Below the pieces are notes generated by a model that had not been told where the DNA came from, did not search any database, and saw only the letters and a list, made by a program, of their open reading frames with translations. DNA of 64,000 nucleotides. It comes from Selaginella tamariscina. Its lineage: Eukaryota; Streptophyta; Lycopodiopsida; Selaginellales; Selaginellaceae. Positions within the stretch are counted from its first letter, which is position 1. The number at the start of each line of letters is the position of its first letter. The stretch spans positions 115,655 to 179,654 of the forward strand of contig PUQB01000162.1 in the NCBI GenBank assembly GCA_003024785.1. The letters run 5' to 3'. Position numbers and translations under genes: made by a program. This document shows positions 1 to 64,000 of the stretch, piece after piece.

Positions 1-92
1 CATGCTTCTTCCAAAGTTGCTGCCTTCCATCGGCATTATCCTGCTAAACCAGGTCCCAAGACTCGTGGAACTCGTCTTTAGGGAGGAGGTGC
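1..92 (+). mobile_element. Tail of a Ty3/gypsy pol gene (fossil)
   Basis: The sequence entering the window reads like the last residues of a gypsy polyprotein (AAFHRHYPAKPGPK), followed by a purine-rich tract at 81-92 that would serve as the polypurine primer next to a 3' LTR. The element starts outside the window. It is an old, broken fragment. The assignment rests on the C-terminal pol motif and on the tract abutting a TGTCACGACCC-type LTR start. Confidence 0.55.
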
Positions 93-705
93 TGTCACGA
101 CCCGATACAGATACAGGATTCCGGATACAGGATAGGGTTGCAGGACTTTCCTACAGGATATCCTACAGGATTCCACACAGGATACGGTTGCAGGATATTC
201 CTACAGGATATTCCTACAGGATATGCCACAGGATATGCCTAGAGGATAAGGACATGTGGACTCATCTTAGCCTCTATATGCATGCAGTCACTTTGCATGC
301 ATGCAACCACTTTTAGCACTCATGCCTAGATTAGCTCTTGGAGTTGTGAGCATAAAAGCTCCGACCTAATTGTTGTACAATCAGTTACTATCAACACCAG
401 TCTTACTACGATCAATCTTGTCTTGTCTTGTTCTTGTCTTGCTCCTTGCTTCTTGTTCTCTCCTGTCTCGTCCTGGATCCTGTCCTGCTTCTGTCCTGCT
501 CCCGATCCGTCCTGTTCTTGTTTTGTTCCTAGATCCTATTCTGTACCTTCCTGTCTTGCTCCCAAATTCTATCCTGATCTTCTTGCTCCTGGATCCGTCA
601 TGTTCCTGTTCCTAGTTCCGTCCTGCTCTCGGTCCTGCTCCTGAGTCAAGCCTTCATGTTCTTGGAATCCTGCTCTCTTCCTAGTTCCTGGATCGTGGCT
701 TGACA
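93..705 (+). repeat. Gypsy LTR (fossil)
   Basis: The segment begins TGTCACGACCCG directly after a purine tract, a common start for plant gypsy LTRs, and could end with TGACA at 705. Inside are degenerate tandem CAGGATATTCCTA-like repeats (about 110-240) and a long pyrimidine-rich CCTGTCTTGCTCC-like low-complexity stretch (about 415-690). It lies between a pol tail and a pol body, so it may be an LTR shared by two tandem copies or the remains of a recombination. No second copy is in the window, so the end is uncertain. Confidence 0.45.
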
Positions 706-3332
706 GTATGTTGAGCACCTGGACATACTTGGCGGGCATGTGATGTGTATCCTGATTGGCGTCCACCACATCTAGGCTAGCGACCATATGTTCTGAATGG
801 TGTACCCGTGGCGGCCATTATGTCTGATGATGAGCTTTCAAATGACAAAGCTTCTCTTACAGGTGGATCTGTTGCGGAAACCAGTAATCATACGGGCGAC
901 GGAGGGATCCTGTGTGATGGAAACTCCACCTCCATGCTTTTTCTGCTATGCATATCAAGGGTTGTAAGTTCCACTAAATCATCTAGTTTTCACATTTTCT
1001 GCACAAGTGAATGATGTTTCAGTCATAGTGCTTGTGGATATAGGATCTAGTATGTCTTCCATAACTACTTCTTTAGCACATCAGTCATTACCTTTAAGAC
1101 GTGCAGATAAGGTCTTGCACATTTTATATGGTAATGGGCAGTCTCATGCATATCATAATACACCACTTCGACTACGCTGGTTATGGGTGCCAACTGTAAG
1201 TTTCTCTCTAGGTCTCTTAGGGTTGTCCTTTCCCAGGTCTTTGACATTATTCTGGATGTGATTGGTTAAAGCAGTCAAAAGGTATATGTGATTTTTCACT
1301 CTCTCCTCCTGTATTACGCTTGGAGTTTGTTGTCTCTGTAGTCTGTTTCTTTATGTCCAGAGAAACTTGTTGCTGTTTGTATCACGCATATAGCTCCTTT
1401 GATTCCAGTCTTGGGGTGGTGTTCATCTCAACATGTTAAATGTTGAATCCATCACCTGAGTATGAGCACACTACATCAAACAACTTAAGCAGCAATATGC
1501 AAGTTTATTTAAATTTATATGTCCCAAGGTGCACGTGTGAAGACTCGACACTGTATACCCATTGCAATGCAAAGCCCTTTTAAAGTCCCGACTCAACGTA
1601 GGGCACCAAAAGAGTTATCAGCCGCTGTTATCGATATGATCGGTAAGTGGGTGTGTCATCCATCACGGAGTCCATGGGCATGTGAACCTCATTTGGTTCC
1701 CAAGCCTAATGGATTTTTACGATTTTATGTAAATTACCGACTTCTCAACGATGTTACCATCAAAGATGTTTATCCACTTCCGAACTCTGTTGATCGATTA
1801 GATCATTTAGGTCAGAGTCGATGGTTTACTAAATTGGATTTAGCATCAAGATATTGGCAGGTTCTTATGGCTGAGGAGGATATTCCAAAAACGGCCTTCC
1901 GGACATTTGGTTTTTATGAGTTTTGATCATGCCCTTTGGATTAACTTCAGCTCTTGCTACCTTTTAACACATGAAAATGAGCTTCTTTCAGATATGCTCG
2001 ATATCAATATCAATTTCATTAATGATGTGCTAATTTATAGGTATGGTTCTTGGGAAGGTCACATTCGTGATGTACAGCGAGTTCTTAATCGATTTCGAGA
2101 AGTTGGCTTGAAGTTGAAACTTGAAAAGTGTGTGTTCGGATCGAACACCACTTACTTAAGTTACCGTATATCTCGAAAGGGTTTATAGGTAGATCCAACA
2201 AAGTTGCAAGATGTTCGAGAGTTCCCTCGTCCCCATACAGTATAGGAAGTCCAGCATTTTTGGGCAAGGTGCAGTATTTGGGTCGATTCATCGATCATCT
2301 TGTTGATCAAACTGCCCCTCTTCAGGAGTTAGTTCGTCCACAGTATCTTTCAGGTGGACTCGCAAGTGTCACAGGCATTTGACTAGTTAAAAGAGTTCCT
2401 AACAACTCCACCATTGCTTTAACACTCAGATTTTACTCGTTCGTTCATTTTACAAGAGATGCCTCAGATATTAATATTAGTGGTGTATTGATGCAAACCG
2501 ATGCTATGGATCCTTCAATTCAACACCCGGTGGTTGTTTTTGTTTAATAATGTGGTTTTGCAACATTTTTGTCTAGAGTGGATGTTATCAGATAATGGTC
2601 TCGCTTTCATTGCATAGGTATTCCGAGTGTTGTGTGAGAGGCTAGGGATAAAACACTCATTTGCCTCTTTATATCATCCACAAACTGACGATTTGGTGGA
2701 GCGATTAAATCAAACCTTCAAGACTATGATCTCGAGTATGTGAACTTCAATCACACTACTGAGATTGGTATTTGTGATGCTTGAGATTTGCTTATGTAAC
2801 ATACATTCAGAGTTCGATTGGTATCAAGATATTGTATAGATACGATCCTAAGTTGCCTAGTGAATTGGGGTTATCATCGAATCTGTCATGTGCTGAGGAT
2901 GCAAAGATGTAGGCTTTGATATTTGAATGCTGTTTTGCCTTTTCTACGTACAGAGTATGCGGAACATTTTGGTTGAGCTTAAATAGAGAACAACTTCTTA
3001 TAATGCATGACATCAAATTCCACCAGATTTTTACTGATAGTGACTTAGTCCTTATACGTTTTCCCAAATTGACTACACCTGGGCTTGCAACTGACTTATA
3101 ACATAAGTGGCTTGGTCCTTACCGAGTATTCGAAAGGTTGATCCTCAAGTGTATCAATTACAGTTAGTGATATCTCATGAGGTTGAAATAGTTCATGTAA
3201 TTCGAATGAAACAGTTTGTCATTCGAGACCTATTAAGTACATTCGGTCATACCTTGTATGAGCCACTCACATAGATCTAGGACCGTAAGATCCATCACCA
3301 TCTACACAACCGCATAGGGAGGATAATTAAGA
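706..3332 (+). mobile_element. Ty3/gypsy internal region, broken fossil
   Basis: Parts appear in gypsy order on the plus strand: an aspartic-protease-like stretch (about 1010-1260, VLVDIGSS), reverse transcriptase (about 1519-2390, with WACEPHLVPKPNG and FTKLDLASRYWQ), a scrap of RNase H (about 2440-2540, RDASDINISGVLMQ), integrase core (about 2575-2735, SDNG and YHPQTD motifs) and the integrase C-terminal region (about 3040-3230, DLVLIRFPKL and WLGPYRV). This PR-RT-RH-IN order defines Ty3/gypsy. The copy is clearly decayed, with many breaks, and is old. Confidence 0.85.
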
Positions 3333-3559
3333 TGTTATATACTATATATATGCATGTGTATATACACACATGCATAGTGACACATGGGTGGTGATCTGGC
3401 CCCATGTGTCAGCACCACGTGTCGCATGTGTGCCACATGGCAGAAGGTCTCCTGTATATAAGTAAGGTTTTGTACATGAATAAAGTATCACGTTCTGTGC
3501 ATATTTATCTGTTGTAAAAAAAGTATCACGTTTTGTGCATATTTATCTGTTCTTTCATT
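3333..3559 (+). repeat. Possible gypsy 3' LTR with TATA box and polyA signal (fossil)
   Basis: After a purine-rich run at 3315-3323 the sequence starts TGTTATATAC and contains a TATA-like CTGTATATAAG near 3452 and an AATAAA near 3479, as expected of an LTR promoter and polyadenylation region. A unit of about 38 bases ending in GCATATTTATCTGTT is present twice in tandem (about 3482-3517 and 3520-3556). It does not match the LTR-like segment at 93-705, so it may belong to a different element. The right end is a guess. Confidence 0.35.
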
Positions 3560-4512
3560 ATGACTTCATTTAAATAAAACCATGCAAAACTAGCATAATA
3601 TTGTACAAACATATTGAAAGGCTCACCCGGACTATTCTCACAATTGGCTCAAATATATTCATTCATGCTCCCAAGGCTCCACCTCCATCTCTGTATGCTC
3701 CTCCCACCTTTTTCCTCTTAGCAAAGAACCAAGATGAAGTAATATACAGTACTTTATATGATCTGTATTTCAGTGCATTGCACACACAGAGTAAACCCTA
3801 TTACAACTGTAGTTTCATAGTATAAGTTGGTAATAAATAAGTACACTTACAACACGTATAAAACGACATAATACATTCTTCTCGCCAACTAGATAATGCA
3901 CAAAATATACTGACATTAACAAATAATATTATATAAATACAATGACTTCCTTGTGCATAACAAACATTTAAAGTGCAAATGAGTGTAAAAGATAAAGGAG
4001 TATAACTCTGTGTGTAAGGTGTGCGTGAAGCTACTCATACATAATCACGTGTTTTATACTCACTAAGCATGTGTCATATTGAATAGGAAATGCAATTCAT
4101 ACTAGCATATATGTGAGTGTGCGTGCGTGTGTCATATATTAAAATCCCAATTTTTGATGTAAAATGTTGTCATATATTATCATAAGATGCATGATGACTT
4201 TTTCATACTCACCAATGCATCAGCAATAGAAATGGAATTCATACTCGTTATGTATAGACAACTAAGAAATTTGATATCATCGTTATTAAAATGTTATCAC
4301 ATACCATATACTGCATGATTATCGTATAAATATGGAATGCATCACAATTGTTCACGTAGAAGATAGATCAAGTACATCCCAATGTATGCGTGTAAACACA
4401 CAGTGTATGCGTGCGTCAGTATCTGTATAACTGCATGACTTTTGACGTAAGCACCACACAATAAAATGCATGATATTCACAATGTACAACCAGTACATAG
4501 GATACATAATCT
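3560..4512. other. AT-rich spacer, no gene seen
   Basis: No coding pattern with splice sites or family motifs is visible. The stretch is AT-rich with scattered TATATA and GTGTGC runs. Short open frames here look incidental. Confidence 0.6.
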
Positions 4513-4561
4513 GTGGAGCAGAATCTACTCAAATGCAGCTGGTCTCTAGATGGAAATCGAG
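4513..4561 (+). pseudogene. Exon fragment resembling U5 snRNP 40 kDa WD40 protein
   Basis: The plus strand reads VEQNLLKCSWSLDGNR and is followed at once by a GTACGC donor. Plant and animal U5-40K (SNRNP40) proteins carry a very similar stretch, NLLKCSWSPDG, near the start of their sixth WD repeat. The preceding bases suggest the HN residues of the family in another frame, and no companion exons were found nearby. It is most likely a stray or decayed exon. The match is short, so another WD40 protein is possible. Confidence 0.35.
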
Positions 4562-5150
4562 GTACGCTTACTTAATCTAAGTATAACCACTATATAGTTT
4601 ACTGTTATATAACCATATATAATGACTAAGATATCAACATATGTTTGCTTGAATATACTGGTTTAAACTTATATGTTGTTATGTATACACAGGATTATCA
4701 TGGGTGATAATATATTTTGATCAAACTTACATATCCATACACACATCGACACATGTGTTAGATGACAATTATGCTAGTTATGACTTAATTGTAGTACATG
4801 CTAATATATTTGATAAGGATGCAGTTATACACGCACATACAAACTTATACTGTGGTTCGGATATATATTATAGACAGATAGAAATATAAATTATGTTCTC
4901 TTAGTTGCTCATTGAGTTCTATGTAGGAGTGATCACACCATGCATTTATATGAGAGGACATCATGTGCATGTGTATACACATATATATCTGGAACATTTC
5001 AGGCAGGGTCTGAATACAGCCTGCATATATTACAAGTATTGGCGGTATCTATAGACGTGTGTGTGTGTCTCTGTGTGTGTTATGTATGAAACATACACGT
5101 ACATATGCTCGTATACAGATGCGTATATGCATACAGAGACACACATATGT
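4562..5150. other. AT-rich spacer with GT-rich run
   Basis: Nothing gene-like is visible. A short GTGTGTGTGTCTCTGTGTGTGT run lies near 5057-5080. Confidence 0.5.
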
Positions 5151-5154
5151 ATAT

Positions 5155-5398
5155 TACCCCTCTACATAATCCCACAGTCATCTCGGAGTCACTCACAACT
5201 AAAGGAGCGCCTCTCTTCGCTGGACAGCAAGAGTTCACAAAGGAGGAGTGCTCTGCCTTTTCTTCACTTGTCTCCCTGTTTCTGCATCCCATGCACACAC
5301 TGTCTTATCCGGACTTGCCGACACTAATACAAAATACAAAGCTCTTACATGAGATTATACCATACATACATATACACACATGTAAGGGTGCAGCTTAG
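5155..5398 (+). CDS. Possible exon, unrecognised
   Basis: An open plus-strand frame reads coherently (VISESLTTKGAPLFAG, then EFTKEECSAFSSLVSLF and LSYPDLPTLIQNTKLL), with a base composition richer in GC than its flanks. This makes an exon plausible. No family was recognised and splice sites are not decisive. Downstream at about 5400-5600 is another GC-richer patch whose reading frames are interrupted. Confidence 0.25.
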
Positions 5399-5599
5399 CA
5401 ATCTGGGTACGTTGAGCAGGTCGAAATAGCATTTCTATGACCTTAAGCACCATGAATTCTCGCGCAGGGACCATGAACACGCCAGAGGAATATGTCCTTG
5501 TCAAAGGAGCCAGAAGACCATGAGATGGAATTTCATAGTGCAGATTGCACCAGCGTGACCAGTGAGAAGCATGATAGGGGACTCCAAGCTTGATGTTCT

Positions 5600-6290
5600 A
5601 CGAACTCATTTACAGTACCTAATTAAACCAATAACATATTATCACTGATATATTATTGTTTTCTTATATCGCTTATAAGTTATCGTATGAAGTACTGTAT
5701 CACACACACACACACTTACATACATATAGACATATTTGTCTATTATATGTGTATAACTTCCATATTTGCTTGTCTTTATGTTGTCTGTTGATATCAATCT
5801 AGAACATGTTATTTTCTGTGTATGAGGTTTTCTGATTCTTACGAAAAAAAATATATATAGATGAATAATCATAAAACTTTTCGGTTTTTATCTACTTGTA
5901 GCATTTATTATTTATGCACGTCCTATATATCAAATATGTGTGTATATATTATTATTTCTATCAAATGTATTGCATTCATACTATATATAATGTGCGTGTA
6001 GGTATGCATTAGTACCTTGATGCTTATTGATCTGCTTCTGATCTGTCTTCTGCTTCGCAGGGACAATGGCATCGTCCGCAGGGCGCTTGGCGCGCTCACT
6101 TCTCCCGGACAAGAACACTAAACCCTAAAGACAATATGTTGTATATTCGCGAATATGTGTCACAACGTGTATATTATATTATATAATTAACATTATTTAA
6201 TAATATTTATCCTCAAAATGGATCTATTACGAGAATTATTACAGTATACATCATCTGATATACTTTATAAGTATGTGATTATTTGTGTAT
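5600..6290. other. AT-rich spacer with small GC-rich island
   Basis: Mostly AT-rich, with a (CA)n run near 5701. A GC-rich patch at about 6056-6120 follows a CTTCGCAG acceptor-like site and contains ATGGCATCGTCC, but no continuing frame was found. Confidence 0.4.
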
Positions 6291-6292
6291 AG

Positions 6293-6500
6293 GGAAAATT
6301 ATCAAATTGCCCTCTAGTTTTATATAATTATCAAATTGACCTTGAGTCAAATTTATTAGTACATAAACTCATGCACACATGCAATATATTGATTAAAACT
6401 AAAAAATATATAACATAAATGATAAATATATTGTTTAATACTAAAATATAAATTAGAGGATCAATTTGATAATTACATAAAACTAGAGGCCAATGTGACC
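6293..6500. mobile_element. Foldback MITE, copy A
   Basis: The left end reads GGAAAATTATCAAATTG then CCCTCTAGTTTTAT, and the right end carries the reverse complement in degraded form (AAACTAGAGG near 6480). An inner CCTTGAGTCAAATTTA block is shared with copy B at 9923-10123. There is no coding capacity. The right terminus is eroded relative to copy B and no target duplication was seen. Confidence 0.6.
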
Positions 6501-6697
6501 ACCGTCAGAATAACATATTCTTTATATTACAAATAAATGCTTCATGGCATATTCTTGTGTGAACCACCACTAATAGAAATTTTAATAGTATAGTACATAA
6601 AAAACCATTTAGAAACTACCTTTTTGAAGAGGTAGCATAAGGAGATTAGGGTTAATAAGTATGAAGAGAAAGCAGGAGGGAGAATGAATATGAGATT

Positions 6698-6966
6698 GTG
6701 GGAGGAAGCTACGAGAAGAGACTGGAGTTTGTGGATGTCAGGCACGACTGTAAGAACAAAGACGGACAGGCGGACCCTCTCCAACACAGGGCTGCAAGGT
6801 CTGCACTTCAGAGTATGCACAACCAACCTTATAATAAGTCTAACTTTCATGTGATATTAGAAGAACCTAGTCGTATTTACCACCCTTCAGAGGACGATGA
6901 ACCAACTATCAATGAGGTCTTCAAGATTCTTGAGCTTCCAGGCATGGAAAATGTTGAGGTGTATTG
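6698..6966 (+). CDS. Possible exon, unrecognised
   Basis: An open frame encodes an acidic, coding-like stretch (NFHVILEEPSRIYHPS, EDDEPTINEVFKILELPG) ending just before a GTGTAT that could serve as a donor. No known domain was recognised. It lies about 1.7 kb upstream of the SEC12-like exons, but nothing ties it to that gene. Confidence 0.3.
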
Positions 6967-7129
6967 TTGAATGCTAAATATATGAAAAGGCTATATCAAA
7001 TTTAACTTTAACTCTATTATTTCAGATTTTAATTCATATATTTATGTCTATATATAATACATTCTTTAGAGAAGTTTATGTCTGAATATGGAATCGCAAT
7101 CAACGGCCATCGTGACATTAACAAAAGTC

Positions 7130-7644
7130 TTGGAGGCTAAGGGTGTTTCCGCACGCACCATTACTTAACATATTTTCAAATTTTATAGGGTGAAACGTTT
7201 CTACACTGATCACTTTCATCAAAATTTTTACTTAAGTTACTTAATAAGTTTGACTATTAAGGGCAACATTTCCACACATAAACTTATCCTTAGGGCCACA
7301 TCTAAGTGTAACAAAAATTTTAAAGAAAATTTAAGTGACTTCCCAAGGTCACTTAGATTTTTCCATGCAAAAGTTTGGGCGAGCACAGCTAGGTTTAGGG
7401 TTTTTGGCAGTGGTGCAGTTAGGAATGGACATAGCAGCAAGAGGAGGTGGGAGTGTTAGCAGTAAGAGGAGTTTTCAACAATTGCTGGGGCATTGGGCAA
7501 ACAGGGTCTCGTGGCCATTCTATAGGCTTTTCCACTCATGTAAGTTTTCTCAATCTCTCTCAATGCATTTCAATCTCTTTCACATGCATTCATCGATGGA
7601 AAATAAAATAGGAAGAGGGAGCTTCTAGCAGCTACTCTAAAATT
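7130..7644. other. Repeat-like AT-rich spacer
   Basis: Contains AAGGGTGTTTCCGCAC-like and ACTTAAG-like strings that partly recur at about 8160-8245, hinting that 7130-8250 is one old repeat. No coding motif was identified. Confidence 0.3.
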
Positions 7645-7990
7645 GAGCTTGGCCTTGAATCAGGCCATGGTTTTCAGCACAGCCTAATCATGGTTTTAAG
7701 ATCGACCTTGTATCAACAACCCAACCTTGATTAAGGCCATGGCTTCCAACCTAGTTGATCAAGGTCCATAACTTTGAACTTAGCCTTTTATCAGGTCGTG
7801 ATTATCAGTTTGGTCTTGATCAAGGCTATGACTTTGAGCCTGGCCCTGATCAAGGTCGTGGCTCCGACCTTAGCCTTTAAAATTAAGTTAATTAGGTCCC
7901 TGGCCTTTAATCCGAGCCTGGCATGTATTTGGGCCATGACTTTCAACTTGGCCTTAATTCAGGCCAGAGACTTCAACAAAATTATGTTGA
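7645..7990. repeat. Minisatellite of about 30-36 bp units
   Basis: About ten degenerate units of the form GGCCTTGATCAAGGCC + ATGACTTTCAACCT follow one another. The core GGCCTTGATCAAGGCC is self-complementary. The open frames across it (about 7774-8040) come from the repeat and should not be read as a protein. Confidence 0.7.
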
Positions 7991-8710
7991 GTTTGAACTT
8001 AGTCATCGATTTGGAAGGACACTTCATGCATGCAGCCTAAACGAGGTCATGGAACAATCGGAAGATGTGGTGGCCGTGGTAAAGAAGGAATTTTTAAAAA
8101 AGTTAATTGATTTTCTGTGCAGAAAGAAAGCCCCTCCTTAAATTTTTTATGCAGAAGTGATGAATTAAGTGTTTTGGTGCGGAAAAAGATAAAATTTTCC
8201 CTAAGGGCACTTCCATATTTTACTTAAGGGGTAAGGGTGTGTCCTACTTTCATAATCTTTAAATGTTGTTGCTCCATTTTGTCTTATAATGTTTGTATAG
8301 TAGAAAGCCCATTCTTTATAGCTTTTACTTTCATCTATCACATTCTGCATTTAATTAAACTATCATGTCCGAACACACACACACACATCTCCATCTCTGT
8401 GCGAGTTGCATATATAGTATATGTTGGCGTTTGTTTTAATGGAACTTTATTGATGAGTTCAAGTTTACGATCCATATCTTTCACCAACATATATACCATG
8501 TGGGATTAAATTAAAGAAGTCAAAAACATAAATATTTTGAATTTTGGCGTACATTTACTATGCTTTTTCAATAATATTCAAATTTAAGATTTTGATATAT
8601 AAACAAGTATTTATTTGATTGGTTTGCGTATGGGGGAGAATTTAGCAACTCTCTCTCGATACTATATAGCAAGTGTTAATTCTTTTGGCTCTTTTAAAGC
8701 CATAATGGGA

Positions 8711-9766
8711 GTTTGAAGCTCGTGAGAGTGGTTACGGGGATGAAATACGGCTAGAATACATCGATTGCGAACTTCTGAAGCTTGAAGACATAGAAGAGCA
8801 GCGCAGCATAGCTTTCAATACAGATGACAAGCTTTTACTGGAGATGTAAGTATGCATTCAATATATGACATAAGCATAGTAAAGTTGTCTCTCTTAAATG
8901 TCATATGTTAAGTCTTTTTCAAACAAGCTTCTACTGCAGAATGGGCATTTACGAGTGTTCAACTGGCCTTCACTGCGGTTGCTCATAGATCAATCTGGGA
9001 TATGGACTTCAGGTGTGTGGGTGGGTGGTGGTTGGGTGTGTGCGTTACATATAGACACATGTAACGCACATATACATTTGCTAAAGATAGTTTTTGTATA
9101 CTTGGACAGTGCTTTCTGGCATGTACGACGTTCTATACAGCTGTGGCTACACTCCCATTAAACAGGGCTGGTTTCTGTAGATTCTCTAGAGATGGTGCAA
9201 ATCCATGTTCATCAGAAGGTAAGTTGTTGCAGTTTCATACCCGTATGTGTGTGTGTCTTGTGTATATCAATATATAGTACACTGTGTTAAACGTTATATA
9301 GTGATATTAATCATGTACATACACAGATGCAAAACAACGTGGAACATGCAATGGAAGAAGATTGGATCGAGGTCCTATTTCTGCATTCAGCATAAGCTCG
9401 ACAATAGGTGCGTGTGTGGTACATTTACAGACACATGGATGACGTCTCTCTCTCTCTCTCTAGTGTGTGTGTGTGTGTGTGTTGTATATCGTGTTAATCC
9501 AGTGGGTTACTTTGTTCAGGGCGTTTATCTGTTTCCGGTGACTCTAGTGCTCGTGTTACAGCCTGGAAGCAGAACCAAGAGGTGATATATATTATATCTA
9601 TTTAATTTCTATATGTATTGCACTGTATATGTATGCATATGTTTAATATATATGCACAAGTTTATTATATATTTTTATACAGGTTGGAGGTCTTCCTGAT
9701 ACTTTGGATATTCCTCATTGCGGCACTGTTCTCTTTAGTATTAAGTGGTGGCTATGGTGGGTTTAG
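8711..9766 (+). pseudogene. SEC12/PREB-like (PHF1-type) WD40 gene, possibly decayed
   Basis: Six exon-like blocks are seen: about 8711-8845, 8940-9012, 9110-9218, 9327-9407, 9520-9581 and 9683-9766. Key pieces are IEEQRSIAFNTDDKLLL, NGHLRVFNWPSL, DMDF, VATLPLN, AGFCRFSRDG and PISAFSISSTIGRLSVSGD. They follow the order of SEC12/PREB proteins, ER membrane exchange factors for the Sar1 GTPase of COPII budding. Plant PHF1 is a member needed for phosphate-transporter exit from the ER. The last four blocks join in consistent phase at GT-AG borders. The first junctions fit poorly: exon 1 to 2 is out of phase by one, and exon 2 seems to lack part of a repeat. The 5' exons and a C-terminal membrane segment were not found. 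It is either a pseudogene or a partly degraded copy. Confidence 0.55.
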
Positions 9767-9922
9767 TGAGTTTATGCAGAGCAGTGCAATTCAGATATCC
9801 CACGAAATGATTTATGGTAAATAATTGCTTAAATCTCTAATTACGAGTCTTTTTAATTAATATTTTTCTTATATATATGATAATATATCACGTATATAAC
9901 TTGTATATTACATGTAAATATA

Positions 9923-10123
9923 GGAAAATAATAATGACCCTCTAGTTTTATGTAATATCAAATTAGCCTTGAGTCAAATTTACTACTCACACCCACATGC
10001 AATATATTGTTTAAAGCTAAAATATATTGTTTAATATAACATTGTGGGTGTGTGTTCTGTAAATTTGACTCAAGGCCAATTTGATAATTTTTTTAAACTA
10101 GAGGATCAGTTTGATAATTTTCC
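9923..10123. mobile_element. Foldback MITE, copy B
   Basis: A 201-bp inverted repeat starts GGAAAATAATAATGACC and ends with TTGATAATTTTCC. The arms pair through CCTCTAGTTTTA, ATCAAATT and CCTTGAGTCAAATTTAC. The flanks GTAAATATA and TTTAATATA agree at seven of nine positions and may be an eroded 9-bp target duplication. It is related to copy A at 6293-6500. Confidence 0.7.
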
Positions 10124-10941
10124 TTTAATATATATATGTATTACTACATGCTTAGAGAGAGAGAGCCTGGAAACATATAAGTATAATATTAAATGCTGAT
10201 TATTTTATTAGTACGTGTTCTTTACAGTTTATGAACTTAATTAGCACATTATATTATATAATTATTTAACATCCCGTATATATGGACATATCTACAGAAT
10301 AACTAGAAATACAAAAATAATAAATAAATGAAATACAAATGCTCAGTATATAATATAAATGTGCATATATAATATTAATAATATAAATGTAATATTGTTT
10401 ACTAATGCAGTATTAATTGAATATCATAAAATAATTAATTTTCTTGCTTAAATCTATTGTTTGCATTTAAACACCACTCTATATAATTTAATAAGTTAAT
10501 CATCACATCGTTATATGTAGGCACTTCAGCTAAACAGTACCGAAGTTTTAAACAGATATATAATTAATTATATAAAATCATATAAGTACAATAATAACCA
10601 TATACTAAAGAATTTTTTTTATAATAATATTTACTCTTATATAAAAGAATAATTACCGTACAAGCTGTATATAAACGTCATATATATCCATAATTATATG
10701 ACTTTTATTTATACACGCACATGTGTAAGTAGATATTGTTATTTGTTTATCCCAACACAAACTTCACATACATATCTACTGTTATAGTGACACACGCACA
10801 TACACATCTCTCTCTCTCTCTCTCCTCTCTCTCTCACACACACACACACACACTCTTGTATCGATTATGTATGCAAATTAAATTTAATAGCAACTAACTT
10901 TTATTTTGAATATGAAGTATGTAATACTTCAAATTATGAAC
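10124..10941. other. AT-rich spacer with (CT)n(CA)n
   Basis: Very AT-rich, with no gene-like pattern. A compound microsatellite of CT then CA repeats sits at about 10806-10852. Confidence 0.6.
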
Positions 10942-11042
10942 GGGATAACAATATGCTCAAAGGGTTACGGGGAATAACCTCACGAGCGCGAAGCACGAGT
11001 GAGGTTATTCCGTAATCCCCGAGAACATATTGTTATCCTGCC
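10942..11042. repeat. Short GC-rich foldback element
   Basis: The arms GGGATAACAATATG and GGGGAATAACCTCAC on the left pair with GTGAGGTTATTCC and CATATTGTTATCC on the right around a loop GAGCGCGAAGCACGA. The arms are about 43 bp with a few mismatches. It looks like a small foldback MITE. No second copy is in the window. Confidence 0.6.
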
Positions 11043-11529
11043 ATGGCCATTACATGGAAAATATATATTAAATATAATAAAAGTGGTTTATGCCATGGAC
11101 AATATATATTAAATATAGTAAAGTGATGTTCTGGCTGGAACAGTGATGTTCTGGATATCGGAGAAGTGTTACAAAGATAAAAACATTCAATCCAACAGAT
11201 AAAAACGAGCGAATCTTCATAACATGTGAGAGGCAGTTGGTTATGAAAACATACTTTAGTTTTAGTATGGTTCTCAAGTTTTACTCACAATCTGACGTTA
11301 TGTTGAATACAGAAACAGAGTTGAGGGCCTTGTTAATTATTTCACTTGTTAAATCAATCTCCTTGTATAATAAACTGTGTTTAAACACTGCAATCTCTGG
11401 ATAGTCTTTGCAACTCTGGTGGAGGCTCGCAGCGATACTGACATGCAAATCGTTCATATGATTTGGTATAGGGGCGAAAGACTAATCGAACAATCTAGTA
11501 GCTGGTTAGCCCCCGCTTCTAGAGCATTC
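11043..11529. other. Spacer with short direct repeats
   Basis: A short ACAATATATATTAAATATA-type block is present twice (about 11057 and 11099) and a GTGATGTTCTGG block twice (about 11125 and 11143). No gene was recognised. Confidence 0.4.
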
Positions 11530-12735
11530 TATAGGCGGATGGACGGCCTAGATTTGATTCTCGACGATGGACGGCCTTGATCGGCCGTGTTTAAGCCGTG
11601 GGTTAGCGCATGATCAACTTGGATGAGGCACGCGGCCTGTTTAAGGGCCTTGCCCGCGTGCCCTCCGAGCCCACGACAGTCGTTTATGCATCCGCTTTGA
11701 GTTATGTGCCGCTTGTGCTACGGGTCTGTTTAGTTAATTCGAATTAGTTATGCTTTTCAATTTTTTGTATAGGCTGATGGACGCTCCAGATTTAATTCTT
11801 GACGATGGACGGCCTCGATTGGCCGTGTTTAAGCCCCGTTAGCGCGCGAGATCAACCGTTGGACAGGGCATGAGGGGTTGTGAGGCCTGTTTAAGGGCCT
11901 TGCCCACATGCCTCCGAGCCCACGCCGGCCGTTCTCGCCTTAGTCGCCCCGGTTTCGAGTTGCGTGCCATTCCTGCTTAGTTTCTTTGTAATATAGCTAT
12001 GCTTTTCAGTTGTTATTATCTTTTTATTGTATTTGACATCTTATTGTTTTAGTTATGCTTTAGTTTTTATTTTAGTTTTAGTTTTTGCTCTATTTTTATT
12101 TATATGTAATCTTATTATAAAACTAGTTGTTCTTCTGATTTTTTAGTTTCAATATAAATGTTTATTTTTTTATTCTCTATTTTTGTTTTTGTTACGGTTT
12201 CGTGGTTTGCGATGCTATTTGATTTCGATTTTAATATAGTTATAGTTTTTGATTTTATTTTATTATTATTATGTTTTTTTTGTATTTCTAATTTTGTTGT
12301 TATAGTTATGCTTTTGACTCTTTTAATTTTATCATACCTGTTTTATTTTATTTTTGTTTCCTTTTGTTTTACTTTTTAAAAAAAATTTGTTGCTCTAGTC
12401 GTTTAAATTTCAATTTTGATATAGCTATAGTTTTCGATTTTATTTTGTTACTACTCTTTTTTTTATTCTAGTTATATTTTTTATTGTTTTACTTGAGAAT
12501 AATTTTTATTATTAGCGGCCGGTGGACGGCCCAGATTTAATTTTGATCTAGGGTTTCCAGATCGACGGTTTGGATACATCGTGTTTAAGCTTGTGTTAGC
12601 ACGCGATCAACTCGTTGGACGTGGTGAGGCCTGTTTAAGGGTCTTGCCCGCCACATCGGCCGTTTCGCATTCGTCGCCCTTGTTTTGAGATGCGTGTCGT
12701 TCGTGCGACGGGTGTGGGACGGGTGACCTAGTGGT
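11530..12735. repeat. Three spaced direct repeats of about 220 bp
   Basis: Units at about 11536-11755, 11772-12000 and 12515-12725 share the order GGATGGACGGCC / GATTTAATTCT / CGTGTTTAAGCC / GATCAAC / GGCCTGTTTAAGGGCCTTGCCC / GCCGTT. They are separated by T-rich stretches, the longest at 12005-12510, which is nearly pure T/A with scattered G and C. They may be repeated untranslated leader or LTR pieces of an unknown element. The T-rich part has an open frame (12158-12379), but its hydrophobic product follows from base composition. Confidence 0.6.
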
Positions 12736-12924
12736 TTCCTATGGTTTCTAAGGGTGTGCTGCATGTGCCCGTGCAGTCGGACTGGAAGATGGAACCCCCG
12801 TCCTCCCGTTTGAGCCGGTCAAAGTTGACTGTGCTTGAGTGTTGTTATCTCGATGTCTTGCTGTGCGACGGTGGTTTAGGGGTGGGGATGGTTGTTTAAG
12901 GGCATTGGAGTGTGGCCGCACGCT

Positions 12925-13080
12925 CTTGTGGCAACCGTTTTTGTTTTCGAGTGTCAGTCAGATGTTGTTCGTCAGAGGTATGTGCATCTTCCTGAGAGAA
13001 TTATCTAGAGGTTTAGTCATATCCTCATGGAGATGCACATTCCGGAGTTCGAGAGCCAGTGGACTCAGTTTTGCTGCTAA
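12925..13080 (+). CDS. Possible exon, unrecognised
   Basis: Plus-strand frames here read VATVFVFECQSDVVRQRY and ILMEMHIPEFESQWTQFCC, coding-like but not one uninterrupted frame. It could be a 5' exon of the gene at 13556-14631, or unrelated. Confidence 0.2.
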
Positions 13081-13082
13081 AG

Positions 13083-13114
<32 letters not shown>

Positions 13115-13135
13115 AAGAGAGAGAGAGGGGGGGGG
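13083..13135. repeat. (GT)n(GA)n compound microsatellite
   Basis: GT repeats pass directly into GA repeats and a G run. Read on the other strand this is the (CT)n(CA)n arrangement found repeatedly in the window. Confidence 0.9.
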
Positions 13136-13555
13136 GAGTATATGTATCTACAGATTTTTTCATGTATTTATATACATTTATTTGCATGAATGCTGTTGCT
13201 TATATCTGTATTTTAGCTTTGCATGTAGTTAGCACATGAAAACGTTATGAGAAGAAGATAGACATGCACGTATGAATGTATGTCTGACATGTAGATAAAG
13301 ATGGGTATATATGCGGTAGTTCTTTATAAGTTTATGATATTGCCTTCTTTTGTAAGTTCGTCTACATTTATATTAGTTCAGTTAGTTTGATATGGATAGA
13401 CATATGCATATAGTTAACTGGCATGTACAGCATATAAATTATGTTATAATATATTATGATATCTGTATATAGTTATGTATAGTTTTTACCTTATAGCTAT
13501 GTGTATATATATATATGTTCACGTATTTGTGTTTTTATTTTATGGCTTTGTCAAG

Positions 13556-14059
13556 ATCGGTTGATTACAATCGTCCGATATTCAATGGACCGCTTTCCGA
13601 CTGTGAATTCTTTGAGAGACACATAAGACTCCTCAGCAGCAGGTCTTACCAATGACACCATTATTTTCAGAGAGATCCCAGCCGCTGGATGGGAATCCAT
13701 CCTTAGTTAATCATGGATGTGGGGAATGATTAGAGCCACTGCAACGTATTCACCTTCACAGTCAATCTTCGATCCCAGTGAAGATTTATCGTCCCAGCAA
13801 AGCCAACTGTTTGGTATGTATTATTTATTTCATATATAACAGTATATTAATAATAGTATACTATGTTTCTATACATTAGTATTTTGATTTTAAATGTAAA
13901 ATATCTCCTCACATAGTGATAGTATCCACACACACAGTGCATGTCAACCAGTTGTATGTATATATGTGCATGGTGTTCGCTTGTGCACAAGTGTATATCT
14001 AGTTGTTTTGTGTATGTGTTTTGAGATGGATATATGAATAAGTACACTCTGTCTCTCTG

Positions 14060-14104
<45 letters not shown>

Positions 14105-14369
14105 AGCTGTCAATTATAGGTGGCGTTTGGGGTTCACAGTGGATATTAAGCCATCCAATATAAGGAGAAAAACTTGGATGCTCGTAAACTATATTACATG
14201 GTATTTGAAGAAAAAGTCAGGTACTACGTCACATATATAAAGATGTACATGCAATATGTGAGTTACATGCACTTTCCACGGACACACATACATGCACAGA
14301 CGTTCAGGTACACACACCCATGGAGACATACATCATTCGTAATACACAGACATACATATGTGTGTAGTT

Positions 14370-14405
<36 letters not shown>

Positions 14406-14631
14406 CATCCATACACGTATGTGTATATGTTTTTACAGACGGATTCGTGGCTGGATTTACATATTGAGAAAGAGGCAGGGATAGTGTTACTGAAGCGAGG
14501 TGTTTAACACATTGATACATAGGTGGCTACAGGGGTATTCCCGTTCCGATGTCAAGGTCAAACTCGTGCAAGTTGTGAAAGAGCTGCTGGTGGATTCCGT
14601 GCAAACAATGCTCTCGGCTGATACGGGTATC
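13556..14631 (+). CDS. Multi-exon gene, unrecognised
   Basis: Several short coding-like blocks have matching splice signals. 13556-13644 (SVDYNRPIFNGPLSDCEFFER) ends at GTCTTA. A block of about 13735-13814 (SPSQSIFDPSEDLSSQQSQLFG) ends at GTATGT. 14119-14219 starts after TTATAG and includes LDARKLYYMVFEEKV. 14439-14498 starts after TTTACAG (DSWLDLHIEKEAGIVLLKR). 14524-14628 starts after ACATAG and ends before GTATCC (GYSRSDVKVKLVQVVKELLVD). The product is acidic to mixed with a helical-looking tail. No domain was recognised, and neither the start nor the stop exon is clear. The intron near 14060 holds a (CT)n(CA)n run. Whether the gene is intact cannot be judged. Confidence 0.4.
14060..14103. 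repeat. (CT)n(CA)n compound microsatellite
   Basis: A CT tract is followed directly by a CA tract inside the presumed intron of the unrecognised gene. A further (CA)n run is at about 14371-14393. Confidence 0.9.
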
Positions 14632-14737
14632 CGTATTACATAGACATTTATAATTTCCGTATATACTTTATATATCAATTATAAGACCTTATTTTGACTG
14701 ATATTCTATTCCGTGTATATATTAACTAATATATAAT

Positions 14738-15057
14738 CAGCGAATTCAGTTGTAAGTAAATTTGCTACCGTACAGTGGTCTGAAAAGAAATTTGCTTTTA
14801 TATTAATGAATAATTTATTATAAAATATTCTATTCTATATTAGATTTTTTATTATATTCTGTGAACTGGCATATATTTTGCTGCATTAATCTCACTTGTT
14901 TGGGTGAGATACTCGCTACTGTTTGTTCTTCTATCTGCATTTTTATATAAGTGATTCATATACATATAGTAACACTGAATTATAATAAGCAAAAAATTTA
15001 ATTTTAATTAATTATGATTAATCGTGAAAGATTTTTTCCTGCCGAACAAAGTCACTG
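14738..15057 (-). mobile_element. hAT-derived MITE with 8-bp target duplication
   Basis: The 320-bp element starts CAGCGAATTCAG and ends GTTCGGCAGG-type sequence closing with CACTG on the plus strand. It is flanked by perfect TATATAAT duplications at 14730-14737 and 15058-15065. Read on the minus strand, its first about 80 bp match the left end, and the rest the right end, of the full hAT element at 28948-33052. The 3.7-kb transposase body and about 80 bp of subterminal DNA are missing. CAG termini and an 8-bp duplication are hallmarks of the hAT superfamily. It is an internally deleted, non-autonomous derivative that would depend on a hAT transposase supplied elsewhere. Confidence 0.92.
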
Positions 15058-15604
15058 TATATAATGTATCTGTAAATTCTCTCTCTCTCTCTCTCTCTCA
15101 GTGTGGTAGTATTACTCACACACACGTGCATTAACATGAATAAGTTGTTGTAAATATAAAAAATGCTTAATTTCTTTTTATTTTACTTTTTGGAAGGACG
15201 TAAACTCCATAGCTCATGTTTTTCAAAATATTAAAGCTGCTTTAAATTCAAATTAAGTTACAATTTGATACATGTATTACATAATTTGATATTTTTTAAT
15301 CTAGAATTATATTTAAATTTAAACAATCATATACAAAATAGTTTTTATCAGTATAAAGTTATGTAATCGTTCATCTAATAAACTAATCAATTTATTAGTT
15401 AAATATTTAGATAGTAAATCACATAATTCCGTAATTAATAAAACATGTAATCAAGGACCTGTTTATTTAATTAATAATTACATAAAATGTATTAAAGTGG
15501 ATTTACTTTATACTTACTGATTAAATACTTTGATGACGTGTCTCTGCGTACGCTGTACGGCTGTACGGCTTCTTGAACCCTAAAACTCAGAATTTTGAAA
15601 ACAG

Positions 15605-18038
15605 ATTGTCCTAGGGAGGGGGTTTGCCTGTTCAGCCGCAAGAATGCTACTCAAAGTGCTTGTGGATGGAAAAAATTTGTGGGCGATCTTTCTAATGGTG
15701 GCTATATCTACATACATGTAAGTTGCATTATAATGTATTGGGTAGTTAGAACACAATAGATTCCCTTAATTGATGTTGTTGATGTAGATCTTCTCATAGT
15801 TGATATGCTGATTCCTATATCAAAACAGGGGATTTGTTAGAGATCGGCGTGTAAGCATACATATCCCCGTGTTCAACTACTCAAAGCAGGCACTTTTGGC
15901 GTATAGATAATTTGGGTGGGCAATCTTTCTAATGGCGCTTATACCGACACACATTGTAAGTCATATGTGCATTATAATGTATTAGATAAGCTACATTCTA
16001 AATAGAAATGACCTGATTCCCTTTATTCATGTGCCATTGGAGAGTATATCTCTTGGTTTATAAGAAATTGCTATCCGTGGTATGATTTGAAATATACAGA
16101 GGAATAATGTAATAAGAAAGTCGAAAGAGGGCATTACTACTCATCTGTTCGAAGGTATAATTTAAGATGTCTAAGTGTGTGTGTGTCCGTTTGAAGAGTA
16201 TTTGTATTTACTTTATTTGACTATTTAATTTATGCTTATTGATATGCATACAATGTGTGTGTCCGTTTGTATTTACTTTACTTTAATAATGCATGTACAC
16301 ACAGTCACACATATTATGTATATATATCATATCTGATTATGAGTAATACAAAGTAATGTATGTATAAAATGTAAGATGTTGTGTAAGACCATAATATATG
16401 TTGATATAGTGTGTGTACTTCTGTTCTTGTGTGTATATACATGAACAATGGGATGTTTAGATTTTTATATCGGCTGACATGTATGAATGATAGGTATATA
16501 CACGATGGAAATCCATAATATGTTGCAAGGTCTACAAGAAAGCCAGCCACGCATCACGATGCTTCTTATTCAACTAATCAAGGGAAGCTATATGAATTAC
16601 AGAGATTCTTCTTACGTCAGTTTTATCAAGCTCATTTGAAAGTACTTTAACTCTCTCTCTCGTTGTGTGCATAATGATTTACATATGCTTATGCTTTTTA
16701 CATACATAAGCAGATTATAACTATGATATAGTTATATAATCAACTACCTTATGTATATAAAAAGCATAAGCATATGTAAATCACTATGCATACAACGAGA
16801 GAGAGAGAGAGAGTTAAAATACTTCAAATGAGCTTGATAAGGTTGACATAAAAAGAATCTCTATAATTCATATAGTTTCTCTTGGTTAGTTGAATAGGGA
16901 GCATCAGGATGCGTGATTGTGAACATGCTATAGATATTAATGTCGATGTACACACATTGAGCAAAAATGAGGAGGAACTAAAGATACACATGTTTTACAT
17001 GTATATCCCGAGATGCCTTCTTCAAAATGCTGTGGAATCATATGGTGCTTAGTCCATTACATTTGGTATGGTTGGCTTTTTTTGCAGACCTCACAACATA
17101 TCAAGGATTCCCATTGTGCATATATCTATCATTCATACATGTCAACAGATATAAAAATCTAAACATTCCATGTGTTCCATGTATATACACACAAGAACAA
17201 AAGTACACACACACTATATCAACATGTATTATAGTCTTACAGCATCTTACATCTTATACATACATACTTTATATTACTCACAATTAAATATGATATATAT
17301 ACATAATATGTGTGACTATGTGTACATGCATTATTAAAGTAAAATAAATACAAATAACACACACACTATATGCATATCAATAGGCACAAATCAAATAGTC
17401 AAATAAAGTAAATACAAATACTCTTCAAATGGACACACACACACTTAAACATTTTGAATTGTACCTTCGAAATAGATGGAGCAGTAATGCCCTCTTTCAA
17501 CTTTCTTATTACATTGTTTCTGTGTATATCTCAAATCACACATGGACAGCAAGTTTTCTACAAACCAAGAGATATACATCAAAATTCTTTCTCTCCAATG
17601 GCACATGAATCAAGGGAATCGGGTCATTTTTATTTAGAATGTAACTATCCAATACATTATAATGCACATATGACTTACAATGTGTGTTGATATAGGCGCC
17701 ATTAGAAAGATTGCCCACCTAAATTATCTATATGCCAAAAGTGCATGTTTTGAGTAGCTGAACATGGATATGTACGTTTACACACCGATCTCTAGCAATC
17801 CCCTGTTTTGATATAGAAATCAGTATATCAAGCTATGAGAAGATCTACATCAACAACATCAATCAAGGGAATCTATTGTTTGAAGGTATGTTCTAACTAC
17901 CCAATACATTATAATGCAACTTACAATGTGTGTCGATATAGTTACCATTAGAAAGATTGCCCATAGATTTATCCATCCGCAAGTGCTTTGAGTAGTATTC
18001 TTGCGACTGAACACGCAAACCCCGCTCTCTAGGACAAT
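15605..18038. repeat. Large foldback inverted repeat, about 2.4 kb
   Basis: The left arm (15605 to about 16720) and right arm (about 16740-18038) are reverse complements with scattered differences. The tips are ATTGTCCTAGGGAG and CTCTCTAGGACAAT. The centre is a near-palindrome near 16730, with ATGCTTATGCTTTTTA facing TAAAAAGCATAAGCAT. Each arm also contains two tandem related units sharing CAATCTTTCTAATGG and GCATTATAATGTATT. No coding domain was recognised, and flanking target duplications were not found. It could be a foldback transposon, a long-TIR MULE derivative, or a head-to-head duplication. Confidence 0.85.
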
Positions 18039-19060
18039 ATAGACTTAAGACTTTTATATATCTAACATATAGAACAAATTAAAATATCTTGGCTAAGAGA
18101 TATTGCATTTCTTTGGAGTGCATGTTTCTTTCTACCTTTCTATAGTCTTAAAAAACCATGTTCTAAGATTTTATGGAATTTGTAAATAAGAAATATAATT
18201 CTTGAAGTAAAAAGTAAAAGTTATTGTATGTAATTTCTTATTAAATAAGATTTCTTAAGAAAGACATATATGTTATGCTATCCATATAGCATAGATATAT
18301 GTGTGCATATTAAATAAAAATGACAAATTTAAATTTTATTTCTTTTTCTATTGGCATCAAGTATATTCATGGTTAAATAACGTATATCCTTAAAATATAC
18401 CTTATCAGATAGCTTAAGATAAAGCCCCCTTCAATCATTATTAACCTCAAGTTTATATCCTCTAGATATATACAATTAAGACAATAATTAATTGTATAAC
18501 ATTTCTGTAGACTGTAGTGCGACTTTACCAATGGAACTTGACTTAATGTCAAGAAGATGAACACGTGTTAAGAGGATGGTCTCACTCAAGAGTCGTTAAT
18601 GTTAGCTTTGTAAAATGTTATTTGGTTTGTGATACATCATTTAAATATTATTAAACAAAGTACATTCTTTAAACTTGTTTATTAATACTCTTTTCTATTG
18701 TTATTCCTGTTCATACATACATTTGAAAAGGAAATACATTCTTCCTATATTCCATGAATCCTAATTTACATTAAATTACTCAATTAATTATGTACCAGTT
18801 ATTATTAAAATAAATATAATCTAACTTCAGCTTTTAACAATTCTATCTCATACCTGCTTCTAGGATCACAGAGGTCATAGCACTCAAAGTTAAGACCGTT
18901 TACAATATGTTTATATTTATTTAGTAATACATATATATAAATCTCTCTCTCTCTCACACACACACAGCACGCACGCACATTTGCGGCATATCATTGTAGA
19001 TGAAACGATCGTTATTTAACACTAGAAAACTGTAAAACTGTTCATTGTGCACAGATTTAT
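18039..19060. other. AT-rich spacer with (CT)n(CA)n
   Basis: No coding pattern was recognised. A short CT then CA compound repeat lies at 18942-18967. Confidence 0.6.
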
Positions 19061-19079
19061 GAAAGTACTTGCATTATGC

Positions 19080-19277
19080 ATGCCGCAACCGCTGCCTCTC
19101 TCTGAGCTCTTCAATTGAGTTACACGCTCATCCAACATGAGTTTGATTCCACAGTTGGCTTGCATTGCTGATAGCTTAGCCCATGTACACCTCCTGCCTT
19201 GGCTTTTCTGAGCTCTGAAAGTGTCGGATTTTGTATAATCTTTGCAAATTGAATATAACACATACATGTGTTATATA

Positions 19278-19323
<46 letters not shown>

Positions 19324-19550
19324 CAAACAGTTTTACCAGTCCAAAGATTTCCAGTACTTGGTTACATCTATGTTTTACCTCCATCTCAGCAAGCTGCAAA
19401 ATGTTATACAGTTGTTTCTCATTTTCTATGTAATATACCAGTGAATTCTACTAAATAATACTATTAGTATGAATGAGAATACCTTAGCAGCAAAGTCTCC
19501 TCCATAAGCTCTAACAAGCTCCTTCAGCTGAAGAAGAGGGGCGATATGCG
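19080..19550 (-). pseudogene. 3' exons of SDP1-like patatin-domain triacylglycerol lipase
   Basis: Minus-strand blocks match the C-terminal half of plant SUGAR-DEPENDENT1 lipases, which release fatty acids from seed oil bodies. 19550-19483 encodes [19 protein letters not shown] and ends at a GTATTC donor. 19393-19321, after a TTTTGCAG acceptor, encodes LAEMEVKHRCNQVLEI and GLVKLFVQ. About 19250-19080 encodes FAKIIQNPTLSELRKA, then RRCTWAKLSAMQANCGI. The last block changes frame once between those two pieces, and the family's EGDVTVVMPA segment is missing, replaced by a (CT)20 run at 19281-19320. MULE copy 1 sits in the first of these exons. The gene is therefore interrupted and probably dead. 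Confidence 0.8.
19541..19550. repeat. Target-site duplication of MULE copy 1, left
   Basis: GCGATATGCG lies directly left of the terminal GGTCTCGG and is repeated at 28418-28427. On the minus strand it is the lipase codon stretch for PHIA. Because the next three bases also agree, the duplication could be read as 9 to 13 bp. Confidence 0.9.
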
Positions 19551-19617
19551 GGTCTCGGCGAAAAGGAGGCTCCGGCTCAGGAGGCTTCATATTATTCTAG
19601 TATATTCGCGGATATTC

Positions 19618-19675
19618 TAGGTTATTCTAGCATATTCTAGAATATTCTCAAGAATATTCTAGAAAATATATAAGT
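19618..19675 (+). promoter_or_regulatory. Heat-shock-element-like array and TATA box in the left MULE end
   Basis: ATTCTAGAATATTCT and AGAATATTCTAGAA give the alternating TTCnnGAAnnTTC pattern bound by heat-shock factors, followed by AAATATATAAG. Matching arrays are in the right end (28335-28371) and in the ends of copies 2 and 3. As the pattern is close to a simple ATTCTAGA repeat, a regulatory role is inference. The TATA-like sequence points inward, towards the 3' end of the transposase gene. Confidence 0.4.
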
Positions 19676-19728
19676 TTTTTTAATATGCCGACTGGCTTAA
19701 TAAAGCATTATCCTAAACCCTAAACCAT

Positions 19729-22545
19729 TTATCCTTGTAGCACCGGTGGGTCATGAACTCTGCAATTCACCAGCAAACGGTGGACCTCCATCTCACTGAG
19801 CGATCGCCTTTGTAGAAAATATGTGACGTCCGGGTTCAAGCCAAGCACACGGCTGACGAAGTACATGTGTACACATGGGCTCCAACTTTTGCTCTTCTGA
19901 AAGTAGAACAACTGCATGAAGGATAAGTATTAATAGTCACCTTTGCAGAGTCATTTCCTGCCGACACAACGAAAGCCTCCTTCCGTCCTCTAGCTGTCAC
20001 TTCAACATTTCTCACACACCTAAAAACGTCTTGGCCTTGCGGAAATTCTTCTCTTGTTCCTTAGACATTTTTGTTGGAGTCCGACCATACGTCCTTCGAA
20101 AGGTGGAATTGTTGTAGATCCAGCTCCACGTGGTGGCGATGGTGTTTTGTCCTTCTGACCCTCATCTACTCTTCCTGCCATCCCCTGTAAACCTTCCAGA
20201 ACAAAGCCTGCATCCTGTAGTTCTCTGACCTCCTCACTTGTCAGCTTCGTTTCCTTGAGCACAGGCCAAACCGTTGGTGGTGTTGGAATTCGTGACGAAG
20301 AATTTTGCCGTTTGGCCGTGTGAAACACCCTGAATCTTTTGGGCAGAACCACATCATCTGTTGTACATACTCCTCATTCCCCAAGGCATCAATGTACATT
20401 CGTTTTCCATAGAATCCTGGTGCTGGCACTCTGCTTGGATAACCGATTGGTTTTCCACACAGAGCAGTTCCTTCCTGATTCATCCCCAAACACTTAACCT
20501 TACTGGATGCTCCGATTCGTCTGATGGCCCACTCTGTTTGAGCAATCTCTCTCTCCAAACCTCTTCGAACCTTAACCTCTTTCTCCTGTTGTTTTGGACC
20601 ACCCGCTCTGTGTACTCTACATCATGTCTGTGTGAACGTCGAGCATCAGACTGTTCTGTTCCTGTGACTGTTCTCCTAACAGTTTGCACTCGAACGTTAG
20701 TGGTACTCGTGAACTCCGGGCTGGTCAAGTGTTCCTCGCCTTCCACCAGATTGATAATTGTTGATGGAGATACACTTTTCCCCTCAGAGAGTTTGCGTTG
20801 CACTCGTTTCAACAGAGTTTCCTTCGAAGGCCCTGACCCTGTATACCTCCCTTCTATTGCCGCTTTCACCTTCGCACTCTGCATAACTGCATCGGTGAGG
20901 TCTAACATTGTCGCCTCCAGCAGTGGTACTCTTTTGGCCAATCTTGCTCTTCTTGCTCTCGTGAATCACTTCAGCATTGTTTGTAGTTGGAACGCTCGCG
21001 AGTCCTTCTTCTGTCATGTCTCCCAGTTCCGCCATGGAGATGTGGTCCTCATGCCTGATCCACCAAGACAGCCATGTCTTCAAAGCTCGAATGTTTGACG
21101 CTCGTCCTTCCCAAAAAGACTCGAGAATTGCCAGTTGTTCTTTCTTAGATTGTTCATTCAGTGCTGCAGGCCAGGCACGAGCAAGCTTCATGTGTTCTTC
21201 GCGATGTTCTTCTGCGATCCATTTCTTTGTCACCTGACGCACGGATTGCATAAAGTGAAACAGACAGCTTCTTTCCCTCCCTTTCATCTTTGCTCCGTTG
21301 TTGAATACTTGGCGCAAGGCTATCCATATCGCTCCAGCCTCATCCGACATGAAAACCAGCAAAGTTGACATTCTCCAAACCCTGCTTCTTACAAACCTCT
21401 AGCATTGTGTTCAAGAACTTCAGCACTGCAACATTATCTTTCGCGGCACATATCTGCGTAAGCTATAGTCACCATGGATCTGACACTGTAAGAGAGCATT
21501 AGATAACTAAGATTAGAAAGTGTTATGAAGAGTTCTACAACTTACAATGGGTCATAAAGGTGTATTCCAATTGTCGCCCAGTCTGGTATACGGTGCGTGT
21601 GGTCCAGAACAACCCATTGATCATGAAGGTCTCCTCCACTTTAACACCTTCTGATGTAGTCAACTCCTGAACCCGGTCCCTCAACTATCATTTTGTAGAT
21701 CAGAGGCTACTCCTCAGCACCATGCAGTTCCATCCCTGGAACATGTATGATGTGAATGAAAGGTATTGGCAACTTTGTCTTCAGCTCCAGAAGACCCTCG
21801 TAATCCTCTCTAAAGTGTGTCTCCTTCTGTCTTGATTGTGTAATCCAGTCCCGAGTCCTAAAGGAAAGGTCACGTCAGTGTGTAGAGATCTAAAGAAAAA
21901 TACCTTCGATGGTTTGTTAGAGGTTCAAGTTTTAAGAGTAAACCAGTGTACGAGACTTCTCCTTCTTCCTTGAAAAGTTCTTCAAAGATGAGCTCATGCG
22001 CAGCTTGAAACTCAACCACTCGTTGATTGGTTCGCGAACTGTTCTTTACCATGTTGCTGACACTAGATCTGGCACGCTGAACGTTTGAAGCTAACACTGA
22101 GGGGCTGACTGGATGCTGATGAACACCTCTGTAAATGAACAACCTTGTAAAAGAAATGTCGTCTGGCAGAATGTAGTACACATAAGCCGGACAAGTGTGC
22201 ACTAGCAATGGCTCCTCTCCATAATGCTTACATTTTATGCCTATTACTTTGCCTGTCTCAGTTGTCTTTGCCTTCTCCACAGCACCCTTGAAGTGACATT
22301 CATTTGCTTTCTTCTCAAAAGCCAAGTAGGGGTAGGTAGGATTGATGCATTTGAGATGTCTGACACATGAACTTCGACTGACTTGCGTCGGAACATGCCA
22401 GTGTGTTGTGCTCGGGAGTGTCCAATGGTAGCAGCCATCCTTGCGATTCATCCCCAAGTACTTCTCTGTGCTTTCTTTCTTTGGGGGAAGTTCGTAAATG
22501 ACATTTCCATTGTATATCTGCGGTAGTTCAAAGACTCGTTTAACT
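19729..22545 (-). pseudogene. MULE transposase, copy 1 (5' truncated)
   Basis: Transposase for cut-and-paste movement of the element in the nucleus. From the N-terminal side, a Cys/His cluster at about 22400-22200 (CVRHLKCINPTYPY and IGIKCKHYGEEPLL) probably binds zinc and DNA. The first catalytic Asp region is WVVLDHTHRIPDWAT (about 21600). The second is FMSDEAGAIWIALRQVF followed by SCLFHFMQSV, the usual C-x2-H of MULEs (about 21350-21250). The Glu region is TTNNAEVIH (about 20970). A second Cys cluster, CLGMNQEGTALCGKP and FCPKDSGCF, follows, then the SWIM finger region near 19910. Introns lie at about 21500 and 21880. Several frame changes occur between these blocks, and the N-terminal part present in copy 2 is gone. 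Confidence 0.8.
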
Positions 22546-22935
22546 TCAATTTTTTTCTTTGCGGCTCAATTATTCGCATCACAATGTTTTTTTTTCCAGA
22601 GTTAATGTGTCTTCCCATTTGTGTCGGAATCCCAGAGATAAAGGGTCTTCCCATTTGTGCCGACTGAGAGTGATGGCACCATCCTGGTTCAGTCGGCAGC
22701 CATAAGGTATTTTCGATTTGTTTATTTTTTTCTTTGCGGCTCAAGTATCCGTATCACATTTTTTTTTCCAAAGTTAATGTGTCTTCCCATTTGTGCCGAC
22801 TAAGAGTGACGGCACCATCCTGGTTCAATCGGCAACCACAAGGTATTTTGAATTTGTTTATTTTTGCTTTGTGGCTCAAGTATTTCTTTTTACAGAGTTA
22901 TAATGTTAACTTAATAAAATGGCAAATATGAATTC
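22546..22935. repeat. Central hairpin repeats of MULE copy 1
   Basis: Repeated blocks contain TGCCGACTGAGAG..GGCACCATCCTGGTTCAGTCGGCA, in which TGCCGACTGA and TCAGTCGGCA form a hairpin. They alternate with a T-rich AGAGTTAATGTGTCTTCC block. The repeats lie between the two divergent genes and may contain both promoters. Only about two and a half units remain here. Confidence 0.8.
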
Positions 22936-23214
22936 TATACTTTGTATGATGGAAAGAAAAGAAAAGAACTAACCTTTGTGATACACCAATCGCATGTGTT
23001 ACTGGCAATAGTGGCATATATTCCACCCTTATAGTTAGTTATCCTTATATAACCTTAACAAATCCTTTTTGGAATGACAAAAAAGGATTCAACAATCCTT
23101 TTTTGGAATGGCAAAAATAGAACGTGATTAACACTTGATTAAGAATATTTATGAAAATGATTAACACTAAATCCTAAATCGTTAACTAAACCTACCATAA
23201 TAAATTAAGGATTT

Positions 23215-23760
23215 GTCTACAAAAAAGTACATATATACTGCATGCCAATAATATAAATGTTTATAGAATTAACAAGTTGGTTAGCCCTTGCCTTTTGTAA
23301 CACAAAGGTTGTGGGTTTGATTCCTGCTAAGTTAATTTTTTCACACAAAGGGTTTAGGAACGTCATTACCTGGTTAAGCAGGGAGGTTGCGTGTTCGAGT
23401 CTTGCTAAGTTAATTTTTTCACACAATTTTTTCACACAAAGGGTTTAGGAACGTCATTACCTGGTTAAGCAGGGAGGTTGCGTGTTCGAGTCCTGCTAAG
23501 TTAATTTTTTCACACAAAGGGTTTAGGAATGTCATTACCTGGTTAAGCAGGAACGTCATAACCTGGTTAAGCACGGGGTTAGGGATGGATTAGGCAGGAG
23601 CAGGTTAAGGACGCGATTAACACTTTACTAACGCAGGTCAATATGCAGCACATGCCAATATGCTCTCATGTTTATAGAATTGACAAGTTGGTTAGCTCTT
23701 GCGGTTTGTAGGGTAGAGGTTGTGGGTTCGATTCTTGTTAACTTACTTTCTTTCCCAGCC
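23215..23760. repeat. tRNA-like (SINE-type) tandem repeat
   Basis: Units share AGTTGGTTAGC..TTGC and GGTTGTGGGTTCGATTC or GGTTGCGTGTTCGAGTC, which resemble the A and B boxes of a tRNA-type RNA polymerase III promoter. They are followed by CTGCTAAGTTAATTTTTTCACACAAAGG. About five related units are found, two or three in tandem at a spacing near 90 bp. A folded tRNA with an acceptor stem is not evident. Copies 2 and 3 lack this block, so it was added to copy 1. Confidence 0.45.
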
Positions 23761-23764
23761 AAGA

Positions 23765-24150
23765 GATGGCACCATCTAGCTCGCCGTTTGAGGAGGGTCG
23801 GCACCAATTAGCTGGGACGGCGAGCTAGGACAGCTGGGACGGCACCATCCTAGCTCGCTCTCTGAGAGGGTCGGCCCAACTAGCTGGGACGGCGAGCTAG
23901 GACAATTAGCTGGGACGGCACCATCCTAGCTCGCTCAACTAGCTGGGACGGCGAGCTAGGACAATTAGCTGGGACGGCACCATCCTAGCTCGCTCTCTAG
24001 AGGGTCGGCACCAATTAGTTGGGACGGCGAGCTAGGACAATTAGCTGGGACGGCACCATCTAGGACAATTAGCTGGGACGGCACCATCCTAGCTCGCTCT
24101 CTGAGAGGGTCGGCACCATCCTAGGACAATTAGCTGGGACGGCACCATCC
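23765..24150. repeat. GC-richer minisatellite in MULE copy 1
   Basis: Shuffled repeats of AGCTGGGACGGCACCATCC, TAGCTCGCTCTCTGAGAGGG and TCGGCACCAATTAGC make up the stretch. The words are related to the hairpin repeats of the element centre, apparently expanded in this copy only. Confidence 0.75.
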
Positions 24151-25083
24151 TAGTCGATATCCTCTTCTCTTCCCGTGACTCTTCATCAGGCGCAGTCTCT
24201 AGTAGACGTTTTGAAGCTCTCACCATTTTTGTAAACTCTGGAAAGCAAACACACAAGTCAATTGCTTAAGAGACAAAAAAAAAAAAAAACAAAGATGACT
24301 AACCTTGTGGCTGCCGACTCAAGCTAGCTGGTGCCGACCCTCTCAGTCGGCACAGAGATGTAGAAGAGCATATCCTGCCGACTGAGACAGGTTGGTGTCG
24401 ACCCTCTCAGACGGCGAGCTAGGATCTCTAAAAAAAAAAAAATAAACAAAGATGACTAACCTTGTGGCTGCTAACTCAAGCTAGCTGGTGCCGTCGGCAC
24501 AGAGATGTAGAAGAGCATATCCTGCCGACTGAGACAGGTTGGTGCTGACCCTCTCAGACGGCGAGCTAGGATCTCCTAAAATAAAAAAAAAAAAACAAAG
24601 ATGACTAACCTTGTGGCTGCCGACTCAAGCTAGCTGGTGCCAACCCTCTTAGTCGGCACAGAGATGTAGAAGAGCATATCTTGCCGACTGAGACAGGTTG
24701 GTGCTGACCATCTCATACGGTGAGCTAGGATCTCCTAAAATAAAAAAAAAAACCAAGATGACTAACCTTGTGGCTGCCGACTCAAGCTAGCTGGTGCCGA
24801 CCCTCTCAGTCGGCACAAAGATGTAGAAGAGCATATCCTGCGACTGAGACAGGTTGGTGCCGACCCTCTCAGACGGCGAGCTAGGATCTCCTAAATAAAA
24901 AATAAAAATCAAAGATGACTAACCTTGTGGCTGCCGACTCAAGCTAGCTGGTGCCAACCCTCTTAGTCGGCACAGAGATGTAGAAGAGCATATCTTGCCG
25001 ACTGAGACAGGTTGGTGTCGACTCAAACTAGATGGTGCTGACCCTCTCAGTCGGCACAAAGATGTAGAAGAGCATATCTTGCC
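24150..25083 (-). repeat. Inverted segment: first exon of the second gene plus five hairpin units
   Basis: Relative to copies 2 and 3 this stretch is reversed. The start codon and first residues of the ParB-methyltransferase (MVRASKRLLE) lie on the minus strand at about 24220-24190, with the preceding intron-like leader after them. The block TGCCGACTCAAGCTAGCTGG / CTCAGTCGGCACAGAGATG / TATCCTGCCGACTGAGACAGG is repeated about five times at roughly 165-bp spacing, against one unit in copy 2. The reversal ends within GATATC-containing sequence at about 25083, where the forward reading frame resumes. Confidence 0.8.
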
Positions 25084-28000
25084 GAAGCAAAAGCGAGGCA
25101 AGAGAGGAGAACCATCTAATGTAGCAAAGGAGGATCCTCCAGTGACTCAGTCTGGAGTAGTAGTACCAGTTGAGCAAGAGCAGCCTCCACCAACCATCAC
25201 AGATTTCCCGGAGAGCTCGTCGCAGTTGCCTCCTTCATCCGCTGAGGTTGCAGTCCTGAACGAGCAAGTGCAGATGACAGAGGCAGTTGAAGCTAGCGAG
25301 GACGACTTGGAGGAGGCAGTCAGCAAAAAGAGAGGCCGCGGGAAAGCTGATTCAAAAGGCAAGAAGGCGAAGAGCGATAAGGAGCCGAAGGAGTTATACA
25401 GCATACCGGCGAGCCTGCATTTGGAGAGCTCAGCAAACCTGCTCGACAAAATTACTATCAAGGGACTTGGTGATCCTCCTGATGTGCCCATCTGTAGAAT
25501 ACATTCAACGAGGTGGTTCGACGAGTGAACCCAGGGGACTTGGACAGGCTGGTGTCATCGTTGAAGAAGGCTGGTTATCTACGCAACACGGCCTTGTTCA
25601 TTCTGTCCATCGGAGATCGACTCACTGCTGAGGAGCTATCGGAGCTGTCGAAGGACACGATTCAGTACGAGCAGCACCGGTCTTTCGAGCAAGCTCTTAC
25701 TCAGCCGGAGTACAAACAGTGGGCTTCAAGGCTCTCAAACAGGAAGTTTAGCTGCTGGGACGGGAACCATAGGCTACAGGCTTTGCAGAAGCTGTACCGG
25801 AGGATGCAGAGGACAACCAGCGATGGGCTATTCGCGTTCGATCGAGTTTCATCTCCACGGAGAACCTCGACATTCTTCAACTGGTTTCGATGTTCCAATC
25901 GATTAACATGTGAGTATTTTCTTTTCTTTTTGTTAAGAGTTTAGACTTACAGTTTCGTTGAACAGATCTTCAGCAACATCTGTGGAAACAACGCTACCAC
26001 ATATTCTCCTCGCTGTAAAGGCGGTCTGCACTAGTACAAAGGAACTCAGAAAATCCTCGAGTCACTCACGGAGGTTGATCGTCTTGAGGTGCGGAAGTGG
26101 AAGGAGAGTTCACAGGAAAGACGGCTTGGCATCCTCTTCCGAACCTGATCTGCGCAAAGATCCTTTTCAAGGTAACCTCCGATTTAATTTATAGGAAAGA
26201 ATTTTTAACTTATTCTATGTGCAGAACGAGATCGACGATGATCTCGACAGAGCAGTCACCAGTGCTAAGGGCAATCACAGGTTGAGGTGAACCTGAAGCA
26301 GCTAGTGTACAAGAAGCATGACAAGCGTATGCACAAGTTCCTCTCCATCATAGACCCAGACTTGGGGGAGGAGTGGTTCCAGAAGGTGACAAACATCTCT
26401 CATAAGCAGTGTCGCTGGATGGGCATTGAGAAGCTGTATGCGATGTCAAGGCGAAGATTCCAAACATGCTGCGACTCCGATATTGAACAAGCTCACCCGT
26501 CTCGAATCCAAGGCAGAACAACAGACACTTGGGCTACCGGGCATGCAGGACAAAGAGTGGATCAAGTGGTTCACCTTGGACTTATATTGGAAGGCTGTGC
26601 GCGAGGAAGCCATTCAGATCCTTAAGGGGTTGCGAGAGGATGGTGAAGAAGTTGGAACGGATGTCGACTTCATGAGCTGGTTTGACGAGATGAGAACTCG
26701 GAGCAAGTGCCTGGTCTTTCAGCCCTTCCATGACTGCATACGGTTCACTTATTCGATGGAGCCGAATGAGTTTCTGGAGCGTGAGGAATCTGCGCGTCGG
26801 ATGATATGGAGGTAAGCTTTCAATCCAGCATTGCTACTGTCTGACTTTGTGTTACAGGTTCATACTGGCGAAGAAAATGCACCGTCCCATACGATGAAGC
26901 TGTGGACAGATCATACAAGCGAGCCTCACATGTGGTCGAAGAGCAGAGGAGCTCTAACACCGTTCGAACGGGAGCATGTTCCATTCTGGCTCGACTGTCC
27001 GTCGCAACAGCCACCAGCTTGGGAGAGCTCACTATTCGACATGCACGCAATGATCTACCAGCGATTGTTTGGGAGCCAGAGAAGTAGAGGCTATCAAGAA
27101 GAGCAAGATGAAGAAGACGGTGCGGAAGACAACTACACCTGCAAAGGGATCGGGAGCGGGACCAAGCTCTTCTACAGCACCTCCGCCGGCATTCGACTTT
27201 ACAATCAATGAGGTGCAGCCACTTGTAGCTAGTTTGGACATCAAGGACGACCTGATGACCTTCATCCCGACCCTGGCTGCATCCCGTGGATCCTACGACC
27301 TAGCTGTGTGCGACATGGAGGAGATGAGCAGGTCTTTCTTCGAGCCGGGTGCTTCCCAGACAGAGGTGTACACCAAGCTCCGACAACAGGTTGACAGACT
27401 ACATACTGAGTCACAAACGTGTTCCAGGAAGTGGTAGGTGAATACGGCTTCAACCTCATCATCCTCGACTTGCCCAATGAGCTTGTATATGGAGGTGCTA
27501 GCATCAACAAGGACATTGTGCAGCTAGATCCGGTGAAGTTTGAGGAGGCCTTGCAGTTCAGTGGAATGCACTTGGCAGCGAGTGGTTTCATGGTCGTCTT
27601 CGCGAGTTCTCCTTCTGTTTCGGCGGTGATTCAGGCGGCTGCAGTAATCAACTTGGAGGTTGCAGGGACTTACAGCGTCTACCGTGCACGAGGCTGGGGA
27701 TACCGTGACAAAATTAAGGTAAGCTAGCTATTCAAGTTCAAGTTTAACTTGGTCTATGTGGCAGGATAACTTGTTAGTTCTCTTGGTGCTGCAAAGCTCT
27801 GAGAAGAAGTCGAAGAGGCCAAACCCTCTGGCGTTGACGAACACGATCCTCGTCGACACTGCCGACCGTTATCAGGAGGCTTGGTAAGGAAGTACTTTGC
27901 TTGTTTATCCTAATGGAAGTTTGTGCAGGATATGATTCAACCGAAGAGTGTTCGACTCATGCAGCTTTTGATCGAGCGTCTCAGTAGACCTGGCGACCTA

Positions 28001-28222
28001 GTCTGGGATATTGGTTCCGGAACCGGGTCATCGTTGTTAGCTGCCGTCGAGCTCGGAAGGAATATTATAGGAACCGAGAAGAGTTTCGAACTCTCTAGGT
28101 TGGCAACAAACAAGCTGCAGAGAACATTAGACCAGAAGAATTACCTACTCAAACACCTCCACGTCCAAGCGTAACTGGTGGTTCGAGAACTGCAGCTTTA
28201 CTTAAGATGAAGAAGAAACTTT
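25084..28222 (+). pseudogene. ParB-like/DNA methyltransferase fusion, copy 1
   Basis: Exon blocks are 25084-25909, 25966-26171, 26225-26811, 26858-27718, 27765-27883 and 27929-28222, with GT-AG borders. In order the protein shows a Lys-rich nuclear-signal-like tract (KKRGRGKADSKGKKAK), a ParB-like domain with NPGDLDRLVSSLKKAGY and CWDGNHRLQAL, a helical middle region of about 300 residues, a second basic tract (KKSKMKKTVRK), then a methyltransferase module with YGFNLIILDLPNEL (motif IV position) and LVWDIGSGTGSSLLAAVELG (motif I). Motif IV before motif I marks the beta class of amino-methyltransferases. The start codon exon is on the other strand, and a few frame changes occur, so this copy is broken. 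Its coding sequence is nearly identical to copy 2. Confidence 0.82.
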
Positions 28223-28417
28223 AGCTAATGTATATTGAGTAATAAATTAAGCTAATATAAAAAAAATAAAAGAAATACAACAGTTTTAATAGAATTCTTT
28301 TTTGCCGACTGAGGCCAATACTGCCGACCAGAAAGAATATTCCAAAATATTCTAGAATATTCTGAATATTCGAGCCCAGGCCTCCTGGGCCCCAAGCCTC
28401 CAAAATGGCGGCACTCC

Positions 28418-28636
28418 GCGATATGCGGGTTTTGCGTGGTAAGTCATCAACAGTTAACATTACATAGACGATATATATATATATATATATATATAGAACA
28501 CACCAGTATATAAGAAGTACCTGGCTAACAATGAAATGGTTCAGGTTGAACAGCTCCTTGAGCATCATTGGCAAGTCACTCTCTAAACTCCCATTTCTCC
28601 ATTGCCTCTTGCCCAGAACAGATTCTTCAGGACAAC
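28418..28636 (-). pseudogene. Upstream exons of the SDP1-like lipase, right of MULE copy 1
   Basis: 28636-28521 (minus) follows a TTTCTATAG acceptor and encodes [14 protein letters not shown] then [14 protein letters not shown], ending at a GTACTT donor. This is a close match to the SDP1 stretch WRDGSLE.DLPM.QLKELFNVNHFIVSQ, with one residue missing. The next exon starts with the NPHIA codons at about 28438-28418, where the MULE is inserted. The duplication GCGATATGCG occupies 28418-28427. No AG acceptor is visible just before that exon, only TTACCAC. Patatin active-site exons (GXSXG) were not found further upstream. Confidence 0.8.
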
Positions 28637-28648
28637 CTATAGAAATAG

Positions 28649-28650
<2 letters not shown>

Positions 28651-28708
<58 letters not shown>
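28651..28708. repeat. (GT)n(GA)n compound microsatellite
   Basis: A run of GT followed directly by GA. It is the minus-strand form of the recurrent (CT)n(CA)n array. Confidence 0.9.
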
Positions 28709-29109
28709 TTGAGATTCAAATACACATTATATGTGATGTGTATGATGTTAAACATAAACATGGAAAACTGGATATATACATATGTCAGAATGCTTATGCA
28801 TATACAATTGTGTGTGTGCGTGCGTGTGTGTTCTACCTCTGAAAGCGTCTGATATGGCACACAAGCCGATATATACATATACAGAACTACTGTACTTTAT
28901 ACAAATGCATGCACATATTCAATTGCATATTGGTCATTGCTTGCATCCAGTGACTTTGTTTGGCAGAAAAAAATCTTTCACGATTAATCACAATTAATTA
29001 AAATTAAGTTTTTTACTTATTATAATTCAGTTGATAAAGAATATTCTGTTATCTCTTCTGTCAAACTCATTTTTACTTTTTTCAGATTTTTTAACATTTT
29101 TTTAATATA

Positions 29110-32100
29110 GTGAAAGTGAAGCTCGTGAGCGAGACTCTGAAAATGGTAGACAGTGACATCGATGTGAGCAGTATTGTGTATTCAGGAACAATGCTTACTA
29201 CTGCAATCATTGTGATTTTATTATAATGAACATTTTAGGCCTCAGCAAGTGATCAAACACATCCTGAAAACTCACCCATCTCTTAGAAAGAGATGTAAAG
29301 CTTCAGAAGCTAAAAGGAAGCTCGCTGTAGTGGTTTTAGCACCAAAGGAATATAACTCTTACATAAATGAGAAAAGGGGGAAACGGATCGCACGACAAGA
29401 GGCATTGACACATTCTAGGGTTTCAAGAGCTGGACAAGAAGCCGTGCAATAGCGGCTGGTGCAGCAAGGGCGGCGGCGGCCATGGAGGGAGTAGCAGTGT
29501 CTGAGGGTAGTGGTGGCGGAGAGGGAGATCCAGCGGCGGCAAGTGGAATAGGGGCAGCGACAGATGGAACAGGGACAGTGGCGGCGACATCAACAGGAGT
29601 AGCGATGGTGGCAGGGGACCAAGCTTGATGGCCAGCAGGGTAGGGGCAGCCAGCGGAGCAGCTGCAGCTGAAACAGGGTCAAGCGGCACAGGGTCTAGCG
29701 GTGCCTCTAGCAGAGCACAGGTGGCAGCTCCCAGAGGGGGGGCTAGAGGGAGCGGACGCCGGGGAACAAGAGGTAGGGGACATGGTCAAGCATCATTGGG
29801 AGAAGAGATGATAGGGGCAGGGCTTGAAGGGCGAGGCGGCTCAGCTGGGTCTTCATCCTCGAGACCACCAACACCGGTTCCTCCAAGGGTTTTTGGATCC
29901 GGGAGTGAGCTTCTAGGGTCCAACTCCACAAGCCCACCAAGCAGCCCGAGACGGGATCAATCCATTTCTAGAGTGCCTGACTGGAGCGACCGAGATGCAT
30001 GGCAATTTATGGATCTCCTTGATGATCAAGAGCTTCGCCAAAAGTTCCAGGTTATTCGAGAGGAGCAGGCCCAGCCGATTTTGGATGATCTCTCTGAGAT
30101 CTTCAACCAGAACTTTCGCTTCCAAGGGTTCAACCGAGTCACCCAGCAAAACCAAGTCATTGACAACCGGGTCTTGAACTTCAATGTTGGTGCATCATCC
30201 TCTCCAACTCACAGACAAAGAAACTCGCCTAGAGCTGCTGCCACATCATATCGGGCTGGTTTGACCCCCGAGCGCACAACAGATAAAGGTCAAGGAAAAG
30301 AGGAGCTTCTAGCCTCAGTGATAGTAGCTTCCAGCTCATGCATCGCATCACTATACACTTCCTCCAGTATTTCATTGCGAAGCATGTTGACGGTTGGAAC
30401 CTTGTAGCCGGGGAAGCCGGGTATGATTGTTAAGTCTTGAGCCTCCTGGAGTAGGGGATCACTGAAAACATTGAAAGGAACACCTGTACGAAAGGCCCAC
30501 TTTGCCAACTTTTTTCTAAAAGCTTTACCAAGGTACAGACGGTTGGAAAAATGTGAACTTCGAGCATGTGGTTAACATCATGCTTGTTGATGCATCTCAG
30601 TCTTGGGATTTTTCTACACAAGCATTAACACGGAGAACACAACAAGTAAGCTTTATTTTATCTTTTCAACTCAGCTAAGCTTTGTTCTTATGTCATGTAG
30701 GTGAAGCTCTTGTAGAGCTTCTCTCGAAAGAGATTGATGCCGTGTGTAACCGGTTTTCTGGAGGTGATCTACCCCCGCTGAAGGTCCTTTCAATAATCAT
30801 GGACAACGCAGCAAATATGAGGAAGTATGGAGCCTTGTTGGAGAACTTGTATCGCAGCCAGGGGCAACTGTTTTGGAGCATTGGTTGTCAATGCCATGCA
30901 TTCAACCTCATTCTCACCTCCTGGTGTAAGTTGAAGTTCATCCAGAAATGGTTGGTGCAAGCAGCAAGTATTGTGATGTTTGTGAGGAATCATGGACGGG
31001 TGTTGAGGCTTTTTCGGGACTGGAACCTTGCGAAAGGTTGCAGGAAGGAGTTGATTCGGCCATGTACAACAAGGTAAATAAGCTCCTGCTTTAATAGTTA
31101 TTATTTACTTATTATCTATTTATTATTATTAACTTATTATTCATTATTATTATTATTATTAGTGATTTATTTTTAAGGTTTGCCACGAACTTCTTGATGC
31201 TCCAACGGTTGTTGGATGTTAAGGAAACGGTTCTGGGGATTTTTGAGGAACCGGAGTACAAGGAGTGGCTATGTACTCAAAGCTCAGCATTGAAGCAACA
31301 AGCAAAGGAGCTTGAAGAGGCTGTTTTTGGAGCTGAATTCTGGACATGGATTGCACGGATCAAGGAGCTTCTAAAACCAGTCTTCTTCACCATATGTGAG
31401 TTCGATAGAATTTGGAGTTCCATAGGGTTTGTTTGGCAGGCCTGGAGCAACATTAGAGCAGCAACCCAAGCAGCGGCAGGTTTTAGCTCTAGACAACAAG
31501 AGGTTCTTCTCCAAATTGTAGAGGAACGGGAGAGAGACTTCAAGGGCTGCAGCTTGTTTGCAGCAGCTCACTGTCTCAATCCTTGCATGCGCTACCGAGT
31601 AAGCCAGCTTTCAGGAGATGAGAATCTCGAGATGTTATACGAGCAACTGTATGAGGTCGCCGAGCAGTTCTGCAAGCTTGGAACAAAGGATCATTTCACC
31701 TTCATAGCTCAATTTAGGGACTACGTCGAATTCACCAATGCTTTTCAAAAGAGAAGCGTGGCCGACATAGAGCTTTCCAGTGCTGCCAGGTGCGATGTGA
31801 ATCCTTTCAACGTGTGGTCAACCTCTGGAGCAATTTGCAAACATGCAAGACAGCTACGAGATGTTGCCTGCTCGATTCTAGGGATGGCAGCTTCAAATTC
31901 CTCAGCTGAAAGAAACTTCAGCGCAATAAAGAACGTCCATACTGTTAAAAACGGAACAGGTAATATATATATATATATTTTTAATTTTATATTTCAGAGC
32001 TGCTTAGCTGATTTTTTAATTTTTTTTTAATTTAATTTAATTTTATTTTATTTTATTTTTATTTTTTTTTTATATGAATTTATCTTTTTTATAGGTTGAC

Positions 32101-32480
32101 AGAAGATTGTGTGAAAAGTTAGTTTATATCTACTACAACAGCCGCATGAAGAAACGAAGGCCAGCAACTTCTGTGGATCATGGAATCGTGAAGCAACTAT
32201 TCCCATCGAGCGCATCATTGTCTCAGGCTCAGCAGGTAGATCCAGATGTGGATCAAGATGCAGATCAAGTTGAAGCTCAACTTGATGAAGAAGCGGATGA
32301 TGAAGAGAATAGTGGCTACACTCGCTTGTAAGTTTGCTAAAATTCTAGGTTACTTGTATTAATATGTTCTTTTTTTTATTTTCAGCGGGGAAGATGGTGC
32401 TTTGATCCCTGAGGAGTGGGAGGAAAGCGAATTTGAAGGTGATGATTTATCAAGGAACAGGAAGTATAAGTCACTTTTCT
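29110..32480 (+). pseudogene. hAT transposase with BED finger, broken by an inversion
   Basis: Blocks in order are: a BED zinc finger (about 29180-29275, YYCNHCDF then IKHILKTHP), a Gly/Ala/Ser-rich linker (29450-29930), a region with PDWSDRDAWQFMDLL (about 29970-30290), and the catalytic domain. The first Asp is in GTDGWKNVNFEHVVNIML (30532 onward). The second is in IIMDNAANMRKYGALL, followed by the C/H motif IGCQCHAFNL (30700-31075). The insertion region and C-terminal dimerisation block (LGMAASNSSAERNFSAI, about 31890) follow, with LVYIYYNSRMKKRR in the next exon (32096-32330) and a last acidic exon from 32386. Introns fall at about 30650-30700, 31076-31177, 31960-32095 and 32331-32385. 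About 235 bp encoding the segment before the first Asp lie backwards, so no working transposase can be made from this copy. Confidence 0.85.
30297..30531 (-). other. Inverted exon segment within the hAT transposase
   Basis: On the minus strand this stretch reads KLAKWAFRTGVPFNVF, then PGFPGYKVPTVNMLRNEIL and EEVYSDAMHELEAT. This is the conserved hAT region that normally sits just before the TDGW block. TDGW itself resumes on the plus strand at 30532. The flanking transposase sequence on both sides is plus strand, so the segment has been flipped in place. Confidence 0.88.
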
Positions 32481-33060
32481 GAGCTCACTGAACCGGTTGA
32501 AGAGGATTTGGAGCAAGAGCAGGAGCTGGAGCCTCAACAGAAGAGCAGCCTGTTGAAGAACTTGAGCTAGAGCTGCCTCATGCAGCAGCAGAACCTGAAG
32601 CTCCACAGGAGCAGCCTAAACAAAACCCGGGGTTGAGACGGTCCACAAGGCCATTTAGAAAATGTAAGCTTTCCTGAACATGTTTGTAATTTCATTTGTA
32701 ATAGATGCATTTGATATCATACTGCAGAACTTACGCACGTGTACATGTGTTACTATATGTATATGAATCACTTATAAAAAATGCAGATAGAAGAACAAAC
32801 AGTAGCGAGTATTCAGTTTTCTTTCTTGAAGAGTCTCAGTGATTAACCTAGGCATGGATGTGATTGAAGAGCTCGAGAGGATCTCACCCAAACAAGTGAA
32901 ATTAATGCAGCAAAATATACGCCAGTTCACAGAATATAATAAAGAATCTAATATAGACAGAATATTCTATAATAAATTATTTGCTAATACGAAAGCGAAT
33001 TTGCTTTCAGATCACTATACGGCAGCAAATTTACTTCCAACTGAATTCGCTGCTTGCATC

Positions 33061-33298
33061 AACCAGATGCTTAACAATAATGTCTGCATGTGTATACGGC
33101 ATGCCATAACTAGAGAGAGTGCCTATGCTGTATGGGGAGGAGCAAGATAGCAAGCCTAATTCCTGCACCCAACAGCGTACTTGGCATAAACACTAGGATC
33201 AACATGATGATCACATTAGACAAATTATGTACTGGGTATATGTCTATGTGTACATGAAAATATGTACATATGGACACAAATACACATGCATATACGAG
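33061..33298. other. Spacer between hAT and MULE copy 2
   Basis: A short open stretch (NNNVCMCIRHAITRESAYAV) crosses 33061-33150 but is not recognised. The rest is AT-rich. Confidence 0.4.
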
Positions 33299-33361
33299 GG
33301 TCTCGGCAAAAAGGAAGCTCCGGCTCAGGGCTTCATATTATTCTAGTATATTCGTGGATAT

Positions 33362-33418
33362 TCCAGGTATATTCTAGCATATTCTAGAATATTCTCAAGA
33401 ATATCTAGAATATATAAG
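33362..33418 (+). promoter_or_regulatory. Heat-shock-element-like array, copy 2 left end
   Basis: CATATTCTAGAATATTCTC followed by AAGAATATCTAGAATATATAAG keeps the TTC/GAA alternation seen in copy 1. The corresponding right-end array is at 41493-41532 (ATTCTAGAATATTCTAG). Confidence 0.35.
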
Positions 33419-33474
33419 TTTTTTTAATATGCTGACTGGCTTAATAAAGCATTATCCTAAACCCTAAACCATTT

Positions 33475-36400
33475 ATCCTTGTAGCACCGGTGGGTTATGA
33501 ACTCTGCTGCAATTCACCAACAAACAGTGGACCTCCATCTCACTGAGCGATTGCCTTTGTAGAAAATATGTGACGTCCGAGTTCAAGCCAAGCACACGGA
33601 TGTAGATGAAGTACATGTGTACACATGGGCTCCAACTTTTGCTCTTATGAAAGGTAGAACAACTGCATGTAGGATAAGTACTAATATCACCTTTGCAGAG
33701 TCATTTCCTACTGACACAACGAAAGCCTCCTTCCGTCCTCTAACTATCACTTCAACATTTCTCATAAGACCTAAAAACGTCTTGTCCTTGTGGAAATTCT
33801 TCTCTTGTTCCTTAGACATTTTTGTTGGAGTTCGGACCATACGTCCTTTGAAAGGTGGAATTGTTGTAGATCCAGCTCCACGTGGTGACGAAGGTGTTTT
33901 GTCCTTCTGACCCTCATATACTCTTCTTGCCATCCCCTGTAAACCTTCCAGAACAAAGCTTGCATCTTGTAGTTCTCTGACTTCTTCACTTGTCAGCTTC
34001 ATTTCCTTGAGCACAGGCCAAACCGTTGGTGGTGTTGGAATTCGTGACTGAAGAATTTTGCCATTTTGACCGCGTGAAACACCCTGAATCTTTTGGGCAG
34101 AAACACATCATCTGTTGTACATACTCCTTATTCCCCAAGGCATCAATGTACATTCGTTTTCCATAGAATCCTGGTGCTGGCACTCTGCTTGGATAACCGA
34201 TTGGTTTTCCACACAGAGCATTTCCTTCCTGATTCATCCCAAACACTTAACCTTACTAGATGCTCCGATTCGTCTGATGGCCCACTCTGTTTGAGCAATC
34301 TCTCTCTCCAAAACCTCTTTGAACCTTAACCTCTTTCTCCTATTGTTTTTAATCCACTTGCTCTGTCTACTCTACATCATGTCTGTGTGAATGTCGAGCA
34401 TCAGACTGTTTTGTTCCTGTGAGTGTTCTCCTAACATTTTGCACTCGAATGTTAGTGGTACTAGTGAACTCCGGGCTGGTCAAGTGTTCCTCGCCTTCCA
34501 CCAGATTGATAATTGTTGATGGAGATACACTTTTTCCCTCAGAGAGTTTGCGTTGCACTCGTTTCAACAGAGTTTCCTTCGAAGGACCTGACCCTATATA
34601 CCTCCCTTCTTATTGCCGCTTTCACCTTCGCACTTTGCATAATTGCATCGGTGAGGTCTAACATTGTCGCCTCCAGCAGTGGTACTCTTTTGGCCAATCT
34701 TGCTCTTCTTGCTCTCGCGTGAATCACTTCAGCATTGTTTGTAGTTGGAACGCTTGCGAGTCCTTCTGTCATGTCTCCCAGTTCTGCCATGGAGATGTGG
34801 TCCTCATGCCTGATCCACCAAGACAGCCATGTCTTTAAAGCTTGAATGTTTGACGCTCGTCCTTCCCAAAAAGACTCGAAATTGCTAGTTGTTCTTTCTT
34901 AGATTGTTCATTCAATGCTGCAGGCCAAGCATGAGCAAGCTTCATGTGTTCTTCGTGATGTTCTTCTGCGATCCATTCTTTGTCACCTGAACACGGATTG
35001 CATAAAGTGAAACAGACAGCTTCTTTCCCTCCCTTTCATCTTTTCTCCGTTGTTGAATACTTGGCGCAAGGCTATCCATATCGCTCCAGCCTCATCCGAC
35101 ATGAAACCAGCAAAGTTAAGATTTTTCAAACCCTGCTTCATACAAACCTTTAGCATTGTGTTCAAGAACTTTAGCACTGCAACATTATCTTCGCAGCACA
35201 TATCTGCGTAAGCTATAGTCACCATGGATTTGACACTGTAAGAGAGCATTAGATAACTAAGATTAGAAAGTGTTATAAAGAGTTCTACAACTTACAATGG
35301 GTCATAAAGGTGTATTCCAATTGTCGCCCAATCTGGTATACGGTGCGTGTGGTCCAGAACAACCCATTGATCATGAAGGTCTCCTCCACTTTGACACCTT
35401 CTGATGTAGTCAACTCCTGAACCCAGTCCCTCAACTGTCATTTTGAAGATCAGAGGCTGCTCCTCAACACCATGCAGTTCCATCCCTGAAACACTTTAGA
35501 GAGGGTTACGAGGGTCTTCTGGAGCTAAAGACAAAGTTGCCAATACCTTTCATTCACGTCATACATGTTCTGCACCTACGTCCAACTTCGCGGCTCCTAG
35601 ACGAAGTGGACATTGAAGTTTTCCGACTGAACTCCAACTTCAAATGTGTCTCCTTCTGTCTTAATTGTGTAATCCAGTCTCGAGTCCTAAAGGAAAGGTC
35701 ACATCAGTGTGTAGAGATCTAAAGAAAAATACCTTCGATGGTTTGTTAAAGGTTCAAGTTTTGAGAGTAAACCAGTGTATGAGACTTATCCTTCTTCCTT
35801 GAAAAGTTCTTCAAAGATGAGCTCACGCGCAGCTTGAAACTCAATCACTCGTTGATTGGTTCGCGGACTGCTCTTTACCAAGTTGCTGACACTAGATCTG
35901 GCATGCTGAACGTTTGAAGCTGACACTGAGGGGTTGACTGGATGCTGATGAACACCTCTGTGAATGAACAACCTTGTAAAAGAAATGTCGTTTGGCAGAA
36001 TGTAGTACACATAAGCCGGACAAGTGTGCGCTAGCAATGGCTCCTCTCCACAATGCTTACATTTCATGCCTATTACTTTGCTTGTCTCAGTTGTCTTTGC
36101 CTTCTCCACAGCACCCTTGAAGTGACATTCATTTGCTTTCTTCTCAAAAGCCAAGTAGGGGCAGGTAGGATTGATGCATTTGAGATGTCCGACACATGAA
36201 CTTCGACTGACTCGCGCCGGAACATGCCAGTGTGTTGTGCTCAGGGTGTGTCCAATGGTAGTAGCCATCCTTGCGATTCATCCCCAAGTACTTCTCTGTG
36301 CTTTCTTTCTTTGGGGGAAGTTCATAAATGACATTTCCATTGTATATTTGCGGTAGTTCAGAGACTCGTTTAACTTCAGACGAACCAATGAGATCCTTCC

Positions 36401-36770
36401 CTATCCTACATTTGTCTGCTCTTAGAAGGCACACCAACATGGATTCCTCACGCTCCTTTGTCTGCAACCTGAACAACGGGCCCTTTGCCGGCACAATGTG
36501 TAAAAGACAAACTGGTTTGATGCATTGCTTTCTGGTAACAACTCCACATCTTCTCCAGAACTCACAGAAACTGAAATCAATTGAACCACATGTATACTGA
36601 ACCAACAAGGAATGTTGAAAGCAAAGTGAAGATCATGTTCAAACACAAAAGCATTTCCATCTTCATCGACTGGGAAATCTTTGTCAATGCCTTCATAGTA
36701 ACTCTGGCCATGACAACGCAAGAAGAAAGCTCGGTGGTTTAGGAAAGCAAAGCAAAAGATTAAACACACT
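33475..36770 (-). pseudogene. MULE transposase, copy 2
   Basis: The longest transposase copy. The N-terminal part (about 36770-36280) is present only here and in part in copy 3: YYEGIDKDFPVDEDGN, then in an overlapping frame CRIGKDLIGSSEVKRV and YNGNVIYELPPKKES. The Cys/His cluster CVGHLKCINPTCPYL and MKCKHCGEEPLLAHTC follows. The catalytic set is WVVLDHTHRIPDW (Asp 1), FMSDEAGAIWIAL with CLFHFMQSV (Asp 2 and C-x2-H), and TTNNAEVIH (Glu). The C-terminal SWIM finger reads CSCSTFHKSKSWSPCVH at about 33665-33615, a good CxC...CxH fit. Introns are at about 35236-35297 and 35686-35733. Some frame changes interrupt it. SWIM fingers are typical of MuDR-like transposases and support the assignment. 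Confidence 0.85.
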
Positions 36771-36779
36771 CTAGTTCGC

Positions 36780-37185
36780 CAAAAAAATTATAATTGTTGA
36801 TAATAAACGTGAATACACTTTTGTATATAATTAATTCTACGTTGCCCAGCTCACAGTGTTTTAATGCTGTCCTCTCTAGTATCACCGATTTAATTTAATT
36901 ACTACCTTTTATGATTTGAAATATCTTCACCTTTACCAATTATTCACATATTTTAATATAAACCCTAAATATTAATGTCACATTTATTCCGTAGGGTTCA
37001 CTGTTTTCATTGCGGCTAGGGTTTTTTGGTAGATAGGGTTTACTGTTTCCACTGCGGCTAGGGTTTTTTCAATCTCAGATCTGAGTTCTGAAATCTCCTC
37101 CAAGGGGCTTGAGAGGAGCGGCGCCATTCATTTTGAGTCGATTCGTGCAGTGCCCAAGTAAATCAATTGAGATTTCTGTCGATTT
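36780..37185. other. AT-rich leader next to the transposase start
   Basis: AT-rich DNA with a direct repeat of GGTTCACTGTTTTCATTGCGGCTAG-like sequence (about 36997 and 37039). It probably holds the transposase promoter. No gene was seen. Confidence 0.4.
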
Positions 37186-38115
37186 AGATTGTCGGCACCA
37201 TCCTGCTCAGTCGGCGACCACAAGGTATGTGCAATTTCTGTATTTTATGATTTGCGGCTCAAATAATTTATTTTTCAGAATAAAGGGTCTTCCCATTTGT
37301 GCCGACTGAGAGCGACGGCACCATCCTGGTTCAGTCGGCAGCCACAAGGTATTTTCGATTTGTTTATTTTTTTCTTTGCGGCTCAAGTATCGTATCACAA
37401 TGTTTTTTTTCTAGAGTTAATGTGTCTTCCCGTTTGTGTCGGAATCCCAGAGATAAAGGCTTCCCATTTGTGCCACTGAGAGTGACGGCACCATCCTGGT
37501 TCAGTCGGCAGCCACAAGGTATTTTCGATTTGTTTATTTTTTTCTTTGCGGCTCAAGTATCCGTATCACAATGTTTTTTTTTCCAGAGTTAATGTGTCTT
37601 CCCATTTGTGTCGGAATCCCAGAGATAAAGGGTCTTCCCATTTGTGCCGACTGAAGTGACGGCACCATCCTGGTTCAGTCGGCAACCACAAGGTATTTTG
37701 AATTTGTTTATTTTTTTCTTTGCAACTCAAGTATCCGTATCACAATGTTTTTTTTTCCAGAGTTAATGTGTCTTCCCATTTGTGTCGGAATCCCAGAGAT
37801 AAAGGGTCTTCCCATTTGTGCCGACTGAAAGTGACGGCACATCCTGTTCAGTCAACAACCACAAGGTATTTTGAATTTGTTTATTTTTTGCTTTGCGGCT
37901 CAAGTATTTCTTTTTTCAGAGTTAATGGGTCTTCCCATTTGTGCCGTCTGAGAGGGACGGCACCATCCTAGCTCAGTCGGCACCATTATCTCTTCAGTGC
38001 CGTCTGAGAGGGTCGGCACCAACCTGTCTCAGTCGGCAGGATATGCTCTTTACATCTCTGTGCTAACTGAGAGGGTCGGCACCAGCTAGCTTGAGTCGGC
38101 AACCACAAGGTTAGT
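37186..38115. repeat. Central hairpin repeats of MULE copy 2
   Basis: About five units of roughly 150-200 bp alternate a hairpin (TGCCGACTGAGAG and TTCAGTCGGCA around GACGGCACCATCC) with CACAAGGTATTTTCGATTTG, TTTGCGGCTCAAGTATCC and AGAGTTAATGTGTCTTCCC. Each unit contains CACAAG/GTATTT and a TTTTCCAG site, that is, donor-like and acceptor-like signals, so the units may be transcribed and spliced out of the leader of the second gene. The last units (37920-38110) use variant words GAGAGGGTCGGCACCA and CTAGCTTGAGTCGGC. Confidence 0.85.
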
Positions 38116-38184
38116 CATCTTTTTTTTTTTTTTTTGTCTCCTAATCAATTGACTTGTGTGTTTGCTTTTCCAGAGTTTAAAAAA

Positions 38185-41100
38185 ATGGTGAGAGCTTCAA
38201 AACGTCTACTAGAACTTGCCCTGATGAAGAGCCACGAAAAGAGAAGAGGATATCGAAGCACAAGCAGGAAAGAGAGGAGAACCATCTAATGTAGCAAAGG
38301 AGGATCCTCCAGTGACTCAGTCTGAAGTAGTACCAGTTGAGCAGGAGCAGCCTCCATCAACCATCACAGATTTCCCGGAGAGCTCGTCGCAGTTGCCTCC
38401 TTCATCCGCTGAGGTTGCAGTCCTGAACGAGCAAGTGTGATGACAGAGGCAGTTGAAGCTAGCGAGGACGACTTGGAGGAGGCAGTCAGCAAAAAGAGAG
38501 GCCGCGGGAAAGCTGATCCAAAAGGCAAGAAGGCGAAGAGCGATAAGGAGCCGAAGGAGTTATACAGCATACCGGCTAGCCTGCATTTGGAGAGCTCAGC
38601 GAACCTGCTCGACAAAATTACTGTCAAGGGACTTGGTGATCCTCCTGATGTGCCCATCTGTAGAATGCATTCGAACGAGGTGGTTCGACGAGTGAACCCA
38701 GGGGACTTGGACAGGCTGGTGTCATCGTTGAAGAAGGCTGGTTATCTACGCAACACGGCCTTGTTCATTCTGTCCATCGGAGATCGACTCACTGCTGAGG
38801 AGCTATCGGAGCTGTCGAAGGACACGATTCAGTACGAGCAGCACCGGTCTTTCGAGCAAGCTCTTACTCAGCCGGAGTACAAACAGTGGGCTTCAAGGCT
38901 CTCAAACAGGAAGTTTAGCTGCTGGGACGGGAACCATAGGCTACAGGCTTTGCAGAAGCTGTACCGGAGGATGCAGAGGACAACCAGCGATGGGCTATTC
39001 GCGTTCGATCGAGTTTCATCTCCACGGAGAACCTCGACATCTTCAACTGGTTTCGATGTTCCAATCGATTAACATGTGAGTATTTTCTTTTCTTTTTTAA
39101 GAGTTTAGACTTACAGTTTCGTTGAACAGATCTTCAGCAACATCTGTGGAAACAACGCTACCACATATTCTCCTCGCTGTAAAGGCGGTCTGCACTAGTA
39201 CAAAGGAACTCAGAAAATCCTCGAGTCACTCACGGAGGTTGATCGTCTTGAGGTGCGGAAGTGGAAGGAGAGTTCAACAGGAAAGACGGCTTGGCATCCT
39301 CTTCCGAACCTGATCTGCGCAAAGATCCTTTTCAAGGTAACCTCCGATTTAATTTATAGGAAAGAATTTTTAACTTATTCTATGTGCAGAACGAGATCGA
39401 CGATGATCTCGACAGAGCAGTCACCAGTGCTAAGGGCAATCCACAGGTTGAGGTGAACCTGAAGCAGCTAGTGTACAAGAAGCATGACAAGCGTATGCAC
39501 AAGTTCCTCTCCATCATAGACCCAGACTTGGGGGAGGAGTGGTTCCAGAAGGTGACGAACATCTCTCATAAGCAGTGTCATGGGCATTGAGAAGCTGTAT
39601 GCGATGTCAAGATTCCAAACATGCTGCGACTCCGATACTTGAACAAGCTCACCCGTCTCGAATCCAAGGCAGAACAACAGACACTTGGGCTACCAGGCAT
39701 GCAGGACAAAGAGTGGATCAAGTGGTTCACCTTGGACTTATATTGGAAGGCTGTGCGCGAGGAAGCCATTCAGATCCTTAAGGGGTTGCGAGAGGATGGT
39801 GAAGAAGTTGGAACGGATGTCGACTTCATGAGCTGGTTTGACGAGATGAGAACTCGGAGCAAGTGCCTGGTCTTTCAGCCCTTCCATGACTGCATACGGT
39901 TCACTTATTCGATGGAGCCGAATGAGTTTCTGGAGCGTGAGGAGTCTGCGTCGGATGATATGGAGGTAAGCTTTCATTCCAGCATTGCTACTGTCTGACT
40001 TTGTGTTACAGGTTCATACTGGCGAAGAAAATGGCACCGTCTCAGACGATGAAGCTGTGGACAGATCATACAAGCGAGCCTCACATGTGGTCGAAGAGCA
40101 GAGGAGCTCTAACACCGTTCGAACGGGAGCATGTTCCATTCTGGCTCGACTGTCCGTCGCAACAGCCACCAGCTTGGGAGAGCTCACTATTCGACGTGCA
40201 CGGCAATGATCTACCAGCGATTGTTTGGGAGCCGGAGAAGTAGAGGCTATCAAGAAGAGCAAGATGAAGAAGACGGTGCGGAAGACAACTACACCTGCAA
40301 AGGGATCGGGCGGGACCAAGCTTCTTCTACAGCACCTTCGCCGGCAATCGACTTTACAATTAATGAGGTGCAGCCACTTGTAGCTGGTTTGGACATCAAG
40401 GACGACCTAATGACCTTCATCCCGACCCTGGCTGCATCCCGTGGATCCTACGACCTGGCTGTGTGCGATATGGAGGAGATGAGCAGGTCTTTCTTCGAGC
40501 CGGGTGCTTCCCAGACAGAGGTGTACACCAAGCTCCGACAACAGGTTGACAGACTACATACGGTGAGTCACAAACGGTGTTCCAGGAAGTGGTAGGTGAA
40601 TACGGCTTCAACCTCATCATCCTCGACTTGCCCAATGAGCTTGTATATGGAGGTGCTAGCATCAACAAGGACATTGTGCAGCTAGATCCGGTGAAGTTTG
40701 AGGAGGCCTTGCAGTTCAGTGGAATGCACTTGGCAGCGAGTGGTTTCATGGTCGTCTTCGCGAGTTCTCCTTCTGTTTCGGCGGTGATTCAGGCGGCTGC
40801 GTAATCAACTTGGAGGTTGCAGGGACTTACAGCGTCTACCGTGCACGAGGCTGGGGATACCGTGACAAAATTAAGGTAAGCTAGCTATTCAAGTTCAAGT
40901 TTAACTTGGTCTATGTGGCAGGATAACTTGTTAGTTCTCTTGGTGCTGCAAAGCTCTGAGAAGAAGTCGAAGAGGCCAAACCCTCTGGCGTTGACAACAC
41001 GATCCTCGTCGACACCGCCGACCGTTTTCAGGAGGCTTGGTAAGGAAGTACTTTGCTTTGTTTATCCTAATGGAAGTTTGTGCAGGATGATGATTCAACG

Positions 41101-41381
41101 AAGAGTGTTCGACTCATGCAGCTTTTGATCGAGCGTCTCAGTAGACCTGGCGACCTAGTCTGGGATATTGGTTCCGGAACCGGATCATCATTGTTAGCTG
41201 CTGTCGAGCTCGGAAGGAATATTATAGGAACCGAGAAGAGTTTCAACTCTCTAGGTTGGCAACAAACAAGCTCGCAGAGAACATTAGACCAGAGGAATTA
41301 CCTACTCAAACACCTCCACGTCCAAGCGTAGCTGGTGGTTCGAGAACTGCAGCTTTACTTAAGATGAAGAAGAAACTTTAG
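38185..41381 (+). pseudogene. ParB-like/DNA methyltransferase fusion, copy 2
   Basis: Starts at ATG 38185 (MVRASKRLLE), just after an intron-like T-rich tract and TTTTCCAG. Exons are 38185-39075, 39130-39336, 39390-39965, 40012-40875, 40922-41039 and 41085-41381, the last closing KMKKKL and a stop. A predicted intact family member would be about 1000 residues. Domains: basic nuclear-signal-like tract (about residue 110), ParB-like domain with EVVRRVNPGDLDRLVSSLKK and CWDGNHRLQAL, a helical middle (EEWFQKVTNISHKQC, DKEWIKWFTLDLYWKAV), HVPFWLDCPSQQPPAW, and the methyltransferase module with LIILDLPNEL and DIGSGTGSSLLAAVELG, then IIGTEKSF. The DPPY-type catalytic tetrad is DLPN here. ParB-methyltransferase fusions are known in phages and bacterial mobile elements. 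The role here, element or host DNA N6-A or N4-C methylation, is inferred. A few indels break this copy. Confidence 0.85.
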
Positions 41382-41576
41382 CTAATGTATATTGAGTAAT
41401 AAATTAAGCTAATATAAAAAGAATAAGATAGAAATACAACAGTTTTACTAAATTCTTTTTTGCCGACTGAGGCCAATACTGCCGACCAGAAAGAATATTC
41501 TAAAATATTCTAGAATATTCTAGAATATTCGAGCCTAGGCCTCCTGGGCCCCAAGCCTCCAAAATGGCGACACTCA

Positions 41577-42333
41577 TATGAGAACACATATATACATGTC
41601 TGTGTGTATAACGGACTACACATAGCTTTATTGTGTGTATATATGCATTGTAGTATAGTACAATATATCATGCACATACATACATATAATATGTATGTGA
41701 TAAAATTGTTGATAAACTATATTGAATTGCTGTATTGAATATTTTATTATGTGTTATTTTATATATTGTACTTGTGTATAACATACATAGGAAACTAATA
41801 CTATGTCATACAATATAGTTATCTGCTGGTATTAGTATATATATAAACTGAAGTTATGTAGTACACACACGAACCGGCTGCTTGGTGACTTATGTGTCTA
41901 TGCATCGTCTTTTGTGTGTGTCATACGTGTGTACAAATACGCACATACATGTATACAGACACACACGCTACATATGTACATACATAAATATTTTACTGTG
42001 CGTATGTACTTGTCAAGTTTCTTGCATCCTCCCTGATTTCACCCCAAATCTCGCACACATATACGTGGGTATGAGATTACACACCTGTTGCTAGTACATA
42101 ATATGGTATATGTATAAACGGAGGTATGTAGTATACACACATGAACCGGCTGTCTGCGTATGCATTGTACGTGTGTGTGTGTAACATTATACACTATACT
42201 ATATAAATGCGTATAAGTTATGTATACATGTCTATATGAGGCTATATACATATGTATCGTTATCAATTATATCTATGTATATATTACTGAAGTATACACA
42301 TCAGTAGATCAGTCTTTTGCAGATAACCAAAAC

Positions 42334-42395
<62 letters not shown>

Positions 42396-42408
42396 ATTAT
42401 ATTTGTAG
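41577..42408. other. AT-rich spacer with TG/CA runs
   Basis: No gene was found. A roughly 60-bp block with GTACACACACGAACCGGCTG at about 41860 recurs at about 42120, an imperfect direct repeat. A (CT)n(CA)n array of about 60 bp lies at 42332-42393. Confidence 0.6.
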
Positions 42409-42695
42409 ACTATCCGAATCATCAGCTGAGGCAGCATGTATTCAATCTCTCATTAATGTTGAGTGGAAGGCATGAAGAAGAACCAAGCAAAGACCTTGTT
42501 CCCGTGCACACGCCATCTCTGAATGTACTTGCGACTGTAGAAGACTACTTCGATAGAAAGGGGCCATTTGCACCTGTTCCCAAGAGGTATAGCAACTCAC
42601 ATATTAGACCCAAGTACGACGAGAAGCAGGTAGCTGCGTATGTAGCTGCCAGGATGCCTTCAGTATACATAGTTTTACAAAACATATTAAGCGAG
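42409..42695 (+). CDS. Exon of Rsm22/METTL17-like mitochondrial ribosome factor
   Basis: The block follows a TTTGTAG acceptor, stays open throughout and ends at a GTATGT donor. It reads NHQLRQHVFNLSLMLSG, TVEDYFDRKGPFAPVPKRY, then KYDEKQVAAYVAARMPSVY and VLQNILSE. The second half matches the stretch just before the SAM-binding core of Rsm22/METTL17 proteins, which help assemble the small subunit of the mitochondrial ribosome. The downstream exon with the DFGSG motif was not found. MULE copy 3 begins 130 bp later, so the gene is either interrupted by a 15-kb insertion in its next intron or truncated. Other exons were not seen in the window. Confidence 0.6.
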
Positions 42696-42726
42696 GTATG
42701 TATTTCCGTAACTATATGAATGTGTA

Positions 42727-42774
42727 GATCCATAAACACACATGTGATATATATCACGTGTGTGTTTATGGATC
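42727..42774. repeat. 48-bp near-perfect palindrome
   Basis: GATCCATAAACACACA at the left pairs with TGTGTGTTTATGGATC at the right around TGTGATATATATCACG, with one mismatch. It lies between the Rsm22-like exon and MULE copy 3. It could be a foldback remnant. Confidence 0.8.
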
Positions 42775-42829
42775 TATTACATGTGCATGAATATATACGA
42801 TGTTAGTAGTACACAGCTGTAGACAAAGT

Positions 42830-45800
42830 ACATGTGTACACATGGGCTCCAACTCTTACTCTTATGAAAGGTAGAACAACTGCATGTAAGATAAGTATTA
42901 ATAGTCACCTTTGCAGAGTCATTTCCTGCCGACACAACGAAAGCCTCCTTCTGTCCTATAACTGTCACTTCAACATTTTTCACACGACCTAAAAACGTCT
43001 TGGCCTTGTGAAATTCTTCTCTTGTTCCTTAAACATTTTTGTTGGAGTCCGGCCATACGTCCTTCGAAAGGTGGAATTGTTGTAGATCCAGCTCCACGTG
43101 GTGGCGATGGTGTTTTGTCCTTCTGACCCTCATCTACTCTTCCTACTGTCCCCTGTAAACCTTCCATAACAAAGCCTGCATCCTGTAGTTCTCTGACCTC
43201 CTCACTTGTCAGCTTTGTTTCCTTGAGCACAGGCCAAACTGTTGGTGGTGTTGGAATTCGTGACTGAAGAATTTTGCCGTTTGGCCACGTGAAACACCCT
43301 GAATCTTTTGGGCAGAACCACATCATATGTTGTACATATTCCTCATTCCCCAAGGCATCATGTACATTCATTTTCCATAGAATCCTAGTGCTGGCACTCT
43401 GCTTGGATAATCGATTGGTTTTCCACATTGAGCAGTTCCTTCCTGATTCATCCCCAAACACTTAACCTTATTGGATGCTCCGATTCATCTGATGGCCCAC
43501 TCTGTTTGTGCAATCTCTCTCTCCAAAACCTCTTCGAACCTTAACCTCTTTCTTCTGTTGTTTGGACCACCCGCTCTGTGTACTCTACATCATGTTGTGT
43601 GAACGTCGAGCATCAGACTGTTCTGTTCCTGTGACTGTTCTCCTAACAGTTTGCACTCAACGTTAATGGTACTTGAACTCCGGGCTGGTCAAGTGTTCCT
43701 CGTCTTCCACCAGATTGATAATTATTGATGGAGATACACTTTTCCCCTCAGAGAGTTTGCGTTGCACTCATTTCAACAGAGTTTCCTTCGAAGGACCTGA
43801 CCCTGTATACCTCCCTTCTATTGCCGCTTTCACCTTCGCACTCTGCATAACTGCATCGGTGAGGTCTAACATTGTCGCCTCAGTAGTGGTACTCTTTTGG
43901 CCAATCTTGCTCTTCTTGCTCTCGCGTGAATCACTTCAGCATTGTTTGTAGTTGGAACGCTCGCGAGTCCTTCTTCTGTCATGTCTCCCAGTTCCACCAT
44001 GGAGATGTGGTCCTCATGCCTGATCCACCAAGACAGCCATGTCTTCAAAGAACGAATGTTTGACGCTCGTCCTTCCCAAAAAGACTCGAGAATTGCTAGT
44101 TGTTCTTTCTTAGATTGTTCATTCAGTGCTGCAGGCCAGGCACGAGCAAGCTTCATGTGTTCTTCGCATGTTCTTCTGGATCCATTTCTTTGTCACCTGA
44201 CGCACGGATTGCATAAAGTGAAACAGACAGTTCTTTCCCTCCCTTTCATCTTTTCTCTGTTGTTGAATACTTGGCGCAAGGCTATCCATATCGCTCCAGC
44301 CTCATCCGACATGAAACCAGCAAAGTTACATTCTCCAAACCCTGTTTCTTACAAACCTCTAGCATTGTGTTCAAGAACTTCAGCACTGCAACATTATCTT
44401 CGCGGCACATATCTGCGTAAGCTATAGTCACCATGGATCTGACACTGTAAGAGAACATTAGATAACAAAGATTAGAAAGTGTTATGAAGAGTTCTACAAC
44501 TTACAATGGGTCATAAAGGTGTATTCCAATTGTCGCCCAGTCTGATACTGCGTGTGGTCCAGAACAACCCATTGATCATGAAGGTCTCCTCCACTTTGAC
44601 ACCTTCTGATGTAGTCAACTCCTGAACCCGTCCCTCAACTGTCATTTTGAAGATCAGAGGCTGCTCCTCAGCACCATGCAGTTCCATCCCTGGAACATGT
44701 ATGACGTGAATGAAAGGTATTGGCAACTTTGTCTTCAGCTCCAGAAGACCCTCGTAACCCTCTCTAAAGTGTGTCTCCTTCTGTCTTGATTGTGTAATCC
44801 AGTCCCGAGTCCTAAAGGAAAGGTCACGTCAGTGTGTAAAGATCTAAAAAAATACCTTCGATGGTTTGTTAGAGGTTCAAGTTTTGAGAGTAAACCAGTG
44901 TACGAGACTTCTCCTTCTTCCTTGAAAAGTTCTTCAAAGATGAGCTCATGCGCAACTTGAAACTCAATCACTCGTTGATTGGTTCGCGACTACTCTTTAC
45001 CACGTTGCTGACACTAGATCTGGCACGCTGAACGTTTGAAGCTACACTGAGGGGCTGACTGGATGCTGATGAACACCTCTATGAATGAACAACCTTGTAA
45101 AAAAATGTCGTCTGGTAGAATGTAGTATACATAAGCCGACAAGTGTGCACTAGCAATGGCTCCTCTCCACAATGCTTACATTTCATGCCTTTTACTTTGC
45201 TTGTCTCAGTTGTCTTTGCCTTCTCCACAGCACCCTTGAAGTGACATTCATTTGCTTTCTTCTCAAAAGCCAAGTAGGGGCAGGTAGGATTGATGCATTT
45301 GAGATGTCCGACACATGAACTTCAACTAACTCACGCCGGAACATGCCAGTGTGTTGTGCTCGGGTGTGTCCAATGGTAGCAGCCATCCTTGCAATTCATC
45401 CCCAAGTACTTCTCTGTGCTTTCTTTTTTGGAGGAAGTTCGTAAATGACATTTCCATTGTATATTTGCGGTAGTTCAGAAACTCATTTAACTTCAGACGA
45501 ATCAATGAGATCCTTCCCTATCCTACATTTGCTAGCATGGATTCCTCACGCTCCTTTGTCCATAACCTAAACAACGGTCCCTTAGCCGGGCACAATGTGT
45601 AAAAGACAAACTGGTTTGATGCATTGCCTTCTAGTAACAACTCCACATCTTCTCTAGAACTCGCAAAAACTGACATCAATTGAACCACATGTATACTAAA
45701 CCAATAAGAAATGTTGAAAGCAAAGTAAGATCATGTTCAAACACAAAAGTATTTCCATCTTTATTGGCTGGAAAATCTTTGTCAATGCCTTCATAGGTAA

Positions 45801-45960
45801 CTCTGGCCATACAAACACAAGAAGAAAGCTCGGTGGTTTAGGAAAGCAAAGCAAAAGATTAAACACTCTCGTTCGCCAAAAAAAATTATAATCGTTGATA
45901 ATAAACGTGAATACACTTTTGTATATAATTAATTCTACGCTGCCCATAGTGTTCTTAATG
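42830..45960 (-). pseudogene. MULE transposase, copy 3
   Basis: Same order of parts as copy 2: LAFEKKANECHFKGA and MKCKHCGEEPLL, FMINGLFWTTR (the overlapping frame of the first Asp block), the FMSDEAGAIW region at about 44310, TTNNAEVIHARARRARL at about 43950, NEEYVQHMMWFCPKDSGC at about 43350, and EAFVVSAGNDSAKVT then CSCSTFHKSKSWSPCVHM at the truncated end. Many small indels and stops make it non-functional. The final residues after the SWIM finger are lost with the left end. Confidence 0.8.
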
Positions 45961-46089
45961 CTGTCCTCTCTAGTATCACCGATTTAATTTAATTACTACC
46001 TTTTATGATTTGAAATATCTTCACCTTTACCAATTATTCACATATTTTAATATTAACCCTAAATATTAATGTCACATTTATTCTGTAGG

Positions 46090-46850
46090 GTTCACTGTTT
46101 TCATTGCGGCTAGGGTTTTTTCTATCTCAGATCTGATATCTGAAATCTTCTCCAAGGGGCTTGAGAGGAGTGGCGCCATCCATTTCGAGTCGATTCGTGC
46201 AGCGCCCAAGTAAATCAATCAAGATTTCTGTGCCGATTTAAATTGTCGGCACCATCCTGCTCAGTCGGCGGCCACAAGGTATGTGCAATTTCTTTATTTT
46301 ATGATTTGCAGCTCAAATAATTTATTTTTCAGAGTTAAAGGGTCTTAGAATTTGTGCCGTGTGAGAGAGATGCCCATCCTGGTTCAGTTGGCAACCACAA
46401 GGTATTTTCAATTTATTTATTTTTTGCTTTGCGGCTCAAGTATCTGTATCATAATGTTTTTTTTTCTAGAGTTAATGGGTCTTCCCATTTGTGTCGGAAT
46501 CCCAGAGATAAAGGGTTTTTCCATTTGTGCCGACTGAGAGTGACGGCACCTTCCTGCTTAGTCAGCAGCCACAAGGTATTTTCAATTTGTTTATTTTTTG
46601 CTTTGCGGCTCAAGTATCCATTTCACAAATTTTTTTTTTCCAAGTTAATGGGTCTTCCCATTTGCCGTCTGAGAGGGACGGCACCATCCTAGCTCAGTCA
46701 GCATACTTCTTATATTATCTCTTCAGTGCCGTCTGAAAGGGTCGGCACCAACCTGTCTCAGTCAGCAAGATATGCTCTTTTACTTTTCTGTGCCGACTGA
46801 GAAGGTCGACACCATCTAGCTTGAGTCGGCAGCCACAAGGTTAGTCATCT
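46090..46850. repeat. Central hairpin repeats of MULE copy 3
   Basis: Three to four units carry the same words as copy 2: GTGCCGACTGAGAG, GACGGCACC, TTTGCGGCTCAAGTATC and GTTAATGGGTCTTCCC. The last hairpins before the second gene read GTCTGAAAGGGTCGGCACC and GCCGACTGAGAAGGTC. Confidence 0.8.
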
Positions 46851-48601
46851 TTGATTTTTATTTTTTTTTTGTCTCCTAATCAGTTGACTTGTGTGTTTGC
46901 TTTCCAGAATTTACAAAATGGTGAGAGCTTCAAAACGTCTACTAGAGACTGCACTTGATGAAGAGCCACGAAAAGAGAAGAGGATATCGAAGCATAAGTG
47001 AGGCAAGAGAGGAGAACTATTTAATGTAGCAAAGGAGGATCCTCCAGTGACTCAGTCTCAAGTAGTGCTAGTTGAGCAGGAGCAGCCTCCATCAACCATC
47101 ACAGATTTCCCGGAGAGCTCGTCGCAGTTGCCTCCTTCATCCGCTAAGGTTACAGTCCTGAACGAGCAAGTGCAGATGACAGAGGCAGTTGAAGCTAGCG
47201 AGGACAACCTGGAGGAGGCAGTCTGCAAAAAGAGAGGCTGCGGGAAAGCTGATCCAAAAGGCAAGAAGGCGAAGAGCGATAAGGAGCCGAAGGAGTTATA
47301 CAGCATACCGGCTAGCCTGCATTTGGAGAGCTCAATGAACTTGCTCGACAAAATTACTATCAAGGGACTTGGTGATCCTCCTGATGTGCCCATCTATAGA
47401 ATGCATTCGAACGAGGTGGTTCGATGAGTGAACTTAGGGGACTTGGACAGGCTGGTGTCATCGTTAAAAAGGCTGTTATCTACGCAACACGGCCTTATTC
47501 ATTTTATCCATCAGAGATCCACTCACTGCTGAGGAGCTATCGGAGTTATTGAAGGACATGGTTCAGTACGAGCAGCACCGGTCTTTTGAGCAAGCTCTTA
47601 CTCAACCGGAGTACAAACAGTGGGCTTCGAGGCTCTCAAACCGGAAGTTCAGCTGCTGGGACGGGAACCATAAGCTACAGGCTTTGCAGAAGTTCTACTG
47701 GGAGGATGCAGAGGACAACTAGTGATGGGCTATTCACGTTCGATCGAGTTTCATCTCCACGGAGAACCTCGACAATCTTCAACTGGTTTCGATGTTCCAA
47801 TCGATAAACATGTGAGTATTTTCTTTTTCTTTTCATTAAGGGTCTAGACTTACAGTTTCATTGAACAGATCTTCAGCAACATCTATGGAAACAATGCTAC
47901 CACATATTCTCCTCACTGTAAAGGCGATCTGCACTAGTACCGAAGGAACTCAGAAAATCCTTGAGTCACTCACGGAGGTTGATCGTCTTGAGGTGCGGAA
48001 GTGGAAGGAGAGTGCAACAGGAAAGACGGCTTGGCATCCTCTTCCAAACCTGATCTGCACAAAGATCCTTTTCAAGGTAACCTTCGATTTGATTTATAGG
48101 AAAGAAGTTTTTAATTTATTCTATGTGCAGAACGAGATCGATGATGATCTCGACAGAGCAATCACCAGTGCTAAAGGCAATCCATAACTTGAGCTGAACC
48201 TGAAGCAGCTAGTGTACAAGAAGCATGACAAGCGTATGCATAAGTTCCTCTCTATCATAGACCCAAAGTTGGAGGAGTGGTTCCAGAAGGTGACAAACAT
48301 CTCTCATAAGCAGTGTCGCTGGATGGGCATTGAGAAGCTGTACGCGATGTCAAAGGCGAAGATTTCAAACATGCTGTGACTCCGATACTTAAACAAGCTC
48401 ACCCGTCTCGAATCCAAAGCAGAACAACAGACACTTGGGCTACCAGGCATGCAGGACAAAGAGTGGATCAAGTGGTTCACCTTGGACTTATATTGGAAGG
48501 CTGTGCGCAAGGAAGCCATTTAGATCCTTAAGGGGTTGCGAGAGGATGGTGAAGAAGTTGGAACAGATGTCACTTCATGAGCTGATTTGATGAGATGCGA
48601 A

Positions 48602-49270
48602 TGGTTGACGATGGCCCGACACCATCACACGGCTAGCCGACGGGACGTCCACTGGCGCGGATGAGTGACGGAACGAAGTGCCGGTACTTCAGGTAGATTG
48701 ATGGCGATCGATGTCAGGCGGCAGCGTAACCAGGCGTAGATCCGATCGTTCGGATCAACTACTCAGGGTACAAAGGACAGCACACGTGGGGAGGCGCATA
48801 AATGTGGCAGGCAGGACTCTGTCACATGGCGGCAGGCCTGTGGGAAGGTGCCACCTGTACCTAGGGTCTAGCGGTAGGTAACCCATATATAAGCCGGAAG
48901 GTGAGTAGTGGGTCGGGGTTTTTGGAGTCAGGTTTGCGTCTTATATCTTACTCCAATGTCGGAGATAGTTTATACTCAGATAGGCAATATATATCCATTT
49001 TCCTTCTAGTCACCCCACAAGTGTGCGTTCCCCGCTTGCCCAACTCCTGGGCCCTGCAACACTCTCTGCCCAGTCATCTAGGTACAACTCCCCTCAACTA
49101 TACATGGGCCCTCATGGCGTCTGGGTAGAGGCCATCCGATACCTTCCATTACTCCTGAGGTAAGGACCGCTTGCCGGCCGAACCCCCGGGGTGGATGCCT
49201 TCAACAGTCTTGGCGACCACTGCAGCTTCCTTAAAAGCACCACATTGGCCGGTGGAGTCCCCGACACCCA
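48602..49270 (+). repeat. Left LTR
   Basis: Starts TGGTTGACGATGG and ends GACACCCA (TG...CA). A TATA-like CCATATATAAGCCGG lies at about 48882. It pairs with 55566-56239. No tRNA primer-binding site was recognised directly after it. Confidence 0.85.
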
Positions 49271-51022
49271 TTTTGGCGACGACGGAGGGATAGATAGTAC
49301 ACTGATGGAGTTCATTGTAGCAAGTAGAGTGGCATCCCAACGAAGAGCCGGGATTAACTCATTCGAACAATTGAGATTGACGAGCAACAGCTGGCCAGGA
49401 GAATGCGACGGGCCGGCCGAGGGAGATTAATGGAAGGCAGTGAGGCACCTCGGTTGCCGCAATCGGCCCTACCTACCCAAGGGAACGACGGTAATGCCGC
49501 ATGGCCAAATCTTCGAGCAGCGGTAAACTCGGCACACCAACGGCAGAGGCGGTCGCACGCTGCTGACGACGAAGAAGGATATGAAGGAACCGTAGCACGT
49601 CCGGACAACAATCCAGGCACAGCAGCATGCAGGTACGAACAGCACCCGGACGGGCGACTACGCCTGACAGTAACCTACAATGCAGAGTGGGATGGATGGC
49701 AAGACGACGAAAGCCCTCCACCTCTCAACATAGGTGAAAAAGTGACGGCCACAAAGAGCCCCCATACCAACAAGCAAGAACCAGTGCTTGACAAGTACCC
49801 CCGAAGGAGGAAACCTCGCCCAGGATAGCCCCAGGAAAGGGTAGGCCTGCGACGGAGGCAAGAATCTCGAAGGGTGAAAGCAACACAGATAGCGACGGGG
49901 ACGTGAGCCAGAAGCCCAGCGTGACCAGTGCCATGATGGAGGTAAGATAGGAAACCCAGAGCCATCGTCACCCATCAGGGTGATGCAAGGGCCCGTGTTT
50001 TCCCGAAAGAGGGGAGGAAGAGCCTCATCCGGAAGGCCCCCGTAGGGAGGGGCATTGCCAACAGGGCAACCTCTACACTAGGAGTTCAGCCGATCGGACG
50101 ATGCAGCAGGTCAGGGTGGTTACCAGGATGAGAACCCAAGGCTTTGAAAGGCCGAGGTACATATGGGACGACCGCCTGCGCGGAGGCGACTGGACGTTGA
50201 TGAGATGACGGACTGGGAGGAGGCACCAGAAAGAGGGCTGCACAGTGGCTACCTTGGAGAAGGGACAGGAGGAATTCGTCCAAGGGCAAGAGAGATTCGC
50301 CCGAGCAACTAGTATCGCACCGGCCCCGCAAGAGAAATCCGACAGGGCACACGGCAGAGCCGCAACCATCACTAGACGGGGGGATACCGTCTCGGGGCGA
50401 GGAGGAATCGCCCCATCGATCATGACCATCTAGACGTCACGGGGGGATTTCGCTCACGGTCATACAAAACTACTCACTAGAGGATGGAAAACCGTCCAGC
50501 CAAGGCCGCGCCACCAACCGTCAGGTTGGTCCCGCGGCAGGGGCCCCCGAGGGATAGCTGGGAGGAGCTCGTCCTCATCACCCACCCTCAACGAGAGGGC
50601 CGGGCCGCGAGGAAGGAGAAAGGTGCTCAGAATATCAGGGACATGGACTACACCACTTCCGAAGCGGAGGGTCCGGATCGGAAACTTCCCATGCACAACG
50701 GGACGCCATGGGAACCGATGACCTGGTCACCTTATTAGCCTGAGTGCTCAATCGGATGTAGGAGAGCACCGTAATAGTGCCCTTACCTGCGTTCCAGCGA
50801 AGGGGGAAGACGCAGACCAACACGTACACAAGTTCGAACAGGTTTGTGAACTTCGGAGTGTGAGCGACAATCACAAGAAGTTGAGTGCCTTCGCATGCAC
50901 TCTAGACAAGAAGGCACACGCTTGGTGGATGCGATTCCACGAGGCAAACGAAGGAGCCCGCTGGGAAAACCGCACGAAGGGCGTTTCTGGATACCTTCCG
51001 GGAGGAAAAGAGTGAAGAGGAG

Positions 51023-51283
51023 GTGATCCACAAGCTAACGAGCTTGAAACAGAAAGCAAGAGAGTCGGTCGACGAGTACACGGTCCGCATGCTGGGATAT
51101 ATCGCCTGGCTAAGAGATGCTCCAGTTGACCTAACCAAGAAAATGTGGTATCGAAAGGGAATGCGGCTGGAGATCCACAAGTGGATCGGCTTGGATGACG
51201 ATCGGACGTTCGACAAGTTACTCTGGTATGCCAAGAAGGCCGAAAAGTGGGAAGCTGAAAGATGCCAAGAAAGGAAGGCATAG
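51023..51283 (+). mobile_element. Gag-like region of the LTR fossil
   Basis: Reads KLTSLKQKARESVDEYTVRM and RLEIHKWIGLDDD, typical of the capsid part of plant gypsy gag, preceded in other frames by ALDKKAHAWWMRFHE (about 50910). Fossil part, not an intact gene. Confidence 0.6.
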
Positions 51284-51439
51284 GACATATCAGACGAGGA
51301 GGAGGTGAACGATACCACATCATATGAGGAAAACCTCTCGGATGCTCCAAGACCGACCAGAAAGGAGACACGGTCAGGTACCAAGGGACATAGGCAGCTG
51401 CAGCGGGGGGAAACCCTACGGGCGGCCACACGAAAGGAA

Positions 51440-51850
51440 GACTTATCCACGACACTGGCTCAAATGGGTTACACTGCACGGGGGGATAAGTACTGTCGAG
51501 TATGTAACATCCGCGAATCTCACAACACGGACGATTGCTACCGGCTTGCCAAACTCCTGAGCAAAAGGCCACCACAGGTAGCCACACTGACGGTAGAACG
51601 AGGGACCGAAGGGGGGGCAGATGGCCGAAGGAGCTACGGCCGTAAGACGGACGGAGACAACCAATCCTGTAGGAGGTCCCGTTCGGGAGACTGGGATCGT
51701 AGGTCCCATTCCCGAGAACGGCCACCGTACCGACCCAGGTATGGCGACAGAGAGAGACAACCGGAACGCAAGGAGGTGTTGTGCACACTGTGCGGAGGCC
51801 CACACCCGCTCTATCGATGTTCATGGGTACCAATGCTAGAAGCGCAAGCA
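51440..51850 (+). mobile_element. Zinc-knuckle region of the LTR fossil
   Basis: Two Cys/His knuckles are visible, CRVCNIRESHNTDDC (about 51497-51541) and CTLCGGPHPLYRC (about 51784-51822), with an Arg-rich stretch between them. They fit a nucleocapsid-like nucleic-acid-binding part. Confidence 0.65.
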
Positions 51851-52340
51851 GTCGGCGTCGCCAAAATGAGTAACGGGCAGATCCTTGCAACCCCAACTCC
51901 AACCTCCACACCGCAAGTGAACCAAGTAACGGTGGTACTGCCAGAATAGGACGGCAGAATGGACATAGTACCACAGGCTCCCTTAGCGGACGAAACAAGG
52001 GAAACGCAAAGGCGGAGAACCAGGGGAGCGTGAAGACGCGAAAAGAGAAGACAGGCAACAAAAACCCCGGTCTTAAAGCAGTGGGTAAAGAAGCAAATGC
52101 AAGGACTGACAGTCTCGGGACCCGTGGAGCCCAGCCAAGGCCAAGAATCGCTAAGAAAAGTAAGGAGAAGGTGAAACCGCGCATTCATAAGAGGGGAGGC
52201 CCAGACGGAGTCAAAACAAGAAACGATGTTGGTTCCCACCACACGATGGGGAATCGGGTACGACCAGCAGCAAGGCCCCCACCACGAGGCACTGCAACCA
52301 CAGTGGACTATGTGAACAATGTACCAACTATCCCGTACGC

Positions 52341-52541
52341 ATGGCGGGTCACACAGTCAGCGAGGTGATTATAGATGGGGGGTCAGCAGTCAATGTCATG
52401 TCAGCAGAGCTCCACAGGAAGTTGCGAATGCCAACGCTGGAGCCCACTCCATTTCAGGTACACATGGCCAATCAGGTCAAGGTGGCGCCCAATGGCATCT
52501 TGAGGGCAGTAGAGGTCGAGATCCAAATAGTCAAATTCTAG
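52341..52541 (+). mobile_element. Aspartic-protease-like region of the LTR fossil
   Basis: VIIDGGSAVNVMSAEL matches the retropepsin pattern of plant gypsy elements, in which a D-x-G-S-A motif precedes hydrophobic residues. It follows the zinc knuckles as expected. Confidence 0.6.
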
Positions 52542-52619
52542 ATCAACTTTGTGGTCATGGATATGCATGCCAAAGGGGGATTCGACCTACTCCTCGGTCG
52601 ACCCTGGATTAGGGGTGCA

Positions 52620-55560
52620 AGGGTACATAATGACTGGGAGCACTAATAGATACGATTCCGCACCAAACGGGCATAAGGCCCATACCCACAAGCAAAACCC
52701 AGGTCCCCGCGCGGAGATTCGGAGCGTTGGAGTATCAGGAGCCCAGCAGGCGCAGAGGATGGAGCGAGGGCATAACAGTGACCTCTGCAGGCCAACTTCC
52801 GGGGTTAGGTCGTGCCAGGCAGGGGGCATCGCATCAGAGGTAGCCCAATGCGAACAAACGAAGGATCGCAGGAGCAACCGAAGCCCGAAACTATCCAGCA
52901 CCGGAGCGTTGGTTCACCAACCATCAGGACAATTCCAGAGGGCTTAGTGGACATACCCAAGCCGAACGGCCGCTCCAATCAAGCGGAGCCACCCAGAGCC
53001 GGTATCGACAGGGACCGGCAACCCTCTACCAGTCCGGGCCCCAGGGGGAAATATCCACTACCTGGGCCAATCGGGGATCGGCCCGGGAAGTGGGGGGGGA
53101 AGAAGCTCCGGCATAGACCCTTTGGGTGGAAGTAGGACATGGAACCCCAGATAGGGGACACACGAGGCCAGTGTGGGGAAGAAGCGGCAGGAAGAGATCA
53201 ACAGGTAAGATTGGGCAGTTGGAGTCAGGATGGGCCTCACCAGGTGGCATCAAAACCACCACGGTCTATGCTAACGGATAAGTACCACGACGGACGGCCG
53301 ATAGTAGCCGCAATGGTCACCCAGAGGGAGCACAATTGAGGAATCCCCGAGCAAAGCCATCGAACCATGGGGCAAAGCGATGGGGAAGATGGAGCAGTCA
53401 AAAGCAAGATCTCCAAACGCACGTGTGGCCAGCTCACAGGATCACATGGTTCACGAGGTTGGACCACAGGCGTGAGGCACGCACTACGAAAGCAATGATG
53501 GTCGGGTGACACCATCATTGCATATCTAGGCGCATGGATAGACGCGCCAGTCACCTNTCGAAGGACACCACAAGGACTGCCACGACACTTACACTTAGGA
53601 AGGAGGTGTACAATGCCACACTTCCATTACCATGACCACGGGGTGGACAGAGAGAAATCGGCCAGTGGTAATTAGAGAAATTCAAGTGCTCATCAAGGGC
53701 CAAGAACGAGCAGCGGAGTTAGTATCGCCCAGGTACTCCAAGTTCAAGGAACTAATCGGGCAACCCGACGTCCGGCGAGTCAGAAGGCAATTGCGATTGG
53801 ACGAATTCTTCGACCTTCCATGGGAGAAGTGGAGGACCCAGGATTTGATGAGAAGGCCAGACAATTCCTCCAGTCAGCGGAACTGGTGGCTAGTCAAACC
53901 GGGCGTAGGGGAATACAATTCTGCATGGATGAGAGCGCAGTCTTCCGCATTATGTTTGACAAACTCGCAATAGTCTTTCGACTACTAGGGGACGGCCTAG
54001 CCCTAGGGAATGCTGGATGCAGAGGTTCAACGGCCCGCCACCACAGGAACTCATGGACTATGAGGCATACAAGCGAAGGAGGAAGCAGCCGAGTTCGTAA
54101 CGCTAGTGGGCTTCATGCTCACGGGAAGAATAGGGAGTCAGATCACCAGGCGATTGGCGAACGGTCTTTGCAGGGTGTGGAAGGAGTCGCAGTAAATTGG
54201 GCTGACTGCCTTAAGCAGTACCTGGTTCAGCTCTAACTAGTGGGATCCACGGAGTTCGAGCCGGCACGGAGCAAAGGCTAACCACGGCTGGCCACATTGC
54301 TATTATGACCACGGGCTCGTTAGGCCAAACGGTAGTGAGAGCACCACCACCACTCCAAATGTGGGAACAGCCAGAACCCCAGAGTCAACGGAGGAACAAG
54401 ATTCAATGGAGGGACCGGCGTCTACAGAAGAATAGGACTCAACAGAGGAGCAGGTATCAACGGAGGAACATGTTGAGGGTAGCCCCTTTTCGGACTAGGA
54501 ATCACCAAGGTATGTAACGCAAAAACTCATACACGCAATTCCCTTGGTTATAGGATCCCCACTACCAGAATCCCCGTTAGATGCAATCGAGCAATCTATC
54601 GGACCCAGCCAGGAGGAGAGAAGGACAAGCCGAGACGAGTACGAGAGTAGCTACCAACATATCCAGGCCAATGGCGATGGACCTCCACGGTCTATACCGG
54701 GCTCGCGGGGGTCTTCAATCAGCTAGAGAAGCCATGGTGATATATGACGGCCTCACCTCCAGTAGTGGCGAAAGAACACGACGACATAGTGATAGAACTC
54801 ACAGAGTGGCAACAAGCCCGGGAAGTTTCCCAAAGGGCTAAGGAGCTACTGAATGAAGGGACTGACTGTGTATGCTGACAATGAAGAAACGAAGGACGCC
54901 TAGGAAAGCTGGAGCGAGAGGAGAGCGGAATTCCAATGGATGTACAGTGAGTGCGAAACTCTCCTAGGGCTACTCAACGATGACCAGCACGCCCATAGCT
55001 AGGTCATAGCCGGAAGGGAACAACAGATACAGGAATGCAAATCTCGGTTAGAACGAAGGTGTGGGGAGCTCGCTGAGGCACAAGCAGAACTGACGACGGT
55101 CAGAAGGGAGTTACTGACTAAGACTCAACTCTCCAAAACCGTTACCACACCTACAGCTAGCCAACCGGGACCCCTACTCAGGAAGTCAGATGCGAGCGCC
55201 ACCAGGCAGTAGGCCCGGGACAGGAGCATGGCCCAGCTAGGGAACCAGGCACACGCAAATCACCGTTCCTGAACAAAGGGGCAAGCCGCCAACTGGCCCA
55301 GCTCCTTGCGGAGAGGGAACAGGAGCTGCAATACTCCCAGAAAAGGGTGCAGGATCTGGAGGGTCAGCTCAAGCAGGTTCGGAACAACAGGCAGGGTCCG
55401 AGGCAAAGCTCCGAAGGGTGATCGCGCTACGGGAGGCGACCATCACCACATTAAAGATCACACTAGCTGCAACAGAGAGCGAAATCGCCATGTACCAGGA
55501 GCTCCAAGGGGCAGATACCTAGAGCACATGGCCCGAGGACGTGCCAACGAATAAGTCCAA
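52620..55560 (+). mobile_element. Region of the LTR fossil without pol motifs
   Basis: Only short frames are seen. 53700-53830 reads RYSKFKELIGQPDVRRVRRQ. 54880-55140 and 55300-55520 have a Glu/Leu/Arg heptad-like, coiled-coil character (EQQIQECKSRLERRCGELAE; AATESEIAMYQEL). No YxDD, DDE or RNase H motif was recognised. Confidence 0.5.
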
Positions 55561-55565
55561 GCATC

Positions 55566-56239
55566 TAGTTGATGGTGGCCCGACACCGTCACACGCCAGC
55601 CGACAGGACGTCCACCAGCACAGACAAGCGAAGAAATGAAGTGCCGATACTCCAGGTACGGACTGATGGTGACTAATGTTAGGCAGCGGTGTAACCAGGC
55701 GTAGATCTGATCGTTCGGATCAACTACTCAGGGTACGAAGGACAGCACGCATGGGCAGGCACATAAATGTGGCAGGCAGGACTCTGTCACATGGCGGCAA
55801 GCCAGTGGAAGGCGCCACCTGTACCTAGGGTCTAGCGATAGGTAACCCACTATATAAGCCGGAAGGCGGGTAGTGGGTCGGGGTCTTTTGGAGTCAGGTT
55901 TGCATCTTATATCTTACTCCACTGTCAGAGATAGTTTATACTCAAACAGGCAATATATATCCATTTTCCTTCTAGTCACCCCACAAGCGTGCGTTCCCCG
56001 CTTGCCCAACTCTTGGGCCCTGCAACACTCTCTGCCTAGTCATCTAGGTAGAACTCCCCCTCAACTTACACGGCCCTCATGGCGTTCGGGTAGAGGCCAT
56101 CCGATACCTTCCATTACTCCTGAGGTAAGGACCGGCTTGCCGGCCGAACCCCCGGGGTGGACGGCCTCAACAGCGTCCTGGCGACCACTGTAGCTTCTTG
56201 AGAAGCACCACATCTAGCCTGTGGAGTCCCCAATGACCA
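55566..56239 (+). repeat. Right LTR
   Basis: Starts TAGTTGATGGTGG and ends CCAATGACCA, colinear with the left LTR. Most differences look like C/T and G/A transitions, as expected if methylated cytosines decayed after insertion. TATA-like ACTATATAAGCCGG lies at about 55849. Confidence 0.85.
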
Positions 56240-57957
56240 GCAAACTCAGAGCAAGTGCCTGGTCTTTCAGCCCTTCCATGACTGCATATGGTTCACTTAT
56301 TCGATGGAGCCGAATGAGTTTCTGGAGCGTGAGGAGTCTGCGCGTCGGATGATATGGAGGTAAGCTTTCATTCTAGCATTGCTACTGACTAACTTTATGT
56401 TACAGGTTCATACTAGCGAAGAAAATGGCACCGTCTTAGACAATGAAGCTGTGAACAGATCATACAAGCGAGCCTCACGTGGTCGAAGAGCAGAGGACTC
56501 TAACACCGTTCAAACGGGAGCATGTTCCATTCTGGCTCGACTGTCCATCGCAACAGCCACCAGCTTGGGAGAGCTCACTACTCAACGTGCATGGCAATGA
56601 TCTTCCAACGATTGTTTGGGAGCCGAACGAAGTAGAGGCTATCAAGAAGAGCAAGATGAAGAAGACGGTGCGTAAGACAACTACACTTGCAAAGGGATTG
56701 GGAGCGGGACCAAGCTCTTCTACAGCACCTCCGTCGGCAATCGACTTTACAATTAATGAGGTGCAGCCACTTGTAGCTGGTTTGGACATCAAGGACAACC
56801 TGATGACCTTCATCCCAACACTGGCTGCATCCCGTGGATCCTACAACCTGGCTGTGTGCGATATGGAGGAAATGAGCAGTTCTTTCTTCGAGCCGGGTGC
56901 TCCCCAGACAGAGGTGTACACCAAGCTCTGACAACAGGTTGACAAACTACATACGACTGAGTCACAAATGGTGTTCTAAGAAGTGGTAGGTGAATACGGC
57001 TTCAACCTCATCATCCTCAACTTGCCCATTGAGCTTGTATATGGAGGTGCAAGCATCAACAAGGACATTGTGCAGCTAGATCCGGTGAAGTTTGAGGAGG
57101 CCTTGCAGTTCAGTGGAATGCACTTGGCAGCGAGTGGTTTCATGGTCATCTTTGCGAGTTCTCTTTCTATTTCGGTGGTGATTCAGGCAGCTGTGGTAAT
57201 CAACTTGGAGGTTGCAGGACTTACAGCATCTACCGTGCACGAGGCTGGGGATACCGTGACAAAATTAAGGTACTATTCAAGTTCAAGTTTAACTTGGTCT
57301 ATGTGGCAAGATAACTTGTTGGTTCTCTTGGTGCTGCAAAGCTCTGAGAAGAAGTCGAAGAGCCAAACCCTCTGGCGTTGACAAACACGATCCTCGTCGA
57401 TACCGCTGACCATTTTCAGGAGGCTTGGTAAGGAAGTACTTTACTTTGTTTATCCTAATGGAAGTTTGTGCAAGATGATGATTCAACCGAAGAGTGTTCG
57501 ACTCATGCAGCTTTTGATCGAGCGTCTTAGTAGACATGGCGACCTAGTCTAGGATATTGGTTCCAGAACCGGATCATCGTTGTTAGTTGCCATCGAGCTC
57601 GAAAGGAATATTATAGGAACCGAGAAGAGTTTTGAACTCTCTAAGTTGGCAACAAACAAGCTCGCAGAGAACATTAGACCAGAGGAAATACCTACTCAGA
57701 CACCTCCACATCCAAGCCTAGCTGGTGGTTCGAGAATGCAGCTTTACTTAAGATGAAGAAGAACTTTAGCTAATGTGTATTGAGTAATAAATTAAGTTAA
57801 TATATAAAAAAATAAGGTAGAAATACAACAGTTTTACTAGAAATTTATTTTTGCCGACTGAGGCCAATACTGCCGACCAGAAAGAATATTTTAAAATATT
57901 CTAGAATATTCGAGCTCAGGCCTCCTGGGCCCCAAGCCTCCAAAATGGCGACACTCC

Positions 57958-58300
57958 ACCAAGTTATATGCAGTCTAATCGTAAAACACATGATTCATCC
58001 ACTTATTACAAGGGTGTTGCTCATGAAGCTATTCAAAACAGCACAGGACGCCTTATTGTGTCTGGAAGGAATGTGGATTCTTGATCATCCCTTCAGACGG
58101 TCAAACATGGTTACTTACAGTACGTGCCAAACATATAATGATATGCATTAGCAGAAAGGAGGATGAAGAAAATGGATTCGAATATACAGCATTTGTCATG
58201 GATAAGAAAAATTGGAGTTCAATACTATCAGAATATACCTTTTTAAATAGGTATATTCTTATACACGTCGATTTGCAACTTCTTTAATAGTAATATCAAA
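57958..58300 (+). CDS. Coding-like block after MULE copy 3, unrecognised
   Basis: From the MULE right end, one plus frame reads SSTYYKGVAHEAIQNS and TGRLIVSGRNVDS. A second frame from about 58085 reads DGQTWLLTVRAKHIMICIS, then ENGFEYTAFVMDKKNWSSI. These look like decayed exon sequence of an unknown gene. There is no clear link to the Rsm22-like exon on the other side of the MULE. Confidence 0.25.
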
Positions 58301-58340
58301 CTATATTATAACTAATGTATTTTAATGTGAAATATAAGTA

Positions 58341-58342
<2 letters not shown>

Positions 58343-58381
<39 letters not shown>

Positions 58382-58396
58382 CACACACACACACAT
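58343..58396. repeat. (CT)n(CA)n compound microsatellite
   Basis: A CT tract passes directly into a CA tract. A second array of the same design lies at 58756-58808. Confidence 0.9.
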
Positions 58397-58773
58397 GCAA
58401 ATATAAATAAAATATGTAAGTATATAATTATAAGTATGCAATTGTTATATACATGTTCATTACTGAATGGAACCATGTATATACATAGATCAATATTCAT
58501 TAGTTTCTATACCTGTTCTTTTTAGCCAACTCTTCCAGCCATGGGAAAGTCATATAAGTCTACTCCAATGGATCTGCAACAGCAGAGCAATCACAAGCTA
58601 CTCAAACTAGTGTTAGTGTCATGAGCTGGTCTAAGACTTGTTTCCTTGGCTCTACAGTCTCAATAGCCATAGACAACAGATATGGACATAAACACAGAGA
58701 TAGATACAAGCATAGATTCGTGGTCTCTATTCACAGTCATATAACTATATCTAGACTCTCTCTCTCTCCCTCC

Positions 58774-58805
<32 letters not shown>

Positions 58806-58826
58806 ACACACAAAAATATATATATA

Positions 58827-59530
58827 TGTAAGATCCACGTGTACGGCTACATGTGCACATACTATTATTAACGTAGTGGATTTTGATAGCCGTCGGATTG
58901 GATTCAATCTGGACCACTCGCTCTTGTATATAAGATAGGGTTTCTGAACTAATGAATATACACATTTCTATATTCTGAGCTCCACATTGGTTGAGGTAAG
59001 GGGCACCTTTAATTGTCCCTATGGAGTGTTCAGATTTGTGTCTTTTATCGATTTTCTTTGTCTTCTTAGATCTAGCTTTTCCATTGTTTAGATCTATTCC
59101 TTTCTATAAATTTTGTCTTTTCTTCAATCCATAGATCCACAACATGTAAATCCTTTGTCTGTGGAGCAATTACTCATGTAGTTGTTAAATGCCATGCATA
59201 TGCAATTGAACACACTCTCAGCTGATGGCAGCATTCACAACCCGGTACTCCTCCTGTTCATGTTGCAAACCCCCGCGTCCGGCCAGATTTCTTTCGCAGA
59301 AATCCTGGAGATGATGTGTACCATTGGTTTGACCACTTCACTGTGGTTGCCACATATCATTCGTGAGACGATGCTCAGTGTTTGCGTGAGTTTCCTACTT
59401 GTCTTCAAGGGACGGCGTTGCAGTGGTACAATGGTCTGGACGTTGCAACTCGTGGATTGAAGTATTCTTCCAGAGATCTTCAAGCGTGCATTTGGGCATG
59501 CGGACGACTGTGACGATGCTTTTCAGTAAT
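58827..59530 (+). mobile_element. Ty3/gypsy 5' fragment: LTR-like leader and gag piece (fossil)
   Basis: 58827 to about 58986 starts TGTAAGATCCACG, has a TATA-like TGTATATAAGATAGGG (about 58925) and may end CTCCACA, as a short LTR would. After a T-rich leader, about 59270-59500 reads DDVYHWFDHFTVVATYH and LQGTALQWYNGLDVATR, a gypsy gag signature. Nothing of pol follows. It is a broken, truncated remnant. Confidence 0.6.
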
Positions 59531-61080
59531 TGCATCGTATTATGCACATTGTAACTAAAATGGGCATGATACATGAAAATGGGAATATAAATAAATTGCT
59601 AATTAATACTTAAGTTTTAATTATTAATTAATTATTTAATTAATATAAATTAAGTCTTAAATATTAATTATTAACAAATTAATCCTTCATTAACCTTACT
59701 TAGTAAGGAATATTCCTAAAATATCTGAAAATATTTGTATTATCTCCATTGTAAAAATATTTTACAATAATTAAAAAATACTTTCAAACATAATTACAAA
59801 TGAAATCATTTCCTTATCAACTTGTTAATCTTTTGTAATTACTTTCGCCTTAACCATATAGAGAAATTTTGTCTAAGTCATCACTCTTCAATTAATTAAA
59901 TCATTTTGGTCAATATCTTTATGTTGTTGCCACCATTTAACACTCTCAGGAATGCAGTTAAGAGTTGCCATCCTTGTTAATACATAAGCTATGATAAGAA
60001 GAGGAATGCATAAAGGCTTATCTAAACAATGACGTTCCTTAATAATAATATTGTAGAGCGCCCGATTGCTCTTCCTTTAATTTATAAAACTTGAAAACTT
60101 TTGTGAACAATATTTACTATATAAAACATACCCTGACGCTTTTATTTCTAGTGATTTTGAATTCTTCTTTCGGAACATGTATCCAAGCTCATTCATGGTA
60201 TTAATATCAGAATATGGGTCAAAAGTGATTTGATGGATACAAGTAATGTTTTCGTTAAGCATAACCTTTTAAGGAGAGTCATTTACCACTAAGATATGTG
60301 CATTCTTCATTATTCTTCCTTTATCACTAACATATTCGCTGGTTAAAAATCCAATATTTACGAATCACCTCTTCTACAACACTATAATGTTTGTAAGCAA
60401 ATTCAGCAGTGGTGTCAAATTGTGAAACTCATACTCTCCTTAAGCTTTTGAAAGAAACTGTCCAACCCCGGATGAAAAATGATATTATATTGAAATTTTA
60501 CCATTACAACAAATGAAATCACCATGTTTGGTTTCTTTTCTTTGTCCTCAGGCCTTTGTCAATGAAGCAAAACACTATTGACATTCAACAACACAATATA
60601 ACCATGAGTAACAAGGGGCAACGTTGCCTCTTGAATGCTTTGCAATTCACTTGTTTGGTATATTTCACATTTATCTTTTAATGCTATATTATTACTGATC
60701 CTTTTATTATTTACTTGTACATTATCCTTACAAGATTCAGATATTACAGGCGCTGAAGAAGAAAGTGATTTAGGAAGTGAAAGTAATAGAAATGGTGATG
60801 TAGAAATTGAAGCGGTCAACCATGGTCTTATCCTTTTCAATGGCAAACACACGTGTATCTCGAAAGTAGCACTCCAAGACGGATCCGCTAGTGCAATAGT
60901 AAAATCATTGTGCGCCCCCTAATCAATTTGACAATGCTCCATGCAGCTTGACTTATAATGTTCGAATAACGTACATTGTTGAATACATCCCTCTAATGGT
61001 GGGTTCAAGCTCATTGAAGTGAAAATAAATGCTTGGCCAATCATTTAAAAATTTGAAATTATTTAACGTATTCCTAATAA
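59531..61080 (-). other. AT-rich spacer with degenerate coding-like stretch
   Basis: On the minus strand, pieces such as ELGYMFRKKNSKSLEIKASG (about 60215-60155) and PLCIPLLIIAYVLTRMATLN (about 60025-59965), and upstream IHVCLPLKRIRPWLTA (about 60860-60810), look like remains of a coding region, but the family was not recognised and it is heavily interrupted. 59540-59830 is plain AT-rich sequence. Confidence 0.3.
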
Positions 61081-61089
61081 CTAAGCGAA

Positions 61090-61498
61090 CAACCGTATAA
61101 TACATCTGAAATCAGTATCATTGGGTGGCGGGATTAATCCCGCCACCATTTTAAACATGTGTTTGTGTGACAAATAAAGAAATATAAAAAACTTATAAAA
61201 TATATATAAACATGTATATATACATACAATTGTGTGTGAGAGAGAGAGAGATAAAAAATTACATCTATACAAATACACACATACATATACATTCAAGAGA
61301 GGATAAAGTAATTATATATATATATATATATATTATATATACACAGGTACATACACATATAGTTTGTGTGTGTGTAAGAAATAAATAAATAAATTATATT
61401 ATACAGATACACACACATATATATATGTATATACATGTGTGTGTGTGTATGTTTGTGCGAGAGAGATACATAAATAAATTAAATTATACATATAGTAT

Positions 61499-61566
<68 letters not shown>

Positions 61567-64000
61567 CATGAGTGTGTGTGTGTGCGAGAGATAGATAAAT
61601 ATTATATTATATACATATAAACACACATATTATATTGTATTATATATAAGAGTGTGGCGTGATAATCCCGCCATCATTTCAAGCATGGTGTGTGATAAAT
61701 AAAGAAATATAAATACATATAAACATGTATATATATAATTGTGTGTGAGACAGAGATAAAGAAATTACATATATACATAACAACACACATATACATTCAA
61801 GAGAGAGATAAAGTAATTATATATATACAAATACATAGGTACATACACATATGTTTGTGGTGTGTGTGTAAGAAATAAATAAATTATATTATATTATACA
61901 GATACACACACACATATATATATATGTATATACATGTGTGTGTGTTGTCTATGCGAGAGATCATAAATAATTTAAATTATACATATAGTTATACATACAC
62001 ACACATATATATGTATATGTATTACATGAGTGTGTGTGTGCGAGAGATAGATAAATATATTATATTATACAGATAAACACACATATTTGTATATATATAT
62101 TATATAAGAGTGTGGCGGGATTAATCCCACCACTATTTCAAGCATGTGTGTGTTGTGATAAAAAAAAAATATAAAAAACTTATAAAATACATATAAATAA
62201 GTATATATACATACAATTGTGTGTGAGGAGAGATAGAAATTACATATATACAAATACACACATACATATACATTCAAGAAGGAGAGATAAAGTAATTATA
62301 TATATATATACAAATACACAAGTACATACACATATAGTTTGTGTGTGTGTAAAAAATAAATAAATAAATTATATTATACAGATAGTATACATACCACACA
62401 AATATATATGTATATGTATATACAGGAGTGTGTGTTGCGAGATATATATATATATATACACACATATATTTGTATATATATATATATATATATAAGAGTG
62501 TGGCATGATTAATCCCGCCCCTTTCTAAGAGAGACTTTGAAATGATGGTGAGATTAATCTGGCCACTCCTTTTAAGGTTCCTAGAAATGGTGGTGGGATT
62601 AATCCCGACACCATTTCAAACTGTGTGTGTGATAAATAAAAAAATATAAAAAACTTATAAAATACATATAAACATGTATATATATATACAATTGTGTGTG
62701 AGAGAGAGATAAAGAAATTACATATATACAAATACACACATACATATACATTCAAGAGAAAGATAAAGTAATTATATATATATATATACAAATACATAGG
62801 TACATACACAAATAATTTGTGTGTGTGTAAGAAATAAATAAATAAATAAATTACATCATACAGATACACACACACATATATTGTGTGTCTGTGTGAGAGA
62901 TACATAAATAAATTAAATTATAAAGATAGTATACATACACATACAAATATATATGTATATGTATATACATGAGTGTGTGTGTGATATATATATATTATAT
63001 AGATTTAAAACACATATATTTGATATGTATATATAAGAGTGTGACAGGATTAATCCTATCACCATTTTAAGGCCTCCTAGAAAGGTGGCAAGATTAACCC
63101 TACCACCTTTCCAAGAGACTTTGAAAATGGTGACGGGATTAATCCCGCCACCAGAAGGGTGGCCGGATTAATCCGACCACTTCTTTTAGGGCTCCTAGAA
63201 ATGGTGTTGGGATTAATCTCACCATCAAAGGGTGTTAATCCGGCCACCTTTCTAAGAGACTTTAAAATGGTGGCGGGATTAATCCTACCACCAGAAGGGT
63301 GGCTAGATTAATCCGGCCACTCCTTTTAGGCACCATTTAAGCATGTGTGTGTGTGATAAATAAAAAAATATAAAAAATTAATAAAATACATATAAATATG
63401 TATATATATAACAATTGTGTGTGTGAGAAAGATAAAGAAATTACATATATACAAATACATATATATATAAAGTAATTATATATATATACAAATACACATG
63501 TTACTATACATACAGTTTGTGTGTGTGTAAGAAATAAATAAATAAATTATATATACAGATACACACACATCTATATATGTATATACATGTGTGTGTATGT
63601 GTGCGAAAGATAAATAAATTATAAATTTATACATATAATATACATACACACACAAATATATATGTATATGTATATACAGGAGTGTGTGGTGCGAGATATA
63701 TATATATAATATTATACAGATAAAACATATATATTTGTATATGTACATATATAAGAGTGTGGCGGGATTAATCCAGCCACCCTTCTAGGGCTCCTAGAAA
63801 GGTGGTGGCCACCATTTCAAACATGTGTGTGTGTGTGAATAAATAAAAAAATATAAAAAACTTATAAAATACATATAAACATGTATATATACATACAATT
63901 GTGTGTGTGAGAGAGAGAAATAAAGAAATTACATATATACAAATACATTTAAGAGAGAATAAAGTAATTATATATATATACAAATACACAAGTACATACA
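61090..64000. repeat. Satellite array with palindromic boundary motif
   Basis: A colinear block recurs six times, marked by the landmark AAACATGTATATATACATACAATTGTGTGTGAG at about 61203, 61726, 62191, 62668, 63395 and 63878 (with small changes). Spacing is therefore about 465-525 bp, with one unit stretched to about 725. Units end in AAGAGTGTGGCGGGATTAATC. The word GGCGGGATTAATCCCGCC is its own reverse complement and is multiplied at 62500-62620 and 63050-63330. Between are (TA)n, (CA)n and (AAAT)n runs. Frames across it are low-complexity artefacts. It continues past the window. Confidence 0.85.

What the first reader, a model, noticed from the sequence alone, without database searches (positions are those of the whole stretch)
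38185..41381. A MULE transposon family carrying a spliced ParB-like/DNA methyltransferase gene
Seen: one gene reads a ParB-like domain (NPGDLDRLVSSLKKAGY, CWDGNHRLQAL) and then a beta-class methyltransferase (motif IV position, then DIGSGTGSSLLAAVELG). It sits inside an element with MULE ends and a MULE transposase, in three copies. Known: ParB-methyltransferase fusions belong to phages and bacterial mobile DNA, and some eukaryotic transposons have picked up cytosine methyltransferases. Inferred: a DNA transposon captured an N6-adenine or N4-cytosine methyltransferase, possibly to mark or protect its own DNA or to escape silencing. I do not know of a described MULE with this gene.
Basis: partly seen in the sequence, partly recalled or inferred. 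Interest (0 to 1): 0.95.

Follow-up and report, generated by a model that had tools for sequence, protein, structure and literature searches.

The report
Plant transposon carrying bacterial-type DNA methyltransferase
A large, recently active family of jumping genes in a plant genome carries, next to its transposase-like gene, a gene with a methyltransferase domain of a type best known from bacteria and their viruses, and evolution has kept that gene working, so it probably helps the element to spread.

Summary
Three copies of one transposon lie in the window, at about 19.55-28.42, 33.30-41.58 and 42.82-57.96 kb. Each has a transposase-like gene on the minus strand and a divergent 6-exon gene. 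Exons 4-6 of that gene encode a beta-class amino-methyltransferase domain (PF01555, E 4.9e-9; profile-profile 98.7% over 202 columns). The genome holds at least 310 loci of the gene, in at least two families that share intron positions and the two-gene layout. Between families, synonymous sites are saturated while replacement sites are not, so the gene has been under purifying selection beside the transposase. The ends carry target-site duplications of about 9 bp.

The word CAGTCGGCA recurs in the intergenic arrays of both families, and its core recurs just inside the ends. I propose it as the element's binding or modification site.

Three points limit the claim. The ParB assignment is weak (no Pfam hit). 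The MULE assignment fits the 9-bp duplications, but every profile test failed. Motif IV is DLPN, not (D/N/S)PP(Y/F/W), in both families, so catalysis is uncertain.

Nearest precedents are DIRS retrotransposons with Dam-like methylases, retrotransposons with DNMTs, and VANDAL/VANC anti-silencing. I found no description of this one.

The parts
33298..41575 (+). Element copy B, whole: imperfect terminal inverted repeats (GGGTCTCGGC... / ...CACTC) and two divergent genes
   Evidence: Sequence; alignment of copies; ends and duplications in sister copies. The duplication of copy B itself is imperfect.
38185..39075 (+). Exon 1 of the accessory gene, copy B: basic N-terminus and ParB/Srx-like stretch (VPICR...NPGDLDRLVSSLKKAGYL...CWDGNHRLQALQKLY)
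   Evidence: a 177-aa stretch of exon 1 (from L018) is 100% identical and open in 75 of 150 scored genome hits
39130..39336 (+). Exon 2
   Evidence: intron position conserved in family 2
39390..39965 (+). Exon 3, middle region with no family match
40012..40875 (+). Exon 4: linker and first half of the methyltransferase domain, motif IV as DLPN
40922..41039 (+). Exon 5: between the motif IV half and the motif X/I half of the methyltransferase domain
41086..41381 (+). Exon 6: motif X (QPKS) and motif I (DIGSGTGSS) of the methyltransferase; the PF01555 match lies here
33591..36790 (-). Transposase-like gene of copy B (limits approximate): zinc-finger-like N half, D...SD...CLFH...TTNNAE core, cysteine-rich C part
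   Evidence: Reading of three copies; family 2 homologue 68% identical
36900..38184 (.). Intergenic tandem array with CAGTCGGCA / TGCCGACTG sites (10 of the copy's 11 AGTCGGC sites lie within 1.5 kb upstream of the ATG)
41462..41468 (+). Subterminal GCCGACT site near the right end
   Evidence: position conserved in other copies
19550..28417 (+). Element copy A, whole; 9-bp duplication GCGATATGC on both sides; gene 5' end inverted at 24154-24415
42820..57956 (+). Element copy C: left end missing, stops in the accessory gene, interrupted by an LTR retrotransposon at about 48606-56235

Best explanation
This is a family of terminal-inverted-repeat DNA transposons that makes target duplications of about 9 bp and encodes two proteins: a DDE-like transposase and an accessory protein of about 990 aa with a ParB/Srx-like N part and a beta-class amino-methyltransferase domain. 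The accessory gene is a standing, selected part of the element (shown). I infer that the accessory protein acts on the element's own DNA at CAGTCGGCA sites, which sit in the region between the divergent genes and just inside both ends. There it modifies the DNA or occupies it so that the promoter and ends stay usable by the transposase and escape host silencing. In effect it works like VANC of VANDAL elements, but with a methyltransferase fold. Steps shown: gene structure, domain, selection, target-like arrays. Steps inferred: who binds the sites, whether methyl groups are transferred, and the effect on silencing.
For: MTase domain: PF01555 4.9e-9 and phrog_67 3.4e-11; hhalign 98.7% over 202 columns against 7 phage/plasmid beta-class MTases. 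Two families with the same layout and 5 of 5 shared intron positions. pS 0.77-0.92 versus pN 0.10-0.34 in 7 of 7 segments of both genes. 73 of 74 linked transposase/MTase hit pairs are in the same divergent order. Ten of 12 family-1 elements with both ends share 8 bp or more as target duplication. CAGTCGGCA occurs in the arrays of both families (repeated 5 or more times in one element of each; random expectation 0.002), with subterminal core sites at each end in 8 of 9 family-1 and 2 of 2 family-2 elements. VANC precedent: passages of PMC5735166.
Against: Motif IV is DLPN; in the rotifer N4CMT, changing Ser and Tyr of SPPY to Ala abolished activity (PMC8885841, passages). The half with motif IV is the least conserved of the seven segments (49% versus 71% for exon 6). 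The ParB-like part has no significant match. Nothing shows which protein binds CAGTCGGCA; the transposase is the obvious other candidate. Copies show C-to-T decay weighted to CG and CHG, so they seem to have been methylated by the host and are not immune. I had no expression data.
Confidence: 0.42

Rival explanations
1. The protein is an active amino-methyltransferase that writes 6mA or 4mC on the element's own DNA, to time transposition after replication or to mark new copies.
For: Motif I (DIGSGTGSS) and motif X are present and identical or nearly so in both families, exon 6 being 71% identical; the domain aligns over its whole length. Precedent: Dam-like methylases in DIRS elements (PMC5890265, passages).
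Against: Motif IV DLPN lacks the aromatic residue in both families.
Confidence: 0.3
2. The methyltransferase fold is a dead or AdoMet-sensing scaffold, as METTL14 is (recalled), and the protein is a DNA-binding anti-silencing or transposition cofactor.
For: DLPN instead of (D/N/S)PP(Y/F/W) in both families after saturated synonymous divergence, so the change is old and kept.
Against: Motif I and X look intact.
Confidence: 0.3
3. CAGTCGGCA sites are bound by the transposase (subterminal repeats, as for Ac or En/Spm, recalled); the methyltransferase protein acts elsewhere, for example on host DNA or RNA.
For: Core sites lie 123-171 bp from the left end and 91-118 bp from the right end, where transposases often bind.
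Against: Most sites are in the intergenic array, not at the ends.
Confidence: 0.3
4. A neutral passenger gene captured once, as in Pack-MULEs.
For: MULE-like elements capture genes often (known).
Against: Purifying selection in 7 of 7 segments, presence in two old families, shared introns, at least 310 loci.
Confidence: 0.04

Closest known systems
DIRS retrotransposons with Dam-like N6-adenine methylase
   Same: Eukaryotic mobile element with its own amino-methyltransferase gene
   Different: Retrotransposon; Dam-like methylase; no ParB-like part known to me. Seen as passages in PMC5890265.
DNMT-bearing retrotransposons of dinoflagellates (LINE, DIRS) and Klebsormidium
   Same: Transposon-encoded DNA methyltransferase kept in many copies
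   Different: C5-cytosine enzyme, structurally unrelated; retrotransposons (PMC5890265, passages).
VANDAL elements with VANC (Arabidopsis)
   Same: Plant DNA transposon with transposase plus accessory gene; short motif arrayed in noncoding tandem repeats
   Different: VANC is not described as a methyltransferase; motif YAGTATTAY in same-orientation arrays (PMC5735166, passages).
MuDR (mudrA/mudrB)
   Same: Two-gene layout, duplications of 9-10 bp
   Different: mudrB is called a protein of unknown function (PMC6446971, passages); transposase here has no PF10551 match.
ParB-methylase fusions of phages and bacteria (e.g. Bce_0392)
   Same: ParB-like part before an amino-methyltransferase
   Different: Prokaryotic; here a spliced gene, a middle region of about 380 aa with no family match, and DLPN. 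Known from passages of PMC5512222 and PMC12704722; no such fusion was compared directly.
Bdelloid rotifer N4CMT
   Same: Bacterial-type amino-methyltransferase in a eukaryote; weak sequence match of the motif I part (8s9m, E 0.18)
   Different: Host gene with chromodomain, SPPY, acts in silencing transposons (PMC8885841, passages).

Membership tests
Beta-class amino DNA methyltransferase (PF01555 N6_N4_Mtase) | Profile match above the curated cut-off | tested here: met
   36.9 bits versus 26.7; family 2: 36.6 bits. Only profile positions 164-219 and 165-220 are matched.
Beta-class amino DNA methyltransferase (PF01555 N6_N4_Mtase) | Whole domain homologous, order motif IV ... X ... I | tested here: met
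   hhalign 98.7%, 202 columns, DLPN aligned with DIPY of Gordonia phage GMA4
Beta-class amino DNA methyltransferase (PF01555 N6_N4_Mtase) | Catalytic tetrapeptide (D/N/S)PP(Y/F/W) | tested here: not met
   DLPN in both families; so it has the fold but activity is not shown
ParB/Srx superfamily (PF02195) | Profile match | tested here: not met
   No ParB family up to E 10 in Pfam in either family
ParB/Srx superfamily (PF02195) | Order of beta1-helix and G-x-x-R box as in ParB | tested here: inconclusive
   hhalign finds both boxes in order when the 40-residue insert is left out; score 20.0, reached by 1 of 120 column shuffles; first half alone 1 of 120; G-x-x-R half alone 24 of 120; whole region 1 of 100
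MULE superfamily | PF10551 or other MULE profile match of the transposase | tested here: not met
   No hit; none of the 77 PF10551 places listed in the genome lies in the window's contig; hhalign against 7 MULE sequences of the same genome gives nothing (0.41%; 12 of 100 shuffles as good; single-sequence try)
MULE superfamily | Target duplication of about 9 bp | tested here: met
MULE superfamily | DDE with C-x2-H after the second D | tested here: inconclusive
   LDH...SDE...CLFH...TTNN.E seen in both families; that this is the MULE signature is recalled
MULE superfamily | Long terminal inverted repeats | tested here: inconclusive
   Imperfect, gapped local alignment of about 70-93 bp starting 9-15 bp inside the ends, in one element of each family
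VANDAL/VANC-type anti-silencing system | Accessory protein binds the arrayed motif and causes loss of 5mC | not testable with these tools
   Arrays seen; binding and methylation not measurable here

The most novel reading that the evidence does not exclude
A DNA transposon with its own self-directed DNA-modification system: the ParB-like part finds parS-like CAGTCGGCA sites (palindromes in family 2) arrayed between the genes and inside both ends, and the methyltransferase part writes a bacterial-type base (6mA or 4mC) there, licensing transposition and shielding hundreds of copies from host silencing in a plant.
Probability: 0.22. Interest if true: 0.94.

Novelty: new variant of a known kind. 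Interest (0 to 1): 0.82.

Why it matters
Methylases in eukaryotic mobile elements were known to me, and in the passages I read, from retrotransposons; here a DNA transposon with inverted-repeat ends has kept one for so long that synonymous sites are saturated, in hundreds of copies of a 300-Mb plant genome. If it acts on its own DNA, it gives a direct test of whether transposons use non-native base marks against silencing. If it is a dead enzyme turned DNA-binding cofactor, it is a new kind of accessory factor. Either answer is within reach: the candidate target is a short, defined sequence. The CG- and CHG-weighted decay of copies suggests that host methylation is the pressure to beat.

Tried and rejected
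Passenger capture: rejected by selection, shared introns and linkage. Chance methyltransferase resemblance: rejected. Bacterial contamination: rejected; a spliced gene in hundreds of places of a genome with 20 LOB-domain matches, none in 14 control genomes. Close prokaryotic donor: not found; tblastn of the 872-aa query hit 50 phage and 1705 plasmid records, and the rows listed (20 and 10) match only the C-terminal MTase part. The ParB part alone gave 3 weak hits in phages and 1 in plasmids at E up to 10. The search for related loci found no relative in viral contigs (137 pattern matches, none confirmed) or genome contigs (119, none confirmed); each scan used two short patterns only. I did not find phage ParB-methylase fusions to compare directly: the 10 phage ParB-like loci I fetched were read as ParBs without a methylase, by eye, not by a profile scan. 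Whether elements with transposase but without the gene exist is open: 76 of 150 transposase hits had no partner in my truncated lists, which cannot tell absence from truncation. The script's majority reading of 23 copies has alignment gaps that break the frame, so its stop counts are discarded.

Literature: searches (listings with titles, counts and abstract starts) and passages of 10 papers showed no DNA transposon with a ParB-like/N6_N4 methyltransferase gene. The library holds only open-licence papers; Repbase and most subscription papers were not searched.

Full report
WHAT IS THERE. The window is part of a 300.7-Mb eukaryote assembly in 1391 contigs. The LOB domain, a plant family (recalled), matches in 20 places, with none in 14 control genomes. 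The size fits Selaginella tamariscina, listed at 301 Mb in a table of PMC8732986 (passage). The contig number for that species is recalled, so the host name is an inference.

Three copies of one element lie in the window. Copy B, about 33298-41575, has both ends and both genes. In its left half, on the minus strand, is a transposase-like gene; in its right half, on the plus strand, is the gene of the finding, ATG at 38185, stop ending at 41381, with six exons. Each copy has private indels that break the frame. Other genome copies are open across exons: L018 has uninterrupted exon 1, 4 and 6 frames, and 75 of the 150 scored genome hits (1555 first-look candidates) carry the 177-aa exon-1 stretch at 100% identity without a stop (counted from the listing). 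Some of the indels in young copies may be assembly errors.

ENDS. I had both ends for 12 family-1 elements: 2 of the 3 window copies and 10 of the 20 fetched loci. Ten of the 12 share 8-13 bp at the two flanks, five of them exactly 9 bp (for instance AAATAATAA, TTTATCTTA, AGTCCTATG); the longer ones run on into the G-rich end of the element. Copy B has an imperfect pair and L028 a damaged right end. The terminal repeats are imperfect: local alignments of about 70-93 bp that start 9-15 bp inside the ends.

THE METHYLTRANSFERASE. The C-terminal piece matches PF01555 at 4.9e-9 (36.9 bits, cut-off 26.7) and phrog_67 at 3.4e-11. In the PDB the best sequence matches are MboIIA (0.00051), a putative modification methylase, DpnA and CcrM, through motif X and I. 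Profile-profile comparison with seven phage and plasmid methylases covers 202 columns at 98.7% and lays FNLIILDLPN on the motif IV strand. The motif order IV-X-I is that of the beta class (recalled). The tetrapeptide is DLPN in both families (copy C has a decayed form). In passages read, characterised enzymes have DPPY, SPPY, NPPY or DPPW, and SPPY to APPA abolished N4CMT activity (PMC8885841). Activity is therefore open.

THE ParB-LIKE PART. No ParB family is found in Pfam, PHROGs or NCBIfam; the best PHROGs match (0.0069) is to a family of unknown function in the basic N-terminal stretch. Against 12 ParB N-domains that I collected, hhalign puts VPICR...DLDRLVSSLKKAGYL on the first strand and helix; 1 of 100 column shuffles of the whole region scores as high. 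Without its 40-residue insert, the region also puts CWDGNHRLQAL on the G-x-x-R box (score 20.0; 1 of 120 shuffles as high); the first half alone gives 1 of 120, and the second half alone is not distinguishable (24 of 120). I keep 'ParB-like' as a lead.

THE TRANSPOSASE. No Pfam or NCBIfam match to a transposase; none of the 77 PF10551 places listed lies in this contig; hhalign against the genome's own MULEs is negative. The two families share LDHT...SDE...CLFH...TTNN.E, which looks like a DDE core with C-x2-H. MULE is a fair guess from this and the 9-bp duplications, not a result.

A SECOND FAMILY AND SELECTION. The PF01555 search of the genome gave 739 first-look candidates; all 150 scored exceed the cut-off. 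Three places that I read (L034, L035, L036) belong to a second family; judged by frame length and score alone, many of the 150 do. L035 and L036 have the same two divergent genes, and L035 shows five shared intron positions. Read-through proteins are 58% (accessory) and 68% (transposase) identical. L036 has an exact 9-bp duplication and L035 one with a single mismatch (read). Counting by Nei-Gojobori over seven clean segments, pS is 0.77-0.92 (saturated) and pN 0.10-0.34: ParB-like 0.29 and 0.21, middle 0.22, MTase exon 4 0.34, exon 6 0.21, transposase N half 0.29, transposase core 0.10. Both genes evolved under purifying selection together.

LAYOUT ACROSS THE GENOME. Of 150 scored transposase hits (1795 first-look candidates), 74 have a methyltransferase-gene hit within 8 kb in my truncated lists, and 73 of the 74 stand in the divergent order; the lists hold at least 310 distinct methyltransferase-gene loci. 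Of 20 loci fetched by the accessory gene, all 20 have 86% or more of that protein, 16 have 77% or more of the transposase, 2 have 52-59% and 2 none, one of these at a contig end.

THE REPEATED SITE. I compared one intergenic region of each family (L022, L035). The only word of 8 or 9 letters repeated three or more times in both is CAGTCGGCA or its parts; 21 and 10 9-mers are repeated five or more times, and the random expectation of sharing one is 0.002. In L035 it forms five perfect palindromes CCCAGTCGGCATGCCGACTGGG. Over 12 elements (10 of family 1, 2 of family 2; copy A with its rearranged array left out) there are 8-25 AGTCGGC sites each, against a mean of 0.4-0.95 in 20 shuffles each. 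In 11 of 12 all sites lie within 1.5 kb upstream of the accessory ATG or in the terminal 200 bp; in L036 the script did not find the ATG, but its 23 inner sites all lie at 3831-4428 of the element. A core site occurs 123-171 bp from the left end and 91-118 bp from the right end in 8 of 9 family-1 (each end) and 2 of 2 family-2 elements. Arrays are tandem repeats, so site numbers within a family are not independent; the weight lies in the sharing between families and in the ends.

HOST PRESSURE. Against the majority reading of 23 copies, C-to-T (both strands) is 1.95% at CG (138 of 7075), 1.1% at CHG (88 of 7822), 0.63% at CHH (138 of 22013), against 0.43% for A/T transitions (162 of 37659). 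This is the pattern expected of 5mC decay, so these copies have probably been methylated.

MECHANISM. Most likely the accessory protein is an element-encoded regulator of its own DNA. The parallel with VANC (accessory protein, short motif in noncoding tandem repeats, loss of methylation; PMC5735166 passages) is functional, not a claim of homology. Whether it transfers methyl groups is a coin toss on present evidence.

NOVELTY. Amino-methylases in DIRS elements and DNMTs in several retrotransposons are known (PMC5890265, passages); ParB-methylase fusions are known in phages and bacteria (PMC5512222, PMC12704722, passages). A terminal-inverted-repeat DNA transposon with such a gene was not found in the searches named under Tried and rejected. 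I rate it a new variant of a known kind.

Noticed in passing
window 48606-56235: LTR retrotransposon (GC-rich, retrotransposon-like frames by eye) nested in copy C; its two LTR-like ends begin near 48606 and 55571.
   Followed up: partly
window 29400-32700: hAT-like transposase gene (frames 29511-30407, 30679-31077, 31098-32030; hAT name recalled, not tested) between element copies A and B.
   Followed up: no
window 15867-17767: Large hairpin-like inverted repeat: successive arms 77-93% complementary between 15867-16640 and 16823-17767.
   Followed up: no
window 25083-28416 versus 38250-41575: The accessory-gene halves of copies A and B are 97.6% identical (500-column blocks mostly 98-100%) while their transposase halves are 94.5-95.7%, which suggests gene conversion or recombination between elements.
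   Followed up: partly
window 24154-25113: In copy A the start of the accessory gene and part of its repeat array lie inverted and multiplied (five units spaced 147-159 bp).
   Followed up: partly
window 61100-63900: Degenerate repeats rich in TATATA and TGTGTG, several families recurring along the stretch.
   Followed up: no
window 1513-1926: Fragment of a retrotransposon reverse transcriptase frame (by eye).
   Followed up: no
L037 (G000:C516:752500-761999): Pieces of the accessory gene's 5' end lie on both strands upstream of a family-1 copy, either a rearrangement as in copy A or a second broken copy.
   Followed up: no
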